Assembly: GCA_013619125.1 (NCBI GenBank) | Contig: JABXKS010000086.1 | Span: forward strand, 1-40,447 | Length of the DNA: 40,447 nucleotides | Direction: 5' to 3' | Origin: Clostridiales bacterium | GTDB taxonomy: Bacteria; Bacillota; Clostridia; Tissierellales; GPF-1 | Shown: piece after piece, positions 1-40,447 of the stretch | How positions within the stretch are numbered: the stretch's first letter is position 1 | How the letters are laid out: each line of letters opens with the position of its first letter | Notes under the pieces: model-generated | Told to the model about the DNA's origin: nothing | What the model saw: the letters and a program-made list of their open reading frames with translations, nothing else | Databases searched by the model: none | Translations under genes and position numbers: made by a program

Positions 1-677
1 CCATCAACGGTATCATAATCATCTCCAAATACGCGAAGCTTCTCCAACTTTCCCTTCGCAACCTGCGCCACATAGGGCATCAGATTATTGGGGATCCCAT
101 TTGGCGCTTCTCCAATTAATCCGCTTGGATGCGCCCCAACAGGGTTAAAATACCGTAGCAATGTAACTGCGAGTTCCGGGTGCGCGGTAGCTGCATCCGT
201 TAAAATCCGCTCGCTCATCGCCTTAGACTCCCCATATGGGTTTGTTGTTGGCAATAACTTCATCGTTTCTACGAACGGCACTTGATTGTCTCCATAGACT
301 GTCGCTGACGAACTGAATACAAATCTCGCAACCCCATGTTTCACACAGGCTTTCGTTAACACCATGGTGCTGACAATATTGTTGTAATAATATTCGATGG
401 GTTTTTGAACCGATTCGCCAACCGCTTTTAATCCTGCAAAATGAATCACGCCATCAAACTTATGGTTGGCAAACAAAATCTCTATCAAGGCAGAGTCTGC
501 CACGTCGATTTTGTAAAAAATAACCTTTTTACCGGCAATCTCTTCAATACGATCCACCGCTTCTCGCTTACTGTTACACAGATTATCTGCTATCACAACC
601 GAATGTCCCGCTTTTAATAATGCCACACAGGTATGAGATCCAATGTATCCGGCTCCCCCTGTCACTAAAATATTCAT
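1..677 (-). CDS. galE: UDP-glucose 4-epimerase, C-terminal end cut by window edge
   Basis: Interconverts UDP-glucose and UDP-galactose in the cytoplasm, feeding sugar nucleotides to surface polysaccharides. I translated the minus strand by hand: it opens at ATG (complement 675-677) with the short-chain dehydrogenase NAD-binding start MNILVTGGAGYIGSHT. SSSATVYG holds the conserved Ser/Thr region, NPYGESK holds the Tyr-x3-Lys catalytic pair, and LRYFNPVGAHPSGLIGE is typical of GalE. About 225 residues are visible of a usual ~330; the rest lies beyond base 1. A GGAGG ribosome-binding site sits 7-8 bases before the ATG. Upstream are a decayed manC tail and the capK/capA genes, so a role in envelope polysaccharide supply is the natural inference. 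The family is certain; strict substrate specificity is not. Confidence 0.95.
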   Translation of the reverse strand, partial: MNILVTGGAGYIGSHTCVALLKAGHSVVIADNLCNSKREAVDRIEEIAGKKVIFYKIDVADSALIEILFANHKFDGVIHFAGLKAVGESVQKPIEYYYNNIVSTMVLTKACVKHGVARFVFSSSATVYGDNQVPFVETMKLLPTTNPYGESKAMSERILTDAATAHPELAVTLLRYFNPVGAHPSGLIGEAPNGIPNNLMPYVAQVAKGKLEKLRVFGDDYDTVD

Positions 678-724
678 TTTCTGCCTCCAGCTAGATAAAA
701 TAACGTCCTTTTGTTTCTCTTAAT

Positions 725-755
725 ATCGTAACATAAATCGATTTCGTTTTGTGAA
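725..755 (-). promoter_or_regulatory. possible galE promoter
   Basis: On the minus strand a TTCACA (complement 750-755) lies 19 bases before TACGAT (complement 725-730), about 50 bases upstream of the galE start. Both boxes are imperfect and the spacer is long, so this is a weak call. Confidence 0.3.
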
Positions 756-791
756 TCAAACAAAAAAAGATTGTACTCATTAGTTGTTTAG

Positions 792-962
792 ACATATCCA
801 CCCTCTGCCAATAATCTCGTGTTGGAACAGCCAAACAAAACCATCGCTACTATTGACATCAAAGACCTCATTATTGTCGACACCGAAGACTATTTGTTGA
901 TCTGCAAAAAAAACCACTCCCAACGCGTAAAGGAAGTGGTTCAATTTATCCATGCAAAATAA
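792..962 (+). pseudogene. 3' remnant of mannose-1-phosphate guanylyltransferase (manC-like)
   Basis: Read from base 792 in one frame to the TAA at 960-962, the plus strand encodes about 56 residues. The segment IDIKDLIIVDTEDYLLICKK followed by NHSQRVKEVVQF matches the C-terminal core of sugar-phosphate guanylyltransferases (pattern ..iGv.DLIvVdT.dalLvc.k..sq.VK.vv..). A stop (TAG 789-791) lies just upstream in frame and nothing of the nucleotidyltransferase fold precedes it, so this is a decayed tail, not a gene. A GTG at 819 has no convincing ribosome-binding site. It ends one base from the stop of the convergent capK gene. It suggests that the polysaccharide locus once carried GDP-mannose synthesis. 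Recognition is by eye only. Confidence 0.72.
906..941 (-). terminator. Rho-independent terminator of the capK/capA unit
   Basis: On the minus strand AACCACTTCC (complement 932-941) pairs with GGGAGTGGTT (complement 912-921) with one G-U pair, followed by a run of eight T (complement 906-913, overlapping the arm). It lies 20-60 bases after the capK stop and sits wholly inside the manC remnant reading frame. Confidence 0.8.
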
Positions 963-2309
963 TCAGTTTCTGATCAAATATTTTACTTTCCCAGATGGCG
1001 CCCGCTCCAATTCTGCTACCTTCTCCCAGGTAATTGCCATCTCGCCCAAAAACTCCCGGCAATTTTCGCGCATTTGATCCATATACTCGGGTTGAAAATC
1101 CTCTTTGGGAATCAACCGCACATGGATCTTCCCCGGTGCATCCTGAACGATCTGCATGGCAACAATCCCCTTCACATCCTTTGTCAGCCGACCGATTCTT
1201 TGCACCTTCCGTCCCAAAGCCGTGACCAGATAATCTTCGACCCGCCCGGTCAATTCTTCGATATATGCGTTCTTCCAGCCACAGGCACATCCTGAATTTC
1301 GAACAATCCCACGATCCCCGGGTCGGTACCGGATATACGGCGCGTCCAAAGACAACAAGTCTGTAATCGCCAATTCGCCTTCTTCCCCTTCTGATAAAAC
1401 ATTCCCTTCGGCATCAATTACTTCAACCAAACAGCGATCCAAGATATGATAATGCCCCTCCCCGCACTGCACAGCGATCAAACCAACCTCGCTTGTGCCG
1501 TAGGTCTGATACATCACACAGGAAAATGCTTCTTCCACACTGGCACGTTGTGTATCCGTCAATCCCTCACTATCCGTAACAATTCCCCGAAGAGATAACT
1601 TCTGATTCTTATGTGCAAGCATCGACTCGGCTAGCAGGTACCAGGAAAATCCGTACCCAGTGCCCAATTCGACTCCATACTCAAGCATCGCCTTCAAATA
1701 GTCTCCGTATGTTTTCTCATCCACATGATCGATGGAACACTGCAATTGCTGAAATGGATAGATAACAAACCAATAAGGGGGATGACCGATCTCTGGGGCG
1801 GCTATCAGCACATTGGACAAACGTGCAATCTTCCCTCGTTTTCCACCAGCGGCGAATTCATACAATCGATCATAAAGGGCATACTCGTACTGCATCGTCT
1901 GCTTGTCTCGATGGAAAAACAGACTACTTCCTGTCGTTCCCCCGGTCCAGGCTTTCCACACCCCCTCTTTGGGTTGTGGGTTCACCATCCGGCTTCCTTG
2001 CTCCCGAATCACGTCCTTAGTCAAAAATGGAATTTTCGCCAATTCATCCATGGAGTGAACAGACTCTGTCGACAGAACGTCTTGATAATAAGGGATGGTC
2101 TTCTTGCTGTGCGCCAACAATCGATTCAATCGAACAAATTGAATCGGTTGCTGATTTTCACTGAGCATTTTTTCGATGTCCATCTCCTTATAATACCGAT
2201 GGTATTCTCCCCCATGGCGAATTTGCTTTCGCCGAACCGCTTCCACATTAGCCATAAGCTGACGTACCCGATACGGTGCATACCGATAAACCGTCTTCAA
2301 CCAAGTCAT
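963..2309 (-). CDS. CapK/PaaK-like AMP-forming ligase family protein (first copy)
   Basis: Member of the CapK branch of the phenylacetate-CoA ligase (adenylate-forming) superfamily, often found in capsule and exopolysaccharide loci; the acid it activates is unknown. Of 448 residues, the visible marks are the nucleotide-binding loop WTGGTTGSS (about 121-129), YGTSEVG in mid-protein, the ITDL...APYIRYRPGDRG block, and LTGRVEDYLV near the C-terminal hinge. A Cys pair, GCACGW, lies between the last two. Length is normal for CapK. Start ATG (complement 2307-2309) follows GGATGAGGTGGT. It is last in the order capK2 > capA > capK1 and is followed by a terminator. It is clearly a paralogue of the gene at 3592-4947, with the same motifs throughout. 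Cytoplasmic; no signal peptide. The exact function is inferred only from family and context. Confidence 0.88.
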   Translation of the reverse strand: MTWLKTVYRYAPYRVRQLMANVEAVRRKQIRHGGEYHRYYKEMDIEKMLSENQQPIQFVRLNRLLAHSKKTIPYYQDVLSTESVHSMDELAKIPFLTKDVIREQGSRMVNPQPKEGVWKAWTGGTTGSSLFFHRDKQTMQYEYALYDRLYEFAAGGKRGKIARLSNVLIAAPEIGHPPYWFVIYPFQQLQCSIDHVDEKTYGDYLKAMLEYGVELGTGYGFSWYLLAESMLAHKNQKLSLRGIVTDSEGLTDTQRASVEEAFSCVMYQTYGTSEVGLIAVQCGEGHYHILDRCLVEVIDAEGNVLSEGEEGELAITDLLSLDAPYIRYRPGDRGIVRNSGCACGWKNAYIEELTGRVEDYLVTALGRKVQRIGRLTKDVKGIVAMQIVQDAPGKIHVRLIPKEDFQPEYMDQMRENCREFLGEMAITWEKVAELERAPSGKVKYLIRN

Positions 2310-2428
2310 ACCACCTCATCCTTTCCATCTCTTACCATGCTGGGCGCTTTGGGATGAAATTGCCAGCCTGGAATCATGTAGTGCATGGCTTTCGAATCAT
2401 CCCTCTCATAGAAACCTCCCAACACCAT
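2306..2428 (-). CDS. possible 40-residue small ORF overlapping capK1 start
   Basis: In the 148-base gap between capA and capK1 the minus strand has an open frame starting at ATG (complement 2426-2428), with internal ATGs. It ends at a TGA that overlaps the capK1 ATG as ATGA, the arrangement used for translational coupling. The peptide contains GGFYERDDSKAMHYMIPGW and resembles no family I know. The best ribosome-binding site in the gap (GGGAGG, complement 2415-2420) instead serves an ATG at 2407-2409 in another frame, which stops after 11 codons. It could therefore be a remnant, a leader or noise. Confidence 0.25.
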   Translation of the reverse strand: MVLGGFYERDDSKAMHYMIPGWQFHPKAPSMVRDGKDEVV

Positions 2429-2457
2429 TTTTCAACACTGATCCATTAATACGACTG

Positions 2458-3576
2458 CTATACATTGCGAATAAACTTTCGGTACCCTTTTTTCAAAATC
2501 AAATAGCATTTCTCTCCACTCGGGTTTTCTCGCATTTTTCGCAGCACAGCCGAAATTCGATACGCCCAAAAGAGCTTTTTCAGTTTTTTTTGATTCAATG
2601 CCTTGTTTTTCGTCAGAATTGGTGTCGAATTCAAGGACAATGCAATGGCTTGACTCACATAGTCGGAAGTGAAGAAGTTTTCATCTGAATAATCTTGCAG
2701 AACCCGCTCTTGATTCAATACGCGTCGACTCTCCTTCAATTCAGCGTCATACATCAATAAGTTTTCATGATCAGTCTTCCCGCATTCGGAATCATACAGT
2801 ACCATGGCTCCATAATCGCAGAGATTGGCCGTTTCTCCGTGAAACTGATACGTCCCGAATTTTGGACGCATATCGGAAAAATAAAAATTTCCTAAGGAAT
2901 AGTAGATGGATTTGCCCTGATACTTTTCAAAGGGTTGAATATTATGCGGATGATGTCCCACAATTAGATCCCCACCCAAATCAATGACATCATGTGCCAA
3001 TTGCACGTCAAATGGCTGTGGCAACGGGTTCAGCTCAAATCCCCAATGAAAAACGGTTACGAGTTTTGCATCCGGGTTCTCCGCTCGCAAAAATTGGGTC
3101 CGTTGCAAAACATGCTCATTTTCCCGTGGTGCACATCCCGCGCTGTTCTCAGTTGCATACACGGTTTCTTCGACATCCCATCCGAAATTTTGAATCACAA
3201 CCTGATCTTCTTTTGTTCCTAGTCTCATCGGTTTAAGCGCTTCTTGCAGATTCATGCCCGCTCCCGTATGCGCAATGCCATTTTCATGTAGAATTCTTAC
3301 TGTCTCCCGCAACCCTTCATCGCCAAAATCCATCATATGATTGTTGGCCAAACACACGCCAACCACATTCAATCGTTTTAGCACATTGATTGTCATGGGA
3401 CTTTGATGCATCCACCGACCACGTTTTTTAACCTGCATGGATGAACCCGCTAGCCCCCCTTCCAGGTTGAGAATCACTTGATATTCGTTTTCTCGTATCC
3501 AGTCAGACAATGCCAAAATATCCGCCTTCACTTCCTCATACGCATAATAAAAATCCCCTAAGAATAACAACTTCAT
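2458..3576 (-). CDS. CapA family protein (poly-gamma-glutamate/capsule synthesis, metallophosphatase fold)
   Basis: CapA-type proteins have a calcineurin-like metallophosphoesterase fold and accompany capsule or poly-gamma-glutamate export. The 372-residue sequence shows the family's blocks in order: GDFYYAYEEV at the N terminus, NLEGGLAG, CLANNHMMDFGDEGL (Asn-His metal motif), VTVFHWGFE, GGDLIVGHHPHNIQPFE and YYSLGNFYFSD. I see no clear signal peptide or N-terminal anchor, unlike many CapA proteins, so it may be cytoplasmic or use a partner. The start at ATG 3576 follows GGGGGAG. It is 15 bases downstream of capK2 and sandwiched between two capK paralogues, so one transcript is likely. No capB/capC ligase is visible, so poly-gamma-glutamate synthesis as such is not supported here. 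Confidence 0.85.
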   Translation of the reverse strand: MKLLFLGDFYYAYEEVKADILALSDWIRENEYQVILNLEGGLAGSSMQVKKRGRWMHQSPMTINVLKRLNVVGVCLANNHMMDFGDEGLRETVRILHENGIAHTGAGMNLQEALKPMRLGTKEDQVVIQNFGWDVEETVYATENSAGCAPRENEHVLQRTQFLRAENPDAKLVTVFHWGFELNPLPQPFDVQLAHDVIDLGGDLIVGHHPHNIQPFEKYQGKSIYYSLGNFYFSDMRPKFGTYQFHGETANLCDYGAMVLYDSECGKTDHENLLMYDAELKESRRVLNQERVLQDYSDENFFTSDYVSQAIALSLNSTPILTKNKALNQKKLKKLFWAYRISAVLRKMRENPSGEKCYLILKKGYRKFIRNV

Positions 3577-3591
3577 TTCATTCTCCCCCTG

Positions 3592-4947
3592 CTAAAAATT
3601 GCGAATGGTCGTCTTGATTTTTCCAGATGGTGCTTTTTCTATTTCCTCCACCACTTCCCAGGTGATGCGCATTTCTCCAATCATGTTCTTTGCATTCGCT
3701 TTGGCTTTCTCCATCTTTGTCGGATCAAAGTCTGCCCGCGCCTCAACCCGAATATGTAATTGACCCGGTTCATCCTGGATATACTGAAAGGCTCGAACAC
3801 CTGGAATTCCACCCATCACTCTTGCGATATGATTCACCTTGACCCCTTGCGCGGTCACAATATAATCTCGCACTCGCCCCGTTAGGGTTTCCAAGTATGG
3901 ACTTTCCCACCCGCAGCTGCATCCTCCATGCTGAAAACTCCCCCGATCACCGGGACAATATCGGATAAATGGCGCGTCCATCGACCATAAATCTGTTACG
4001 ACGATTTCGCCGTCACTCCCGTCCGGTACCGATTTTCCGTCTTCCCCGACAACCTCCACATGCACCCGATCCAATATGTGATAATACCCCTGTTCGCATT
4101 GTACCGCAGCAATCCCGACTTCACTGGTTCCATATGTTTGATAAACACGACAATCAAAGGCTTTTTCCACCATCTTCTTCTGTTCACCTGTCATTCCCTC
4201 GCTGTCCGAAACAACCGCCTTCAATTTTAAGCGTTGGTCATCATGCGCCAGCGCCTCTTCCGCCAATCGCTGCCAGAGAAACGCATAGCCCGTTCCAATA
4301 TCTGCTCCATATTCCGATATTGACTGCAAGTAATCGCCATAGGTTCTTTCATCCAAATGATAAATCGAACACTGCAATTGCTTCATCATCGACACTTCCA
4401 TGCAAAACGGTGGCTGATGGGATGTTGATTTCAAAATCGGCACATTGGAAAATCGTGCTTTCTTCACTTTTTCTTTGTCAGCGGCAAATGCATAGAGTTT
4501 ATCATAGACAGCATACTCATAATGGAGACTTCTCTGATCCCTGACAAAAGCCAACTGCCCCGCAGTACCGCCCGTCGTTCCATGCCAGAAACCCACCCTC
4601 GGATTCTCATTGACATACTTTCGCAGGTTTGTTCGCAAGTCTTCCTTCCGAAGCAAAGGAAGCTGATCAATTTCCTGCATATTCAACAACGACTCTTCCG
4701 GCAACACCTCCCGGTAATAGGGAATGTTCGACCGGCAAGTAGCCAACAATTGATTCAGCTGATTCAATTTTTTCTCTGGATGATTTTCAAAAAGAATTTG
4801 CTTTATATTGATCTGCTCGTAATGGGTTTGATAATCACCCCCACGACGAGTTTTTACTCGCTTCATAGCCTCCATGTTCGCCAAAAACTTTCGTAACCAC
4901 ATCGGTGAGTTATTGAATATCCTTCTTTTCCAAGGTTGCATTCCCAT
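3592..4947 (-). CDS. CapK/PaaK-like AMP-forming ligase family protein (second copy)
   Basis: A 451-residue paralogue of the capK at 963-2309. It shares the same length, the glycine-rich loop (GTTGGTAGQL, about 125-134), QTYGTSEVGIAAVQC, VTDLWSMDAPFIRYCPGDRG and LTGRVRDYIVTA. The nucleotide loop begins GTTGG where the first copy has WTGGTTG, so the two may differ in substrate. First gene of the trio; ATG 4947 follows AGGAG, with a second in-frame ATG two codons later. The gap of 284 bases to the divergent MORN gene must hold its promoter; a GATAAT-like box is present but no convincing -35. The function (activation of an acyl group for a surface polymer) is inferred from family only. Confidence 0.87.
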   Translation of the reverse strand: MGMQPWKRRIFNNSPMWLRKFLANMEAMKRVKTRRGGDYQTHYEQINIKQILFENHPEKKLNQLNQLLATCRSNIPYYREVLPEESLLNMQEIDQLPLLRKEDLRTNLRKYVNENPRVGFWHGTTGGTAGQLAFVRDQRSLHYEYAVYDKLYAFAADKEKVKKARFSNVPILKSTSHQPPFCMEVSMMKQLQCSIYHLDERTYGDYLQSISEYGADIGTGYAFLWQRLAEEALAHDDQRLKLKAVVSDSEGMTGEQKKMVEKAFDCRVYQTYGTSEVGIAAVQCEQGYYHILDRVHVEVVGEDGKSVPDGSDGEIVVTDLWSMDAPFIRYCPGDRGSFQHGGCSCGWESPYLETLTGRVRDYIVTAQGVKVNHIARVMGGIPGVRAFQYIQDEPGQLHIRVEARADFDPTKMEKAKANAKNMIGEMRITWEVVEEIEKAPSGKIKTTIRNF

Positions 4948-5151
4948 TTTGAATCTCCTATTTGCAGCATTCCTCTATTATCCATTTTTTACCCTTTTTT
5001 ACGCTTTTTCCTCTCCCCTTTTTGTGAACCTTTCCTTTCCCATTCACGTTTTAAAAATCATTGATGAACCCATATTTCAACCATTCAACCCTCACACATA
5101 CAAAACACAAACCGAATTCAACCATTTTTACCAGTATTTACGCACTTTCAG

Positions 5152-5180
5152 TTCACAACATTCATAAAAAGAGGTAGAAT
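5152..5180 (+). promoter_or_regulatory. probable promoter of the MORN-repeat gene
   Basis: TTCACA (5152-5157), a 17-base spacer and TAGAAT (5175-5180) lie about 50 bases before the ATG at 5232. Upstream, TTCAACCATT occurs twice within the AT-rich gap (about 5077-5123); its meaning is unknown. The rest of 4948-5231 holds no recognisable gene. Confidence 0.55.
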
Positions 5181-5231
5181 TGAATTAAGTTTATCCACTA
5201 ACTTTCACTTCTACTACACAAGGAGGCGTAC

Positions 5232-6779
5232 ATGAAGAAACTTTTAATTGCCCTATTAATCACCGTTTTACTGTTTGTCTCGTTCACTCCCGGCTTTGCT
5301 GCCCTGGAAAGAGCGAAACTTCCCAATTTCCCTGTTACATTCAATGGAACCCCCATCGACAACCAGCGTGCGACCTATCCGCTGATCGTCTACAAAAATA
5401 TTACATACTTCCCAATGACTTGGGACTATGCGTCAGCCTTGGGGCTCTCCTCGAACTATACGGAAGCTTCAGGACTGGTCATTAATAAGTCGCTTTCATC
5501 CGTTAATCTGGTGCAAAGCAGAACAGCAAACAACAATCCGGGTTCGTCCTACAATGTCAACATGCCCTATTTTAAAATTACAGTGAATGGAAAGCGAATC
5601 AACAATGCCACAGAGCCATATCCTTTGCTTTTATTTAGAAATATCACCTACTTTCCGCTGACTTGGAAATTTGCCGTAACGGAATTCGGCTGGGAGTATG
5701 AATATACCGCCGCAACAGGATTAAGAATCGAAACACATCCGTTCCAGCCAACCAGTCCGCAACATGAACAAAAGACTCTTAACTACGGTAATGGCGACAA
5801 ATATGAGGGTGAAGTCCTGTTCAACAAAAAAGACGGCTTTGGCACCTTCACTTGGGCCAACGGCGATTACTACACCGGCGAATGGAGAGCCAATCAGAAG
5901 CACGGCACCGGCACCCTCGTTCGCATCAACGGCAACTCCTACTCCGGCGACTGGAATTTTGATGAGAAAAACGGTGTCGGTACAGTAACCATGACCAACG
6001 GCGATCGCTACACTGGCGATCTGGTCAAGGCGACATACTCCGGCATCGGCACCTACACCTGGGCCAACGGAGACGAGTACAAGGGCATCTGGCTCCACGG
6101 CGAACGTACTGGCGACGGCATGATGACAACCGCCAACGGCGTCTATGTCGGTGAATTTGAAGAAGGATTATACGACGGCTACGGGCGCTTGACAAAAGCC
6201 GATGGCACCATTGAAGAAGGCACTTGGAGCAGCGGACGCCTGGTAAAATCCATGCCGCAGGAACCGACAAATGTCATGGTTAAACAGATTGCAGAAGACC
6301 GATTCGAAGTAAAATGGACAGCTCCGGAAGGCATCAACTACGCGCGTCTTTACTACACCCTGGACCCGCGTGAACATTGGATGGAAGTTCTCTATCCAGA
6401 TCTTACGCAAATCAAGCTTCGGGGGACCGGCTACATTTTCACTGGCGCCGAACCAGACCAAGATTATTACTTTATGATGCGCTCAGTGGCGAGTGAGGTG
6501 GAATCCAAAGACAGTCTGATTGTCAGTGCTTCAACCGCTGAACAGGGAGTTGTACCAACCCACCACGTCATTCAGTCGACAATTCAATACAAGTTTGACG
6601 GCTTCGCAAACAAGAAAACTTATACCTTGTCCAACGGCCAGATATGGAAACAAACAAGCTTCCAAAGCAAAACTGCCAAGCGGTTTATGCCGGAAGTCTT
6701 GATCTTCCTCGACGGCAACGAATACAAAATGATGATAGACGGCTACGATGAAGAAATCGCAGTCACTCGAATCAAATAG
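5232..6779 (+). CDS. secreted MORN-repeat protein with two N-terminal stalk-like repeats
   Basis: A 515-residue exported protein. Residues 1-23 form a signal peptide (MKKLLIALLITVLLFVS, then AxA-like FAA). Two homologous modules follow, each with the pattern (V)T(F/V)NG-x-(P/R)I(D/N)N...YPL...(K/R)NITYFP(M/L)TW; they resemble the stalk/copper-amine-oxidase-N-like domains of Firmicute surface proteins. About residues 187-335 carry some six MORN repeats (YxGxW/F...GxGxxxxxNG). Residues ~340-435 look fibronectin-III-like (PTNVMVKQIAEDRFEVKW). It ends in a small beta-rich tail; I see no sorting signal or C-terminal anchor. AAGGAGG precedes the ATG. The MORN segment is visibly richer in G+C than its flanks. 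It is monocistronic, between divergent capK2 and a convergent gene. Role unknown; a cell-surface scaffold is an inference. Confidence 0.8.
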   Translation: MKKLLIALLITVLLFVSFTPGFAALERAKLPNFPVTFNGTPIDNQRATYPLIVYKNITYFPMTWDYASALGLSSNYTEASGLVINKSLSSVNLVQSRTANNNPGSSYNVNMPYFKITVNGKRINNATEPYPLLLFRNITYFPLTWKFAVTEFGWEYEYTAATGLRIETHPFQPTSPQHEQKTLNYGNGDKYEGEVLFNKKDGFGTFTWANGDYYTGEWRANQKHGTGTLVRINGNSYSGDWNFDEKNGVGTVTMTNGDRYTGDLVKATYSGIGTYTWANGDEYKGIWLHGERTGDGMMTTANGVYVGEFEEGLYDGYGRLTKADGTIEEGTWSSGRLVKSMPQEPTNVMVKQIAEDRFEVKWTAPEGINYARLYYTLDPREHWMEVLYPDLTQIKLRGTGYIFTGAEPDQDYYFMMRSVASEVESKDSLIVSASTAEQGVVPTHHVIQSTIQYKFDGFANKKTYTLSNGQIWKQTSFQSKTAKRFMPEVLIFLDGNEYKMMIDGYDEEIAVTRIK

Positions 6780-6788
6780 CATGGTAAA

Positions 6789-6815
6789 GGACCAGATTCT
6801 CCATGAATCTGATCC
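6789..6815. terminator. bidirectional terminator between convergent genes
   Basis: GGACCAGATTC (6789-6799) pairs with GAATCTGATCC (6805-6815) except one mismatch, with TTTTTCTTTTC following on the plus strand and TTTACC on the minus. It closes the MORN gene and perhaps the convergent gene at 6834. Confidence 0.75.
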
Positions 6816-6833
6816 TTTTTCTTTTCTTCAAAA

Positions 6834-7460
6834 CTATTCGTCTTCATCCCGATTCCGGGTGTTCTCTTCATCCACCCAATCCTCTTCGTGATAAACCATC
6901 CCATTTCGACCCGGAACCTTGCGATTCTCACCCGCCTTATAGAAAGGACAGCTTTTCGGCCCGTAGCAAAAGGTCTCAAACCGATATTCCAAGATTCCAG
7001 GATTCCAGTGATCCACCGTGATCTCCACCGGCATCCGGCAACCCCACATGCACGTCTGGCACTTCCTGTTGTAGGTTCGCGTATCCAGTCTTCTATGTCC
7101 CCTTGCCCGATAAATCTCTAGCTCCGGCGGTATACTTTTCCACGGAGGAGGAGCCGATGGCTCTTCTCTAACACCACCAGCTTTCGTAAGTTTCGACACC
7201 TTGTAATACCCCACCCGCTCAAGGCGGTCATCCGCTACTGGCAGACATTCCCCTTGAATCTGATCATGCACCTTGAATTGAAACTTGCTCTGCGTGCCCT
7301 TGCCGATCCCCACCCAAATAACACTCGGTTCGTCATCGAGGCTTCCCTCCACCAGAATCGCGTAGCCCAGATAGTTGTGATGGGTTAGATCAAAGGAACG
7401 ACCCAAACGAATACGCGGCTGTACGGCTTTCACTCGCCCTTCGAACTTCAGTTTTTCCAT
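6834..7460 (-). CDS. conserved-looking protein of unknown function with Cys cluster
   Basis: I do not recognise the family. From the preferred ATG (complement 7458-7460, preceded by AAGGGGTGG) it has 208 residues; the frame stays open 24 codons further upstream but without a better ribosome-binding site. The N-terminal half is beta-rich (LKFEGRVKAVQPRIRLGRSF, then GYAILVEG and IWVGIGKG). The C-terminal half holds five Cys: CQTCMWGC and, about 35 residues later, CYGPKSC, a spacing compatible with a zinc or iron-sulfur site. It ends in an acidic tail (DEENTRNRDEDE). No signal peptide or membrane segment. It is a single gene with no obvious partner. Confidence 0.6.
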   Translation of the reverse strand: MEKLKFEGRVKAVQPRIRLGRSFDLTHHNYLGYAILVEGSLDDEPSVIWVGIGKGTQSKFQFKVHDQIQGECLPVADDRLERVGYYKVSKLTKAGGVREEPSAPPPWKSIPPELEIYRARGHRRLDTRTYNRKCQTCMWGCRMPVEITVDHWNPGILEYRFETFCYGPKSCPFYKAGENRKVPGRNGMVYHEEDWVDEENTRNRDEDE

Positions 7461-7541
7461 CCTTCCACCCCTTTCAGCGGACTTCATGCACCGCTCAAGC
7501 TTGGATTCAACTCCTATTACATTTTTACCCAAATAAGAAAA

Positions 7542-7563
7542 GGATCAAGCGCAAGCTTGATCC
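7542..7563 (-). terminator. terminator of the 2-keto-3-deoxy-sugar-acid operon
   Basis: GGATCAAGC (7542-7550) and GCTTGATCC (7555-7563) form a perfect 9-bp stem with a 4-base loop. On the minus strand it is followed by TTTTCTTATTT, just after the kdgK stop. Confidence 0.85.
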
Positions 7564-7569
7564 CTTTCC

Positions 7570-8514
7570 TTATTCGCAATGATTAGTCATAAAGGTTTCC
7601 ATTTCCTCGCGAGCCGGCAATCCAGAATTATCGCCTTCCGACATAACAGCCAAAGCACCAATGGCATTCCCGCGGCAAACGGCTTCTTCGATAGTATAAC
7701 CCTCCAATAGACTGCTCATCAATCCAACAGCAAATCCATCACCGGCTCCCACCGTATCCACCACTTCCCGTACCAAAAATCCTTTAATTGTTCCGGTCCC
7801 TTCTTTCGTTGCAAAATATGCGCCCGCGGCACCCAATTTGATCACGATATTTCTCGTTCCGTGAATCAAATAATGTTGCGCAATTTCCGCTGCCGATTTC
7901 AATCCGGTCAACCGTTGCGCTTCGGAAATCCCCGGCAGAAAATAATCGCTCATATAAGCAATCTCATTGATCACTTCTTTCATCCGCTCTTCAGATTCCC
8001 ATAATTGTGGTCGAAGATTGGGATCGAAGAAAACCGGTACCTCGTTGATTGCGGCTTCTTTAATCAAATATCGTTCTGCTTTCAAAATGGATTCGGACAG
8101 CGCCAAACTAATACCCGTCACATGAAACGCATCCACGCCTCGGAACGAAAGATGCATGATATCCTCCATTTGAATCGTAGAAGCCGCTGAATTCTTTCGG
8201 TAATAAGCGATATCCGGGTCCCCGGATGCAACCTTCGATTTGATATAGAAACCCGTTTGATGACTTCCCATCGTCTGGATTTTCTCTGTCGAAATCTGAT
8301 ATCCGGCAATTGATTCTTTGATATACTCACCAAAGGGGTCGGCCCCCACCTTTGAGATATAGTCAACCTGATGTCCCAAGCGAGATAAGCCAATGGCCAC
8401 ATTCAATTCAGCACCCGCCAACCCTTTCTCAAACAATGAAACATCCTTTAAATATCCTTCTTCTTTTGCGATGAAAACCACAAGCGGTTCTCCCATCGTG
8501 ATAAACTTCGCCAT
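7570..8514 (-). CDS. kdgK: 2-keto-3-deoxygluconate kinase (PfkB family)
   Basis: Phosphorylates 2-keto-3-deoxygluconate with ATP to KDPG, the substrate of the aldolase encoded upstream in the same run. The 314-residue protein (start chosen at MAKFITMGEP, complement 8512-8514, with GAGGGG before it; the frame stays open 15 codons further upstream without a site) shows the PfkB N-terminal signature around GLAGAELNVAIGLSRLG and the C-terminal catalytic signature DTVGAGDGFAVG, whose Asp is the base. PfkB alignments often leave KDG, fructose and 5-dehydro-2-deoxygluconate kinases close together; the aldolase, DgoK and IclR neighbours favour KDG. Last gene of the cluster, 61 bases after the symporter and followed by a strong terminator. 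Confidence 0.8.
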   Translation of the reverse strand: MAKFITMGEPLVVFIAKEEGYLKDVSLFEKGLAGAELNVAIGLSRLGHQVDYISKVGADPFGEYIKESIAGYQISTEKIQTMGSHQTGFYIKSKVASGDPDIAYYRKNSAASTIQMEDIMHLSFRGVDAFHVTGISLALSESILKAERYLIKEAAINEVPVFFDPNLRPQLWESEERMKEVINEIAYMSDYFLPGISEAQRLTGLKSAAEIAQHYLIHGTRNIVIKLGAAGAYFATKEGTGTIKGFLVREVVDTVGAGDGFAVGLMSSLLEGYTIEEAVCRGNAIGALAVMSEGDNSGLPAREEMETFMTNHCE

Positions 8515-8575
8515 GTTCCCCTCTTTTCTGTCTATGGAAAGTAGCATGATTCGATTCAACCATGCTACCTTAGTC

Positions 8576-9820
8576 TTATGCGGCTTTCTTATTAATATCG
8601 CTTACCACTACCACGCTGTTGTACTTCTCAACATCCAGCATGCCTTCCGTTTTGGCTGCAATCGTCGTACTGATCATATCGCCCCAAACGTTTATGGCTG
8701 TTCCAGTTACATCCAGGTAGAAGAATACCGCTGCGATCCAACCTACGATTTCAACAGGAAGACCAAATGTATTGACGAGGATGACGGCAATTGCAATTCC
8801 ACCGCCCGGTACACCGGCACAACCAATAGAGAACAATACGCCTAGCAAGACGAATTGAAGAATTTGTGGCACCGTTGGATTTGCTCCAATTGCGTACATG
8901 CCCAACATGATATAAAGTGGGATCTCTAGCGCCATGGAGTCCATATTAAAGGTTACTCCCAAAGGAATACCAAAATCCGCCAACTCTTCATCAACGCCCA
9001 TATCCTTTGTCGCTTGAAGGGATACTGGCATTGTGCCTGCACTGCTCGTTGTTGCAAATGCAGTGATTAATGCTGGCAATGCTTTCTTAAAGAATGTAAA
9101 TGGGTTTAATTTTGTAATCGCCCAAAACATCACAAAATATACGATAATGATATGTAGAACAAATGCAACCGTATACGCTGTTAAGAAGCTTGACATCTCA
9201 GAAAGCAATGAACCTTTGAACGCGGCTACCGAACTTGCCATCAAGGCGAAAATTCCGATTGGCGCATAATACATCACATACTTGATAATCGTCAAGAATA
9301 AATCTTGTCCCGCATTCAGCATCGTCTTCAAGAAATCTTTGTGAGATTCATTCTTCATCAACACGATCGCAATACCTGCGAAGATCGCGAAGAATACTAT
9401 TTGAATGATATTACCATCCGCCAAAGCACCAAAGGCGTTACTTGGAATCCATTCGATGTAGTTTTGAGCAGAGATCTTTGTTACTTCATAACTCGCGTCC
9501 GGTAATGTAATGCCTTGGCCCGGTTTAAAGAACAAGCCGGTTACGGTACCAATAACTGTACCGATCAGGGTTGTCAGCATAAACCATCCAATAATTTTAC
9601 CGGCCCATTTGCTCAACTTGCGAATATCTGCAATGTTGGCAAACGATGATGCAATAGAAAAGAATACGAGTCCTGGTACCAGCATAAATAGTAATCGAGT
9701 GAATAATGTTCCGAGAGGTTTAATCACTGCGATAGGTTCTCCAACCACATAACCCGCAATAACCCCCAATGCAGATGCCGCCAACAGCAGCATTGCAAAA
9801 CTAACTTTTTTCTTTTTCAC
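8576..9820 (-). CDS. DAACS-family sodium/proton:dicarboxylate or amino-acid symporter
   Basis: Secondary transporter of the glutamate/aspartate/C4-dicarboxylate family (SLC1-like fold), in the membrane. Of 414 residues most are hydrophobic, in about eight membrane spans plus two hairpins. The hairpin serine motif appears as TTSSAGTMPVS and the substrate/Na+ motif NMDGT appears as FNMDSMALEIP, with D kept but G and T replaced. That suggests a substrate other than plain glutamate or aspartate. Start is GTG (complement 9818-9820) with AGGAGG 8 bases away. It lies 81 bases after the aminotransferase and ahead of kdgK. Placement among KDG genes suggests import of an acidic sugar-derived or hydroxylated amino acid. 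Family sure, substrate unknown. Confidence 0.82.
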   Translation of the reverse strand: MKKKKVSFAMLLLAASALGVIAGYVVGEPIAVIKPLGTLFTRLLFMLVPGLVFFSIASSFANIADIRKLSKWAGKIIGWFMLTTLIGTVIGTVTGLFFKPGQGITLPDASYEVTKISAQNYIEWIPSNAFGALADGNIIQIVFFAIFAGIAIVLMKNESHKDFLKTMLNAGQDLFLTIIKYVMYYAPIGIFALMASSVAAFKGSLLSEMSSFLTAYTVAFVLHIIIVYFVMFWAITKLNPFTFFKKALPALITAFATTSSAGTMPVSLQATKDMGVDEELADFGIPLGVTFNMDSMALEIPLYIMLGMYAIGANPTVPQILQFVLLGVLFSIGCAGVPGGGIAIAVILVNTFGLPVEIVGWIAAVFFYLDVTGTAINVWGDMISTTIAAKTEGMLDVEKYNSVVVVSDINKKAA

Positions 9821-9901
9821 TACAATACCTCCTCTTTCTCTTTATGATCATTGAATCGAACAGTGAAACGCTTGTTTGAAGCTAGGAAACATCATAATCG
9901 G

Positions 9902-11053
9902 TTAGATGAAATGCTTCTTCAAACGTTTCAGTGCCTCTTCAATATCTTCTGTACTGGATGCGAATGAGATACGCAAGTATCCTTCTCCCGCTTTTCCAAA
10001 AGCACTTCCCGGAGTTAATACCACTTGAATCTCTTCCAAAATCTGCTCCGCCGCACGTGCGGAATCTACTCCCAAACCTTGAATGTTCACAAAGGCGTAA
10101 AAAGCTCCCTTTGGTGCCATGCATGAAAAACCAGGCAATTCATTGATTCCATTTACCAAAAGATCACGTCTATTTTTATACTCGGCAACCATTTCATCCA
10201 CCGCAGATTGCGGACCGGATAAGGCTTCTATACACGCTTGCTGTGCCGCCGAATTCACGCAAGAAGAAAGATTCTCTTGCAATTTCACCATAGGTTGAAT
10301 CACTGATTCTGGACCAACTGCATATCCAACACGCCATCCCGTCATGGAATAAGTCTTCGAAAAGCTGTTCACAGTGATCACATAATCTTTCATATCCTCT
10401 ACAGAACCTAGACTGAAATGTTCGTTTCCATCATAGATCAGCTTTTCATATGGCTCGTCAGAGACAATCATAAAATCGTATTTCTTGGCCAAAGCGCCAA
10501 TCTTCAGAAGTTCATCTCGCTCAATCACAGCCCCAGTTGGGTTGGATGGCGAATTGATGATCAACACCTTTGTCTTATCAGTAATCACTTTTTCGATTGC
10601 TTCTGCAGTAAGGGCAAATCCATCTTTCTCGTAGGAAGTTGCCGGAACGGCTACGCCTTCTGCAATGCCGATATGCCCATAGTAATTTGGCCAGCATGGA
10701 TCAGGAATAATAACTTCATCTCCAGCATTAACCAATGTCAGCATGGAAAGCATAAGTGCTTCTCCAGCACCCGTTGTTACCACAATGTTTTTCAAAGGAT
10801 CCACAAAAATGTTGTTGTCCTTTGCCAATTTCTCTGTTAGCGCTTGCCGCAACTCCAAAACACCTGCATTAGATGTATACTTCGTGTGACCTTGATGAAG
10901 CGCCTCGCATGCTGATTCAATGATATTGTTTGGCGTTCCGAAACCCGGTTCACCGATACAAAGATTCACCACATTGTCATAGTTTTTTGCCAGTTCAAAC
11001 ATATGGCGAATGCCTGATGCTGGACCGCTTAAAGCACGATTACTGATTTTCAT
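9902..11053 (-). CDS. class I/II PLP-dependent aminotransferase (aspartate aminotransferase-like)
   Basis: Fold type I aminotransferase, cytoplasmic, 383 residues, normal family length. Visible landmarks: SPSNPTG (168-174, the Asn contacting PLP), SDEPYEKL (198-205, Asp199 to the pyridine nitrogen), SFSKTYSMTGWRVGY (230-244, Lys233 the Schiff-base lysine), and LRISFA near the C-terminus with the substrate-carboxylate Arg. ATG 11053 follows GGGGGAG. It stands 13 bases after the aldolase gene, so the two are translated from one message. In an ordinary context it would be called AspC/AlaT-like. Here it more likely converts an amino acid brought in by the neighbouring symporter to the 2-oxo acid that the aldolase cleaves. 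That role is inference. Confidence 0.85.
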   Translation of the reverse strand: MKISNRALSGPASGIRHMFELAKNYDNVVNLCIGEPGFGTPNNIIESACEALHQGHTKYTSNAGVLELRQALTEKLAKDNNIFVDPLKNIVVTTGAGEALMLSMLTLVNAGDEVIIPDPCWPNYYGHIGIAEGVAVPATSYEKDGFALTAEAIEKVITDKTKVLIINSPSNPTGAVIERDELLKIGALAKKYDFMIVSDEPYEKLIYDGNEHFSLGSVEDMKDYVITVNSFSKTYSMTGWRVGYAVGPESVIQPMVKLQENLSSCVNSAAQQACIEALSGPQSAVDEMVAEYKNRRDLLVNGINELPGFSCMAPKGAFYAFVNIQGLGVDSARAAEQILEEIQVVLTPGSAFGKAGEGYLRISFASSTEDIEEALKRLKKHFI

Positions 11054-11066
11054 TTTGTTCTCCCCC

Positions 11067-11711
11067 TTAGCGATTTTTCACTTGCTCAACAATTTCACAA
11101 AACTTTCGCGCAGTTTCTTCAACCGCGTTGTAATCTCCACTCTTCACACCTGCCGTCAACTGACCGCCAATTCCCAAGGCGTCTGCCCCATTGGCCAACC
11201 ACTCCGCTGCATTTTCCAAGGATACGCCGCCTGTCGGCATCAACAATGCCTGTGGCAATGGCGCTTTCACCGCCTTCAAATATTTCATCCCCATGGCGCT
11301 TGCTGGGAAGATCTTCACCATTTCCACGCCGCTTTCCATCGCAGTCATAATCTCATTTAATGTCATAACACCCGGCAGATACAGTTTGCTGTATCGATTA
11401 CACATCTTGGCGATTTCCAAGTTGAAGGTCGGGCTAACAATAAATTCAGCGCCGCTTAAGAGTGCCATACGAGCTGTTTCCGGATCCAGTACCGTCCCGG
11501 CTCCCAAAAGGACATCCGTTCCCTGATATTTCTTGGCTAAGGTATCAATCACGCCATGGGCATTAGGCACCGTAAAAGTCACTTCCAAACAATGTATGCC
11601 TCCAAGAATACAAGCATCACTTGCCAATACCGCCTCTTCCGCTGTTTCTGTTCGAATAATCCCGACTGCTTGATCTTCCAACATCCGTTTTAAAATTTCA
11701 TGCTTTCTCAT
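11067..11711 (-). CDS. eda: bifunctional KDPG / 4-hydroxy-2-oxoglutarate aldolase
   Basis: Cleaves 2-keto-3-deoxy-6-phosphogluconate to pyruvate and glyceraldehyde-3-phosphate; the family also splits 4-hydroxy-2-oxoglutarate to pyruvate and glyoxylate. The 214 residues show Glu43 in CLEVTFTVPNA, GAGTVLDPETA (70-80), FIVSPTFN (90-97), Lys133 in VKIFPAS (Schiff base) and PTGGVSLENA (159-168). Length is standard. ATG 11711 follows AAGGAGG, and the leader carries two operator palindromes. The KDPG and HOG activities cannot be separated from sequence: kinases for KDG and KDGal nearby favour KDPG/KDPGal, while the downstream aminotransferase and acidic-solute symporter would fit HOG. Confidence 0.9.
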   Translation of the reverse strand: MRKHEILKRMLEDQAVGIIRTETAEEAVLASDACILGGIHCLEVTFTVPNAHGVIDTLAKKYQGTDVLLGAGTVLDPETARMALLSGAEFIVSPTFNLEIAKMCNRYSKLYLPGVMTLNEIMTAMESGVEMVKIFPASAMGMKYLKAVKAPLPQALLMPTGGVSLENAAEWLANGADALGIGGQLTAGVKSGDYNAVEETARKFCEIVEQVKNR

Positions 11712-11723
11712 AAGTTCCTCCTT

Positions 11724-11781
11724 GTTTCACATTATGAAACGCCGTTTCCGTATTATGGAAAAGAAGAAATTGCTTTCGCAA
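11724..11781 (-). promoter_or_regulatory. two operator palindromes overlapping the eda promoter
   Basis: GTTTCACATTATGAAAC (11724-11740) and TTTCCGTATTATGGAAA (11745-11761) are palindromes whose centres are 21 bases apart, two helical turns. A weak promoter on the minus strand, TTGCGA (complement 11776-11781) and CATAAT (complement 11752-11757) with an 18-base spacer, has its -10 inside the second palindrome. The motif recurs before the IclR gene and dgoK, so it is probably the operator of the IclR regulator. Confidence 0.75.
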
Positions 11782-11782
11782 T

Positions 11783-12547
11783 CTATCCCTGATATCCCAT
11801 CCGTAATGAAATTTGATACGCTGCTTCCTTGACTAGATCTACTACTTTTTCTTCTAAATATTCATAGGTGTAAATCTCCAATGGTCCCGTTGAACTAATG
11901 GCTGCAATCACGTTTCCCGTATAATCATAAACAGGAACCGCAACGCATCGAATGCCCATCTCATTTTCTTCATCATCGATCGCCCAACCTCGGTTTCGAA
12001 TCACTCGCAACTCTTCCTTCAATAGCTTCGGATCCGTAATGGTATTCTCTTTCACCTTCGGCATCCCCTTCTCACGAAGAATTTTATCAACGTCCTTTTC
12101 CGACATAAAAGCCATCATCGCCTTCCCAAGTCCCGTATTATGGCACATAGCGCGTTTGCCGATTTTCGAATACATGCGAATCGTACTGAAAATCTCAATC
12201 TTGTCCAAATACACAACATCTCCATTTTCAACAATTCCAAGATGAACCACCTGACTCGTACGATCCTTCAACTTATGCAGATACGGCAACGCCTCTGTCT
12301 TCAATTCGATATTGTTCAAATAGATGCTGCCCAAGTTAATGATTTTTGGTCCCAAGCGATACCGTTTTTCTTCATTATTCTTCTCAACATATCCCCATGC
12401 GATCAGCGTCGCCAAGATTCTGTGTACCGTGCTCTTATTCAGCGTCAATCGTTCACTAAGTTCCTTAATGGACATGCCTCGTGATTCCATAGAGAGGGTT
12501 TCCAAAATTTCAAATGCTCGATCAATTGATTGAATGGTATTATTCAT
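11783..12547 (-). CDS. kdgR: IclR-family transcriptional regulator (KdgR-like)
   Basis: 254 residues: an N-terminal winged helix (about 5-70; IKELSERLTLNKSTVHRILA is the recognition region) followed by the GAF-like IclR effector domain (GLGKAMMAFM, GWAIDDEENEMGIRCVAVPV). IclR proteins bind small acids; in sugar-acid operons the inducer is usually 2-keto-3-deoxygluconate or its phosphate. It lies inside the cluster it probably controls, between dgoK and eda, with its own promoter and an operator copy (12561-12577) in its leader, implying autoregulation. ATG 12547. The gene symbol is by role, not proven. Confidence 0.85.
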   Translation of the reverse strand: MNNTIQSIDRAFEILETLSMESRGMSIKELSERLTLNKSTVHRILATLIAWGYVEKNNEEKRYRLGPKIINLGSIYLNNIELKTEALPYLHKLKDRTSQVVHLGIVENGDVVYLDKIEIFSTIRMYSKIGKRAMCHNTGLGKAMMAFMSEKDVDKILREKGMPKVKENTITDPKLLKEELRVIRNRGWAIDDEENEMGIRCVAVPVYDYTGNVIAAISSTGPLEIYTYEYLEEKVVDLVKEAAYQISLRMGYQG

Positions 12548-12560
12548 GCTTCCACCTTCC

Positions 12561-12621
12561 GTTTCGTATTATGAAACCGCGTTTATAATACCATATTAAC
12601 TTTTGAAGCCGACCTCGTCAA
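12561..12621 (-). promoter_or_regulatory. promoter and operator of the IclR gene
   Basis: On the minus strand TTGACG (complement 12616-12621), a 17-base spacer and TAATAT (complement 12593-12598) form a plausible sigma-A promoter; the -35 overlaps the dgoK stop region. The palindrome GTTTCGTATTATGAAAC (12561-12577) lies just past the expected start of transcription, a roadblock position. Confidence 0.7.
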
Positions 12622-13604
12622 CTTCGAATTGATAATCGCTCATATAGTTTGATCGCCAGTGCGGAAGATGCTTTTTCTGTCGCTTCATAATCCAACATAC
12701 AAATCTTATCTTCAGTCCATCCAGACTTGAGAAGAACCTCATAATACAACTCTTGCAGGATTCGATTCCCGCCAATCAATACATTCACATTACCCTCAGC
12801 GCGGCTTAACAGCGCCAGTAAATCGTTATAGGCCAATGCACCCGCCAAGAAATTCGCGCGTTGATTGTCCGTCGTATCGCGAAGCGTATCCAAGACTCGG
12901 ACCAAAAAACAAGCCTTCGTCATCCCGTACTTCTTCGCCGCATCCATTCCCATCGCCACAAAATCAGGATCAATGGTTTGAATCAACTTTTCAGATAATG
13001 AATCTGACAAGATCGTATGCCCGCTAATTGCAGCTAGCAATTCTCCTGTCAATGTTGTGCAGCAACTTTGAATCCGCTGATTCTCATCAACAAAAACAAA
13101 CTTGGTATGGGAGCCAGGAGAAACAAAAACAAACGCCTCTTCCATTTCCTGAAGGATACCTGCGCCTAAAGCTTCTGCCTCTTCACCTCGCATCATATCC
13201 ATTTGTCCAACCCAATCATCAGACGCAGGATCTACCGCATTCTTTACTCCTGGAATAAAGCAAATCGGTTGATCCACAATCTCAGGAAAGGTGACCGCCT
13301 TCATTCCCGCTGCAAGCTCTTCAATTCCAACTGGGGTTGGTAAATGCGAAATCTCGATCAACCCTAAGTTCGAGGTGATCATCCCCGATGCCATAATGGC
13401 AGCTACATCTTCCAAAGTGCAGCCGGCTTCCTTCAAGCATTCTGTTATCGCATCCCGCAAAGCGGTTTTCAATCGCTCATTGTTTCCATCTATCGCAGTC
13501 ATCCGAACGCCCGCTTCTACTTTTATACAAGCTCGAATTTCCCCGTCTTCTATATAACGAACTCTCATGTTCGTAGTTCCCGCATCTATTGTCAAATAAT
13601 TCAT
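12618..13604 (-). CDS. dgoK: 2-dehydro-3-deoxygalactonokinase
   Basis: Phosphorylates 2-keto-3-deoxygalactonate to KDPGal. The 328-residue protein has the DgoK/ASKHA-type start MNYLTIDAGTTNMRVRYI (phosphate-loop DAGTTN), MASGMITSNLGLIE, the family block LPTPVGIEELAAG, a conserved GSHTKFVFV (phosphate/ATP region) and GGNRILQEL near the C-terminus. Length is typical. ATG 13604 follows GGAGG. First gene of the cluster, under a strong promoter with several operators. The cluster has a second, unrelated (PfkB) kinase at its other end. DgoK normally pairs with a KDPGal aldolase (DgoA), a close relative of the aldolase seen here. Confidence 0.88.
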   Translation of the reverse strand: MNYLTIDAGTTNMRVRYIEDGEIRACIKVEAGVRMTAIDGNNERLKTALRDAITECLKEAGCTLEDVAAIMASGMITSNLGLIEISHLPTPVGIEELAAGMKAVTFPEIVDQPICFIPGVKNAVDPASDDWVGQMDMMRGEEAEALGAGILQEMEEAFVFVSPGSHTKFVFVDENQRIQSCCTTLTGELLAAISGHTILSDSLSEKLIQTIDPDFVAMGMDAAKKYGMTKACFLVRVLDTLRDTTDNQRANFLAGALAYNDLLALLSRAEGNVNVLIGGNRILQELYYEVLLKSGWTEDKICMLDYEATEKASSALAIKLYERLSIRS

Positions 13605-13619
13605 GTATCGTCCTCCATC

Positions 13620-13693
13620 GTTTCACATTGTGAAACGTCGTTCCTATTAGATGATAATAGTTTCGTAATGCGAAACGTCATTCCGTATTACGA
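13620..13693 (-). promoter_or_regulatory. operator array in front of dgoK
   Basis: Two full palindromes, GTTTCACATTGTGAAAC (13620-13636) and GTTTCGTAATGCGAAAC (13660-13676), have centres 40 bases apart. A shorter one, CGTATTACG (13684-13692), is a further 20 bases upstream at the expected transcription start. Together with the sites before eda and the IclR gene, the consensus is GTTTC-N7-GAAAC. The spacing near 20-21 suggests binding on one helix face. Confidence 0.78.
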
Positions 13694-13697
13694 GTTA

Positions 13698-13726
13698 ATA
13701 CTATCTAATTTTATTTTGTTTGTCAA
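13698..13726 (-). promoter_or_regulatory. sigma-A promoter of the dgoK operon
   Basis: TTGACA (complement 13721-13726), a 17-base spacer and TAGTAT (complement 13698-13703), about 95 bases before the dgoK start and directly upstream of the operator array. Confidence 0.8.
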
Positions 13727-13753
13727 TCGTTTTCCCAAAGTTAATTTATTATC

Positions 13754-13804
13754 AATGAATTCACCACTCATTCTTCAAACAGAACAATAAGTAGTGAATT
13801 CATT
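13754..13804. repeat. long-spaced inverted repeat after the GLUG-protein gene
   Basis: AATGAATTCAC (13754-13764) and GTGAATTCATT (13794-13804) are perfect 11-bp arms separated by 29 bases; the pairing extends inward with one mismatch. It lies just after the stop at 13812 and could end transcription, but the T tract is poor and the loop is long, so an operator or other protein site is also possible. Confidence 0.55.
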
Positions 13805-13811
13805 ACGCGGT

Positions 13812-16800
13812 TTACACCCGCTTTTCTGATTTTTGTGCTAACCGCTTCTTCCTTTTCTTTTTCAAAACAAGGATGAAAGCAAGTGCAAGCACAAGCATGG
13901 CTGCGCCAATATAGATTCTGATATCTGTCGTTTTCTCATACACAATAAATACAAATTGCTCTTCTGGCCACTGAAACACAAGATAACTGCCGTCCCAGAC
14001 CGTATCCAGTGACTGCCATCCATTGCCCAACCAAGCATACAACTCATACTCTTTTTGTTCAGGTGCATGAAATCTGAATGTATAGCCCTCGTTCGCGATT
14101 TCATTATCCTTGATTTCTACCTGCATCTGACTAATTTTATTCATATCAGTGAGCAAGTCACTCTCAATATCATGGTCCTGCGTCATTTCAAGGGATGCGC
14201 CCGGTGTGAACAACCCCTCCACCAGAAGATCTGCCGTTTCTCCTTCTTCTTTACAGGCAAGAACTTGTTCCAACGGAATATATTCCGCTATAATCGTATC
14301 TGGAAACACCAACTGATCAAAGTCATACTCAGACCACTGGCCCAAGTACCCTGGCTTTTTAGGAAGTTCCGGCAACTCTTCAGCTTCTATACTTTCCATA
14401 TATTCAAATGGATATTCAATCGCCGTCTCTTCATCGACCACAAACGTCAATTTAAGTTGTTTAAATGCTTCAGGCAAATTCTCATCCTCAAGTAAATACT
14501 CGTAGGTAACAGGTTCCGCTTTTTCTGAATAACTGATCCCATCAATTGCTGCCCACTGTTCACTGACAAACTCATTGTTTGAGATGACAGGTTGCAAGTC
14601 TTCTTGAGGTTCCATTTCATCATCTATTCCGGATTCTCTTTCATTTTTCTCAAACATGCCATCCTGTACATCGCCAGCAATCATGCCAATGAATTCCACT
14701 GCATGATCAATGGTTGTCATCGATCTACAACCTATAATTTCTACTCCAAATCCAGCAATACCACCGATATAATCCAGCCCCGACAAGTGGCTTAAGGAAT
14801 AACTGTTTCGAATCATCGAATAGGAACCGCCGGCAATGCCGCCAACATAATTGCCGTCATCACTGACGACTTCACTCATGTTAAAACATTCAAACAAACT
14901 GCCCAGATCCATGCGCCCAACGATTCCGCCGACATAATCTTTTTTCGCTGTAACCAAACCGGTGTTTTCACATTCTGCAAGTACACCCTTTGTCTGGAAT
15001 TGAAAATTTATTACGTTGCTTTCCGAGGATGTAAGATCGCCTTCTGGATCGAAGTCATAATCAATGGCGAGGGCGCCAGATATTCCGCCCACATTAATAT
15101 CACCATTGATAGTGCCTGCATTCGAGCAGTTGAGAACATATCCAAAGGTCGGTTTCATACCTTCGAATTTTTCTGCATCGGCTGCCGATAGTTCCTCGTC
15201 CGAAATATCATTAAAAATTGCTCTGTCTTCATCCATGGAATTTCGATATCCTTCTTTGATCAAATCAACGACCACAAAAACCTGATCATTGATCGCGCGA
15301 AGATCGTCTGTCAATTCATCAACGGTATTCGTGGCTACATCATTCAACTTTGACATCTCTGCAATCAGTTTGTCGCCAGAGACGAAAAGGTCATTTTTTG
15401 CAGCATCCACGCTTTCTCCAAGCAGAGAAAATTTCGGTGCCCCAAGCGATGCCTCTCGATCCAGCGTTTGCTTCATTTGATTGATGGCCAGGGTGAAATG
15501 ACCGCTTGCGCTTTTAAACTCACGGGTTGCCTGCGAGAAATTGTCCATGCCATGGCCCATCATCTTCGACGCATTCTCAAATTCAACAGCCGCGTCGTGG
15601 AAATCCTGAATCCCCCGGTTCAACCAGTCAAGGCTTGTCTGAAAATAGGAAGACGCCTGCCGAAAGTAGGTCATCGCCAGCGAGACTTCTTCCGAGTCCT
15701 TTTCGTATTCATCCTGCAAATGAACAAGGGCTTTGCTCATTTCATCTGCCGCCAAATCAAAATTGATTTGGGCTGTTTCTAGGTCATCTTTTGTCTGATC
15801 GATAATCTCGTCCACATCGGTGTGAAGGGGATCTTCCGCCGCCGATAGAATATCCGTCATCTTCGATAGAGCATCTGCGAGCGCATTCATCCCGCTGTTT
15901 ATATGCGCCATGCCGCTGTTGATCTCTTCTACGGCTTGGTCCAAAGACTCGTTATTGGAAATCGCTGCGTCCAGATGATCAAACCCTTGCTGCATCTGGT
16001 TTGCACCCTCTTGGATTTCACTGATACTCACGCTAATGTCTGTCAACCCGTCATTGATCTCTCCGATTCCCTTTTCGACTGAATCACCAGACATGGCGAT
16101 GCAAATAAGCCCTGCATTCATCGCCTCCAGACCCGCTGAAACATCAACTGAACCAGCCTCGAGTTCCGCTGTTGCGCTTTCAAAATCGACCAGCACATTG
16201 TGGATGCGATCCATCGTATTGTTAATCGTTTCAATATTCTCGTCGGCAAAATCGACGGTTCTATCTGATAAAAGCTCCATTCGATCCGCAAGATTGGCAA
16301 CAGATCGATTCACCGTTTCAAACTGGCTGCTTACTTCTTCATTGCTGCTGTCAATATCGTTATAGGTTTCATCGATATTGTCTTGCAACGTATCCAATTC
16401 CTCTTCCAGCTCCCGAAAAAAATCATCATCGCTTTTAATCACCTGATAGGGTTCCATCTGCCCGACGATTCCGCCTACGTCTTTGCGGCCAAATACGTCA
16501 CCACGATTCACGCTCGACCCGATAAACCCATCTTGTCTGCCGGCGATCCCGCCAACATTGTAGCCGACATGGGGATATCCAACAACGCCCTCGTTCACAC
16601 ACCCTTCTATAATACCTCGATTGAATCCTGCAATTCCTCCGGAGTTTGTTGCAGTAATGATCTCCTCCTTTGAATTCATTTCAGGAATGCTGATATCTTC
16701 CAGCTTTAGGGTTGCCGGGGTAATCGTTGTATTGACAGCTCCCTTGTTCCTGCAGTTCTTAATCAGTCCATAGTTTTCACCGGCAATGCCGCCCGAAAAA

Positions 16801-17354
16801 TTTTCGCCGGTAAGTTTTCCTGTAAAAGTACAATCTATGATCTGGCCCGTCTCTTCATTTTTAGCCACAATTCCACCGACATGATTTTTCCCAACCAGGA
16901 TGCCGTATACTTCGCAATTTTCTACGATACCTCGGTTTTCACCGGCAATGCCGCCGATTCGATTCTCTGTTCCTGTCGGTTGAAGATTGACCTCGACCTT
17001 CAGATTTTGCACAATGCCTGTGCTTTGAATGTATCGAAACAATCCAAACGTGGAACCGTCATGAGTCAACTTCACACCTGAAATGGTATAATTCTTTCCG
17101 TTAAACTCCCCGCCGAATGTTGGAATGCCCCGAAAATTTTCATCATTAATCTGGATATCATTATTTAAAATGACCTTTAATCCATGAGAGTATGTATCGA
17201 GGGTGCAATCTTGGGCAAGTTGAATTAAATCTTCTTCATCATTAATAAAATAGACCCTTTGTTCAAGGCTATAGGCATTGGTTTGAACCGTGGATACCAA
17301 CAAGGCTATCACCATCAGCATGCCAACAAATTTATTCCATTTCATTTTCATCAT
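13812..17354 (-). CDS. exported GLUG-repeat / coiled-coil membrane-anchored protein
   Basis: About 1,180 residues. Signal peptide at the N terminus (KWNKFVGMLMVIALLVSTVQ). Two blocks of GLUG-like beta-helix repeats (NxGGIAGxNxGxIxxCxNxGxV), roughly 105-310 and 740-905, flank a long helical region (~325-700) rich in heptads and spaced short motifs (INSGMNAL, IQEGANQM). That region resembles the coiled-coil modules attached to Gram-positive RND/MMPL and YhgE/Pip-type proteins. The C-terminus has a beta domain, one membrane span (IYIGAAMLVLALAFILVL) and a basic tail KKKRKKR, so the bulk is outside, anchored at the C-terminus. Start: I chose the ATG at complement 17352-17354, 5 bases after GGGAG; it overlaps the end of the exporter gene, so translation is coupled. 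An ATG at 17369 is possible. Probable partner of the exporter. Confidence 0.8.
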   Translation of the reverse strand: MMKMKWNKFVGMLMVIALLVSTVQTNAYSLEQRVYFINDEEDLIQLAQDCTLDTYSHGLKVILNNDIQINDENFRGIPTFGGEFNGKNYTISGVKLTHDGSTFGLFRYIQSTGIVQNLKVEVNLQPTGTENRIGGIAGENRGIVENCEVYGILVGKNHVGGIVAKNEETGQIIDCTFTGKLTGENFSGGIAGENYGLIKNCRNKGAVNTTITPATLKLEDISIPEMNSKEEIITATNSGGIAGFNRGIIEGCVNEGVVGYPHVGYNVGGIAGRQDGFIGSSVNRGDVFGRKDVGGIVGQMEPYQVIKSDDDFFRELEEELDTLQDNIDETYNDIDSSNEEVSSQFETVNRSVANLADRMELLSDRTVDFADENIETINNTMDRIHNVLVDFESATAELEAGSVDVSAGLEAMNAGLICIAMSGDSVEKGIGEINDGLTDISVSISEIQEGANQMQQGFDHLDAAISNNESLDQAVEEINSGMAHINSGMNALADALSKMTDILSAAEDPLHTDVDEIIDQTKDDLETAQINFDLAADEMSKALVHLQDEYEKDSEEVSLAMTYFRQASSYFQTSLDWLNRGIQDFHDAAVEFENASKMMGHGMDNFSQATREFKSASGHFTLAINQMKQTLDREASLGAPKFSLLGESVDAAKNDLFVSGDKLIAEMSKLNDVATNTVDELTDDLRAINDQVFVVVDLIKEGYRNSMDEDRAIFNDISDEELSAADAEKFEGMKPTFGYVLNCSNAGTINGDINVGGISGALAIDYDFDPEGDLTSSESNVINFQFQTKGVLAECENTGLVTAKKDYVGGIVGRMDLGSLFECFNMSEVVSDDGNYVGGIAGGSYSMIRNSYSLSHLSGLDYIGGIAGFGVEIIGCRSMTTIDHAVEFIGMIAGDVQDGMFEKNERESGIDDEMEPQEDLQPVISNNEFVSEQWAAIDGISYSEKAEPVTYEYLLEDENLPEAFKQLKLTFVVDEETAIEYPFEYMESIEAEELPELPKKPGYLGQWSEYDFDQLVFPDTIIAEYIPLEQVLACKEEGETADLLVEGLFTPGASLEMTQDHDIESDLLTDMNKISQMQVEIKDNEIANEGYTFRFHAPEQKEYELYAWLGNGWQSLDTVWDGSYLVFQWPEEQFVFIVYEKTTDIRIYIGAAMLVLALAFILVLKKKRKKRLAQKSEKRV

Positions 17355-19755
17355 CTTCTCTCCCAACATTCACAACACCTTTAACATTGCCGCGAATCGT
17401 GCCATTCACTGTTGCATCCATATATCCATTCACATATCCCTTAAGTTTCCCATTGATTTTCATGCTACCGGACTGGCTGCTGATCAGCCTATCCCGTTTT
17501 ATGACAAATGCCGTTTTTTCAATAATCGTATCACCCATCAAAAGGGTTTGCGGCAATACCCCCATAACCAGAATCAATGAAATGATCGTCCCTCTTCCAA
17601 GACATACGCCGATGGATCCGACCGCATAATTTGAAGATAGAAACCCGATCAGAATGCCAGACGACGCAAGAATCGTACCGGATGTGATAATGGTTGGAAA
17701 AGCCTGGTTCAAAGACATTGTCATCGCGTCTTTAATATTCATCGTTTTCTTTAACTCCATATACCGGCTGGTGATGACAATGGCATAGTCAATGGTCGCA
17801 CCCATTTGTATCGAGGTGACCACCAGATAGCTTAAGAAGAATATATTGGTTCCCATGATCGGCGGGAAAGAGAAGTTAATCCAGATACTCCCTTGGATCG
17901 TTAAAACCAAGAGCACTGGCAAACCCGCTGATTTAAAGGTAAACAACAAAATGAACATAACAAAAAGAGCGGATAAAACACTGATCAGAACATTGTCAAA
18001 AGCAAAGAAGGTGGCTAAATCCTGATCGCTGGTGGATGCACCTACGATATAGGCTTCGTCATAATATTTTTCAATAGTTTCATGAAACTTTGCCAACTGT
18101 TCAAAAGTTGCTTCGCCTTCTTCTGACAAATCCGTAATCAACAAAATCCTCGAATATTTTTCACCTTCCAATTGATTTTTCCCTCGAGATAGCTCTTCAT
18201 ACAAATCGTTGATCTCCGTTTCCAGATCCTCATCGAGAGTTACATACCCTTCCTCCTTTTGATCATAAAGATACATGAACATATCAATCAAAGGAACCGA
18301 GTAATCCTTGAGGCCGTTGATCAGTTTGCTGTAGGTTTCCTCATGCACAGCGTACGCGCCATAGAGCATTTCCGCCACTTCAATATCCACATCCGTTAAT
18401 TCGGCAAACTGCCTTGGGGTGAGCTTGTCTGCGACCATATAACCGTCTCGCGCTTCCGTATTGGCAAGGCCGACCGTTTCCGTCACCATCCCATAGGACT
18501 CCAGCTCCTCGAGTAATTGGGCTTCCTTTTCATAGTCGCCTGAGGGAACAACTACAGCCATAATATTATCTTCCCCAAATGTATTTTTAATTTTCTTCTC
18601 GGCAAGTAGTGTTTCATTTTGCGCAAAGGTAGTAATGGTGCTGTCGCCAAATACATAATGTGTCTGATTGGACAAGTAAAAGGCTCCAATCAGTATCACA
18701 ATAAAAATCGGCGGGATGATATATCTTGTTTTTCCAACAAAAGCTCCCCAGATGGAGATGTCGGGTACAAAATTCTTATGAACGCTTTTGTCCATCAGGC
18801 CACTGAAGATCATCAAAAGTCCCGGCATCAGTGTAAAGACCACAAGCAAACTAAATACCAAGGCCTTAATCAAAACCATGCCCATGTCATAACCAACCTC
18901 AAATTGCATAAACATCAGCGCCATCAAACTGGAAATCGTGGTTAAACTACTTGATGAAATTTCCGGAATTGCTTTTGACAATGCTTGAATCGCAGCTTCC
19001 CTTGCCTCAAAATGCTGTCTCTCTTCTGTAAATCGGTGGCATAAAATGATGGCATAATCAATGGCAAGAGCCAATTGCAAGATAATCGCAATGGAATTGG
19101 ATATAAAGGAAATCTCCCCATAAATAAAATGCGTCCCCATATTCAAGAGCGCTGCCACACCAAACGTGATAAGAAGCACAGGAATTTCCATATATGTTTT
19201 TGAGGTAAAAAGCAGTACCCCGAGTATGATAAATATCGCAATAAAAAGAACCGTTTTAATCTCTTTTTCCAAGTCTGCAGCCGTATCTTCTGTGATTTCA
19301 CTATGAACATAGGTGTCATAGTCTTCAAGCACTGCGCTTACCTGATCCATGGCTTTTATGGTTGCTTCATCCTTTGCTTCCTTATCAAAAGTAATGGAAA
19401 ACAACGCTGAAGCCGATTTAAAATGCTCGTCACTATTATCGAAGGTAATGCTATTCACACCACTGATCGTTAACATTTGGTCTTTCAATTGTTCTGCTTT
19501 TTCATAAGTGATGTTACTGACCATGACACTTGCCATGCCGTACGTTGTAAACTCGTCTTCCGATATAATAAGACCTTGCCTTGTTTCTGTATCCTCTGAG
19601 AGATATTTTGTTATATCATCATTAACATCTACCCAGGTTCGAGAAAACAGACAAAAAATACAGGCAATCAAGTATATGAGAATAAACCCTGTTCTTTTGT
19701 CCACGATAATCGTGGACAGTTTTTCAATAAATCCAACTTCTTCTTTCTTTTCCAT
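17332..19755 (-). CDS. RND-superfamily MMPL exporter
   Basis: 807-residue membrane protein with the duplicated RND layout: TM1 (about 20-36), an extracytoplasmic domain (~40-170), five to six spans, then a second extracytoplasmic domain (~345-560) and six spans. Typical MMPL signatures are LALAIDYAIILCHRFTEE in the first half and GATIDYAIVITSRYMELKK in the second; the Asp in each Asp-Tyr-Ala is the proton-relay residue of the family. MMPL proteins move lipids, glycolipids or hydrophobic compounds using the proton gradient. The C-terminal ~60 residues are cytoplasmic and glycine-rich (NGKLKGYVNGYMDATVNGTI), an unusual bactofilin-like repeat. ATG 19755 follows AAGGAG. Upstream is a divergent TetR gene; downstream is the GLUG protein with overlapping ends. 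The substrate is unknown. Confidence 0.87.
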   Translation of the reverse strand: MEKKEEVGFIEKLSTIIVDKRTGFILIYLIACIFCLFSRTWVDVNDDITKYLSEDTETRQGLIISEDEFTTYGMASVMVSNITYEKAEQLKDQMLTISGVNSITFDNSDEHFKSASALFSITFDKEAKDEATIKAMDQVSAVLEDYDTYVHSEITEDTAADLEKEIKTVLFIAIFIILGVLLFTSKTYMEIPVLLITFGVAALLNMGTHFIYGEISFISNSIAIILQLALAIDYAIILCHRFTEERQHFEAREAAIQALSKAIPEISSSSLTTISSLMALMFMQFEVGYDMGMVLIKALVFSLLVVFTLMPGLLMIFSGLMDKSVHKNFVPDISIWGAFVGKTRYIIPPIFIVILIGAFYLSNQTHYVFGDSTITTFAQNETLLAEKKIKNTFGEDNIMAVVVPSGDYEKEAQLLEELESYGMVTETVGLANTEARDGYMVADKLTPRQFAELTDVDIEVAEMLYGAYAVHEETYSKLINGLKDYSVPLIDMFMYLYDQKEEGYVTLDEDLETEINDLYEELSRGKNQLEGEKYSRILLITDLSEEGEATFEQLAKFHETIEKYYDEAYIVGASTSDQDLATFFAFDNVLISVLSALFVMFILLFTFKSAGLPVLLVLTIQGSIWINFSFPPIMGTNIFFLSYLVVTSIQMGATIDYAIVITSRYMELKKTMNIKDAMTMSLNQAFPTIITSGTILASSGILIGFLSSNYAVGSIGVCLGRGTIISLILVMGVLPQTLLMGDTIIEKTAFVIKRDRLISSQSGSMKINGKLKGYVNGYMDATVNGTIRGNVKGVVNVGREDDENEME

Positions 19756-19842
19756 CGCTTGCTCCTTGTTTCATCTCTATGTGTTTACATTCCTTAAAGT
19801 ATATGCCAATCCAACTTTTTCGCCATAGACACATCATAAAAT

Positions 19843-19900
19843 TTGTCAAAAAAACAAACAGATTCAGGAAATTGTCTAAAAACAACCCTTATGGTATAAT
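19843..19900 (+). promoter_or_regulatory. tetR promoter and candidate operator repeats
   Basis: TTGTCT (19872-19877), 17 bases, TATAAT (19895-19900) is a good promoter for the TetR gene. TTGTCAAAAAAACAA (19843-19857) and TTGTCTAAAAACAA (19872-19885) are direct copies 29 bases apart, each with TTGT...ACAA ends. The second covers the -35, so they could be TetR sites controlling both directions. No convincing -10 was found for the exporter side. Confidence 0.5.
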
Positions 19901-19943
19901 TCGGAGTACTGCAAAACCGGAATCTTTCTTATAGGAGACTTGT

Positions 19944-20492
19944 ATGAAAGCTGAAATGACAAAAGACATCCTCTGTGCATCTTTAAAGAATAATCTTGCA
20001 CATAAGACACTTGATAAGATCAGTATTAAAGAGATTACAGACGACTGCGGATTAAACCGACAAACTTTTTATTACCATTTTGATGATATATACCAATTAA
20101 TGGACCGGCTATTGAAGAAAGAAGCCGTTTCGATCTTTCTTGACCAAGGCGAGCTTTTGAACTGGAAGGAAGGATTGACTCTGCTTTTTGACTATATCAC
20201 CGCCAACCGGGACATGTGTTTTAACGCGTTGACTTCTGTTGGCAATCAGTATATCTATCGGTTCTTTTATGATGAATTGTATGCCATTATTCGAAATAAC
20301 CTAGAAAACACGGTAGAAGGGTGCGGGCTTGATGAAAAGCATAAAGAACAGCTGGCCCAGTACACTGTGATTTCCTGGGGCTCATATATTGTTGCCTGGA
20401 TGAGGGGGATTGTTGAAGAGACACCGGAAGAGATCACGGAATTTTTGATTGGTCGAATCAGACACGATCATCCCACGATTTTAGACATCTAA
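19944..20492 (+). CDS. TetR/AcrR-family regulator
   Basis: 182 residues. The N-terminal helix-turn-helix (about 8-55) reads DKISIKEITDDCGLNRQTFYYHFDDIYQLMDRLL, a clear TetR signature of the DhaS/TetR_C_33-like type. The C-terminal all-helical ligand domain ends GRIRHDHPTIL. ATG 19944 follows TAGGAG. It is transcribed divergently from the MMPL exporter and GLUG genes, the classic layout for a repressor of an efflux operon. Ligand unknown. Confidence 0.85.
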   Translation: MKAEMTKDILCASLKNNLAHKTLDKISIKEITDDCGLNRQTFYYHFDDIYQLMDRLLKKEAVSIFLDQGELLNWKEGLTLLFDYITANRDMCFNALTSVGNQYIYRFFYDELYAIIRNNLENTVEGCGLDEKHKEQLAQYTVISWGSYIVAWMRGIVEETPEEITEFLIGRIRHDHPTILDI

Positions 20493-20494
20493 AA

Positions 20495-20519
20495 AGCCCG
20501 CCAAGTGATTTGGCAGGCT
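20495..20519. terminator. bidirectional terminator between tetR and GNAT gene
   Basis: AGCC-GCCAA (20495-20504) pairs with TTGGC-GGCT (20510-20519) with a mismatch and a GTGA-type loop; TTTTTAG follows on the minus strand and TTCT on the plus. Better as the minus-strand terminator. Confidence 0.7.
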
Positions 20520-20549
20520 TCTATCCGATTTACTATTACTTGGTCTTGT

Positions 20550-21254
20550 CTAATGCATCACGAATGCGACTGGTTTACCAGCAATTTGCTTCTTTATATA
20601 CTCATACGCTTCTTCAAGATGAGAATCCGCCGATCCCGCGCAATACTCCGCGATAAAGTAGGACCGGATCACAGCCAGAAGCGCATCCCCTTGAATATTC
20701 TTCTCTGACCGTACCCAAAGATTGTTATATGTAATAACATTGCCATAGCCATTCTCATTTTCAAGACCTGGATTGGCATAGTCAAATTCCGCTTTTCGAA
20801 ATCCCATACTGCGCCAAAATTGATCACGTTGAACACAGGTAACACCGCTGAACGCCTCTTCTGCCGCAAGCTCTTCCTCTGACAATCCTTTTTGATCCAA
20901 AACCTCGCAGAACCAAAATTCATCTTGATGTTGAGATATTAAATATTCAATTACCGCTCTTCCCAATCCCAATTTTCGGTACTCCCTATCTGTAAATGCA
21001 TAGACAATGCCGTGAACCACACTACCGCCTACCCACAGACGGACCGAGACGGTTCCGCTTACTACACGCCCCCCTTCTCGCACATAAGTGAAGTGAAATT
21101 GCGCATGATCGTCAGCTGCAGCTAAGATCTCCAAAAACTCTATTTTGGTGTCTTTATCACTTTCCAAGCGGATCGCCGCATTATATCCTTCAAAGAATTG
21201 AAGAATCAATTCCTCTTCAGCATCTTTCGCATTCATCATGACTACTTGATTCAC
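20550..21254 (-). CDS. GNAT-family N-acetyltransferase
   Basis: 234 residues with the GNAT core in the first two thirds: FTYVREGGRVVSGTVSVRLW (beta strands 2-3), GIVYAFTDREYRKLGLGRAV (beta 4 and the acetyl-CoA loop; RKLGLGRA corresponds to the Q/RxxGxG/A pyrophosphate-binding motif) and FWRSMGFRKAE (the conserved late Gly-Phe). The C-terminal ~60 residues are an extra helical part not typical of the minimal domain. Start is GTG (complement 21252-21254) with AGGGG 7 bases away. Single gene; acceptor unknown. Confidence 0.75.
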   Translation of the reverse strand: MNQVVMMNAKDAEEELILQFFEGYNAAIRLESDKDTKIEFLEILAAADDHAQFHFTYVREGGRVVSGTVSVRLWVGGSVVHGIVYAFTDREYRKLGLGRAVIEYLISQHQDEFWFCEVLDQKGLSEEELAAEEAFSGVTCVQRDQFWRSMGFRKAEFDYANPGLENENGYGNVITYNNLWVRSEKNIQGDALLAVIRSYFIAEYCAGSADSHLEEAYEYIKKQIAGKPVAFVMH

Positions 21255-21599
21255 GATACTTCCCCTTTCGGAATATTATCTTTGATGATCGTATTCATAA
21301 AACCGCAAACTCTCCAACACATCGTCCCTCGAACCAAAATCTGCATGTTTTTCTCCCCTGTTTTCCACAACCCACAAAGCCGTATCTTGTTTTATCCACA
21401 ATCTATTCTATTTTCAACTCAATCCTCTCCAAGAAACCATCTTTCTGTTTGCTTTTCTCATACCATTATATGGGTTTCCCAGTGCGCATACAAATGAAAT
21501 GCTCTCCCCTTTAGTAATCCATTATTCTCTCTGTCTCAAATGGAAGACCATTTTATGCCACAAGAAAATGCCTTGCTTGATCGCATTTGAAGCATAAAA
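21255..21599. other. gene-free stretch, nothing recognised
   Basis: About 345 bases with no open frame I would trust. It holds a -10-like GATAAT close to the GNAT gene and two DnaA-box-like 9-mers (TTTTCCACA at 21361, TTATCCACA at 21392). These stand alone, without an AT-rich unwinding region or replication genes. Confidence 0.4.
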
Positions 21600-21626
21600 A
21601 AATCTCATCAATTTCTGATGAGATTT
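21600..21626 (-). terminator. terminator of the alpha/beta hydrolase gene
   Basis: AAATCTCATCA (21600-21610) and TGATGAGATTT (21616-21626) form an 11-bp perfect stem; seven T follow on the minus strand. Confidence 0.85.
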
Positions 21627-21655
21627 AATCCTCGTATGCTTGGAAACCAATTCAT

Positions 21656-22345
21656 TTACCGTTCAGCGATCACAATCCTATCAACCAACGCATCCACCAC
21701 TTCATCGCTCATATGTGCCATTACCTTGTGCGGTGCGCCTTCCACAATGAAGTGGTCCATCTCGGCGAGTGGAGCCGACCGCTTATACAAATCCACCACA
21801 CCATCCGGAATCACTTGATCATACTCAGCTGTAACCAGCAGTATTTTACCCTGATACGTCTTTAATATCTCCCACGCATCACTGTTTTCATAACTTTTCT
21901 CCCTGCGAATACATGCCGTAAATCCTTGATCAAACTGTAAGTCGTAAGCCCTATTGTCATATGCCGCGGGTACAATTAAAACCAATAGCCGCACATCAAA
22001 TTCCTCCAAGAGCCGAACGGCCGTATACCCACTCATACTCGCGGCAACGATGGCGATCGACTGATCCTTTGGCGCATACCCTTGAATCACTTCAGCGGCC
22101 ATTTCCGTACGCTCACGCAGCGAAGAATGAACCAACTCCCCTTGCGTTTCGCCATGGCCAATAAAATCAAATGCGCATGAAGAAACGCCCTTCTTAAAAA
22201 GGCGTTCCCGTAGTCGATCAAATCTGAATCGATCCGATGTACCCGCTCCATGCAAACAGAACAGCTCGCATTGATCAGTTTTACTTATCATGTCCCCTAA
22301 AAGACTGTCCTGTTGAAAGGGTACAACGATTTTTTTTCTCATCAT
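21656..22345 (-). CDS. alpha/beta hydrolase family protein
   Basis: 229 residues from the preferred start (MMRKKIVVPF, complement 22343-22345, preceded by GAGGAAG; the frame stays open 15 codons more, into tauE). Fold marks: LFCLHGAGTSDR (oxyanion loop), FDFIGHGETQG, the nucleophile elbow AASMSGYTA (Ser in Ala-Ser-x-Ser-Gly in place of the usual Gly-x-Ser-x-Gly), LLVTAEYDQVIP (acid Asp) and VEGAPHKVMAH (His). The triad therefore looks complete. It follows the TauE/SafE gene closely (17 bases), so the two are probably co-transcribed. Substrate unknown. Confidence 0.75.
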   Translation of the reverse strand: MMRKKIVVPFQQDSLLGDMISKTDQCELFCLHGAGTSDRFRFDRLRERLFKKGVSSCAFDFIGHGETQGELVHSSLRERTEMAAEVIQGYAPKDQSIAIVAASMSGYTAVRLLEEFDVRLLVLIVPAAYDNRAYDLQFDQGFTACIRREKSYENSDAWEILKTYQGKILLVTAEYDQVIPDGVVDLYKRSAPLAEMDHFIVEGAPHKVMAHMSDEVVDALVDRIVIAER

Positions 22346-22361
22346 CTTCCTCGACTTTCTT

Positions 22362-23102
22362 CTAAAAGAATAAAGTGACTCCAATTGCAATCAGCATAGA
22401 ATGTACAAGCATTTGAAACTTCGACTTGCTGATACGATCAATCGTGCGATTTCCCACGAATAATCCCAGCGCAACTGCAGGAATCAGCAGCACAAACATC
22501 TGGAAATGTGAGCTGTTAATCTCTCCACGCGTTAAATATCCGAAGATGATAAATGGATTCAGCAAACACCAGTACAAAGAGATCATGCCTCGATACGTCT
22601 TCTTGTCATGGGTCACCTTGTCCATATAGGTACCAATCAATGGACCGCCAACCCCATATGCCGCCTGCATAAATCCGCTCAAAAACGGATAGGTCCGATG
22701 ATGCATCTTCATCATCGCGCTCGGATGTTGGTCACTTCCCTGTTTCAGCATTCGAATGCTGAAGAAAGAGTTAATAATAATAAATGCACCTAGTAGTACA
22801 TTCATGATCCCACTTGGAATTAAATCACCCATTATAATACCCACCGGCATGCCGATCATAGCAAGAACAAACATAATGGCGAACTCTTTCTTAATTAAAT
22901 GGTCCCGTTCCTTATAAGCGACTGCTAAAGACTGAAACACAGACATAATCAAAAATACCGGCAAAATCTCCAGTCGATCCACAACAAATAAACTCAACGG
23001 AAGAGCAAAAATAATGGCGCCAAACCCTGAAATTGTCTGTATGGTGTACCCGATAAAAACAATCACGAATAAATAAATGGAAACATCTAATGCTAAATTC
23101 AT
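22362..23102 (-). CDS. TauE/SafE-family membrane exporter
   Basis: 246 residues with about seven to eight hydrophobic spans. The family hallmark near the N terminus is GYTIQTISGFGAIIFALPLS, repeated in the second half around FLSGFMQAAYGVGGPLIGTY, the internal duplication expected of TauE/SafE. These proteins export sulfur-containing or organic anions (sulfite, sulfoacetate and others). ATG 23102 follows AAGGAG. Upstream is a terminator hairpin after nhaC, so the gene probably has its own weak promoter or depends on read-through. Its closeness to a D-cysteine desulfhydrase-like gene hints at sulfur compounds, but this is conjecture. Confidence 0.8.
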   Translation of the reverse strand: MNLALDVSIYLFVIVFIGYTIQTISGFGAIIFALPLSLFVVDRLEILPVFLIMSVFQSLAVAYKERDHLIKKEFAIMFVLAMIGMPVGIIMGDLIPSGIMNVLLGAFIIINSFFSIRMLKQGSDQHPSAMMKMHHRTYPFLSGFMQAAYGVGGPLIGTYMDKVTHDKKTYRGMISLYWCLLNPFIIFGYLTRGEINSSHFQMFVLLIPAVALGLFVGNRTIDRISKSKFQMLVHSMLIAIGVTLFF

Positions 23103-23124
23103 ACATCCTTCTCCTTTAAAAAAA

Positions 23125-23159
23125 GCGCAAAGGTTTTTACAAAAGCAAAACCTTTGCGC
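23125..23159 (-). terminator. strong terminator after nhaC
   Basis: GCGCAAAGGTTTT (23125-23137) and AAAACCTTTGCGC (23147-23159) give a 13-bp perfect stem with TTTTTTT following on the minus strand. It separates nhaC from tauE. Confidence 0.88.
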
Positions 23160-23177
23160 CGTTACTCATTTTAATTT

Positions 23178-24542
23178 CTAAACTGCAAGTTCTTCTTCTT
23201 GAATCGTTCCTACCGATTTTCTTGCTTTTAACTTTGGAAAGCCAATAAACAAGCAGATCAGCGCCGACACCATAACCAGGTGCGAATATGTGGAATACCT
23301 GATAATATCAACAGCAACCAACTCACCCGATGTCATCGATGCAGTTGCAGTGGAAGCCGCCGCCAACATCATGCCGCCCCAAGGAACGTTCGCCATCGTG
23401 GATGTCGCAAACATATCAAGGTACGCCGCTGTTCTTCTTGGGTCGATACCGAATTTCTTTGTTGTTTCCATCGCAATCGGTGCTGCTGTTACAATTGCAA
23501 CTGTCGAGTTCGCAGTGAAAATCGTAACCAAAACAGTTAACCCAATAATGCTCAACAACCCGGTCTTTGGATCATGCGCTTTCTTTTCCAGCTTTTGAAC
23601 AATCCAATCGATCCCGCCATTGTACTTAATTAAACCAATAATCCCGCCAACAATCAAGACAATAATTGAAATCTTTGCCATCCCCATCATGCCTGCCTGT
23701 GCAGTAGTCAAAACACCAACCAATTGACCGAATTCATGTTCAAACGCATTGAAGTACATCCCAATGCCGCCAGCCAATAGAATACCGGAAAGCAAAACAT
23801 AGAATACATTGGCACCCAATAGCGCAGCAACCAATACAACCGCGAATGGAAGTACTTGCAACAGGTTAAAGTCGCCTGCAACAAAGCTATAATCACTGCC
23901 CATGGTCATGATCGCAAAGGCAATCATCGTAATGATCCCTGCCGGCAATACAATCAAGAAGTTCACGCGGAACTTATCTCTCATCTCAACACCGCAGAGT
24001 CTTGTTGCCGCGATCGTTGTATCTGAAATAACGGACATATTATCCCCAAATGCCGCGCCGCCCAAAGTTGCGCCAACAACCAATGCTACCGGAATCCCAG
24101 TCGCTTCAGCCAAACCGACTGCAACTGGCGCCATCGCCGTTACTGTACCAACTGAAGTTCCCAAAGACAATGCTACCAAACAAGCCACAAAGAAAAGACC
24201 TGGCACAAGCATAAAATCAGGTATGTAGGTTAAGAATAAGTTCACTACGCTGTCAACCGCGCCACCATCTCTGGCAACTTTCGCAAATGCGCCCGCCAAC
24301 AAGAAAATCATAATCATGATCACTGTGTTTTGATTGGCCGCCCCTCTTGCGAAGGTTTCAATCTTTTCCATAGTCGTACGATTTTTGTTCATAAAAATGG
24401 CAATAAATGCTGCGATCATAAAGAAGACAAGTGCATCAACCACTTTTGAACTTCCCAATGCAATACCAAAGCTAAAAGTTAACGCGAGAAATATTAAAAT
24501 TGGTAATAAAGCCGTGAAACTAGGTTTTCTTTGGTTTTTCAT
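23178..24542 (-). CDS. NhaC-family Na+/H+ antiporter (organic-anion variant possible)
   Basis: 454 residues, about 11-12 membrane spans, NhaC superfamily. Visible: LSLGTSVGTVTAMAPVAVGL, GGAAFGDNMSVISDTTIAAT (the conserved Asp-Asn and Ser-Asp-Thr core of the family), and near the C-terminus the matching half ATSTMANVPWGGMMLAA. Start chosen at MKNQRKPSF (complement 24540-24542) after GGGAGG; a start seven codons upstream lacks a site. It follows the D-cysteine desulfhydrase-like gene by 180 bases with a hairpin between. NhaC relatives include malate-lactate and amino-acid exchangers, so a role in moving the substrate or product of the neighbouring enzymes is possible. Confidence 0.82.
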   Translation of the reverse strand: MKNQRKPSFTALLPILIFLALTFSFGIALGSSKVVDALVFFMIAAFIAIFMNKNRTTMEKIETFARGAANQNTVIMIMIFLLAGAFAKVARDGGAVDSVVNLFLTYIPDFMLVPGLFFVACLVALSLGTSVGTVTAMAPVAVGLAEATGIPVALVVGATLGGAAFGDNMSVISDTTIAATRLCGVEMRDKFRVNFLIVLPAGIITMIAFAIMTMGSDYSFVAGDFNLLQVLPFAVVLVAALLGANVFYVLLSGILLAGGIGMYFNAFEHEFGQLVGVLTTAQAGMMGMAKISIIVLIVGGIIGLIKYNGGIDWIVQKLEKKAHDPKTGLLSIIGLTVLVTIFTANSTVAIVTAAPIAMETTKKFGIDPRRTAAYLDMFATSTMANVPWGGMMLAAASTATASMTSGELVAVDIIRYSTYSHLVMVSALICLFIGFPKLKARKSVGTIQEEELAV

Positions 24543-24591
24543 GTAATCCTCCCATTTTGTCATTCTGATCTTGCTATCATCATTTCATCCC

Positions 24592-24626
24592 GGCAACGGA
24601 TTACTGGATCCTAGCAATCCGTTGCC
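24592..24626 (-). other. stem-loop in the dcyD-nhaC gap without T run
   Basis: GGCAACGGATT (24592-24602) and AATCCGTTGCC (24616-24626) form an 11-bp perfect stem with a 13-base loop. No T tract follows on either strand, so it is not a standard terminator. It may protect or process the mRNA between dcyD and nhaC. I recognise nothing else in the rest of the 24543-24722 gap. Confidence 0.55.
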
Positions 24627-24722
24627 GTTGATGAATTTCCGAATCATACATCCATCCTACTCGTTCTTCTACTCTATTGATCAAACGCTATGACTTGTAA
24701 GCCATTGTGCGTTTCGTGCGTT

Positions 24723-25829
24723 TTACTTGTAAATATGGGCAATCAATTCTGGACCAAAGGCTTGTGTCCCTGCAAAAATACCACCCGTTCCTCCGGTATG
24801 GATATAACAAACCTTGCTTCCTTTTGGAATTTTACCGGATTGAATGTAACCCAACAATCCCGAGAAACTTTTACCGGTATATACCGGATCCAAGAAAAGA
24901 CCTTCTTTTTTAGCGACTTCAATAATCGCTAAACTGCCTTCTTTAGTCGGTGCGCCGTATCCATTTCCAAGAAATGCTTGATCAATATTGATCTCCGCCC
25001 AAATTTCATCATCCGATGGCGGTTCGATCTCAAACTTATTAAACAAGTATTTCACTCGATCAAAGATATCTTGCTCTCCAACGACTTCACCAGGTCCATA
25101 TCTTCGATTATTGATTGAAATAATCTTGGTTTTTGACCCAGTCAATAGCTTGCCAACAATCATACCTGGCAATGAGCCTGCTGATCCATTAGCATGGAAA
25201 ATATAATCAATCTCTTCACCCAATGCCTCCGCTTGACTTGTAACCTCAGCGAATACTTCCATATAAGCTACCCAACCAGCAGGACTCGTACATCCAACCG
25301 GAACATTCATCACTTTATGACCCTCGGCCTCATTATCTTGGATCAACGCGTTCACTTTGCGATCCACTTTCGCCCACAATGGATTCATATCGTAGTTTCC
25401 TTTTGGCTCATCACGATGAACCAAATGAATCTCGGTGCCAAGCATGCTGTTCAACAGCAAATTGCCTTTACGCTCTTCTGGATCTTTTTCATTCTTCGTA
25501 TCGCCCAATACTGCGATGCACTTTAACTGATTGATATTCGAATACTGCGCCAATTGAAGCGCCGCATTAGATTGATAGCCACCAACGGTAATCAAGGTGT
25601 CAACCCCTTGCTCTTTCGCTTCTCCAACGATGTATTCAATCTTACGCACTTTGTTGCCGCCAAATGAGCTTGGGCCAGACATATCTTCTCTCTTGATGAA
25701 AATATCCACGCCATAATCATCCGATAAATTATTCAAACGATGGAACGGTGTTGGAAAGAAACCCATTTTTACTCGTGGGAGGTCTTCCAATAACTCAACA
25801 ACTTCTAATGCTGTATACGCTTTCATCAT
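24723..25829 (-). CDS. D-cysteine desulfhydrase / ACC-deaminase-like PLP enzyme
   Basis: Fold type II PLP enzyme, 368 residues. The D-cysteine desulfhydrase/1-aminocyclopropane-1-carboxylate deaminase signature is plain: FFPTPFHRLNNLS, then IFIKREDMSGPSSFGGNKVR with Lys60 as the Schiff-base lysine, TVGGYQSNAALQLA (substrate-carboxylate loop), GSAGSLPGM (phosphate loop) and IHTGGTGGIF near the end. It would convert a D-amino acid such as D-cysteine to pyruvate, ammonia and H2S. It follows ridA by 7 bases and is driven by the promoter divergent from a DauR/YheO-type regulator. RidA removes reactive enamine/imine products of just such enzymes. ATG 25829 or the next codon. The substrate within the family is not decided. 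Confidence 0.85.
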   Translation of the reverse strand: MMKAYTALEVVELLEDLPRVKMGFFPTPFHRLNNLSDDYGVDIFIKREDMSGPSSFGGNKVRKIEYIVGEAKEQGVDTLITVGGYQSNAALQLAQYSNINQLKCIAVLGDTKNEKDPEERKGNLLLNSMLGTEIHLVHRDEPKGNYDMNPLWAKVDRKVNALIQDNEAEGHKVMNVPVGCTSPAGWVAYMEVFAEVTSQAEALGEEIDYIFHANGSAGSLPGMIVGKLLTGSKTKIISINNRRYGPGEVVGEQDIFDRVKYLFNKFEIEPPSDDEIWAEINIDQAFLGNGYGAPTKEGSLAIIEVAKKEGLFLDPVYTGKSFSGLLGYIQSGKIPKGSKVCYIHTGGTGGIFAGTQAFGPELIAHIYK

Positions 25830-25836
25830 GCTCCCC

Positions 25837-26211
25837 CTATTTGACTGCGATCATTTCGATTTCAACCATTGCCCCTTTGGGCAACTCTGCTACTTCAAAC
25901 GCGGCTCGCGCCGGAAATGGTTCTACGAAAAACGTTCCATACACTTCATTCATCTCAACAAATGTTTTGATATCGGCCAGCAATACAGTCGTTTTGCATA
26001 CCTTGTCCATTCCGCTTCCCGCTGCCTCTAAAATCGCCTTTGCATTCAACAAAGATTGTTTGGTTTGCGCCTTGATGTCATCCCCTGCAAACGCACCCGT
26101 TTTTGGATCGATTGGCAATTGCCCCGATACAAATAGAAATCCATTTGCTTCGATTGCCTGTGAGTAAGGTCCGATTGCACCCGGTGCCTGTTCTGTTGCT
26201 ACTGCTTTCAT
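25837..26211 (-). CDS. ridA: RidA-family enamine/imine deaminase
   Basis: Hydrolyses reactive 2-aminoacrylate-type enamines and imines released by PLP enzymes, protecting other PLP proteins. The 124 residues from ATG 26211 (AGGAGG before it; the frame is open 26 codons further upstream, across the promoter) read [20 protein letters not shown], then [35 protein letters not shown] and a C-terminal [21 protein letters not shown] in which the conserved Arg binds the substrate carboxylate. Standard RidA length, homotrimer in the family. First gene of the operon with the D-cysteine desulfhydrase-like enzyme, a functional pairing that makes chemical sense. Confidence 0.93.
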
Positions 26212-26315
26212 TCTTTTTCCTCCTGTGTAAGAAATCCTTTTCCTGTCTGCCAAAAAAATATCATATTTCCTAGTTACTTTGCAAAACATTTTCTGACAAC
26301 TCGTTCGATAAACCT

Positions 26316-26395
26316 AGTATAACACAATTTTTTCATGATGCAAATATTTTTTTACAAAGAAATAAATTTTATTTTATGCAACAAAATTTGCATCA
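26316..26395 (-). promoter_or_regulatory. ridA promoter with candidate regulator operator
   Basis: TGATGCAAAT (26336-26345) and ATTTGCATCA (26386-26395) are perfect inverted copies 40 bases apart. A nearer palindrome, ATGCAA-N6-TTGCAT, lies at 26376-26393. On the minus strand a -10 TATACT (complement 26316-26321) stands 16 bases from TTGCAT (complement 26338-26343), so the first arm would cover the ridA -35. This is the likely target of the divergent YheO/DauR-type regulator. Confidence 0.62.
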
Positions 26396-26398
26396 CGC

Positions 26399-26427
26399 TT
26401 GAAAAATTTTCAATTAAACGCTATACT
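26399..26427 (+). promoter_or_regulatory. promoter of the YheO/DauR-type regulator
   Basis: TTGAAA (26399-26404), 17 bases, TATACT (26422-26427), about 28 bases before the ATG at 26455. The second arm of the inverted repeat ends 3 bases before the -35. Confidence 0.75.
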
Positions 26428-26454
26428 AATAAAAAGACATAAAAAGGGTGAAAA

Positions 26455-27111
26455 ATGATGGTTTATGAAGAACATATAAAAATGGCAAATTACTTAGCTA
26501 CTTTGTTGGGCGAAAATACCGAAGTCGTGCTCCATGACTTTTCCAATCTCGAGCATTCGATTGTGTATATCGTCAATGGTCGCATTACAAACCGGGAAAT
26601 CGGAGATACCGTAACCGACTTGTTACTCGACTTTTTAAACAAGAAAAAAAGAATCCCGGAAGGATTCCTCTGCAACTATACGTCCAAGTCTGTTAATGGT
26701 AAAAAGTTATACTCTTCCACCTATTTCATTTTGGACGATGAGGAAAATCTCATTGGTGCCCTTTGTACCAATACCGACTACTCAGATTTTAACGAAGCGG
26801 TAACCTTGCTGAAAAACTTCTTGCCAAACTCGACAGCGATCGGGATTGACACCCCGAAACAGCAAGAACCCGTCATCGAAAATTTTTATTCCAATCATGA
26901 GACGCTGACCCTCGATAAAATCCATGAAGAGATCGAAAAACTGAATATTCCTCCCTTACGTATGACGCCCGAGGAAAAAATGACAGTTGTAACTTCCCTT
27001 TATGAAATGGGCATGTTTATGCTGAAAGGAGCCGTGCAAGCGACTGCAATCCAATTAGAAACCTCAGAAGCAACGATCTACCGCTATATCCGAAATGCAA
27101 AAAATCAATAA
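26455..27111 (+). CDS. YheO/DauR-type regulator (PAS-like plus C-terminal HTH)
   Basis: 218 residues. The N-terminal ~115 match the YheO PAS-like domain (MANYLATLLGENTEVVLHDF, SIVYIVNGRITNREIGDTVT, NYTSKSVNGKKLYSSTYFI). The C-terminal ~60 match the DauR-type helix-turn-helix (PPLRMTPEEKMTVVTSLYEM, then LETSEATIYRYIRNA). DauR, named for the D-arginine utilisation repressor, is the best-known member. Family members are often near RidA and D-amino-acid enzymes, which agrees with the divergent ridA/desulfhydrase operon here. ATG 26455 follows AAGGGTG; ATG 26458 is also possible. Probably a local repressor; the ligand is not known. Confidence 0.85.
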   Translation: MMVYEEHIKMANYLATLLGENTEVVLHDFSNLEHSIVYIVNGRITNREIGDTVTDLLLDFLNKKKRIPEGFLCNYTSKSVNGKKLYSSTYFILDDEENLIGALCTNTDYSDFNEAVTLLKNFLPNSTAIGIDTPKQQEPVIENFYSNHETLTLDKIHEEIEKLNIPPLRMTPEEKMTVVTSLYEMGMFMLKGAVQATAIQLETSEATIYRYIRNAKNQ

Positions 27112-27135
27112 AAAAATCAAACCTTAAAAACCTAA

Positions 27136-27172
27136 AATAAAGCCCTCTGGAATTCTTCCAGAGGGCTTTATT
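27136..27172. terminator. bidirectional terminator, 17-bp stem
   Basis: AATAAAGCCCTCTGGAA (27136-27152) and TTCCAGAGGGCTTTATT (27156-27172) pair perfectly around a 3-base loop. It ends both the plus-strand regulator and the minus-strand ribose operon. Confidence 0.92.
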
Positions 27173-27219
27173 CACGCAAACACGCTTTACCATCATTTTA
27201 ATACCTGGTGCTATTTTAC

Positions 27220-28149
27220 TTATTCCGCATTCTCTTTTGTGATCAACTTCAATGGAATATTGATTTTTGCTTCTACAGATTCCCCGTCCAATACTTTCAT
27301 GGCTGTTTCCAATGCCATATGAATTTGGACATCAGGCTGTTGCATAACAGTTGCTGCCATTTCACCATTCTTAACAGCTTCTACCGCGTCCGCTGTTGCA
27401 TCGATTCCATAAATCTTGATCTCTGCTAGACGATCGGCTGCAATCACCGAACGAACGGCACCCAATGCCATTCCATCATTATGCGCGTAAATTGCATCCA
27501 ACACTGGATTGGATTGAAGAATGTCATCCGTAACACTTGCACCTTCTTCACGAGAGTAGTTTGCTGTCAACGATGTAACGACTTCGATGTCTGGTGCATT
27601 TTCTTTTAAGTAATCAACAAAACCAGCTTGACGGTCCAATGCAGAAGGTGCGCCTGCAATGCCTTCAAGAATCGCTACTTTCCCTTTTCCACCCAAATCT
27701 TTGATCAATTGTTCCGCATCCAACATTCCTGCTTCTTTGTTGTCAATATCCAAATGTTGAAGTACTTCCCCCAAGTTTGAAGGTCTTGTTACCGTAATAA
27801 CTGGAATACCTGCTTCATTTGCTGCCAATACGGCTGTTCCAACTGCATCTGAATCTACTGGGTTTACCAATAGAATATCGACTTCTTTGGTAATAAAATC
27901 TTCAATTTGTGTTGCTTGTGTTTCTGCATTGTCTTGGGCATCCAATGTAATTAGCTTGATCCCCATTTCTTCAGCCTTTGCAATCGCCGCATCGTTCATG
28001 GTTACAAAAAAATCATTCGCAAGGGTTGAAACAGCGAAGCCCACAACAACTTCATCCGACTCTCCACCTGCAGAACTAGACTGACACCCTGCAAAGCTCA
28101 TGGCACACAGAATACCAACCAACAATAGTACTAACAACCTCTTTTTCAT
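27220..28149 (-). CDS. rbsB: D-ribose ABC transporter substrate-binding lipoprotein
   Basis: 309 residues from ATG 28149 (GGAGGAAGGAAA before it; an upstream extension of 11 codons is unlikely). A lipoprotein signal peptide with lipobox SFAGC and Cys22, then a Ser/Gly linker, anchors it outside the membrane. The type I periplasmic-binding-protein fold is clear: VVVGFAVSTLANDFFVTMND, AQDNAETQATQIEDFI, LLVNPVDSDAVGTAV, GIAGAPSALDRQAGF and AHNDGMALGAVR, all matching RbsB. Last gene of the ribose operon. Confidence 0.93.
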   Translation of the reverse strand: MKKRLLVLLLVGILCAMSFAGCQSSSAGGESDEVVVGFAVSTLANDFFVTMNDAAIAKAEEMGIKLITLDAQDNAETQATQIEDFITKEVDILLVNPVDSDAVGTAVLAANEAGIPVITVTRPSNLGEVLQHLDIDNKEAGMLDAEQLIKDLGGKGKVAILEGIAGAPSALDRQAGFVDYLKENAPDIEVVTSLTANYSREEGASVTDDILQSNPVLDAIYAHNDGMALGAVRSVIAADRLAEIKIYGIDATADAVEAVKNGEMAATVMQQPDVQIHMALETAMKVLDGESVEAKINIPLKLITKENAE

Positions 28150-28183
28150 TTTCCTTCCTCCTTCAAATCTTTCATTACTCATT

Positions 28184-29140
28184 CTAAGCCTTGCTATTCT
28201 TTCTCTTAAGCAATACCGCTGCTAAAATGATCATACCCTTCACAATCTGTTGAAAAAACGGACTAATACTCAGCATATTCATTCCATTATTAATAATCCC
28301 AATAATCAAGGCACCCAAAGCAGTTCCCGTAATGGTGCCAATTCCACCAGAAAGGGAAGCCCCTCCTAAAATCACGGCAGACAACACATCCATTTCCATT
28401 CCTGTACATGCCGTAGGTGATGCGGTTAACAATTTCGATGTTGTCATGACCCCACCGATCGCACACATCATGCCCACAACAACAAAACTCAATACCTTAT
28501 AACGATTATTAGGGATTGTCGATAGCGTTGCTGCTTCACTATTTGCTCCAATTGCCTTTAAATACACCCCATGTTTGGTCTTATGTAGAACAAAATATCC
28601 AATAATAAGTAGGATTACCGCAACGATGCTCGATACGGGCACTCCTAATATATGCTTAGCGCCTATGAATGAAAAACTCTCCGGCAGACCCGAAAAAGGT
28701 TTTCCCTGGGTCCAGACCAAACCGATTCCTCGAATAATCCCCATAGATGCCAAGGTAACAATAAAGGATGGAATTCGACCATAGACTGTCAATACACCAT
28801 TAAATGAACCAACCGCAATACCAATAATTACCGCCGCCAGCATACCCATTGATTGTGATCCTGTGGTTGTCATTACCCAGGCACAGGCGATCCCCGCCAA
28901 TGCCGCTGTCGAACCAACAGACAAATCAATCTCACCAACCAAAATCACGCACAACATGCCGATGGCAATGGTTAATACTACCGAGATTTGACGAGTTACA
29001 TTTAAAATGTTTTTTGCGGTTAGAAAATACTCCGATGAAAAAGCGAATAACACACAGAGAATAACCAAGATCAATAACAATCCAACTTCACCCTTAAGAA
29101 TTTTAGCAATTTTATTCCAAGTAGACTCATTCTGATTCAT
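28184..29140 (-). CDS. rbsC: D-ribose ABC transporter permease
   Basis: 318 residues, about eight to ten membrane spans, RbsC/AraH type. Recognisable: GMLCVILVGEIDLSVGSTAAL near the third span, LASMGIIRGIGLVWTQGKPF, GANSEAATLSTIPNNRYKVL (coupling helix region) and SAVILGGASLSGGIGTITGT. It forms the channel with the ATPase encoded 4 bases upstream and works with RbsB downstream. Confidence 0.94.
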   Translation of the reverse strand: MNQNESTWNKIAKILKGEVGLLLILVILCVLFAFSSEYFLTAKNILNVTRQISVVLTIAIGMLCVILVGEIDLSVGSTAALAGIACAWVMTTTGSQSMGMLAAVIIGIAVGSFNGVLTVYGRIPSFIVTLASMGIIRGIGLVWTQGKPFSGLPESFSFIGAKHILGVPVSSIVAVILLIIGYFVLHKTKHGVYLKAIGANSEAATLSTIPNNRYKVLSFVVVGMMCAIGGVMTTSKLLTASPTACTGMEMDVLSAVILGGASLSGGIGTITGTALGALIIGIINNGMNMLSISPFFQQIVKGMIILAAVLLKRKNSKA

Positions 29141-29144
29141 TGTT

Positions 29145-30644
29145 TCAACCTCCTAAGGACAGGGATAGAAGTCTTTCATTAGTCACTTCTTCAGGCAGAA
29201 GTTCGCCGACTACCTCACCTTTTCTCAATACCAGGATTCGATCGCACAAATCCATTAATTCTTCAAATTCCGATGACATGACGATCACGCTTTTATCTTT
29301 GCGACTCAATCCCTTGATCAAATCATAAATCTCAGTTTTCGCGCCAACATCAATCCCACGTGTCGGCTCATCCATCACTACAATCTCAGGATCGCTCATC
29401 AACCATTTCGCCACAACAACCTTTTGTTGATTCCCTCCCGATAAATTCTTCACGGGCATCTCTACCCGTAGTGGATTCACCTTTAGTGACTCACCCATTT
29501 TTACACTCAATTTCTTTTTTTTCTTATGATCAAGAAATCCTAACCCATTCTCAATCTGATCAATACTTGCAATTGTCATGTTATTAGCAACACTGTCTTC
29601 TAAAAAAAGTCCCTCTTTCTTCCGATCCTCTGGAACAAGAGCAATACGATATCGCTTGGCATCCCTCGTACTTGACAAGATCACTTTTTTTCCCCGAATC
29701 AGAATCTCACCGCTTTCCGGTTTTGCATGGCCAAACAAGCTATGTGCCAATTCACTCTTGCCAGCACCTACGATTCCCGTTACACCAAGGATTTCAGATT
29801 TCTTCACTGCAAAGCTAATCGGCGCCTGCATGCGGTCTGTCTTATATGACCGCAATTCCAGCATTACCGCTTTACCACTTAAATCCTTCGATTTTCTGCT
29901 TCTCTGAGAACGGATTTCCCGACCAATCATACTTTTAATCAATTGGGCTTGTGTCACGTCTTTCATAACAAAAGTGTCGATCTTCTTACCATCTCGCAAG
30001 ACGGTGGCCCGATCACAAATCTTGAATACTTCCTCCAGATAATGAGAAATGTAGATCATCGTTACCTTATTTTCTTTTAAATTATTCATGATCTTAAAAA
30101 GGGTTTCTACCTCTACCTTGCTCATACCAGTCGTTGGCTCGTCCAACAATAAAATTTGCGAATCGACTGCCAAGGCTTTTACAATCTCGACAATTCGCTT
30201 CTGACCCATACCCAAATCAGACACCATTGTTCTTGGATTAATATCAATGCCAAACTTGTCTAGATAAGCCTGGCTATTGGCATAGAGCGTCTTTCGATCG
30301 CATACACCCATTACACCTTTCGTCGGTTCGTTACCAAGATAGATGTTTTCTGCAACTGTTAAGGATTCAATCAAACTCAATTCTTGATAGATTGCAGCGA
30401 TGCCCCTCTTTCGCGCATCTTTTGGTGTTCGAATCTCTACTTCTTCATCGCGAACAAAGATTTTGCCCTCATTGGCTTCATGGACACCTGTAATAATTTT
30501 TATCAAGGTCGATTTTCCTGCGCCATTCTCCCCCAAAAGAGCGTGTACTTCTCCTCGCTGTAAATCAAAATCTACTCCCTTTAAAGCTTGGATTCCGCCG
30601 AAGTTCTTTTTTATGTTCTCTAACTTCATTTCCAACTTCGCCAT
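29145..30644 (-). CDS. rbsA: D-ribose ABC transporter ATP-binding protein (two ABC domains)
   Basis: 499 residues with two ABC cassettes in tandem, as in RbsA/MglA. First cassette: Walker A GENGAGKSTL (about 38-47), a variant signature LGMGQKRIVEI and Walker B LLLDEPT. Second cassette: a degenerate Walker A GIVGAGKSEL, signature LSGGNQQKV and Walker B IVVMDEPTRGID. The two-domain layout and the degenerate second P-loop are usual for monosaccharide importers. ATG 30644 after GGGAGGGG. Confidence 0.95.
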   Translation of the reverse strand: MAKLEMKLENIKKNFGGIQALKGVDFDLQRGEVHALLGENGAGKSTLIKIITGVHEANEGKIFVRDEEVEIRTPKDARKRGIAAIYQELSLIESLTVAENIYLGNEPTKGVMGVCDRKTLYANSQAYLDKFGIDINPRTMVSDLGMGQKRIVEIVKALAVDSQILLLDEPTTGMSKVEVETLFKIMNNLKENKVTMIYISHYLEEVFKICDRATVLRDGKKIDTFVMKDVTQAQLIKSMIGREIRSQRSRKSKDLSGKAVMLELRSYKTDRMQAPISFAVKKSEILGVTGIVGAGKSELAHSLFGHAKPESGEILIRGKKVILSSTRDAKRYRIALVPEDRKKEGLFLEDSVANNMTIASIDQIENGLGFLDHKKKKKLSVKMGESLKVNPLRVEMPVKNLSGGNQQKVVVAKWLMSDPEIVVMDEPTRGIDVGAKTEIYDLIKGLSRKDKSVIVMSSEFEELMDLCDRILVLRKGEVVGELLPEEVTNERLLSLSLGG

Positions 30645-30683
30645 CGCCCCTCCCTTCTCTCCATACGCTTACATTGCTCGTCA

Positions 30684-31613
30684 TTACATTACGGATAATA
30701 CTTCTTCTCGATTTGGAATCGACGATTGAGCACCCTTGCGTGTTGTACTGATGGCTGCAGCCGTCTTTGCGTACTTTAAGCATGCTGTAAAAGATTCGCC
30801 CATGGACAATGCCGCTGTAAACGCACCAATAAATACATCGCCAGCCGCAGTTGTATCTATACTTTCCACCGTTATGGGATCAATCCAGAAAAACTCTTGA
30901 TCAACATAGGTCACAGCACCTTGGCTACCTAAAGAAACGATCGGTGCTTGAAACCCTTTTGCTTTCAAGGCATCTAGAGCTAACTTTGCGCTCGCTTTAT
31001 CCGTCACCTTAATGCCGGTTAAAATTTCAGCCTCTGTTTCATTAGGCTTTGTATAATCAACCAGAGCAGCAATCTCATCAGGGATCCCTCCTGCCGGTGC
31101 AGGTGCCGGATCTAAAACAACAAGTAGACCTTTACTCTTTGCCAATCGAATAGCTTCATAAACTGTTTCCGTTTGAATCTCCATCGTAATCAACAGAATA
31201 TCCGCCTGATCAAATATATGAGCGTTTGCTTGTACATCTGCTGGGGACAAGAGTCGATTTGCACCAGGTGTGAAACTAATGGAGTTTTGTCCAGATTCAT
31301 CCACCCAAATCATAGCAACCCCTGCAGTCGACCCTTCTTCAATCAGAATCGAATGGGTATCAACAGATGCCTCTTTTTGCTTACTGATCAATTCCTGACT
31401 AAATCCATCGTCCCCTAGCTTCGTGAAATACGAGACTGTTCCACCTAGTCGAGCAGCGGTTACAGCCTGATTTCCACCCTTCCCACCAGGAAAGGTTTGA
31501 AAATTGTCCGTCATAATCGTCTCTCCCGGAGAAGGGAATTGCTGCATAAACATAACCAAATCGATATTGATGCTTCCCATGCATAATATCCGTTTACCCG
31601 AAGTTTGCGTCAT
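30684..31613 (-). CDS. rbsK: ribokinase
   Basis: Phosphorylates ribose at O5. 309 residues of the PfkB family: MGSINIDLVMFMQQFPSPGE, the first signature GGKGGNQAVTAARLGG (about 44-59, substrate-binding), LDPAPAPAGGIPDEI, KPNETEAEIL and the catalytic signature DTTAAGDVFIGAFTAAL with the base Asp; the -NPNE-type anion hole appears as KPNETE. Its ATG overlaps the stop of the upstream BtpA-like gene by four bases, showing coupled translation. Confidence 0.94.
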   Translation of the reverse strand: MTQTSGKRILCMGSINIDLVMFMQQFPSPGETIMTDNFQTFPGGKGGNQAVTAARLGGTVSYFTKLGDDGFSQELISKQKEASVDTHSILIEEGSTAGVAMIWVDESGQNSISFTPGANRLLSPADVQANAHIFDQADILLITMEIQTETVYEAIRLAKSKGLLVVLDPAPAPAGGIPDEIAALVDYTKPNETEAEILTGIKVTDKASAKLALDALKAKGFQAPIVSLGSQGAVTYVDQEFFWIDPITVESIDTTAAGDVFIGAFTAALSMGESFTACLKYAKTAAAISTTRKGAQSSIPNREEVLSVM

Positions 31614-32437
31614 TTGATTTCACCTCGCAGACTTTCCACTTCCCTCATAAAGGCTTGTGTTCGCTCTAAACTGATCGGATTTTTCCATTGGCCTTCTTCT
31701 TTAAACCAGCTACCCACAATAGCACCATCAGCAACCCGTAAAAGCTCTTTGGCATTCCCTGTAGATACACCGCTTCCTAACAAAATCGGTAATTTCACTG
31801 CGGCTTTACAGCTTTCCACACGATCAACGGATGGTGGTTTCCCAGTATCAAATCCAGTTACAATAATGGCATCTCCACCCTGTGCTTCTACATCCATAGC
31901 CTGTTCCTCTACGCTTCGATCATGGATAATAAAGTGACTGCCATGCTTTACATTCACATCACACAAGAAAGCAATTTCTTCAGCACGTAAACGATTTCGC
32001 ATGCGAGCCGCCTGACCACCCACCGCTTCGATGTATCCCGATTGTGAAATAAATGCATTGCACCATTCAAACACTCTTATCCATTTTGCATTTCCTGCGA
32101 CGCCACATGCCAATGCTGGCAAAGCGCCGTTCATATGGCATTCGACTCCAACAGGAATCGATACATGTTTAACAACTTCATGTAGTCCTATAGCCAAAGC
32201 CGCGGTTGTTTCAAAAGAAATTTCATCTCCTTTTAGATAAGGAATATCCCACATGTTTTCCACTTGAATACCATCTACACCAGCAGCTTCCAAAATCTTT
32301 GCTTCCTCAACTGCAATGGATATGATCTTTCTCATATCCATTACCGTTGGATCATAAAGAGGGGAGCCAGGCAATGGTCTCAGATGTACCATGCCGATAA
32401 TCGGTTTCTCGTTCGTAAAAATCGTATTAATTTGCAC
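31610..32437 (-). CDS. BtpA/SgcQ-family TIM-barrel protein within ribose operon
   Basis: 275 residues of the BtpA/SgcQ family: PIIGMVHLRPLPGSPLYD at the N terminus, GVDGIQVENMWDIPY, VGVECHMNGALPALA, IRVFEWCNAFISQSG (family: VnvltgA.vsdqGii) and DAIIVTGFDTGKPP, LPILLGSGVSTGN. These are adenine/nucleoside or sugar-phosphate aldolase-like barrels; BtpA was named in cyanobacteria for photosystem I, while SgcQ belongs to sugar operons of enterics. The precise reaction is unknown. Start chosen is GTG (complement 32435-32437), 8 bases after AAGGAG; a TTG two codons upstream is too close to the site. Placement between rbsD and rbsK suggests use on ribose or a nucleoside sugar. Confidence 0.82.
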   Translation of the reverse strand: MQINTIFTNEKPIIGMVHLRPLPGSPLYDPTVMDMRKIISIAVEEAKILEAAGVDGIQVENMWDIPYLKGDEISFETTAALAIGLHEVVKHVSIPVGVECHMNGALPALACGVAGNAKWIRVFEWCNAFISQSGYIEAVGGQAARMRNRLRAEEIAFLCDVNVKHGSHFIIHDRSVEEQAMDVEAQGGDAIIVTGFDTGKPPSVDRVESCKAAVKLPILLGSGVSTGNAKELLRVADGAIVGSWFKEEGQWKNPISLERTQAFMREVESLRGEIK

Positions 32438-32452
32438 CCTCAAAACTCCTTT

Positions 32453-32896
32453 TTAGAAATTCACACCAGCGACCAGAATAATATAGCTAAACGGTGTTCG
32501 TTCACCCGTACGCACAAATGCTTTTACTTCTTCACCCTTCAACGATCCATTCAACCAAAGATCTTTCATCTCCACATGAGGGATAACGTTTTCTATCAAT
32601 GCATTCCCTTTGTTTTGGAAGCCATCAATTGTTTCTCTAAACTGTGCATATGTAGCGGGGCTGACAGATTTGGTTTCTTCCGAAACGATATATTGCTCCA
32701 CTTCCAATTCTTCCAAAACCACCCGCAGCACATCATTGACGACTGGAATATTTTCTGTCACAGCAAGATCAATGGTTGTTGTCAACTCATGACGTGGAAA
32801 CGGACACCCTACATCTCCAATGAGAATCATATCCCCATGACCCATTTTCGCAACCACTTCCGACAATTTCGTGTTGTAAATTCCTGTTCTTTTCAT
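32453..32896 (-). CDS. rbsD: D-ribose pyranase
   Basis: Converts beta-pyranose ribose to the furanose form for the kinase. The 147 residues show the RbsD start MKRTGIYNTKLSEVVAKMGH with the catalytic His20 in MGHGD, DLAVTENIPVVNDVLRVVLEE, and the C-terminal VRTGERTPFSYIILVAGVNF. An insert Cys-Pro-Phe-Pro-Arg-His replaces the usual glycine-proline loop. It is preceded by AAGGAGG and by an RbsR-type palindrome. Confidence 0.93.
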   Translation of the reverse strand: MKRTGIYNTKLSEVVAKMGHGDMILIGDVGCPFPRHELTTTIDLAVTENIPVVNDVLRVVLEELEVEQYIVSEETKSVSPATYAQFRETIDGFQNKGNALIENVIPHVEMKDLWLNGSLKGEEVKAFVRTGERTPFSYIILVAGVNF

Positions 32897-32912
32897 ACCT
32901 TCCTCCTTATTG

Positions 32913-32932
32913 TTAGTTAATCGATTAACTAA
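32913..32932. promoter_or_regulatory. perfect 20-bp palindrome (RbsR-type operator) before rbsD
   Basis: TTAGTTAATCGATTAACTAA, a perfect palindrome with the LacI-family CG centre, between the rbsR stop and the rbsD ribosome-binding site. The core GTTAATCG recurs in front of rbsR (33984-34001). No convincing promoter was seen immediately upstream. Confidence 0.85.
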
Positions 32933-32940
32933 GTTTTCTA

Positions 32941-33960
32941 TTAAAACGGCAGCCGTTCATCCGATTGCCGTTCTACTAGTTTCGAGTTTAATACCACATA
33001 ATTTCCTTTTAGACTTTCCTTTCCCTCGATCGCATCCAACAGCAATTGCGTTGACATAGCACCCAATTGCTTGGTTGGGTTATCGATGGTTGTCAATCTC
33101 GGATGAATAAAGTTTGAGAAGAAAATATTATCATACCCGATCACTGCAATATCCTTCGGAACCCGCAGTCCCATATCCGTTATGGCTTCTATGGCACCCC
33201 ATGCCATAATGTCACTGCTGACAAAGGCGGCCAGTTGTTCCTCTTGTTGATAATTCATTAAATACTTCTTCATAACTTCGTATCCCGCTTCAAAAGAAAA
33301 ATCACACTGAAGCATCTCTACATCGGAATCCGTAAACCCTTGATCCAAAACATACTCTTGAAATCCCATCAGTCGTTTCTTCGCATTGGGCACGATATCC
33401 ACGGGTCCAACCAAGCACAGGAACTTCTTGAATCCCTGATCGATAAACCGCTTGGCGACACGGCTTCCGCCCTCATAATTGTCTGCGAAAACAAAAGCAA
33501 TATCCTTTTCCGTCTCGAATGCAGGCCGGTCAACAATCACCATTGGCACTGGACGTTTTTTGTTCAACTCACGGTCTTTCATTCGTGGAGCGACATTAAT
33601 AATTCCATCCACACCGTTCTCAATAAAGGTATTAATGATTTTACGTTCCTTTTCAATACTTTGATCGGAATCACACAAAGTAATGTGATAGTTTTCTTTA
33701 TTGGCAACCTTCTCTGCATATTTCACAATCTCTCCAAAGAATGGATTCGTGATATCCGGTACTATCAGTCCAATGCGAAAGCTTCGGTTCACTTTCAAGC
33801 TTCTCGCGATTGTATTGGTTGTATAATCGAGTTCTTTCATCGCCTTGGTAATCTTCTCGATCAACTCGGGGCTTACATATTTCTTCCGAGTGATCACATT
33901 TGATACCGTTGCGGTAGAAACACCCGCTAGTTTAGCAACATCCTTGATCGTTGCCCTCAT
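32941..33960 (-). CDS. rbsR: LacI-family ribose operon repressor
   Basis: 339 residues. The N-terminal LacI helix-turn-helix is MRATIKDVAKLAGVSTATVS (1-20) followed by the hinge SLKVNRSFRIGLIVPDITNPF, then the type I periplasmic-binding-like effector domain. ATG 33960 is chosen because GGAG sits 8 bases upstream; a GTG at 33969 is too close to the site. It is the first gene of the ribose operon and is likely autoregulated through the operator at 33984-34001. Ribose is the expected inducer. Confidence 0.88.
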   Translation of the reverse strand: MRATIKDVAKLAGVSTATVSNVITRKKYVSPELIEKITKAMKELDYTTNTIARSLKVNRSFRIGLIVPDITNPFFGEIVKYAEKVANKENYHITLCDSDQSIEKERKIINTFIENGVDGIINVAPRMKDRELNKKRPVPMVIVDRPAFETEKDIAFVFADNYEGGSRVAKRFIDQGFKKFLCLVGPVDIVPNAKKRLMGFQEYVLDQGFTDSDVEMLQCDFSFEAGYEVMKKYLMNYQQEEQLAAFVSSDIMAWGAIEAITDMGLRVPKDIAVIGYDNIFFSNFIHPRLTTIDNPTKQLGAMSTQLLLDAIEGKESLKGNYVVLNSKLVERQSDERLPF

Positions 33961-33983
33961 ACGAATCACTCCTTTATCATTTT

Positions 33984-34037
33984 CAGTTAATCGTGTAACT
34001 GTAATTTCACTATACCCTTAGTAACTCTGTTTGTCAA
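33984..34037 (-). promoter_or_regulatory. ribose operon promoter with RbsR-type operator
   Basis: TTGACA (complement 34032-34037), 17 bases, TATAGT (complement 34009-34014) is a near-consensus sigma-A promoter. CAGTTAATCGTGTAACTG (33984-34001), an imperfect copy of the rbsD palindrome, lies at the expected start point and would block initiation. Confidence 0.85.
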
Positions 34038-34136
34038 TTTTTTCCGAAGTTTTAAAAAAAATAGCATCAACGCCTCCGAAAGCATTTCTCTGGCCATCAA
34101 GGTATGGAGCAATTAAAAATTGTTTTGTCCAATGAA

Positions 34137-34158
34137 AAAGGAGCTCTCGAGCTCCTTT
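34137..34158 (-). terminator. terminator of the glycyl radical enzyme operon
   Basis: AAAGGAGCT (34137-34145) and AGCTCCTTT (34150-34158) pair around CTCG; TTTTTC follows on the minus strand, just after the DeoR stop. Confidence 0.85.
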
Positions 34159-34178
34159 CTCCAATCAAATCCATTCAT

Positions 34179-34940
34179 TCACTTTACATATATCACTTTC
34201 TTGCAATGTTGATTCAACTCTTGCCGTTTCTCTTCCGACAAACTGTAATTTGTAATAACACAATCAAAATCTTCCAATTCTGCATGCTTTGCAAAATAGA
34301 CCTGATCAAATTTAGTCGCATCCACCAAAAGAACCTTCTCTTTTCCCGCTTCCAAAATCGCGCGCTTCACTTCAGCGTCACCAATCTCAGGCACCGTCGC
34401 CCCCGCTTGTACACTGCAGCCATGGCTTCCTATAAAAACCTTGTCAATATGGTACCTCCGAATGAATTCAACCGTCATAGTGCCGAATACACCTGCAGAA
34501 ATATCACTGTACTCTCCTGGCGCAAGTATAAGTCTATTTTTACCAAAATTCCCGATATAGTTAATCGCCGGCCAAGAGTTTGTGATGATCGTCACATGTT
34601 TCGCCGTTAGATATTTTAACATTTGCAATACTGTTGTTCCGCAATCAATAAAAATCGTATCTCCGTCTGAAACGAGTTTTGCCGCTTCTTTCCCAATATT
34701 GGCTTTTTCTTTCATTTCAAAACCCATTTTCAACGAAAAGCTTGGCTCACCCGCTGCATCTTCATTCAAGTAGGCTCGACCATGCTGAAGATAGACAAAA
34801 CCTTGGCGTTCAAGATATTTCAAATCCCTTCGAATTGTCATGCTCGCCACATCAAATTTTTCAGCCAATTCTTGAATTTCAACAAATTCATTACTATGCA
34901 AAAGCCTCTGTATTTCCAACCGTCTCTCCGTTATATTCAT
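34179..34940 (-). CDS. DeoR-family transcriptional regulator
   Basis: 253 residues. The N-terminal DeoR helix-turn-helix is ERRLEIQRLLHSNEFVEIQE, then LAEKFDVASMTIRRDLKYLE with the family signature, and the C-terminal sugar-phosphate-sensing domain contains IFIDCGTTVLQMLKYL, GSHGCSVQAGATVPE and DATKFDQVYFAK. DeoR proteins respond to phosphorylated sugars. It is the last gene of the unit nagA-like > glycyl radical enzyme > activase > deoR and probably controls that unit through the inverted repeat at 39533-39578. A -10-like TATAAT (complement 34984-34989) in the 58-base gap upstream might give it a separate low-level promoter. Confidence 0.88.
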   Translation of the reverse strand: MNITERRLEIQRLLHSNEFVEIQELAEKFDVASMTIRRDLKYLERQGFVYLQHGRAYLNEDAAGEPSFSLKMGFEMKEKANIGKEAAKLVSDGDTIFIDCGTTVLQMLKYLTAKHVTIITNSWPAINYIGNFGKNRLILAPGEYSDISAGVFGTMTVEFIRRYHIDKVFIGSHGCSVQAGATVPEIGDAEVKRAILEAGKEKVLLVDATKFDQVYFAKHAELEDFDCVITNYSLSEEKRQELNQHCKKVIYVK

Positions 34941-34998
34941 CTTGAATCCACCTCCCGCTTGTTTTGCTCACATCTTAACACTTATTATACAATAATTT

Positions 34999-35907
34999 TT
35001 ATCCAAACCGGATACTCAATCCAATACGGGAGGCATAGGCCAGAATCTCTTGGATTAGACCCTCATCGCATTCGCCAATACCCGACAATGGATATTTTAC
35101 TCCAAGCGCTTCATATTTTCCGATCCCCAGAGCGTGGTACTTCAACAAATCAATTCGTTCGACAGAATCGCCCAGTTCCTTGATGAAATCCAGTCTCCTC
35201 TTTATATCAGGCAGATCGTCGTTCATAGTAGGAACAATTACCATTCTGACCCATATCTTCTTCCCTTTTTCAGCGATGTTTCGCGCATTTTCAAGTATGA
35301 TCCGATTGTCAGTGCCCGTACAGAGTTGATGGATATACGCATCCATCGCCTTGATATCCAACAGAATCAAATCACTCATTTCCAAAATCGGCCAGACTTG
35401 ATCAAAACTCCATAATCCGGCCGTATCGATGGCAACATGAATGCCTTCCGCTTTCAGTATGCGAACAACTTTCTCAAGAAATTCATTTTGTAAACAGGGC
35501 TCGCCGCCGGAAAAAGTGACACCGCCCTTTGAGACATCATAGAACGCGCGGTCTCGAAGCAACCGTTCAACCAGTTCCTCGGCTCCCACTACTGTTCCAA
35601 TATTTTCATATGCGTTATACGGACAAACATCCGCAAGCGTCGCAAGATTTGTACATGCGTCTCGGTCAATTTCACATCCCTTAGTCGTTAATTGAATCGC
35701 ATGATTGTCTGCAGCCTCTACACATGCTCCACATCGTTTGCATAAATTTTGATGAAACATCACTTTTTTATCGGGAAACATTGCTTCAGGATTCGCGCAC
35801 CACGCGCACCGCAGATTGCAGCCGACTAAGAATACCGTAGAGCGAATTCCTGGTCCATCTTTCGTTGAATACCGCTGAATTTTTGATACCAAGCCTCGTG
35901 TTTCCAT
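34999..35907 (-). CDS. glycyl radical enzyme activase (radical SAM), degenerate ferredoxin insert
   Basis: 302 residues from ATG 35907 (AGAGGTG before it; the frame is open 15 codons more, into the upstream gene). It would use SAM and a [4Fe-4S] cluster to abstract a hydrogen from the glycine of the enzyme encoded upstream. The radical-SAM motif is CNLRCAWC (Cys30, 34, 37), preceded by KDGPGIRSTVFL. The insert that normally binds two more [4Fe-4S] clusters is incomplete: Cys56-x2-Cys59-x2-Cys62 keeps three of four ligands (the fourth, expected near 66, is Ala), and the second motif keeps Cys85 and Cys95 but has Leu at 88 and 91. An extra Cys lies at 78. FSGGEPCLQ is the GGE SAM-binding motif. 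The gene is 10 bases downstream of its partner. Confidence 0.9.
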   Translation of the reverse strand: METRGLVSKIQRYSTKDGPGIRSTVFLVGCNLRCAWCANPEAMFPDKKVMFHQNLCKRCGACVEAADNHAIQLTTKGCEIDRDACTNLATLADVCPYNAYENIGTVVGAEELVERLLRDRAFYDVSKGGVTFSGGEPCLQNEFLEKVVRILKAEGIHVAIDTAGLWSFDQVWPILEMSDLILLDIKAMDAYIHQLCTGTDNRIILENARNIAEKGKKIWVRMVIVPTMNDDLPDIKRRLDFIKELGDSVERIDLLKYHALGIGKYEALGVKYPLSGIGECDEGLIQEILAYASRIGLSIRFG

Positions 35908-35917
35908 CCATTCACCT

Positions 35918-38338
35918 CTACCACTGATGCTCTGTTCGTTCAATGATCGCATCCTGCGCTTCCGGCATCAAAGTCGAGAATAAGGCACAGTACCCGGCAA
36001 CCCGCACCATCAAATCCACATGATCTTCAGGATGCGCCTTCGCATCTCGTAGCGTTTCGCCATCAGCAATATTGAATTGATTATGAAAGACATTCTTAAA
36101 TCTTGCCACTTTGATAAAGTTGATAAACTTCTCCAAATTCTCTTCTCCGGCCAAGGCACCCGGCGAGAAGCGCATATTCAACAACTGTCCGCCAGCCATC
36201 CGATCGTTCGGAAGTTTCGAAATCGAGTTAATAACTGCTGTTGGTCCCTCTCGATCGGCTCCCAAGCAAGGAGATGCCCCCTCGTTTAATGGTTTCCCCG
36301 CCAATCGCCCATCCGGTGTAGCCCCTACATCAAATCCATTTGGCACGTAGGAGGTAATATTCGATGTCGACATCGTGTAGCGACATCCTTTCGGACCGCG
36401 CCCGTGTCGATCTGTACGATAATTCGGCAACAAAGCCAAGTACGATTCATAGACATTGGCGACAATTTCATCCACTTCATTGTTGTCATTGCCAAACTTC
36501 GGCACGGCCCTGCACAGTTTGCGCACTTGTGCTCCCTCAGCGCCTTCAAAATTGGCATCCAACACTTCCTGCAATTTCTTAAGGGTTAGTACTTGTTCAT
36601 CGAAAACCAGTTTTTTGACCGCATACAACGAATCACCCACCACAGAAGGTCCAATATTGGACTGGCTGATAAAATCATACTCCGAGCCGCCATTCTTCAA
36701 GGTCTTTCCACGTTCTAAGCTGCAATCAATCGTAGAGGAAGCAAACGCATCAGCATCATGATGCTTCAAGGCACGGTCACAAACCAAATCACAATCCACA
36801 GCAAGATCCGAGTAAAAACGCAACGCCTTTTCCCAGGCCTCCCACAATTTATCGTAGGATTCATATGCCGCGTCACGCCCCTCTTTCCCTGTAATCGAGA
36901 GAAGTTGAATGCCTGTCTTTGGATCCATTCCATTGTTTAGAATAAGCTCGAAAATTTTACCAAAGTTGATATAGGTCATGCCGGTAGCACGATGGCCCCA
37001 TTTCCCCGGAATCGCAGTTTCCACACATCCCATGGACGCATAGTCCCGGGCCGTTTCCAATTCCAGATCCAAAGTCATCATCGCCGGAATCACCACCTCA
37101 TCACAGAACAAAGATGGCATGCCGAAGCCCTGACGAATCAACATAGCCGAATCCTTCAATAAATCATCCGGTGTGTCTTTGCTGTAACGAACACTTAAAT
37201 TCGGTTCCGGAAGCTTGGACTGATTCATGGCTTCCAGACAAAGATAGGAAATGTCATTGGTGCCGTCCGTGCCATCCGGCTTCATTCCACCAACCATTAA
37301 GTTTGAATACAATGGATAGCCTCCGCTGTACTGGGTATGTCCCCATGGACGCACCTTATTCAGGCTGTTGGTCATGATGAAGAAATGTGTCAAAATCTCT
37401 AAAGCCTTTTCCTTGGTCAAGACCCCAGCTTCCAAATCCGCCTGATAATACGGGTAGATATATTGGTCAAATCGACCAAAGGAAAAGGAATGCCCATTGC
37501 TTTCGATCATCATCAGAAGATGGGTCAAATAAACCGTCTCCACTGCCTCATAGAAACTCTTTGCCTTTCCCTCCATAAGATTCTCACAAGCCTTACTCAT
37601 ATCCCTTAATTCTTGCTTGCGTTTTTCATCGGTTTCCTTCTGGGATTTTTCCATCGCCAATTTTCCGAACCGTTTAATATATTTCAACGCCCCGTTCATC
37701 GCAATGATTGAAGCTTCATAGTAATCTTTTTGTTCTTGTGTCAGATCTGGATTCTGTAGCTTCTTCTCCGCGATTCTTGCCATTCCGCCAAACCCGACTT
37801 CCAAGACAAAATCATGGTTGGGAATAACATGCCCATCGCCGGACATGCTGATTCCACCCCGATGAAGCACGCCTTGTCGTTCTGCCTGTCGATTGATTTC
37901 TGGAAGATTGTGAAGCACCTCTTCCGCATGGGTTTTCCCTTTCCAATAGGATTCCAGCGGACGCAAGCGTGCCTTGGTTTCCTCTGTGATCTCAAAGTAG
38001 TCGCCTGAGCGTGATGAGAATTCATCCAATTCTTTGATCACCCACTCAAAAGAATATTCCGGAAAAATTGAAGCTGCAAAATTTACGCTCGCCTGATTAC
38101 CGAAAATCAAACTGTCTTCTTCGATGTAAATTGTCATTTCCTCAAGAATTTTATGAAGCGCTTTCGCTCGACGAACAACAATTGCTTCACCTTCTGTTTC
38201 TTGAAAAGAGCGAGTGACGATCTCTGCCCGCTCAGGACAAATGGAAGGCACTCGATTGTTCATTCGGTTCTGCAATTTTCCAATCCTCTCAAAATCACAT
38301 TCCGTGTTTGATGGAACAAAACTTAAGCATGTATTCAT
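35918..38338 (-). CDS. glycyl radical enzyme of unassigned substrate (GCVET type)
   Basis: 806 residues, normal for the pyruvate formate-lyase superfamily and strictly anaerobic. The active-site Cys is in ASMGCVETAIPGKWGH (Cys438, Glu440) and the radical glycine in VRVAGYCALFSTL (Gly782). There is no Cys-Cys pair, so it is not pyruvate formate-lyase; the GCVE glutamate points to the dehydratase/lyase group. The Asp that glycerol and choline enzymes have 14 residues after the Cys is Thr452 here. Other family marks: RGGISMSGDGHVIPNH (160-175) and ESNGHSFSFGRFDQY (279-293). The ribosome-binding site overlaps the stop of the nagA-like gene, so the two are coupled. Possible roles are eliminating water, amine or another leaving group from a sugar-derived substrate; I cannot assign it further. 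Confidence 0.9.
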   Translation of the reverse strand: MNTCLSFVPSNTECDFERIGKLQNRMNNRVPSICPERAEIVTRSFQETEGEAIVVRRAKALHKILEEMTIYIEEDSLIFGNQASVNFAASIFPEYSFEWVIKELDEFSSRSGDYFEITEETKARLRPLESYWKGKTHAEEVLHNLPEINRQAERQGVLHRGGISMSGDGHVIPNHDFVLEVGFGGMARIAEKKLQNPDLTQEQKDYYEASIIAMNGALKYIKRFGKLAMEKSQKETDEKRKQELRDMSKACENLMEGKAKSFYEAVETVYLTHLLMMIESNGHSFSFGRFDQYIYPYYQADLEAGVLTKEKALEILTHFFIMTNSLNKVRPWGHTQYSGGYPLYSNLMVGGMKPDGTDGTNDISYLCLEAMNQSKLPEPNLSVRYSKDTPDDLLKDSAMLIRQGFGMPSLFCDEVVIPAMMTLDLELETARDYASMGCVETAIPGKWGHRATGMTYINFGKIFELILNNGMDPKTGIQLLSITGKEGRDAAYESYDKLWEAWEKALRFYSDLAVDCDLVCDRALKHHDADAFASSTIDCSLERGKTLKNGGSEYDFISQSNIGPSVVGDSLYAVKKLVFDEQVLTLKKLQEVLDANFEGAEGAQVRKLCRAVPKFGNDNNEVDEIVANVYESYLALLPNYRTDRHGRGPKGCRYTMSTSNITSYVPNGFDVGATPDGRLAGKPLNEGASPCLGADREGPTAVINSISKLPNDRMAGGQLLNMRFSPGALAGEENLEKFINFIKVARFKNVFHNQFNIADGETLRDAKAHPEDHVDLMVRVAGYCALFSTLMPEAQDAIIERTEHQW

Positions 38339-38339
38339 C

Positions 38340-39506
38340 TTATTCTCCTTTTGACCTTTTCAACAACTTGCCCTTATATATGATCTGTTGAATGCTCAAG
38401 TCCTCATCCAATAAAACCAAATTCGCCAATTTTCCTACGGACAGGCTCCCTTGTTCTTCAAAAATACCAACTGCTTTCGCAGGATTCTTCGTTGCGCATT
38501 TCACCGCTTGCTCCAAGGTGAATTCTGTTTTGTTCAATGTCGCTTTCAAACACCCCATCAAACTGATGGCAGGCCCCGCCATAGCACCGTCAGATTGCAT
38601 AAACCCAACCTTGTCTTTCACAAGAATGGCGTCACCGGCCAAATCGTATTGTCCGTCCGGCATGCCTGTCGCCGGCATTCCATCGCTGATCAAGATAATG
38701 CGGTCGTCTTCAAATAATCTCATTGCAGCATTCATCATGCATGGATGAATAAAATTCCCATCCGCAATCATCTCCACCATACAAGATTTCTCTTCAAAAG
38801 CGGCGCCGACAATGCCTGGATTCCGATGATGGAATGGCGACATCGCATTAAAGAGGTGGGTTGCATGACTAAATCCTGACCGAAAAGCACCTTTTGCTGT
38901 TTCATAGTCCGCATTTGAATGCGCAATAGACAAGCGAACACCCTGCGACGCTGCTTCAATCAGTTTCTCAGCCCCCGGCAGTTCCGGGGCTACGCCCAAA
39001 ATTTTGATCTTTCCCTGTGCTGCATCCTGCAACTGATAAAAAAAATTTAAATCAGGTGGAATCAAATACTCGCTGTTCTGAGCACCTCGTTTCACTGTCG
39101 ATATAAACGGCGATTCCATATTAATACCGATCAATTCAGCACCGAAACGATTCCCATATGCACCAACACGTCTGCAAACTTCCATCAAGTTTTCTTTGGG
39201 GATTGCCATGGTTGCTCCAAGGAAAGCTGTCACCCCTTCACTTAGTTGAAATTGAGCGATCTTCTCGATTTCTTCCCCTGTCGCATTGCAAAAATCGATA
39301 TTCTTGCTGCCATGAAGATGGATGTCAATCAACCCTGGAATCAAATAACCGCCTCTGCCATCCAAAACAACCTCATTCTCTTTAGGATGCAAGTCTACCT
39401 GATCTGAAATTTCAATAATTCGCTCTTCGGTCAACCGAATGCTGCCAAAAATAAATCGATCTGTTTCTCTAAATATTTTTACATTTCGCAGAATCATACG
39501 TTCCAC
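38340..39506 (-). CDS. NagA-family N-acetyl(hexos)amine-6-phosphate deacetylase, variant active site
   Basis: Amidohydrolase-fold protein of 388 residues. Metal and catalytic residues fit NagA: DIHLHG (His63, His65), Glu131, His196, His217 in FSHATHLFNAM, and Asp275 in ISDGMPATGMPDG. The substrate-side HHRNPGIVGAAF is also present. Two conserved spots differ from usual NagA: EGPF is ESPF (131-134), and the His of the following KGAH motif is Gln (RGAQ, 140-143). Substrate preference may therefore be altered. Start is GTG 39506 (3 bases after GGAGG) or ATG 39497 (12 bases after it); neither spacing is ideal. First gene of the operon with the glycyl radical enzyme. No nagB (glucosamine-6-phosphate deaminase) is present in the window, so simple GlcNAc catabolism is not supported here. 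Confidence 0.83.
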   Translation of the reverse strand: MERMILRNVKIFRETDRFIFGSIRLTEERIIEISDQVDLHPKENEVVLDGRGGYLIPGLIDIHLHGSKNIDFCNATGEEIEKIAQFQLSEGVTAFLGATMAIPKENLMEVCRRVGAYGNRFGAELIGINMESPFISTVKRGAQNSEYLIPPDLNFFYQLQDAAQGKIKILGVAPELPGAEKLIEAASQGVRLSIAHSNADYETAKGAFRSGFSHATHLFNAMSPFHHRNPGIVGAAFEEKSCMVEMIADGNFIHPCMMNAAMRLFEDDRIILISDGMPATGMPDGQYDLAGDAILVKDKVGFMQSDGAMAGPAISLMGCLKATLNKTEFTLEQAVKCATKNPAKAVGIFEEQGSLSVGKLANLVLLDEDLSIQQIIYKGKLLKRSKGE

Positions 39507-39527
39507 CGCCCTCCCGTTTCACTATTT

Positions 39528-39578
39528 ATTGTAACACAATATAACATATCATCAAGTGAACTTATGTTATATTGTGTT
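39528..39578 (-). promoter_or_regulatory. promoter and 16-bp inverted repeat of the glycyl radical enzyme operon
   Basis: AACACAATATAACATA (39533-39548) and TATGTTATATTGTGTT (39563-39578) are perfect 16-bp inverted arms separated by 14 bases. A minus-strand promoter, TTGATG (complement 39550-39555), 16 bases, TACAAT (complement 39528-39533), has one arm filling its spacer. It is probably the binding site of the DeoR regulator encoded last in the operon. Confidence 0.75.
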
Positions 39579-39649
39579 TATCCCTTTTAGCTTCTCCTGC
39601 CAATACACCACCAGATCACGGTAATCAATCCTATCTCCAACAAAAATCA

Positions 39650-39677
39650 ACGAGCGATCCCATATGGAATCGCTCGT
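39650..39677 (-). terminator. terminator of the AbiEi-like gene
   Basis: ACGAGCGAT (39650-39658) and ATCGCTCGT (39669-39677) pair as a 9-bp stem; TTGATTTTTG follows on the minus strand and TTTTATC on the plus. Confidence 0.75.
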
Positions 39678-39692
39678 TTTATCATCCCTGCT

Positions 39693-40133
39693 TTACAGCA
39701 GATTTCCTATATGGTTCTGTACCTTGTGGGTGAGTTTTAACACCTCGGCATACTCAAACAGTGTTCGACTATCCTCGTCCGGATCCTTCGCATAGCGCTG
39801 AACAGCCAGCTCAACGACTTCTTCTCCCAATTGCTGCCTGTGCTTTACAACTTCACAGATCGTACGTTCCCGATCAAAGATCCTGATCCTTGTGTTATCC
39901 ACCATCATGGTAACCAACCCAATACTCAAAAACTTCTTCTCCTGATAAAAAGGTTCAACTCTCAAGTCATCGATCTGATACTGATCCTTGTCACCATCCT
40001 GATCCACTGCGATTTGCCATTTTGAAGGTTTTTGATCCGCATAGTTGTAATAATAAAGCGCGCTCTCCAAGGTGATTACGGCTTCTGGAAATAACCGAGA
40101 AAGAATCACTTCTTCTTTGATTTTATCTTTCAT
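39693..40133 (-). CDS. AbiEi-like antitoxin, lacking the N-terminal winged helix
   Basis: 146 residues that match the C-terminal two thirds of AbiEi-type antitoxins of type IV toxin-antitoxin systems: LFPEAVITLESALYYYNYAD (family: P.ai.s..sAL..hgltd), IRIFDRERTICEVVKHRQQL (family: v.d.ERTicDi.r.r...) and an ending with helical repeats. Full-length members are about 200 residues and start with a winged-helix DNA-binding domain that is missing here. Immediately upstream there is no decayed remnant, but a clean GAGGTG ribosome-binding site and a -10-like GATAAGAT, so it seems to be expressed as a short protein. No AbiEii nucleotidyltransferase toxin follows; a terminator does. It may be an orphan antitoxin or an anti-addiction relic. 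Confidence 0.68.
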   Translation of the reverse strand: MKDKIKEEVILSRLFPEAVITLESALYYYNYADQKPSKWQIAVDQDGDKDQYQIDDLRVEPFYQEKKFLSIGLVTMMVDNTRIRIFDRERTICEVVKHRQQLGEEVVELAVQRYAKDPDEDSRTLFEYAEVLKLTHKVQNHIGNLL

Positions 40134-40245
40134 GACTGCACCTCACGATCTTAGGCAATTTTATTAGAAATCGTATACAGCAATCTTATCACAAATCCTG
40201 CATATTTATAAATAAAAGCCTTTTCCCATTATCCACTTTCAGCTT

Positions 40246-40260
40246 TTGACGGTCCGTCAA
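40246..40260. repeat. 15-bp perfect palindrome
   Basis: TTGACGGTCCGTCAA, symmetrical about the central T. It lies about 113 bases before the AbiEi-like gene and next to a terminator; it may be an operator. No regulator is adjacent. Confidence 0.5.
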
Positions 40261-40282
40261 TTAAAAAATCAAAAAGAAAAAA

Positions 40283-40308
40283 CGGGTCTGACAAAATTTC
40301 CAGACCCG
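40283..40308 (-). terminator. terminator of the amidohydrolase gene
   Basis: CGGGTCTG (40283-40290) and CAGACCCG (40301-40308) form an 8-bp stem; TTTTTTCTTTTT follows on the minus strand. Confidence 0.85.
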
Positions 40309-40341
40309 CTCAAAGTTTTTCAATTCCTGTACGGGAACCGA

Positions 40342-40447
40342 TTATTTTTTCATCAACACCAAGGCGCTCTCCACCTGCAAGGCAACCCCTAAAGGAATAC
40401 AATCCTCATCGGCGTCAAAAGCCTCGTTATGCGGAGAAACCGTTGTG
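40342..40447 (-). CDS. M20-family amidohydrolase, C-terminal end only
   Basis: Hand translation of the minus strand from the window edge gives 34 codons ending in TAA (complement 40342-40344). The segment SPHNEAFDADEDCIPLGVAL matches the C-terminus of M20D peptidase/aminoacylase/hippurate-hydrolase-like enzymes (pattern HsPkFDvDE.aLpiGvalhv..al.yL). The catalytic part lies outside the window, so the substrate cannot be told. Confidence 0.75.
   Translation of the reverse strand, partial: TTVSPHNEAFDADEDCIPLGVALQVESALVLMKK

Follow-up and report, generated by a model that had tools for sequence, protein, structure and literature searches.

A glycyl radical enzyme operon with a Phe252 NagA-like deacetylase: candidate core of an amino-sugar branch of 1,5-anhydrohexitol fermentation

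Many glycyl radical enzymes (GREs) from bacteria of guts and sediments lack an assigned substrate. The primary paper on two members of the family, YbiW and PflD, is reportedly that of Ma et al. (JACS, 2024). According to a review (PMC12441222), YbiW and PflD cleave 1,5-anhydroglucitol-6-phosphate and 1,5-anhydromannitol-6-phosphate to 1-deoxyfructose-6-phosphate, and PDB titles name YbiW with 1,5-anhydroglucitol-6-phosphate (8id7) and PflD with 1,5-anhydromannitol-6-phosphate (8id0). In this work we analyze a GRE operon contained in a 40,447-nucleotide stretch of DNA from a Clostridiales bacterium (the window). We put forward the view, which in our estimation is equally likely to be right or wrong, that this operon supplies the central enzymes for a branch of 1,5-anhydrohexitol fermentation devoted to amino sugars, with a substrate that we infer from its genes and their residues.

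Gene coordinates and family scores bear out the arrangement given in a preliminary description of the locus: nagA-like, GRE, activase and deoR genes, in that order, all four on the minus strand. The nagA-like gene (39506-38340; 388 aa, GTG start) encodes an N-acetylhexosamine-6-phosphate deacetylase homolog scoring 302.9 bits against TIGR00221 (cut-off 225.65), and a gap of 1 bp separates it from the GRE gene (38338-35918; 806 aa). The radical SAM activase gene directly behind (35952-34999; 317 aa) scores 302.6 bits against TIGR02494 (cut-off 174.35) and carries the Radical_SAM and Fer4_12 Pfam domains; its overlap with the GRE gene would vanish if an alternative in-frame ATG at about 35907 were the start. 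The final gene (34940-34179; 253 aa) encodes a DeoR-family regulator (HTH_DeoR and DeoRC in Pfam) that is co-conserved with the GRE clade: 26 of the 38 related loci have a DeoR homolog no more than 9 kb from the GRE.

Ahead of the unit, an inverted repeat (39533-39578) with perfect 16-bp arms (39578-39563 and 39548-39533) and a 14-bp spacer encloses a promoter-like site on the minus strand (TTGATG-16-TACAAT with TG before the -10, 39555-39528), the latter being a consensus match in a region where 14 such sites were found against 11.9 expected by shuffling. The repeat is a candidate DeoR operator, and DeoR would repress the operon through this palindrome over the promoter. An exact copy of the arm occurs only at this operon, and elsewhere in the genome the arm never occurs with fewer than two mismatches. 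As a regulon marker it was discarded: with up to three mismatches it gave 33 genome matches against 47 for the control, and hence ties no other gene to the operon. The other related loci bear assorted palindromes, among which no shared repeat was seen. A terminator-like hairpin on the minus strand (39678-39649; 13 pairs, 7 of them G-C) parts the unit from an upstream AbiEi-like gene, in a region with four such hairpins against 5.6 expected by shuffling. Downstream lies a ribose-like cluster (33969-27220) encoding LacI, RbsD, BtpA/SgcQ, RbsK and RbsACB, which we set aside as a pathway component for two reasons: a separate promoter-like site of its own (34037-34009; 11 of 12 consensus matches) and the failure of RbsD, BtpA and RbsK to recur alongside the GRE clade. 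BtpA was seen near a clade GRE only in locus L059, and an RbsK-type match (25%) only in L065. The window unit has no PTS gene; Rbs-type ABC permeases recur in 6 of the 38 related loci, so that the ribose-like cluster may provide transport for the operon.

The GRE scores 731.7 bits against TIGR01774, the model for the PFL2/glycerol-dehydratase type (cut-off 678.2), and possesses the thiyl motif GCVET with Cys438 and Glu440 and the glycyl radical residue Gly782 in RVAGY. In common with the operons for glycerol/propanediol dehydratase, CutC and HypD, the locus pairs a GRE with an activase, and an AlphaFold2 model (pLDDT 85.6) displays the GRE fold. Unlike those enzymes, the window GRE has no Asp near position 452, residues 449-454 reading HRATGM. 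The locus differs from those operons, too, in that a Pfam scan of 20 window genes found no microcompartment family. The GRE falls below the curated cut-offs for HypD (505 against 1100) and CutC (469 against 1050), as it does for every other NCBIfam equivalog listed (PRK09983, 546 against 1109; sulfopropanediol dehydratases; indoleacetate and hydroxyphenylacetate decarboxylases; PFL), a set of matches in which glycerol and propanediol dehydratases had no equivalog model. The preliminary description had noted GCVET with Glu440 and the lack of the Asp expected in glycerol and choline enzymes. Alignment upholds both observations, but the absence of Asp is common to the YbiW-type rows aligned, and it consequently points to 1,5-anhydrohexitol-6-phosphate ring-opening and not to a new motif.

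The closest solved sequences are an Enterobacter YbiW homolog (6xs4, 599 bits) and YbiW itself (596 and 596), followed by the next at 556, with about 39% identity to YbiW and its Enterobacter homolog. Fold comparison of the model did not single out YbiW: its first nine rows span Z scores of 45.2-47.9, and such nearly tied matches give no help in choosing a substrate. E. coli YbiW (8id7) shares with the window GRE the segments SGD[GA]H, NK[VI]R, GKWGxR.TGM and G.GP; the last two, as GKWG(H/Y)R.TGM and G(R/K/Q)GP, are common to the clade and the YbiW group and absent from the PflD, PDD, HypD and CutC rows. PflD (8id0), whose reaction type is the one proposed here for the window GRE, thus lacks both segments and sits on a far branch at about 34-35% identity. 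The window GRE falls within a discrete clade represented at 38 related loci, with 56-76% identity. We built a FastTree phylogeny without L043 and without L041, L056, L067, L069 and L073, whose frames are split or partial. In this tree, 33 clade members cluster together (support 1.0, stem 0.50) beside a group of 17 YbiW-type sequences (support 0.97); L070, L071 and L074 were assigned to the YbiW type, and L075 and L076 (29-31%) to neither group. The two groups join with a support of 0.83, or 0.997 when L087 is added. The clade therefore falls on its own long branch outside the YbiW group, and 37 positions, including E>G161, N>F411 and Y>H449, systematically separate 32 clade members from 13 YbiW-type GREs. 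By these comparisons, the GRE is a separate clade adjoining the YbiW group. Two other searched genomes of the same genus lack it (best matches 35% and 34%), E. coli genomes yielded no megablast match to the L040 GRE, and of 150 plasmid records that the GRE matched, none attained 60% identity, the best among the matches listed having 41%.

Adjacency to YbiW in the tree and the shared active-site segments would suit a plain YbiW-like 1,5-anhydrohexitol-6-phosphate lyase, acting like YbiW on 1,5-anhydroglucitol-6-phosphate or perhaps on another stereoisomer with a C2 hydroxyl, while NagA and NagB serve ordinary GlcNAc use alongside. We deem this reading unlikely, though with a real chance of being correct, and the 37 systematic residue differences already speak against it. 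Gene neighborhoods bear on it in both directions. Within 9 kb of the GRE, the 38 related loci contain NagB family (11), NagA (10), fructose-6-phosphate aldolase (FSA; 9), GldA (6), Nag/Glc-type PTS IIBC (5), NagB-II-like SIS (3) and BadF/NagK-like kinase (3) genes, under family names taken from representatives; several of these names are weak, since the NagK-, NagC- and NagB-II-like representatives that were scanned, like the NagB of L044, lie below curated cut-offs. The 16 control loci, comprising 15 YbiW-type loci and L087 (just outside both groups) and leaving out the YbiW-type GREs L048 and L053, which are sited in clade loci, contain FSA (7) and GldA (2) but neither NagA nor NagB. FSA is thus a neighbor of clade and YbiW groups alike, being no commoner in the former (p 0.19), and its linkage in both groups speaks for a plain lyase. 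In contrast, NagA or NagB/NagB-II occurs in 15/38 clade loci against 0/16 control loci, the flanks of the two sets differing in length (Fisher p 0.002, or 0.02 if Enterobacteriaceae count as one; without L087, 0.005 and 0.04, respectively), and genes for GlcNAc-type uptake likewise recur only on the clade side. No amino-sugar gene was found within 9 kb in 20 of the 38 related loci, many with truncated flanks. The enterobacterial fsaB-gldA pair, which is perhaps native to that place, accounts for 6 of the 9 FSA and all 6 GldA occurrences in related loci. In three enterobacteria (L038, L042 and L043), the region upstream of fsaB-gldA and of the new operon holds a GRE that we label PflD from its tree place and gene order, and not from scanning with a model.

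The strongest pointer to the substrate comes from the deacetylase. Like canonical NagA, the window protein passes the TIGR00221 cut-off and retains the metal ligands (H63, H65, E131, H196 and H217) and the catalytic Asp (D275). Canonical enzymes have a sugar-binding His: His-244 of mycobacterial NagA binds the anomeric hydroxyl of GlcNAc-6-P (PMC6016474), and His272 of AMDHD2 is reported to bind a sugar hydroxyl (PMC8970586). Both align with F252 of the window NagA. The preliminary description had made its proposal hinge on the nagA pairing extending beyond this strain, which it does: 10 of the 38 related loci have a NagA at most 9 kb from the GRE, with Phe in 9 of the 10. In all, 11 NagAs lie that close to a clade GRE, and 10 of them have Phe. 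In a 50-row alignment omitting L061 (a 175-aa fragment ending before position 252), L139 (internal stop) and a partial NagA-like match on contig C44 (L099), the position is His in 40/40 unlinked and Phe in 10/10 linked NagAs, the linked class having been defined after inspection of the data and the His-NagAs of L049 and L076 being counted as unlinked. Among 61 columns conserved in the unlinked NagAs, 252 is the only one where both linked lineages depart. The ten Phe-NagAs all keep the metal ligands and catalytic Asp, and they fall into two lineages, each encoded near this GRE; the hypothesis that the ten arose once is rejected (p-AU 2.8e-5). Across 391 genomes, the 13 best further matches to the window protein all have His, as does the interrupted L139 NagA. 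The Phe-NagA of L069 lies 3.8 kb from its GRE and not in one run with it. At L076, where the GRE is distant (31%) and not a clade member, an ordinary His-NagA adjoins the activase, and a GRE/NagA neighborhood is therefore not special in itself. Of 222 plasmid records that the L036 NagA matched, none attained 60% identity (best among the matches listed, 39%), and blastn found no match to the L036 activase-nagB-nagA in E. coli genomes.

Judged from sequence, the H252F change points to a substrate other than GlcNAc-6-P. Ten linked NagAs devoid of the anomeric-hydroxyl ligand kept by 40 others are unlikely to be ordinary GlcNAc-6-P enzymes, which tells against NagA merely accompanying a plain lyase, for which the one exception speaks, the His-NagA of L049 located 7.1 kb from its clade GRE. 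The same residue bears on the preliminary description's view of an anaerobic amino-sugar pathway. Its outline, deacetylation of an N-acetylated derivative followed by radical chemistry, stands; its choice of GlcN6P or GalN6P as radical substrate is probably wrong. NagA and NagB families do use these compounds, and GREs that cleave C-N bonds exist in CutC and the hydroxyproline enzyme 7vua, so that a GRE might dehydrate or deaminate the NagA product, for instance through a C1 radical and loss of the C2 amine to give a 2-deoxy sugar phosphate. We give this scheme little chance, since H252F would abolish the contact to the anomeric hydroxyl of exactly these substrates and since radical ring-opening of an aldosamine would, we reason, simply duplicate NagB; moreover, no 2-deoxy-sugar enzyme was found among the neighbors scanned, FSA linkage is left without explanation, and the nearest characterized GREs use anhydro sugars. 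Phe252 might instead stack on a group at C1 of a substituted substrate, such as a phosphorylated glycoside (e.g. a disaccharide), and genes of a GH4-type glycosidase cluster (c10, named from the single representative L061) do lie near the GRE in L045, L050, L057 and L061. With just these 4 of 38 loci, with Phe no roomier than His, and with the nearest characterized GREs taking C1-unsubstituted anhydrohexitols, we regard such a substrate as very improbable.

Under the amino-sugar branch of 1,5-anhydrohexitol fermentation that we favor, the starting compound would be a 2-acetamido-1,5-anhydro-2-deoxyhexitol 6-phosphate, either anhydro-GlcNAc-6-P or one of its stereoisomers, supplied by a PTS or a kinase. 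The modified NagA would remove its acetyl group. The GRE, activated by its activase, would then abstract the hydrogen at C2, amine-bearing after deacetylation, and break the C1-O5 ring bond to yield 1-deoxyfructose-6-phosphate as an imine, from which ammonia could be lost either in water or with the help of a NagB-type protein. FSA would split 1-deoxyfructose-6-phosphate into glyceraldehyde-3-phosphate and hydroxyacetone, and GldA-type enzymes could reduce the latter.

FSA is absent from the window, and the preliminary description had called the pathway incomplete within the unit. The remaining genes do likely lie elsewhere, yet the pathway may be less incomplete than it looked, because the only FSA gene of the genome sits directly behind one of its two NagB genes, on contig C81. 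This nagB-fsa pair does not carry the operon's repeat and bears a different palindrome, presumably resembling a GntR/NagR site. NagB has no obvious step to perform on a sugar without a C1 carbonyl, and a role as imine hydrolase is speculative, the one hint in its favor being that two linked NagBs have lost the FNEP Glu. This residue (Glu148, in what we take to be E. coli NagB numbering, as for D141 and H143) is kept except for Met in L044 and L062, and the D141-G-H143 stretch is kept, with Asn for Asp in the C81 NagB. These active-site changes are suggestive only as a clue to the pathway.

Among the matches listed in searches of the literature, mostly outside subscription journals, no title or abstract opening dealt with the GRE/NagA pairing; PMC12628686, which contains both exact terms, names GRE only in its reference list, as far as the accessible text goes. 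We hold, with slightly less than even confidence, that the locus represents a so far undescribed way of degrading N-acetylated 1,5-anhydro amino sugars anaerobically, combining an anomeric-respecialized NagA, an imine-forming GRE and a NagB-type imine hydrolase, and assembled separately in Enterobacteriaceae and in Clostridia/Actinobacteria. A residue change in the partner NagA would here tell what the substrate is missing, narrowing an open question of GRE function to one named compound, a form of GlcNAc without the anomeric hydroxyl and a nutrient for which no such use is known. If the proposal is true, amino sugars would join radical-based sugar breakdown, an overlooked metabolite would be predicted, and 1,5-anhydro amino sugars would be a real nutrient in guts and sediments.

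The four genes of the operon lie on the minus strand in the order given by the preliminary description, namely a nagA-like gene (39506-38340), the glycyl radical enzyme (GRE) gene (38338-35918), an activase gene (35952-34999) and deoR (34940-34179). A promoter-like site (39555-39528) lies within a perfect 16-bp inverted repeat (39578-39533), and a scan of the 3.4 Mb genome located exact copies of the repeat arm only at this operon, which fits a candidate local operator for DeoR. The preceding gene (39693-40133, minus strand), near the contig end at 40447 and with a terminator-like hairpin (39678-39649) on its 3′ side, encodes a 146-aa protein matched by PADLOC AbiEi antitoxin models at 6.9e-52 from model position 56, with no match in Pfam or NCBIfam.

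Other minus-strand units of the window include a separate ribose-type cluster (27220-33969; LacI, RbsD, a BtpA/SgcQ-family protein that seems unusual in this setting, ribokinase, RbsA, RbsC and RbsB) and what looks like an amino-acid catabolic unit (23178-26289), in which an NhaC-type transporter, a PLP enzyme of the D-cysteine desulfhydrase/D-cysteate sulfo-lyase/ACC deaminase group and a RidA protein follow one another beside a divergent YheO-like regulator. A minus-strand gene (13812-17369) whose 1185-aa product shows weak matches to GLUG and MCP-like families overlaps an 807-aa ORF at 17332-19755.

The window GRE exceeds the NCBIfam cut-off for the PFL2/glycerol-dehydratase subfamily and falls short of the cut-offs of all named GRE equivalogs among the listed matches. 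Its closest solved relatives are Escherichia coli YbiW and an Enterobacter homologue; YbiW handles 1,5-anhydroglucitol-6-phosphate according to the title of ligand-bound PDB entry 8id7, and PMC12441222 reports 1-deoxyfructose-6-phosphate as its product. Homologues were surveyed with a pattern-based scan of one genome per species (84,980 species), which is therefore not exhaustive; it yielded 43 loci, 38 of them forming one set at 56-76% identity, with none of the gathered GREs between 43% and 56%. By record titles the clade comprises Pseudomonadota, Bacillota, Spirochaetota, Actinomycetota, Chloroflexota and one MAG called Bacteroidetes. Its distribution is patchy: the two further genomes searched within the genus have no relatives closer than 34-35%, and a search of 391 genomes in the class turned up one other carrier, at 74% identity.

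In the tree, 33 clade members group together (support 1.0, stem 0.50), adjoined by 17 YbiW-type enzymes (support 0.97); joint support is 0.83, and 0.997 once L087, a locus just outside both groups, is included. An alignment of 33 clade and YbiW-type rows shows no variation at Cys438, Glu440, Gly782, His170, His283, Asn327, Arg330, His334, Trp447 and Arg450. The Asp near residue 452 that had been singled out as missing is indeed absent, but the aligned YbiW-type rows share this absence. Structure comparison is neutral as to the GRE substrate. In two Oscillospiraceae MAGs (L053, 4937-7417; L048, 14568-17060) the genes for a clade GRE and a YbiW-type GRE lie a short distance apart.

Within 9 kb of the clade GRE, and with family names taken from representatives, some below curated cut-offs, we counted an activase at 33 of the 38 loci (in L066 the counted copy is a distant second one, an adjacent activase also being present), a DeoR homologue at 26, NagB at 11, fructose-6-phosphate aldolase (FSA) at 9, GldA at 6, a Nag/Glc-type PTS IIBC at 5, a NagB-II-like SIS protein and a BadF/NagK-like kinase at 3 each, and a NagC-like ROK protein at 2. 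NagA, whose frequency beside the clade had been proposed as a check, is found at 10/38. At least one of NagA, NagB, NagB-II, NagK-like, NagC-like or Nag/Glc PTS occurs at 18 loci, and no amino-sugar gene is within reach at the other 20. The fullest operon, in Epulopiscium (L044), reads nagA-nagB-GRE-activase-deoR-FSA, with PTS IIBC further on; seven enterobacteria (three Phytobacter, Klebsiella, Citrobacter, Pluralibacter and an Escherichia sp.) share deoR-GRE-activase-nagB-nagA, directly behind fsaB-gldA in six. The linked NagB homologues of L044 (8884-9624) and L062 (10904-11659) have Met for Glu in the FNEP motif, and glycosidase genes belonging to a single GH4-like homology cluster lie near the GRE in L045, L050, L057 and L061, directly divergent from it in the first two.

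The 16 control loci (15 YbiW-type plus L087) include FSA at seven, GldA at two, and NagA or NagB at none. NagA or NagB/NagB-II is commoner in the clade than in the control (15/38 versus 0/16; Fisher p 0.002, or 0.02 with the enterobacteria counted as one; without L087, 0.005 and 0.04, respectively), whereas FSA frequency does not differ (p 0.19). FSA is therefore the part common to both groups, and the amino-sugar genes are the addition in the clade.

Metal and catalytic residues, with roles assigned from the family and from PMC8970586, are unaltered in the NagAs linked to clade GREs. PMC8970586 also reports His272 of human AMDHD2 as a ligand of a sugar hydroxyl; this residue aligns with Phe252 of the window NagA. 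The same column holds His-244 of mycobacterial NagA (alignment and numbering check, in which 244 and 212 are residues 260 and 228 of the chain), which in PMC6016474 contacts the anomeric hydroxyl of GlcNAc-6-phosphate, Asn-212 contacting the phosphate. A clade GRE has a NagA within 9 kb in 11 cases (the window and 10 loci); Phe occupies the column in ten of these NagAs, the exception being L049, which keeps His at 7.1 kb. With L049 assigned post hoc to the unlinked set, linked NagAs have Phe in 10/10 and unlinked ones His in 40/40. His is also found in the 13 best other matches to the window NagA among the 391 genomes, four of which repeat places from the first set.

Linked NagAs form two lineages apart in the tree (window, L044 and L069; the seven enterobacteria), and a single origin is rejected (p-AU 2.8e-5), a value to be read with caution because the groups were named after the tree was seen and branches are long. 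The unlinked set has 61 columns with conservation of 85% or more, and the His/Phe column is the only one of these at which both lineages depart. Proximity of GRE and NagA by itself proves little, since in L076 (4716-9413) a distant GRE (31%) and its activase are next to a divergent NagA that is ordinary and retains the anomeric His. With Phe replacing the His that binds the anomeric hydroxyl, the simplest reading of the sequences is a substrate lacking that hydroxyl, predicted to be a 1,5-anhydro N-acetylhexosamine-6-phosphate. By analogy, such a compound, with an amine replacing the C2 hydroxyl, would be just what is expected for a YbiW-related enzyme.

The genome has a second, ordinary NagA with His kept (contig C1), three PTS_EIIC genes, none matched to the predicted sugar, and a single FSA, which lies on contig C81 (L154, 9554-11219) directly behind one of the genome's two NagBs. 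The operon's 16-bp repeat is absent from this nagB-fsa pair, which is preceded by a TTGGTATATACATTATACCAAG palindrome that we take to resemble a GntR/NagR site; the pair may therefore serve ordinary GlcNAc use too.

The published YbiW pathway reportedly proceeds through FSA and GldA steps. In the present operon, presumably regulated by DeoR, the sugar would be taken up and 6-phosphorylated, as PTS or kinase genes in relatives suggest, and probably deacetylated by NagA, consistent with its intact catalytic residues. If the GRE acts as YbiW does, radical ring-opening at C2/C1-O5 would yield an imine, from which ammonia might conceivably be lost through water or a NagB-type protein. FSA linkage and the reported YbiW product suggest that FSA would then cleave the resulting compound to glyceraldehyde-3-phosphate and hydroxyacetone, so that the operon would degrade a 1,5-anhydro amino sugar phosphate.
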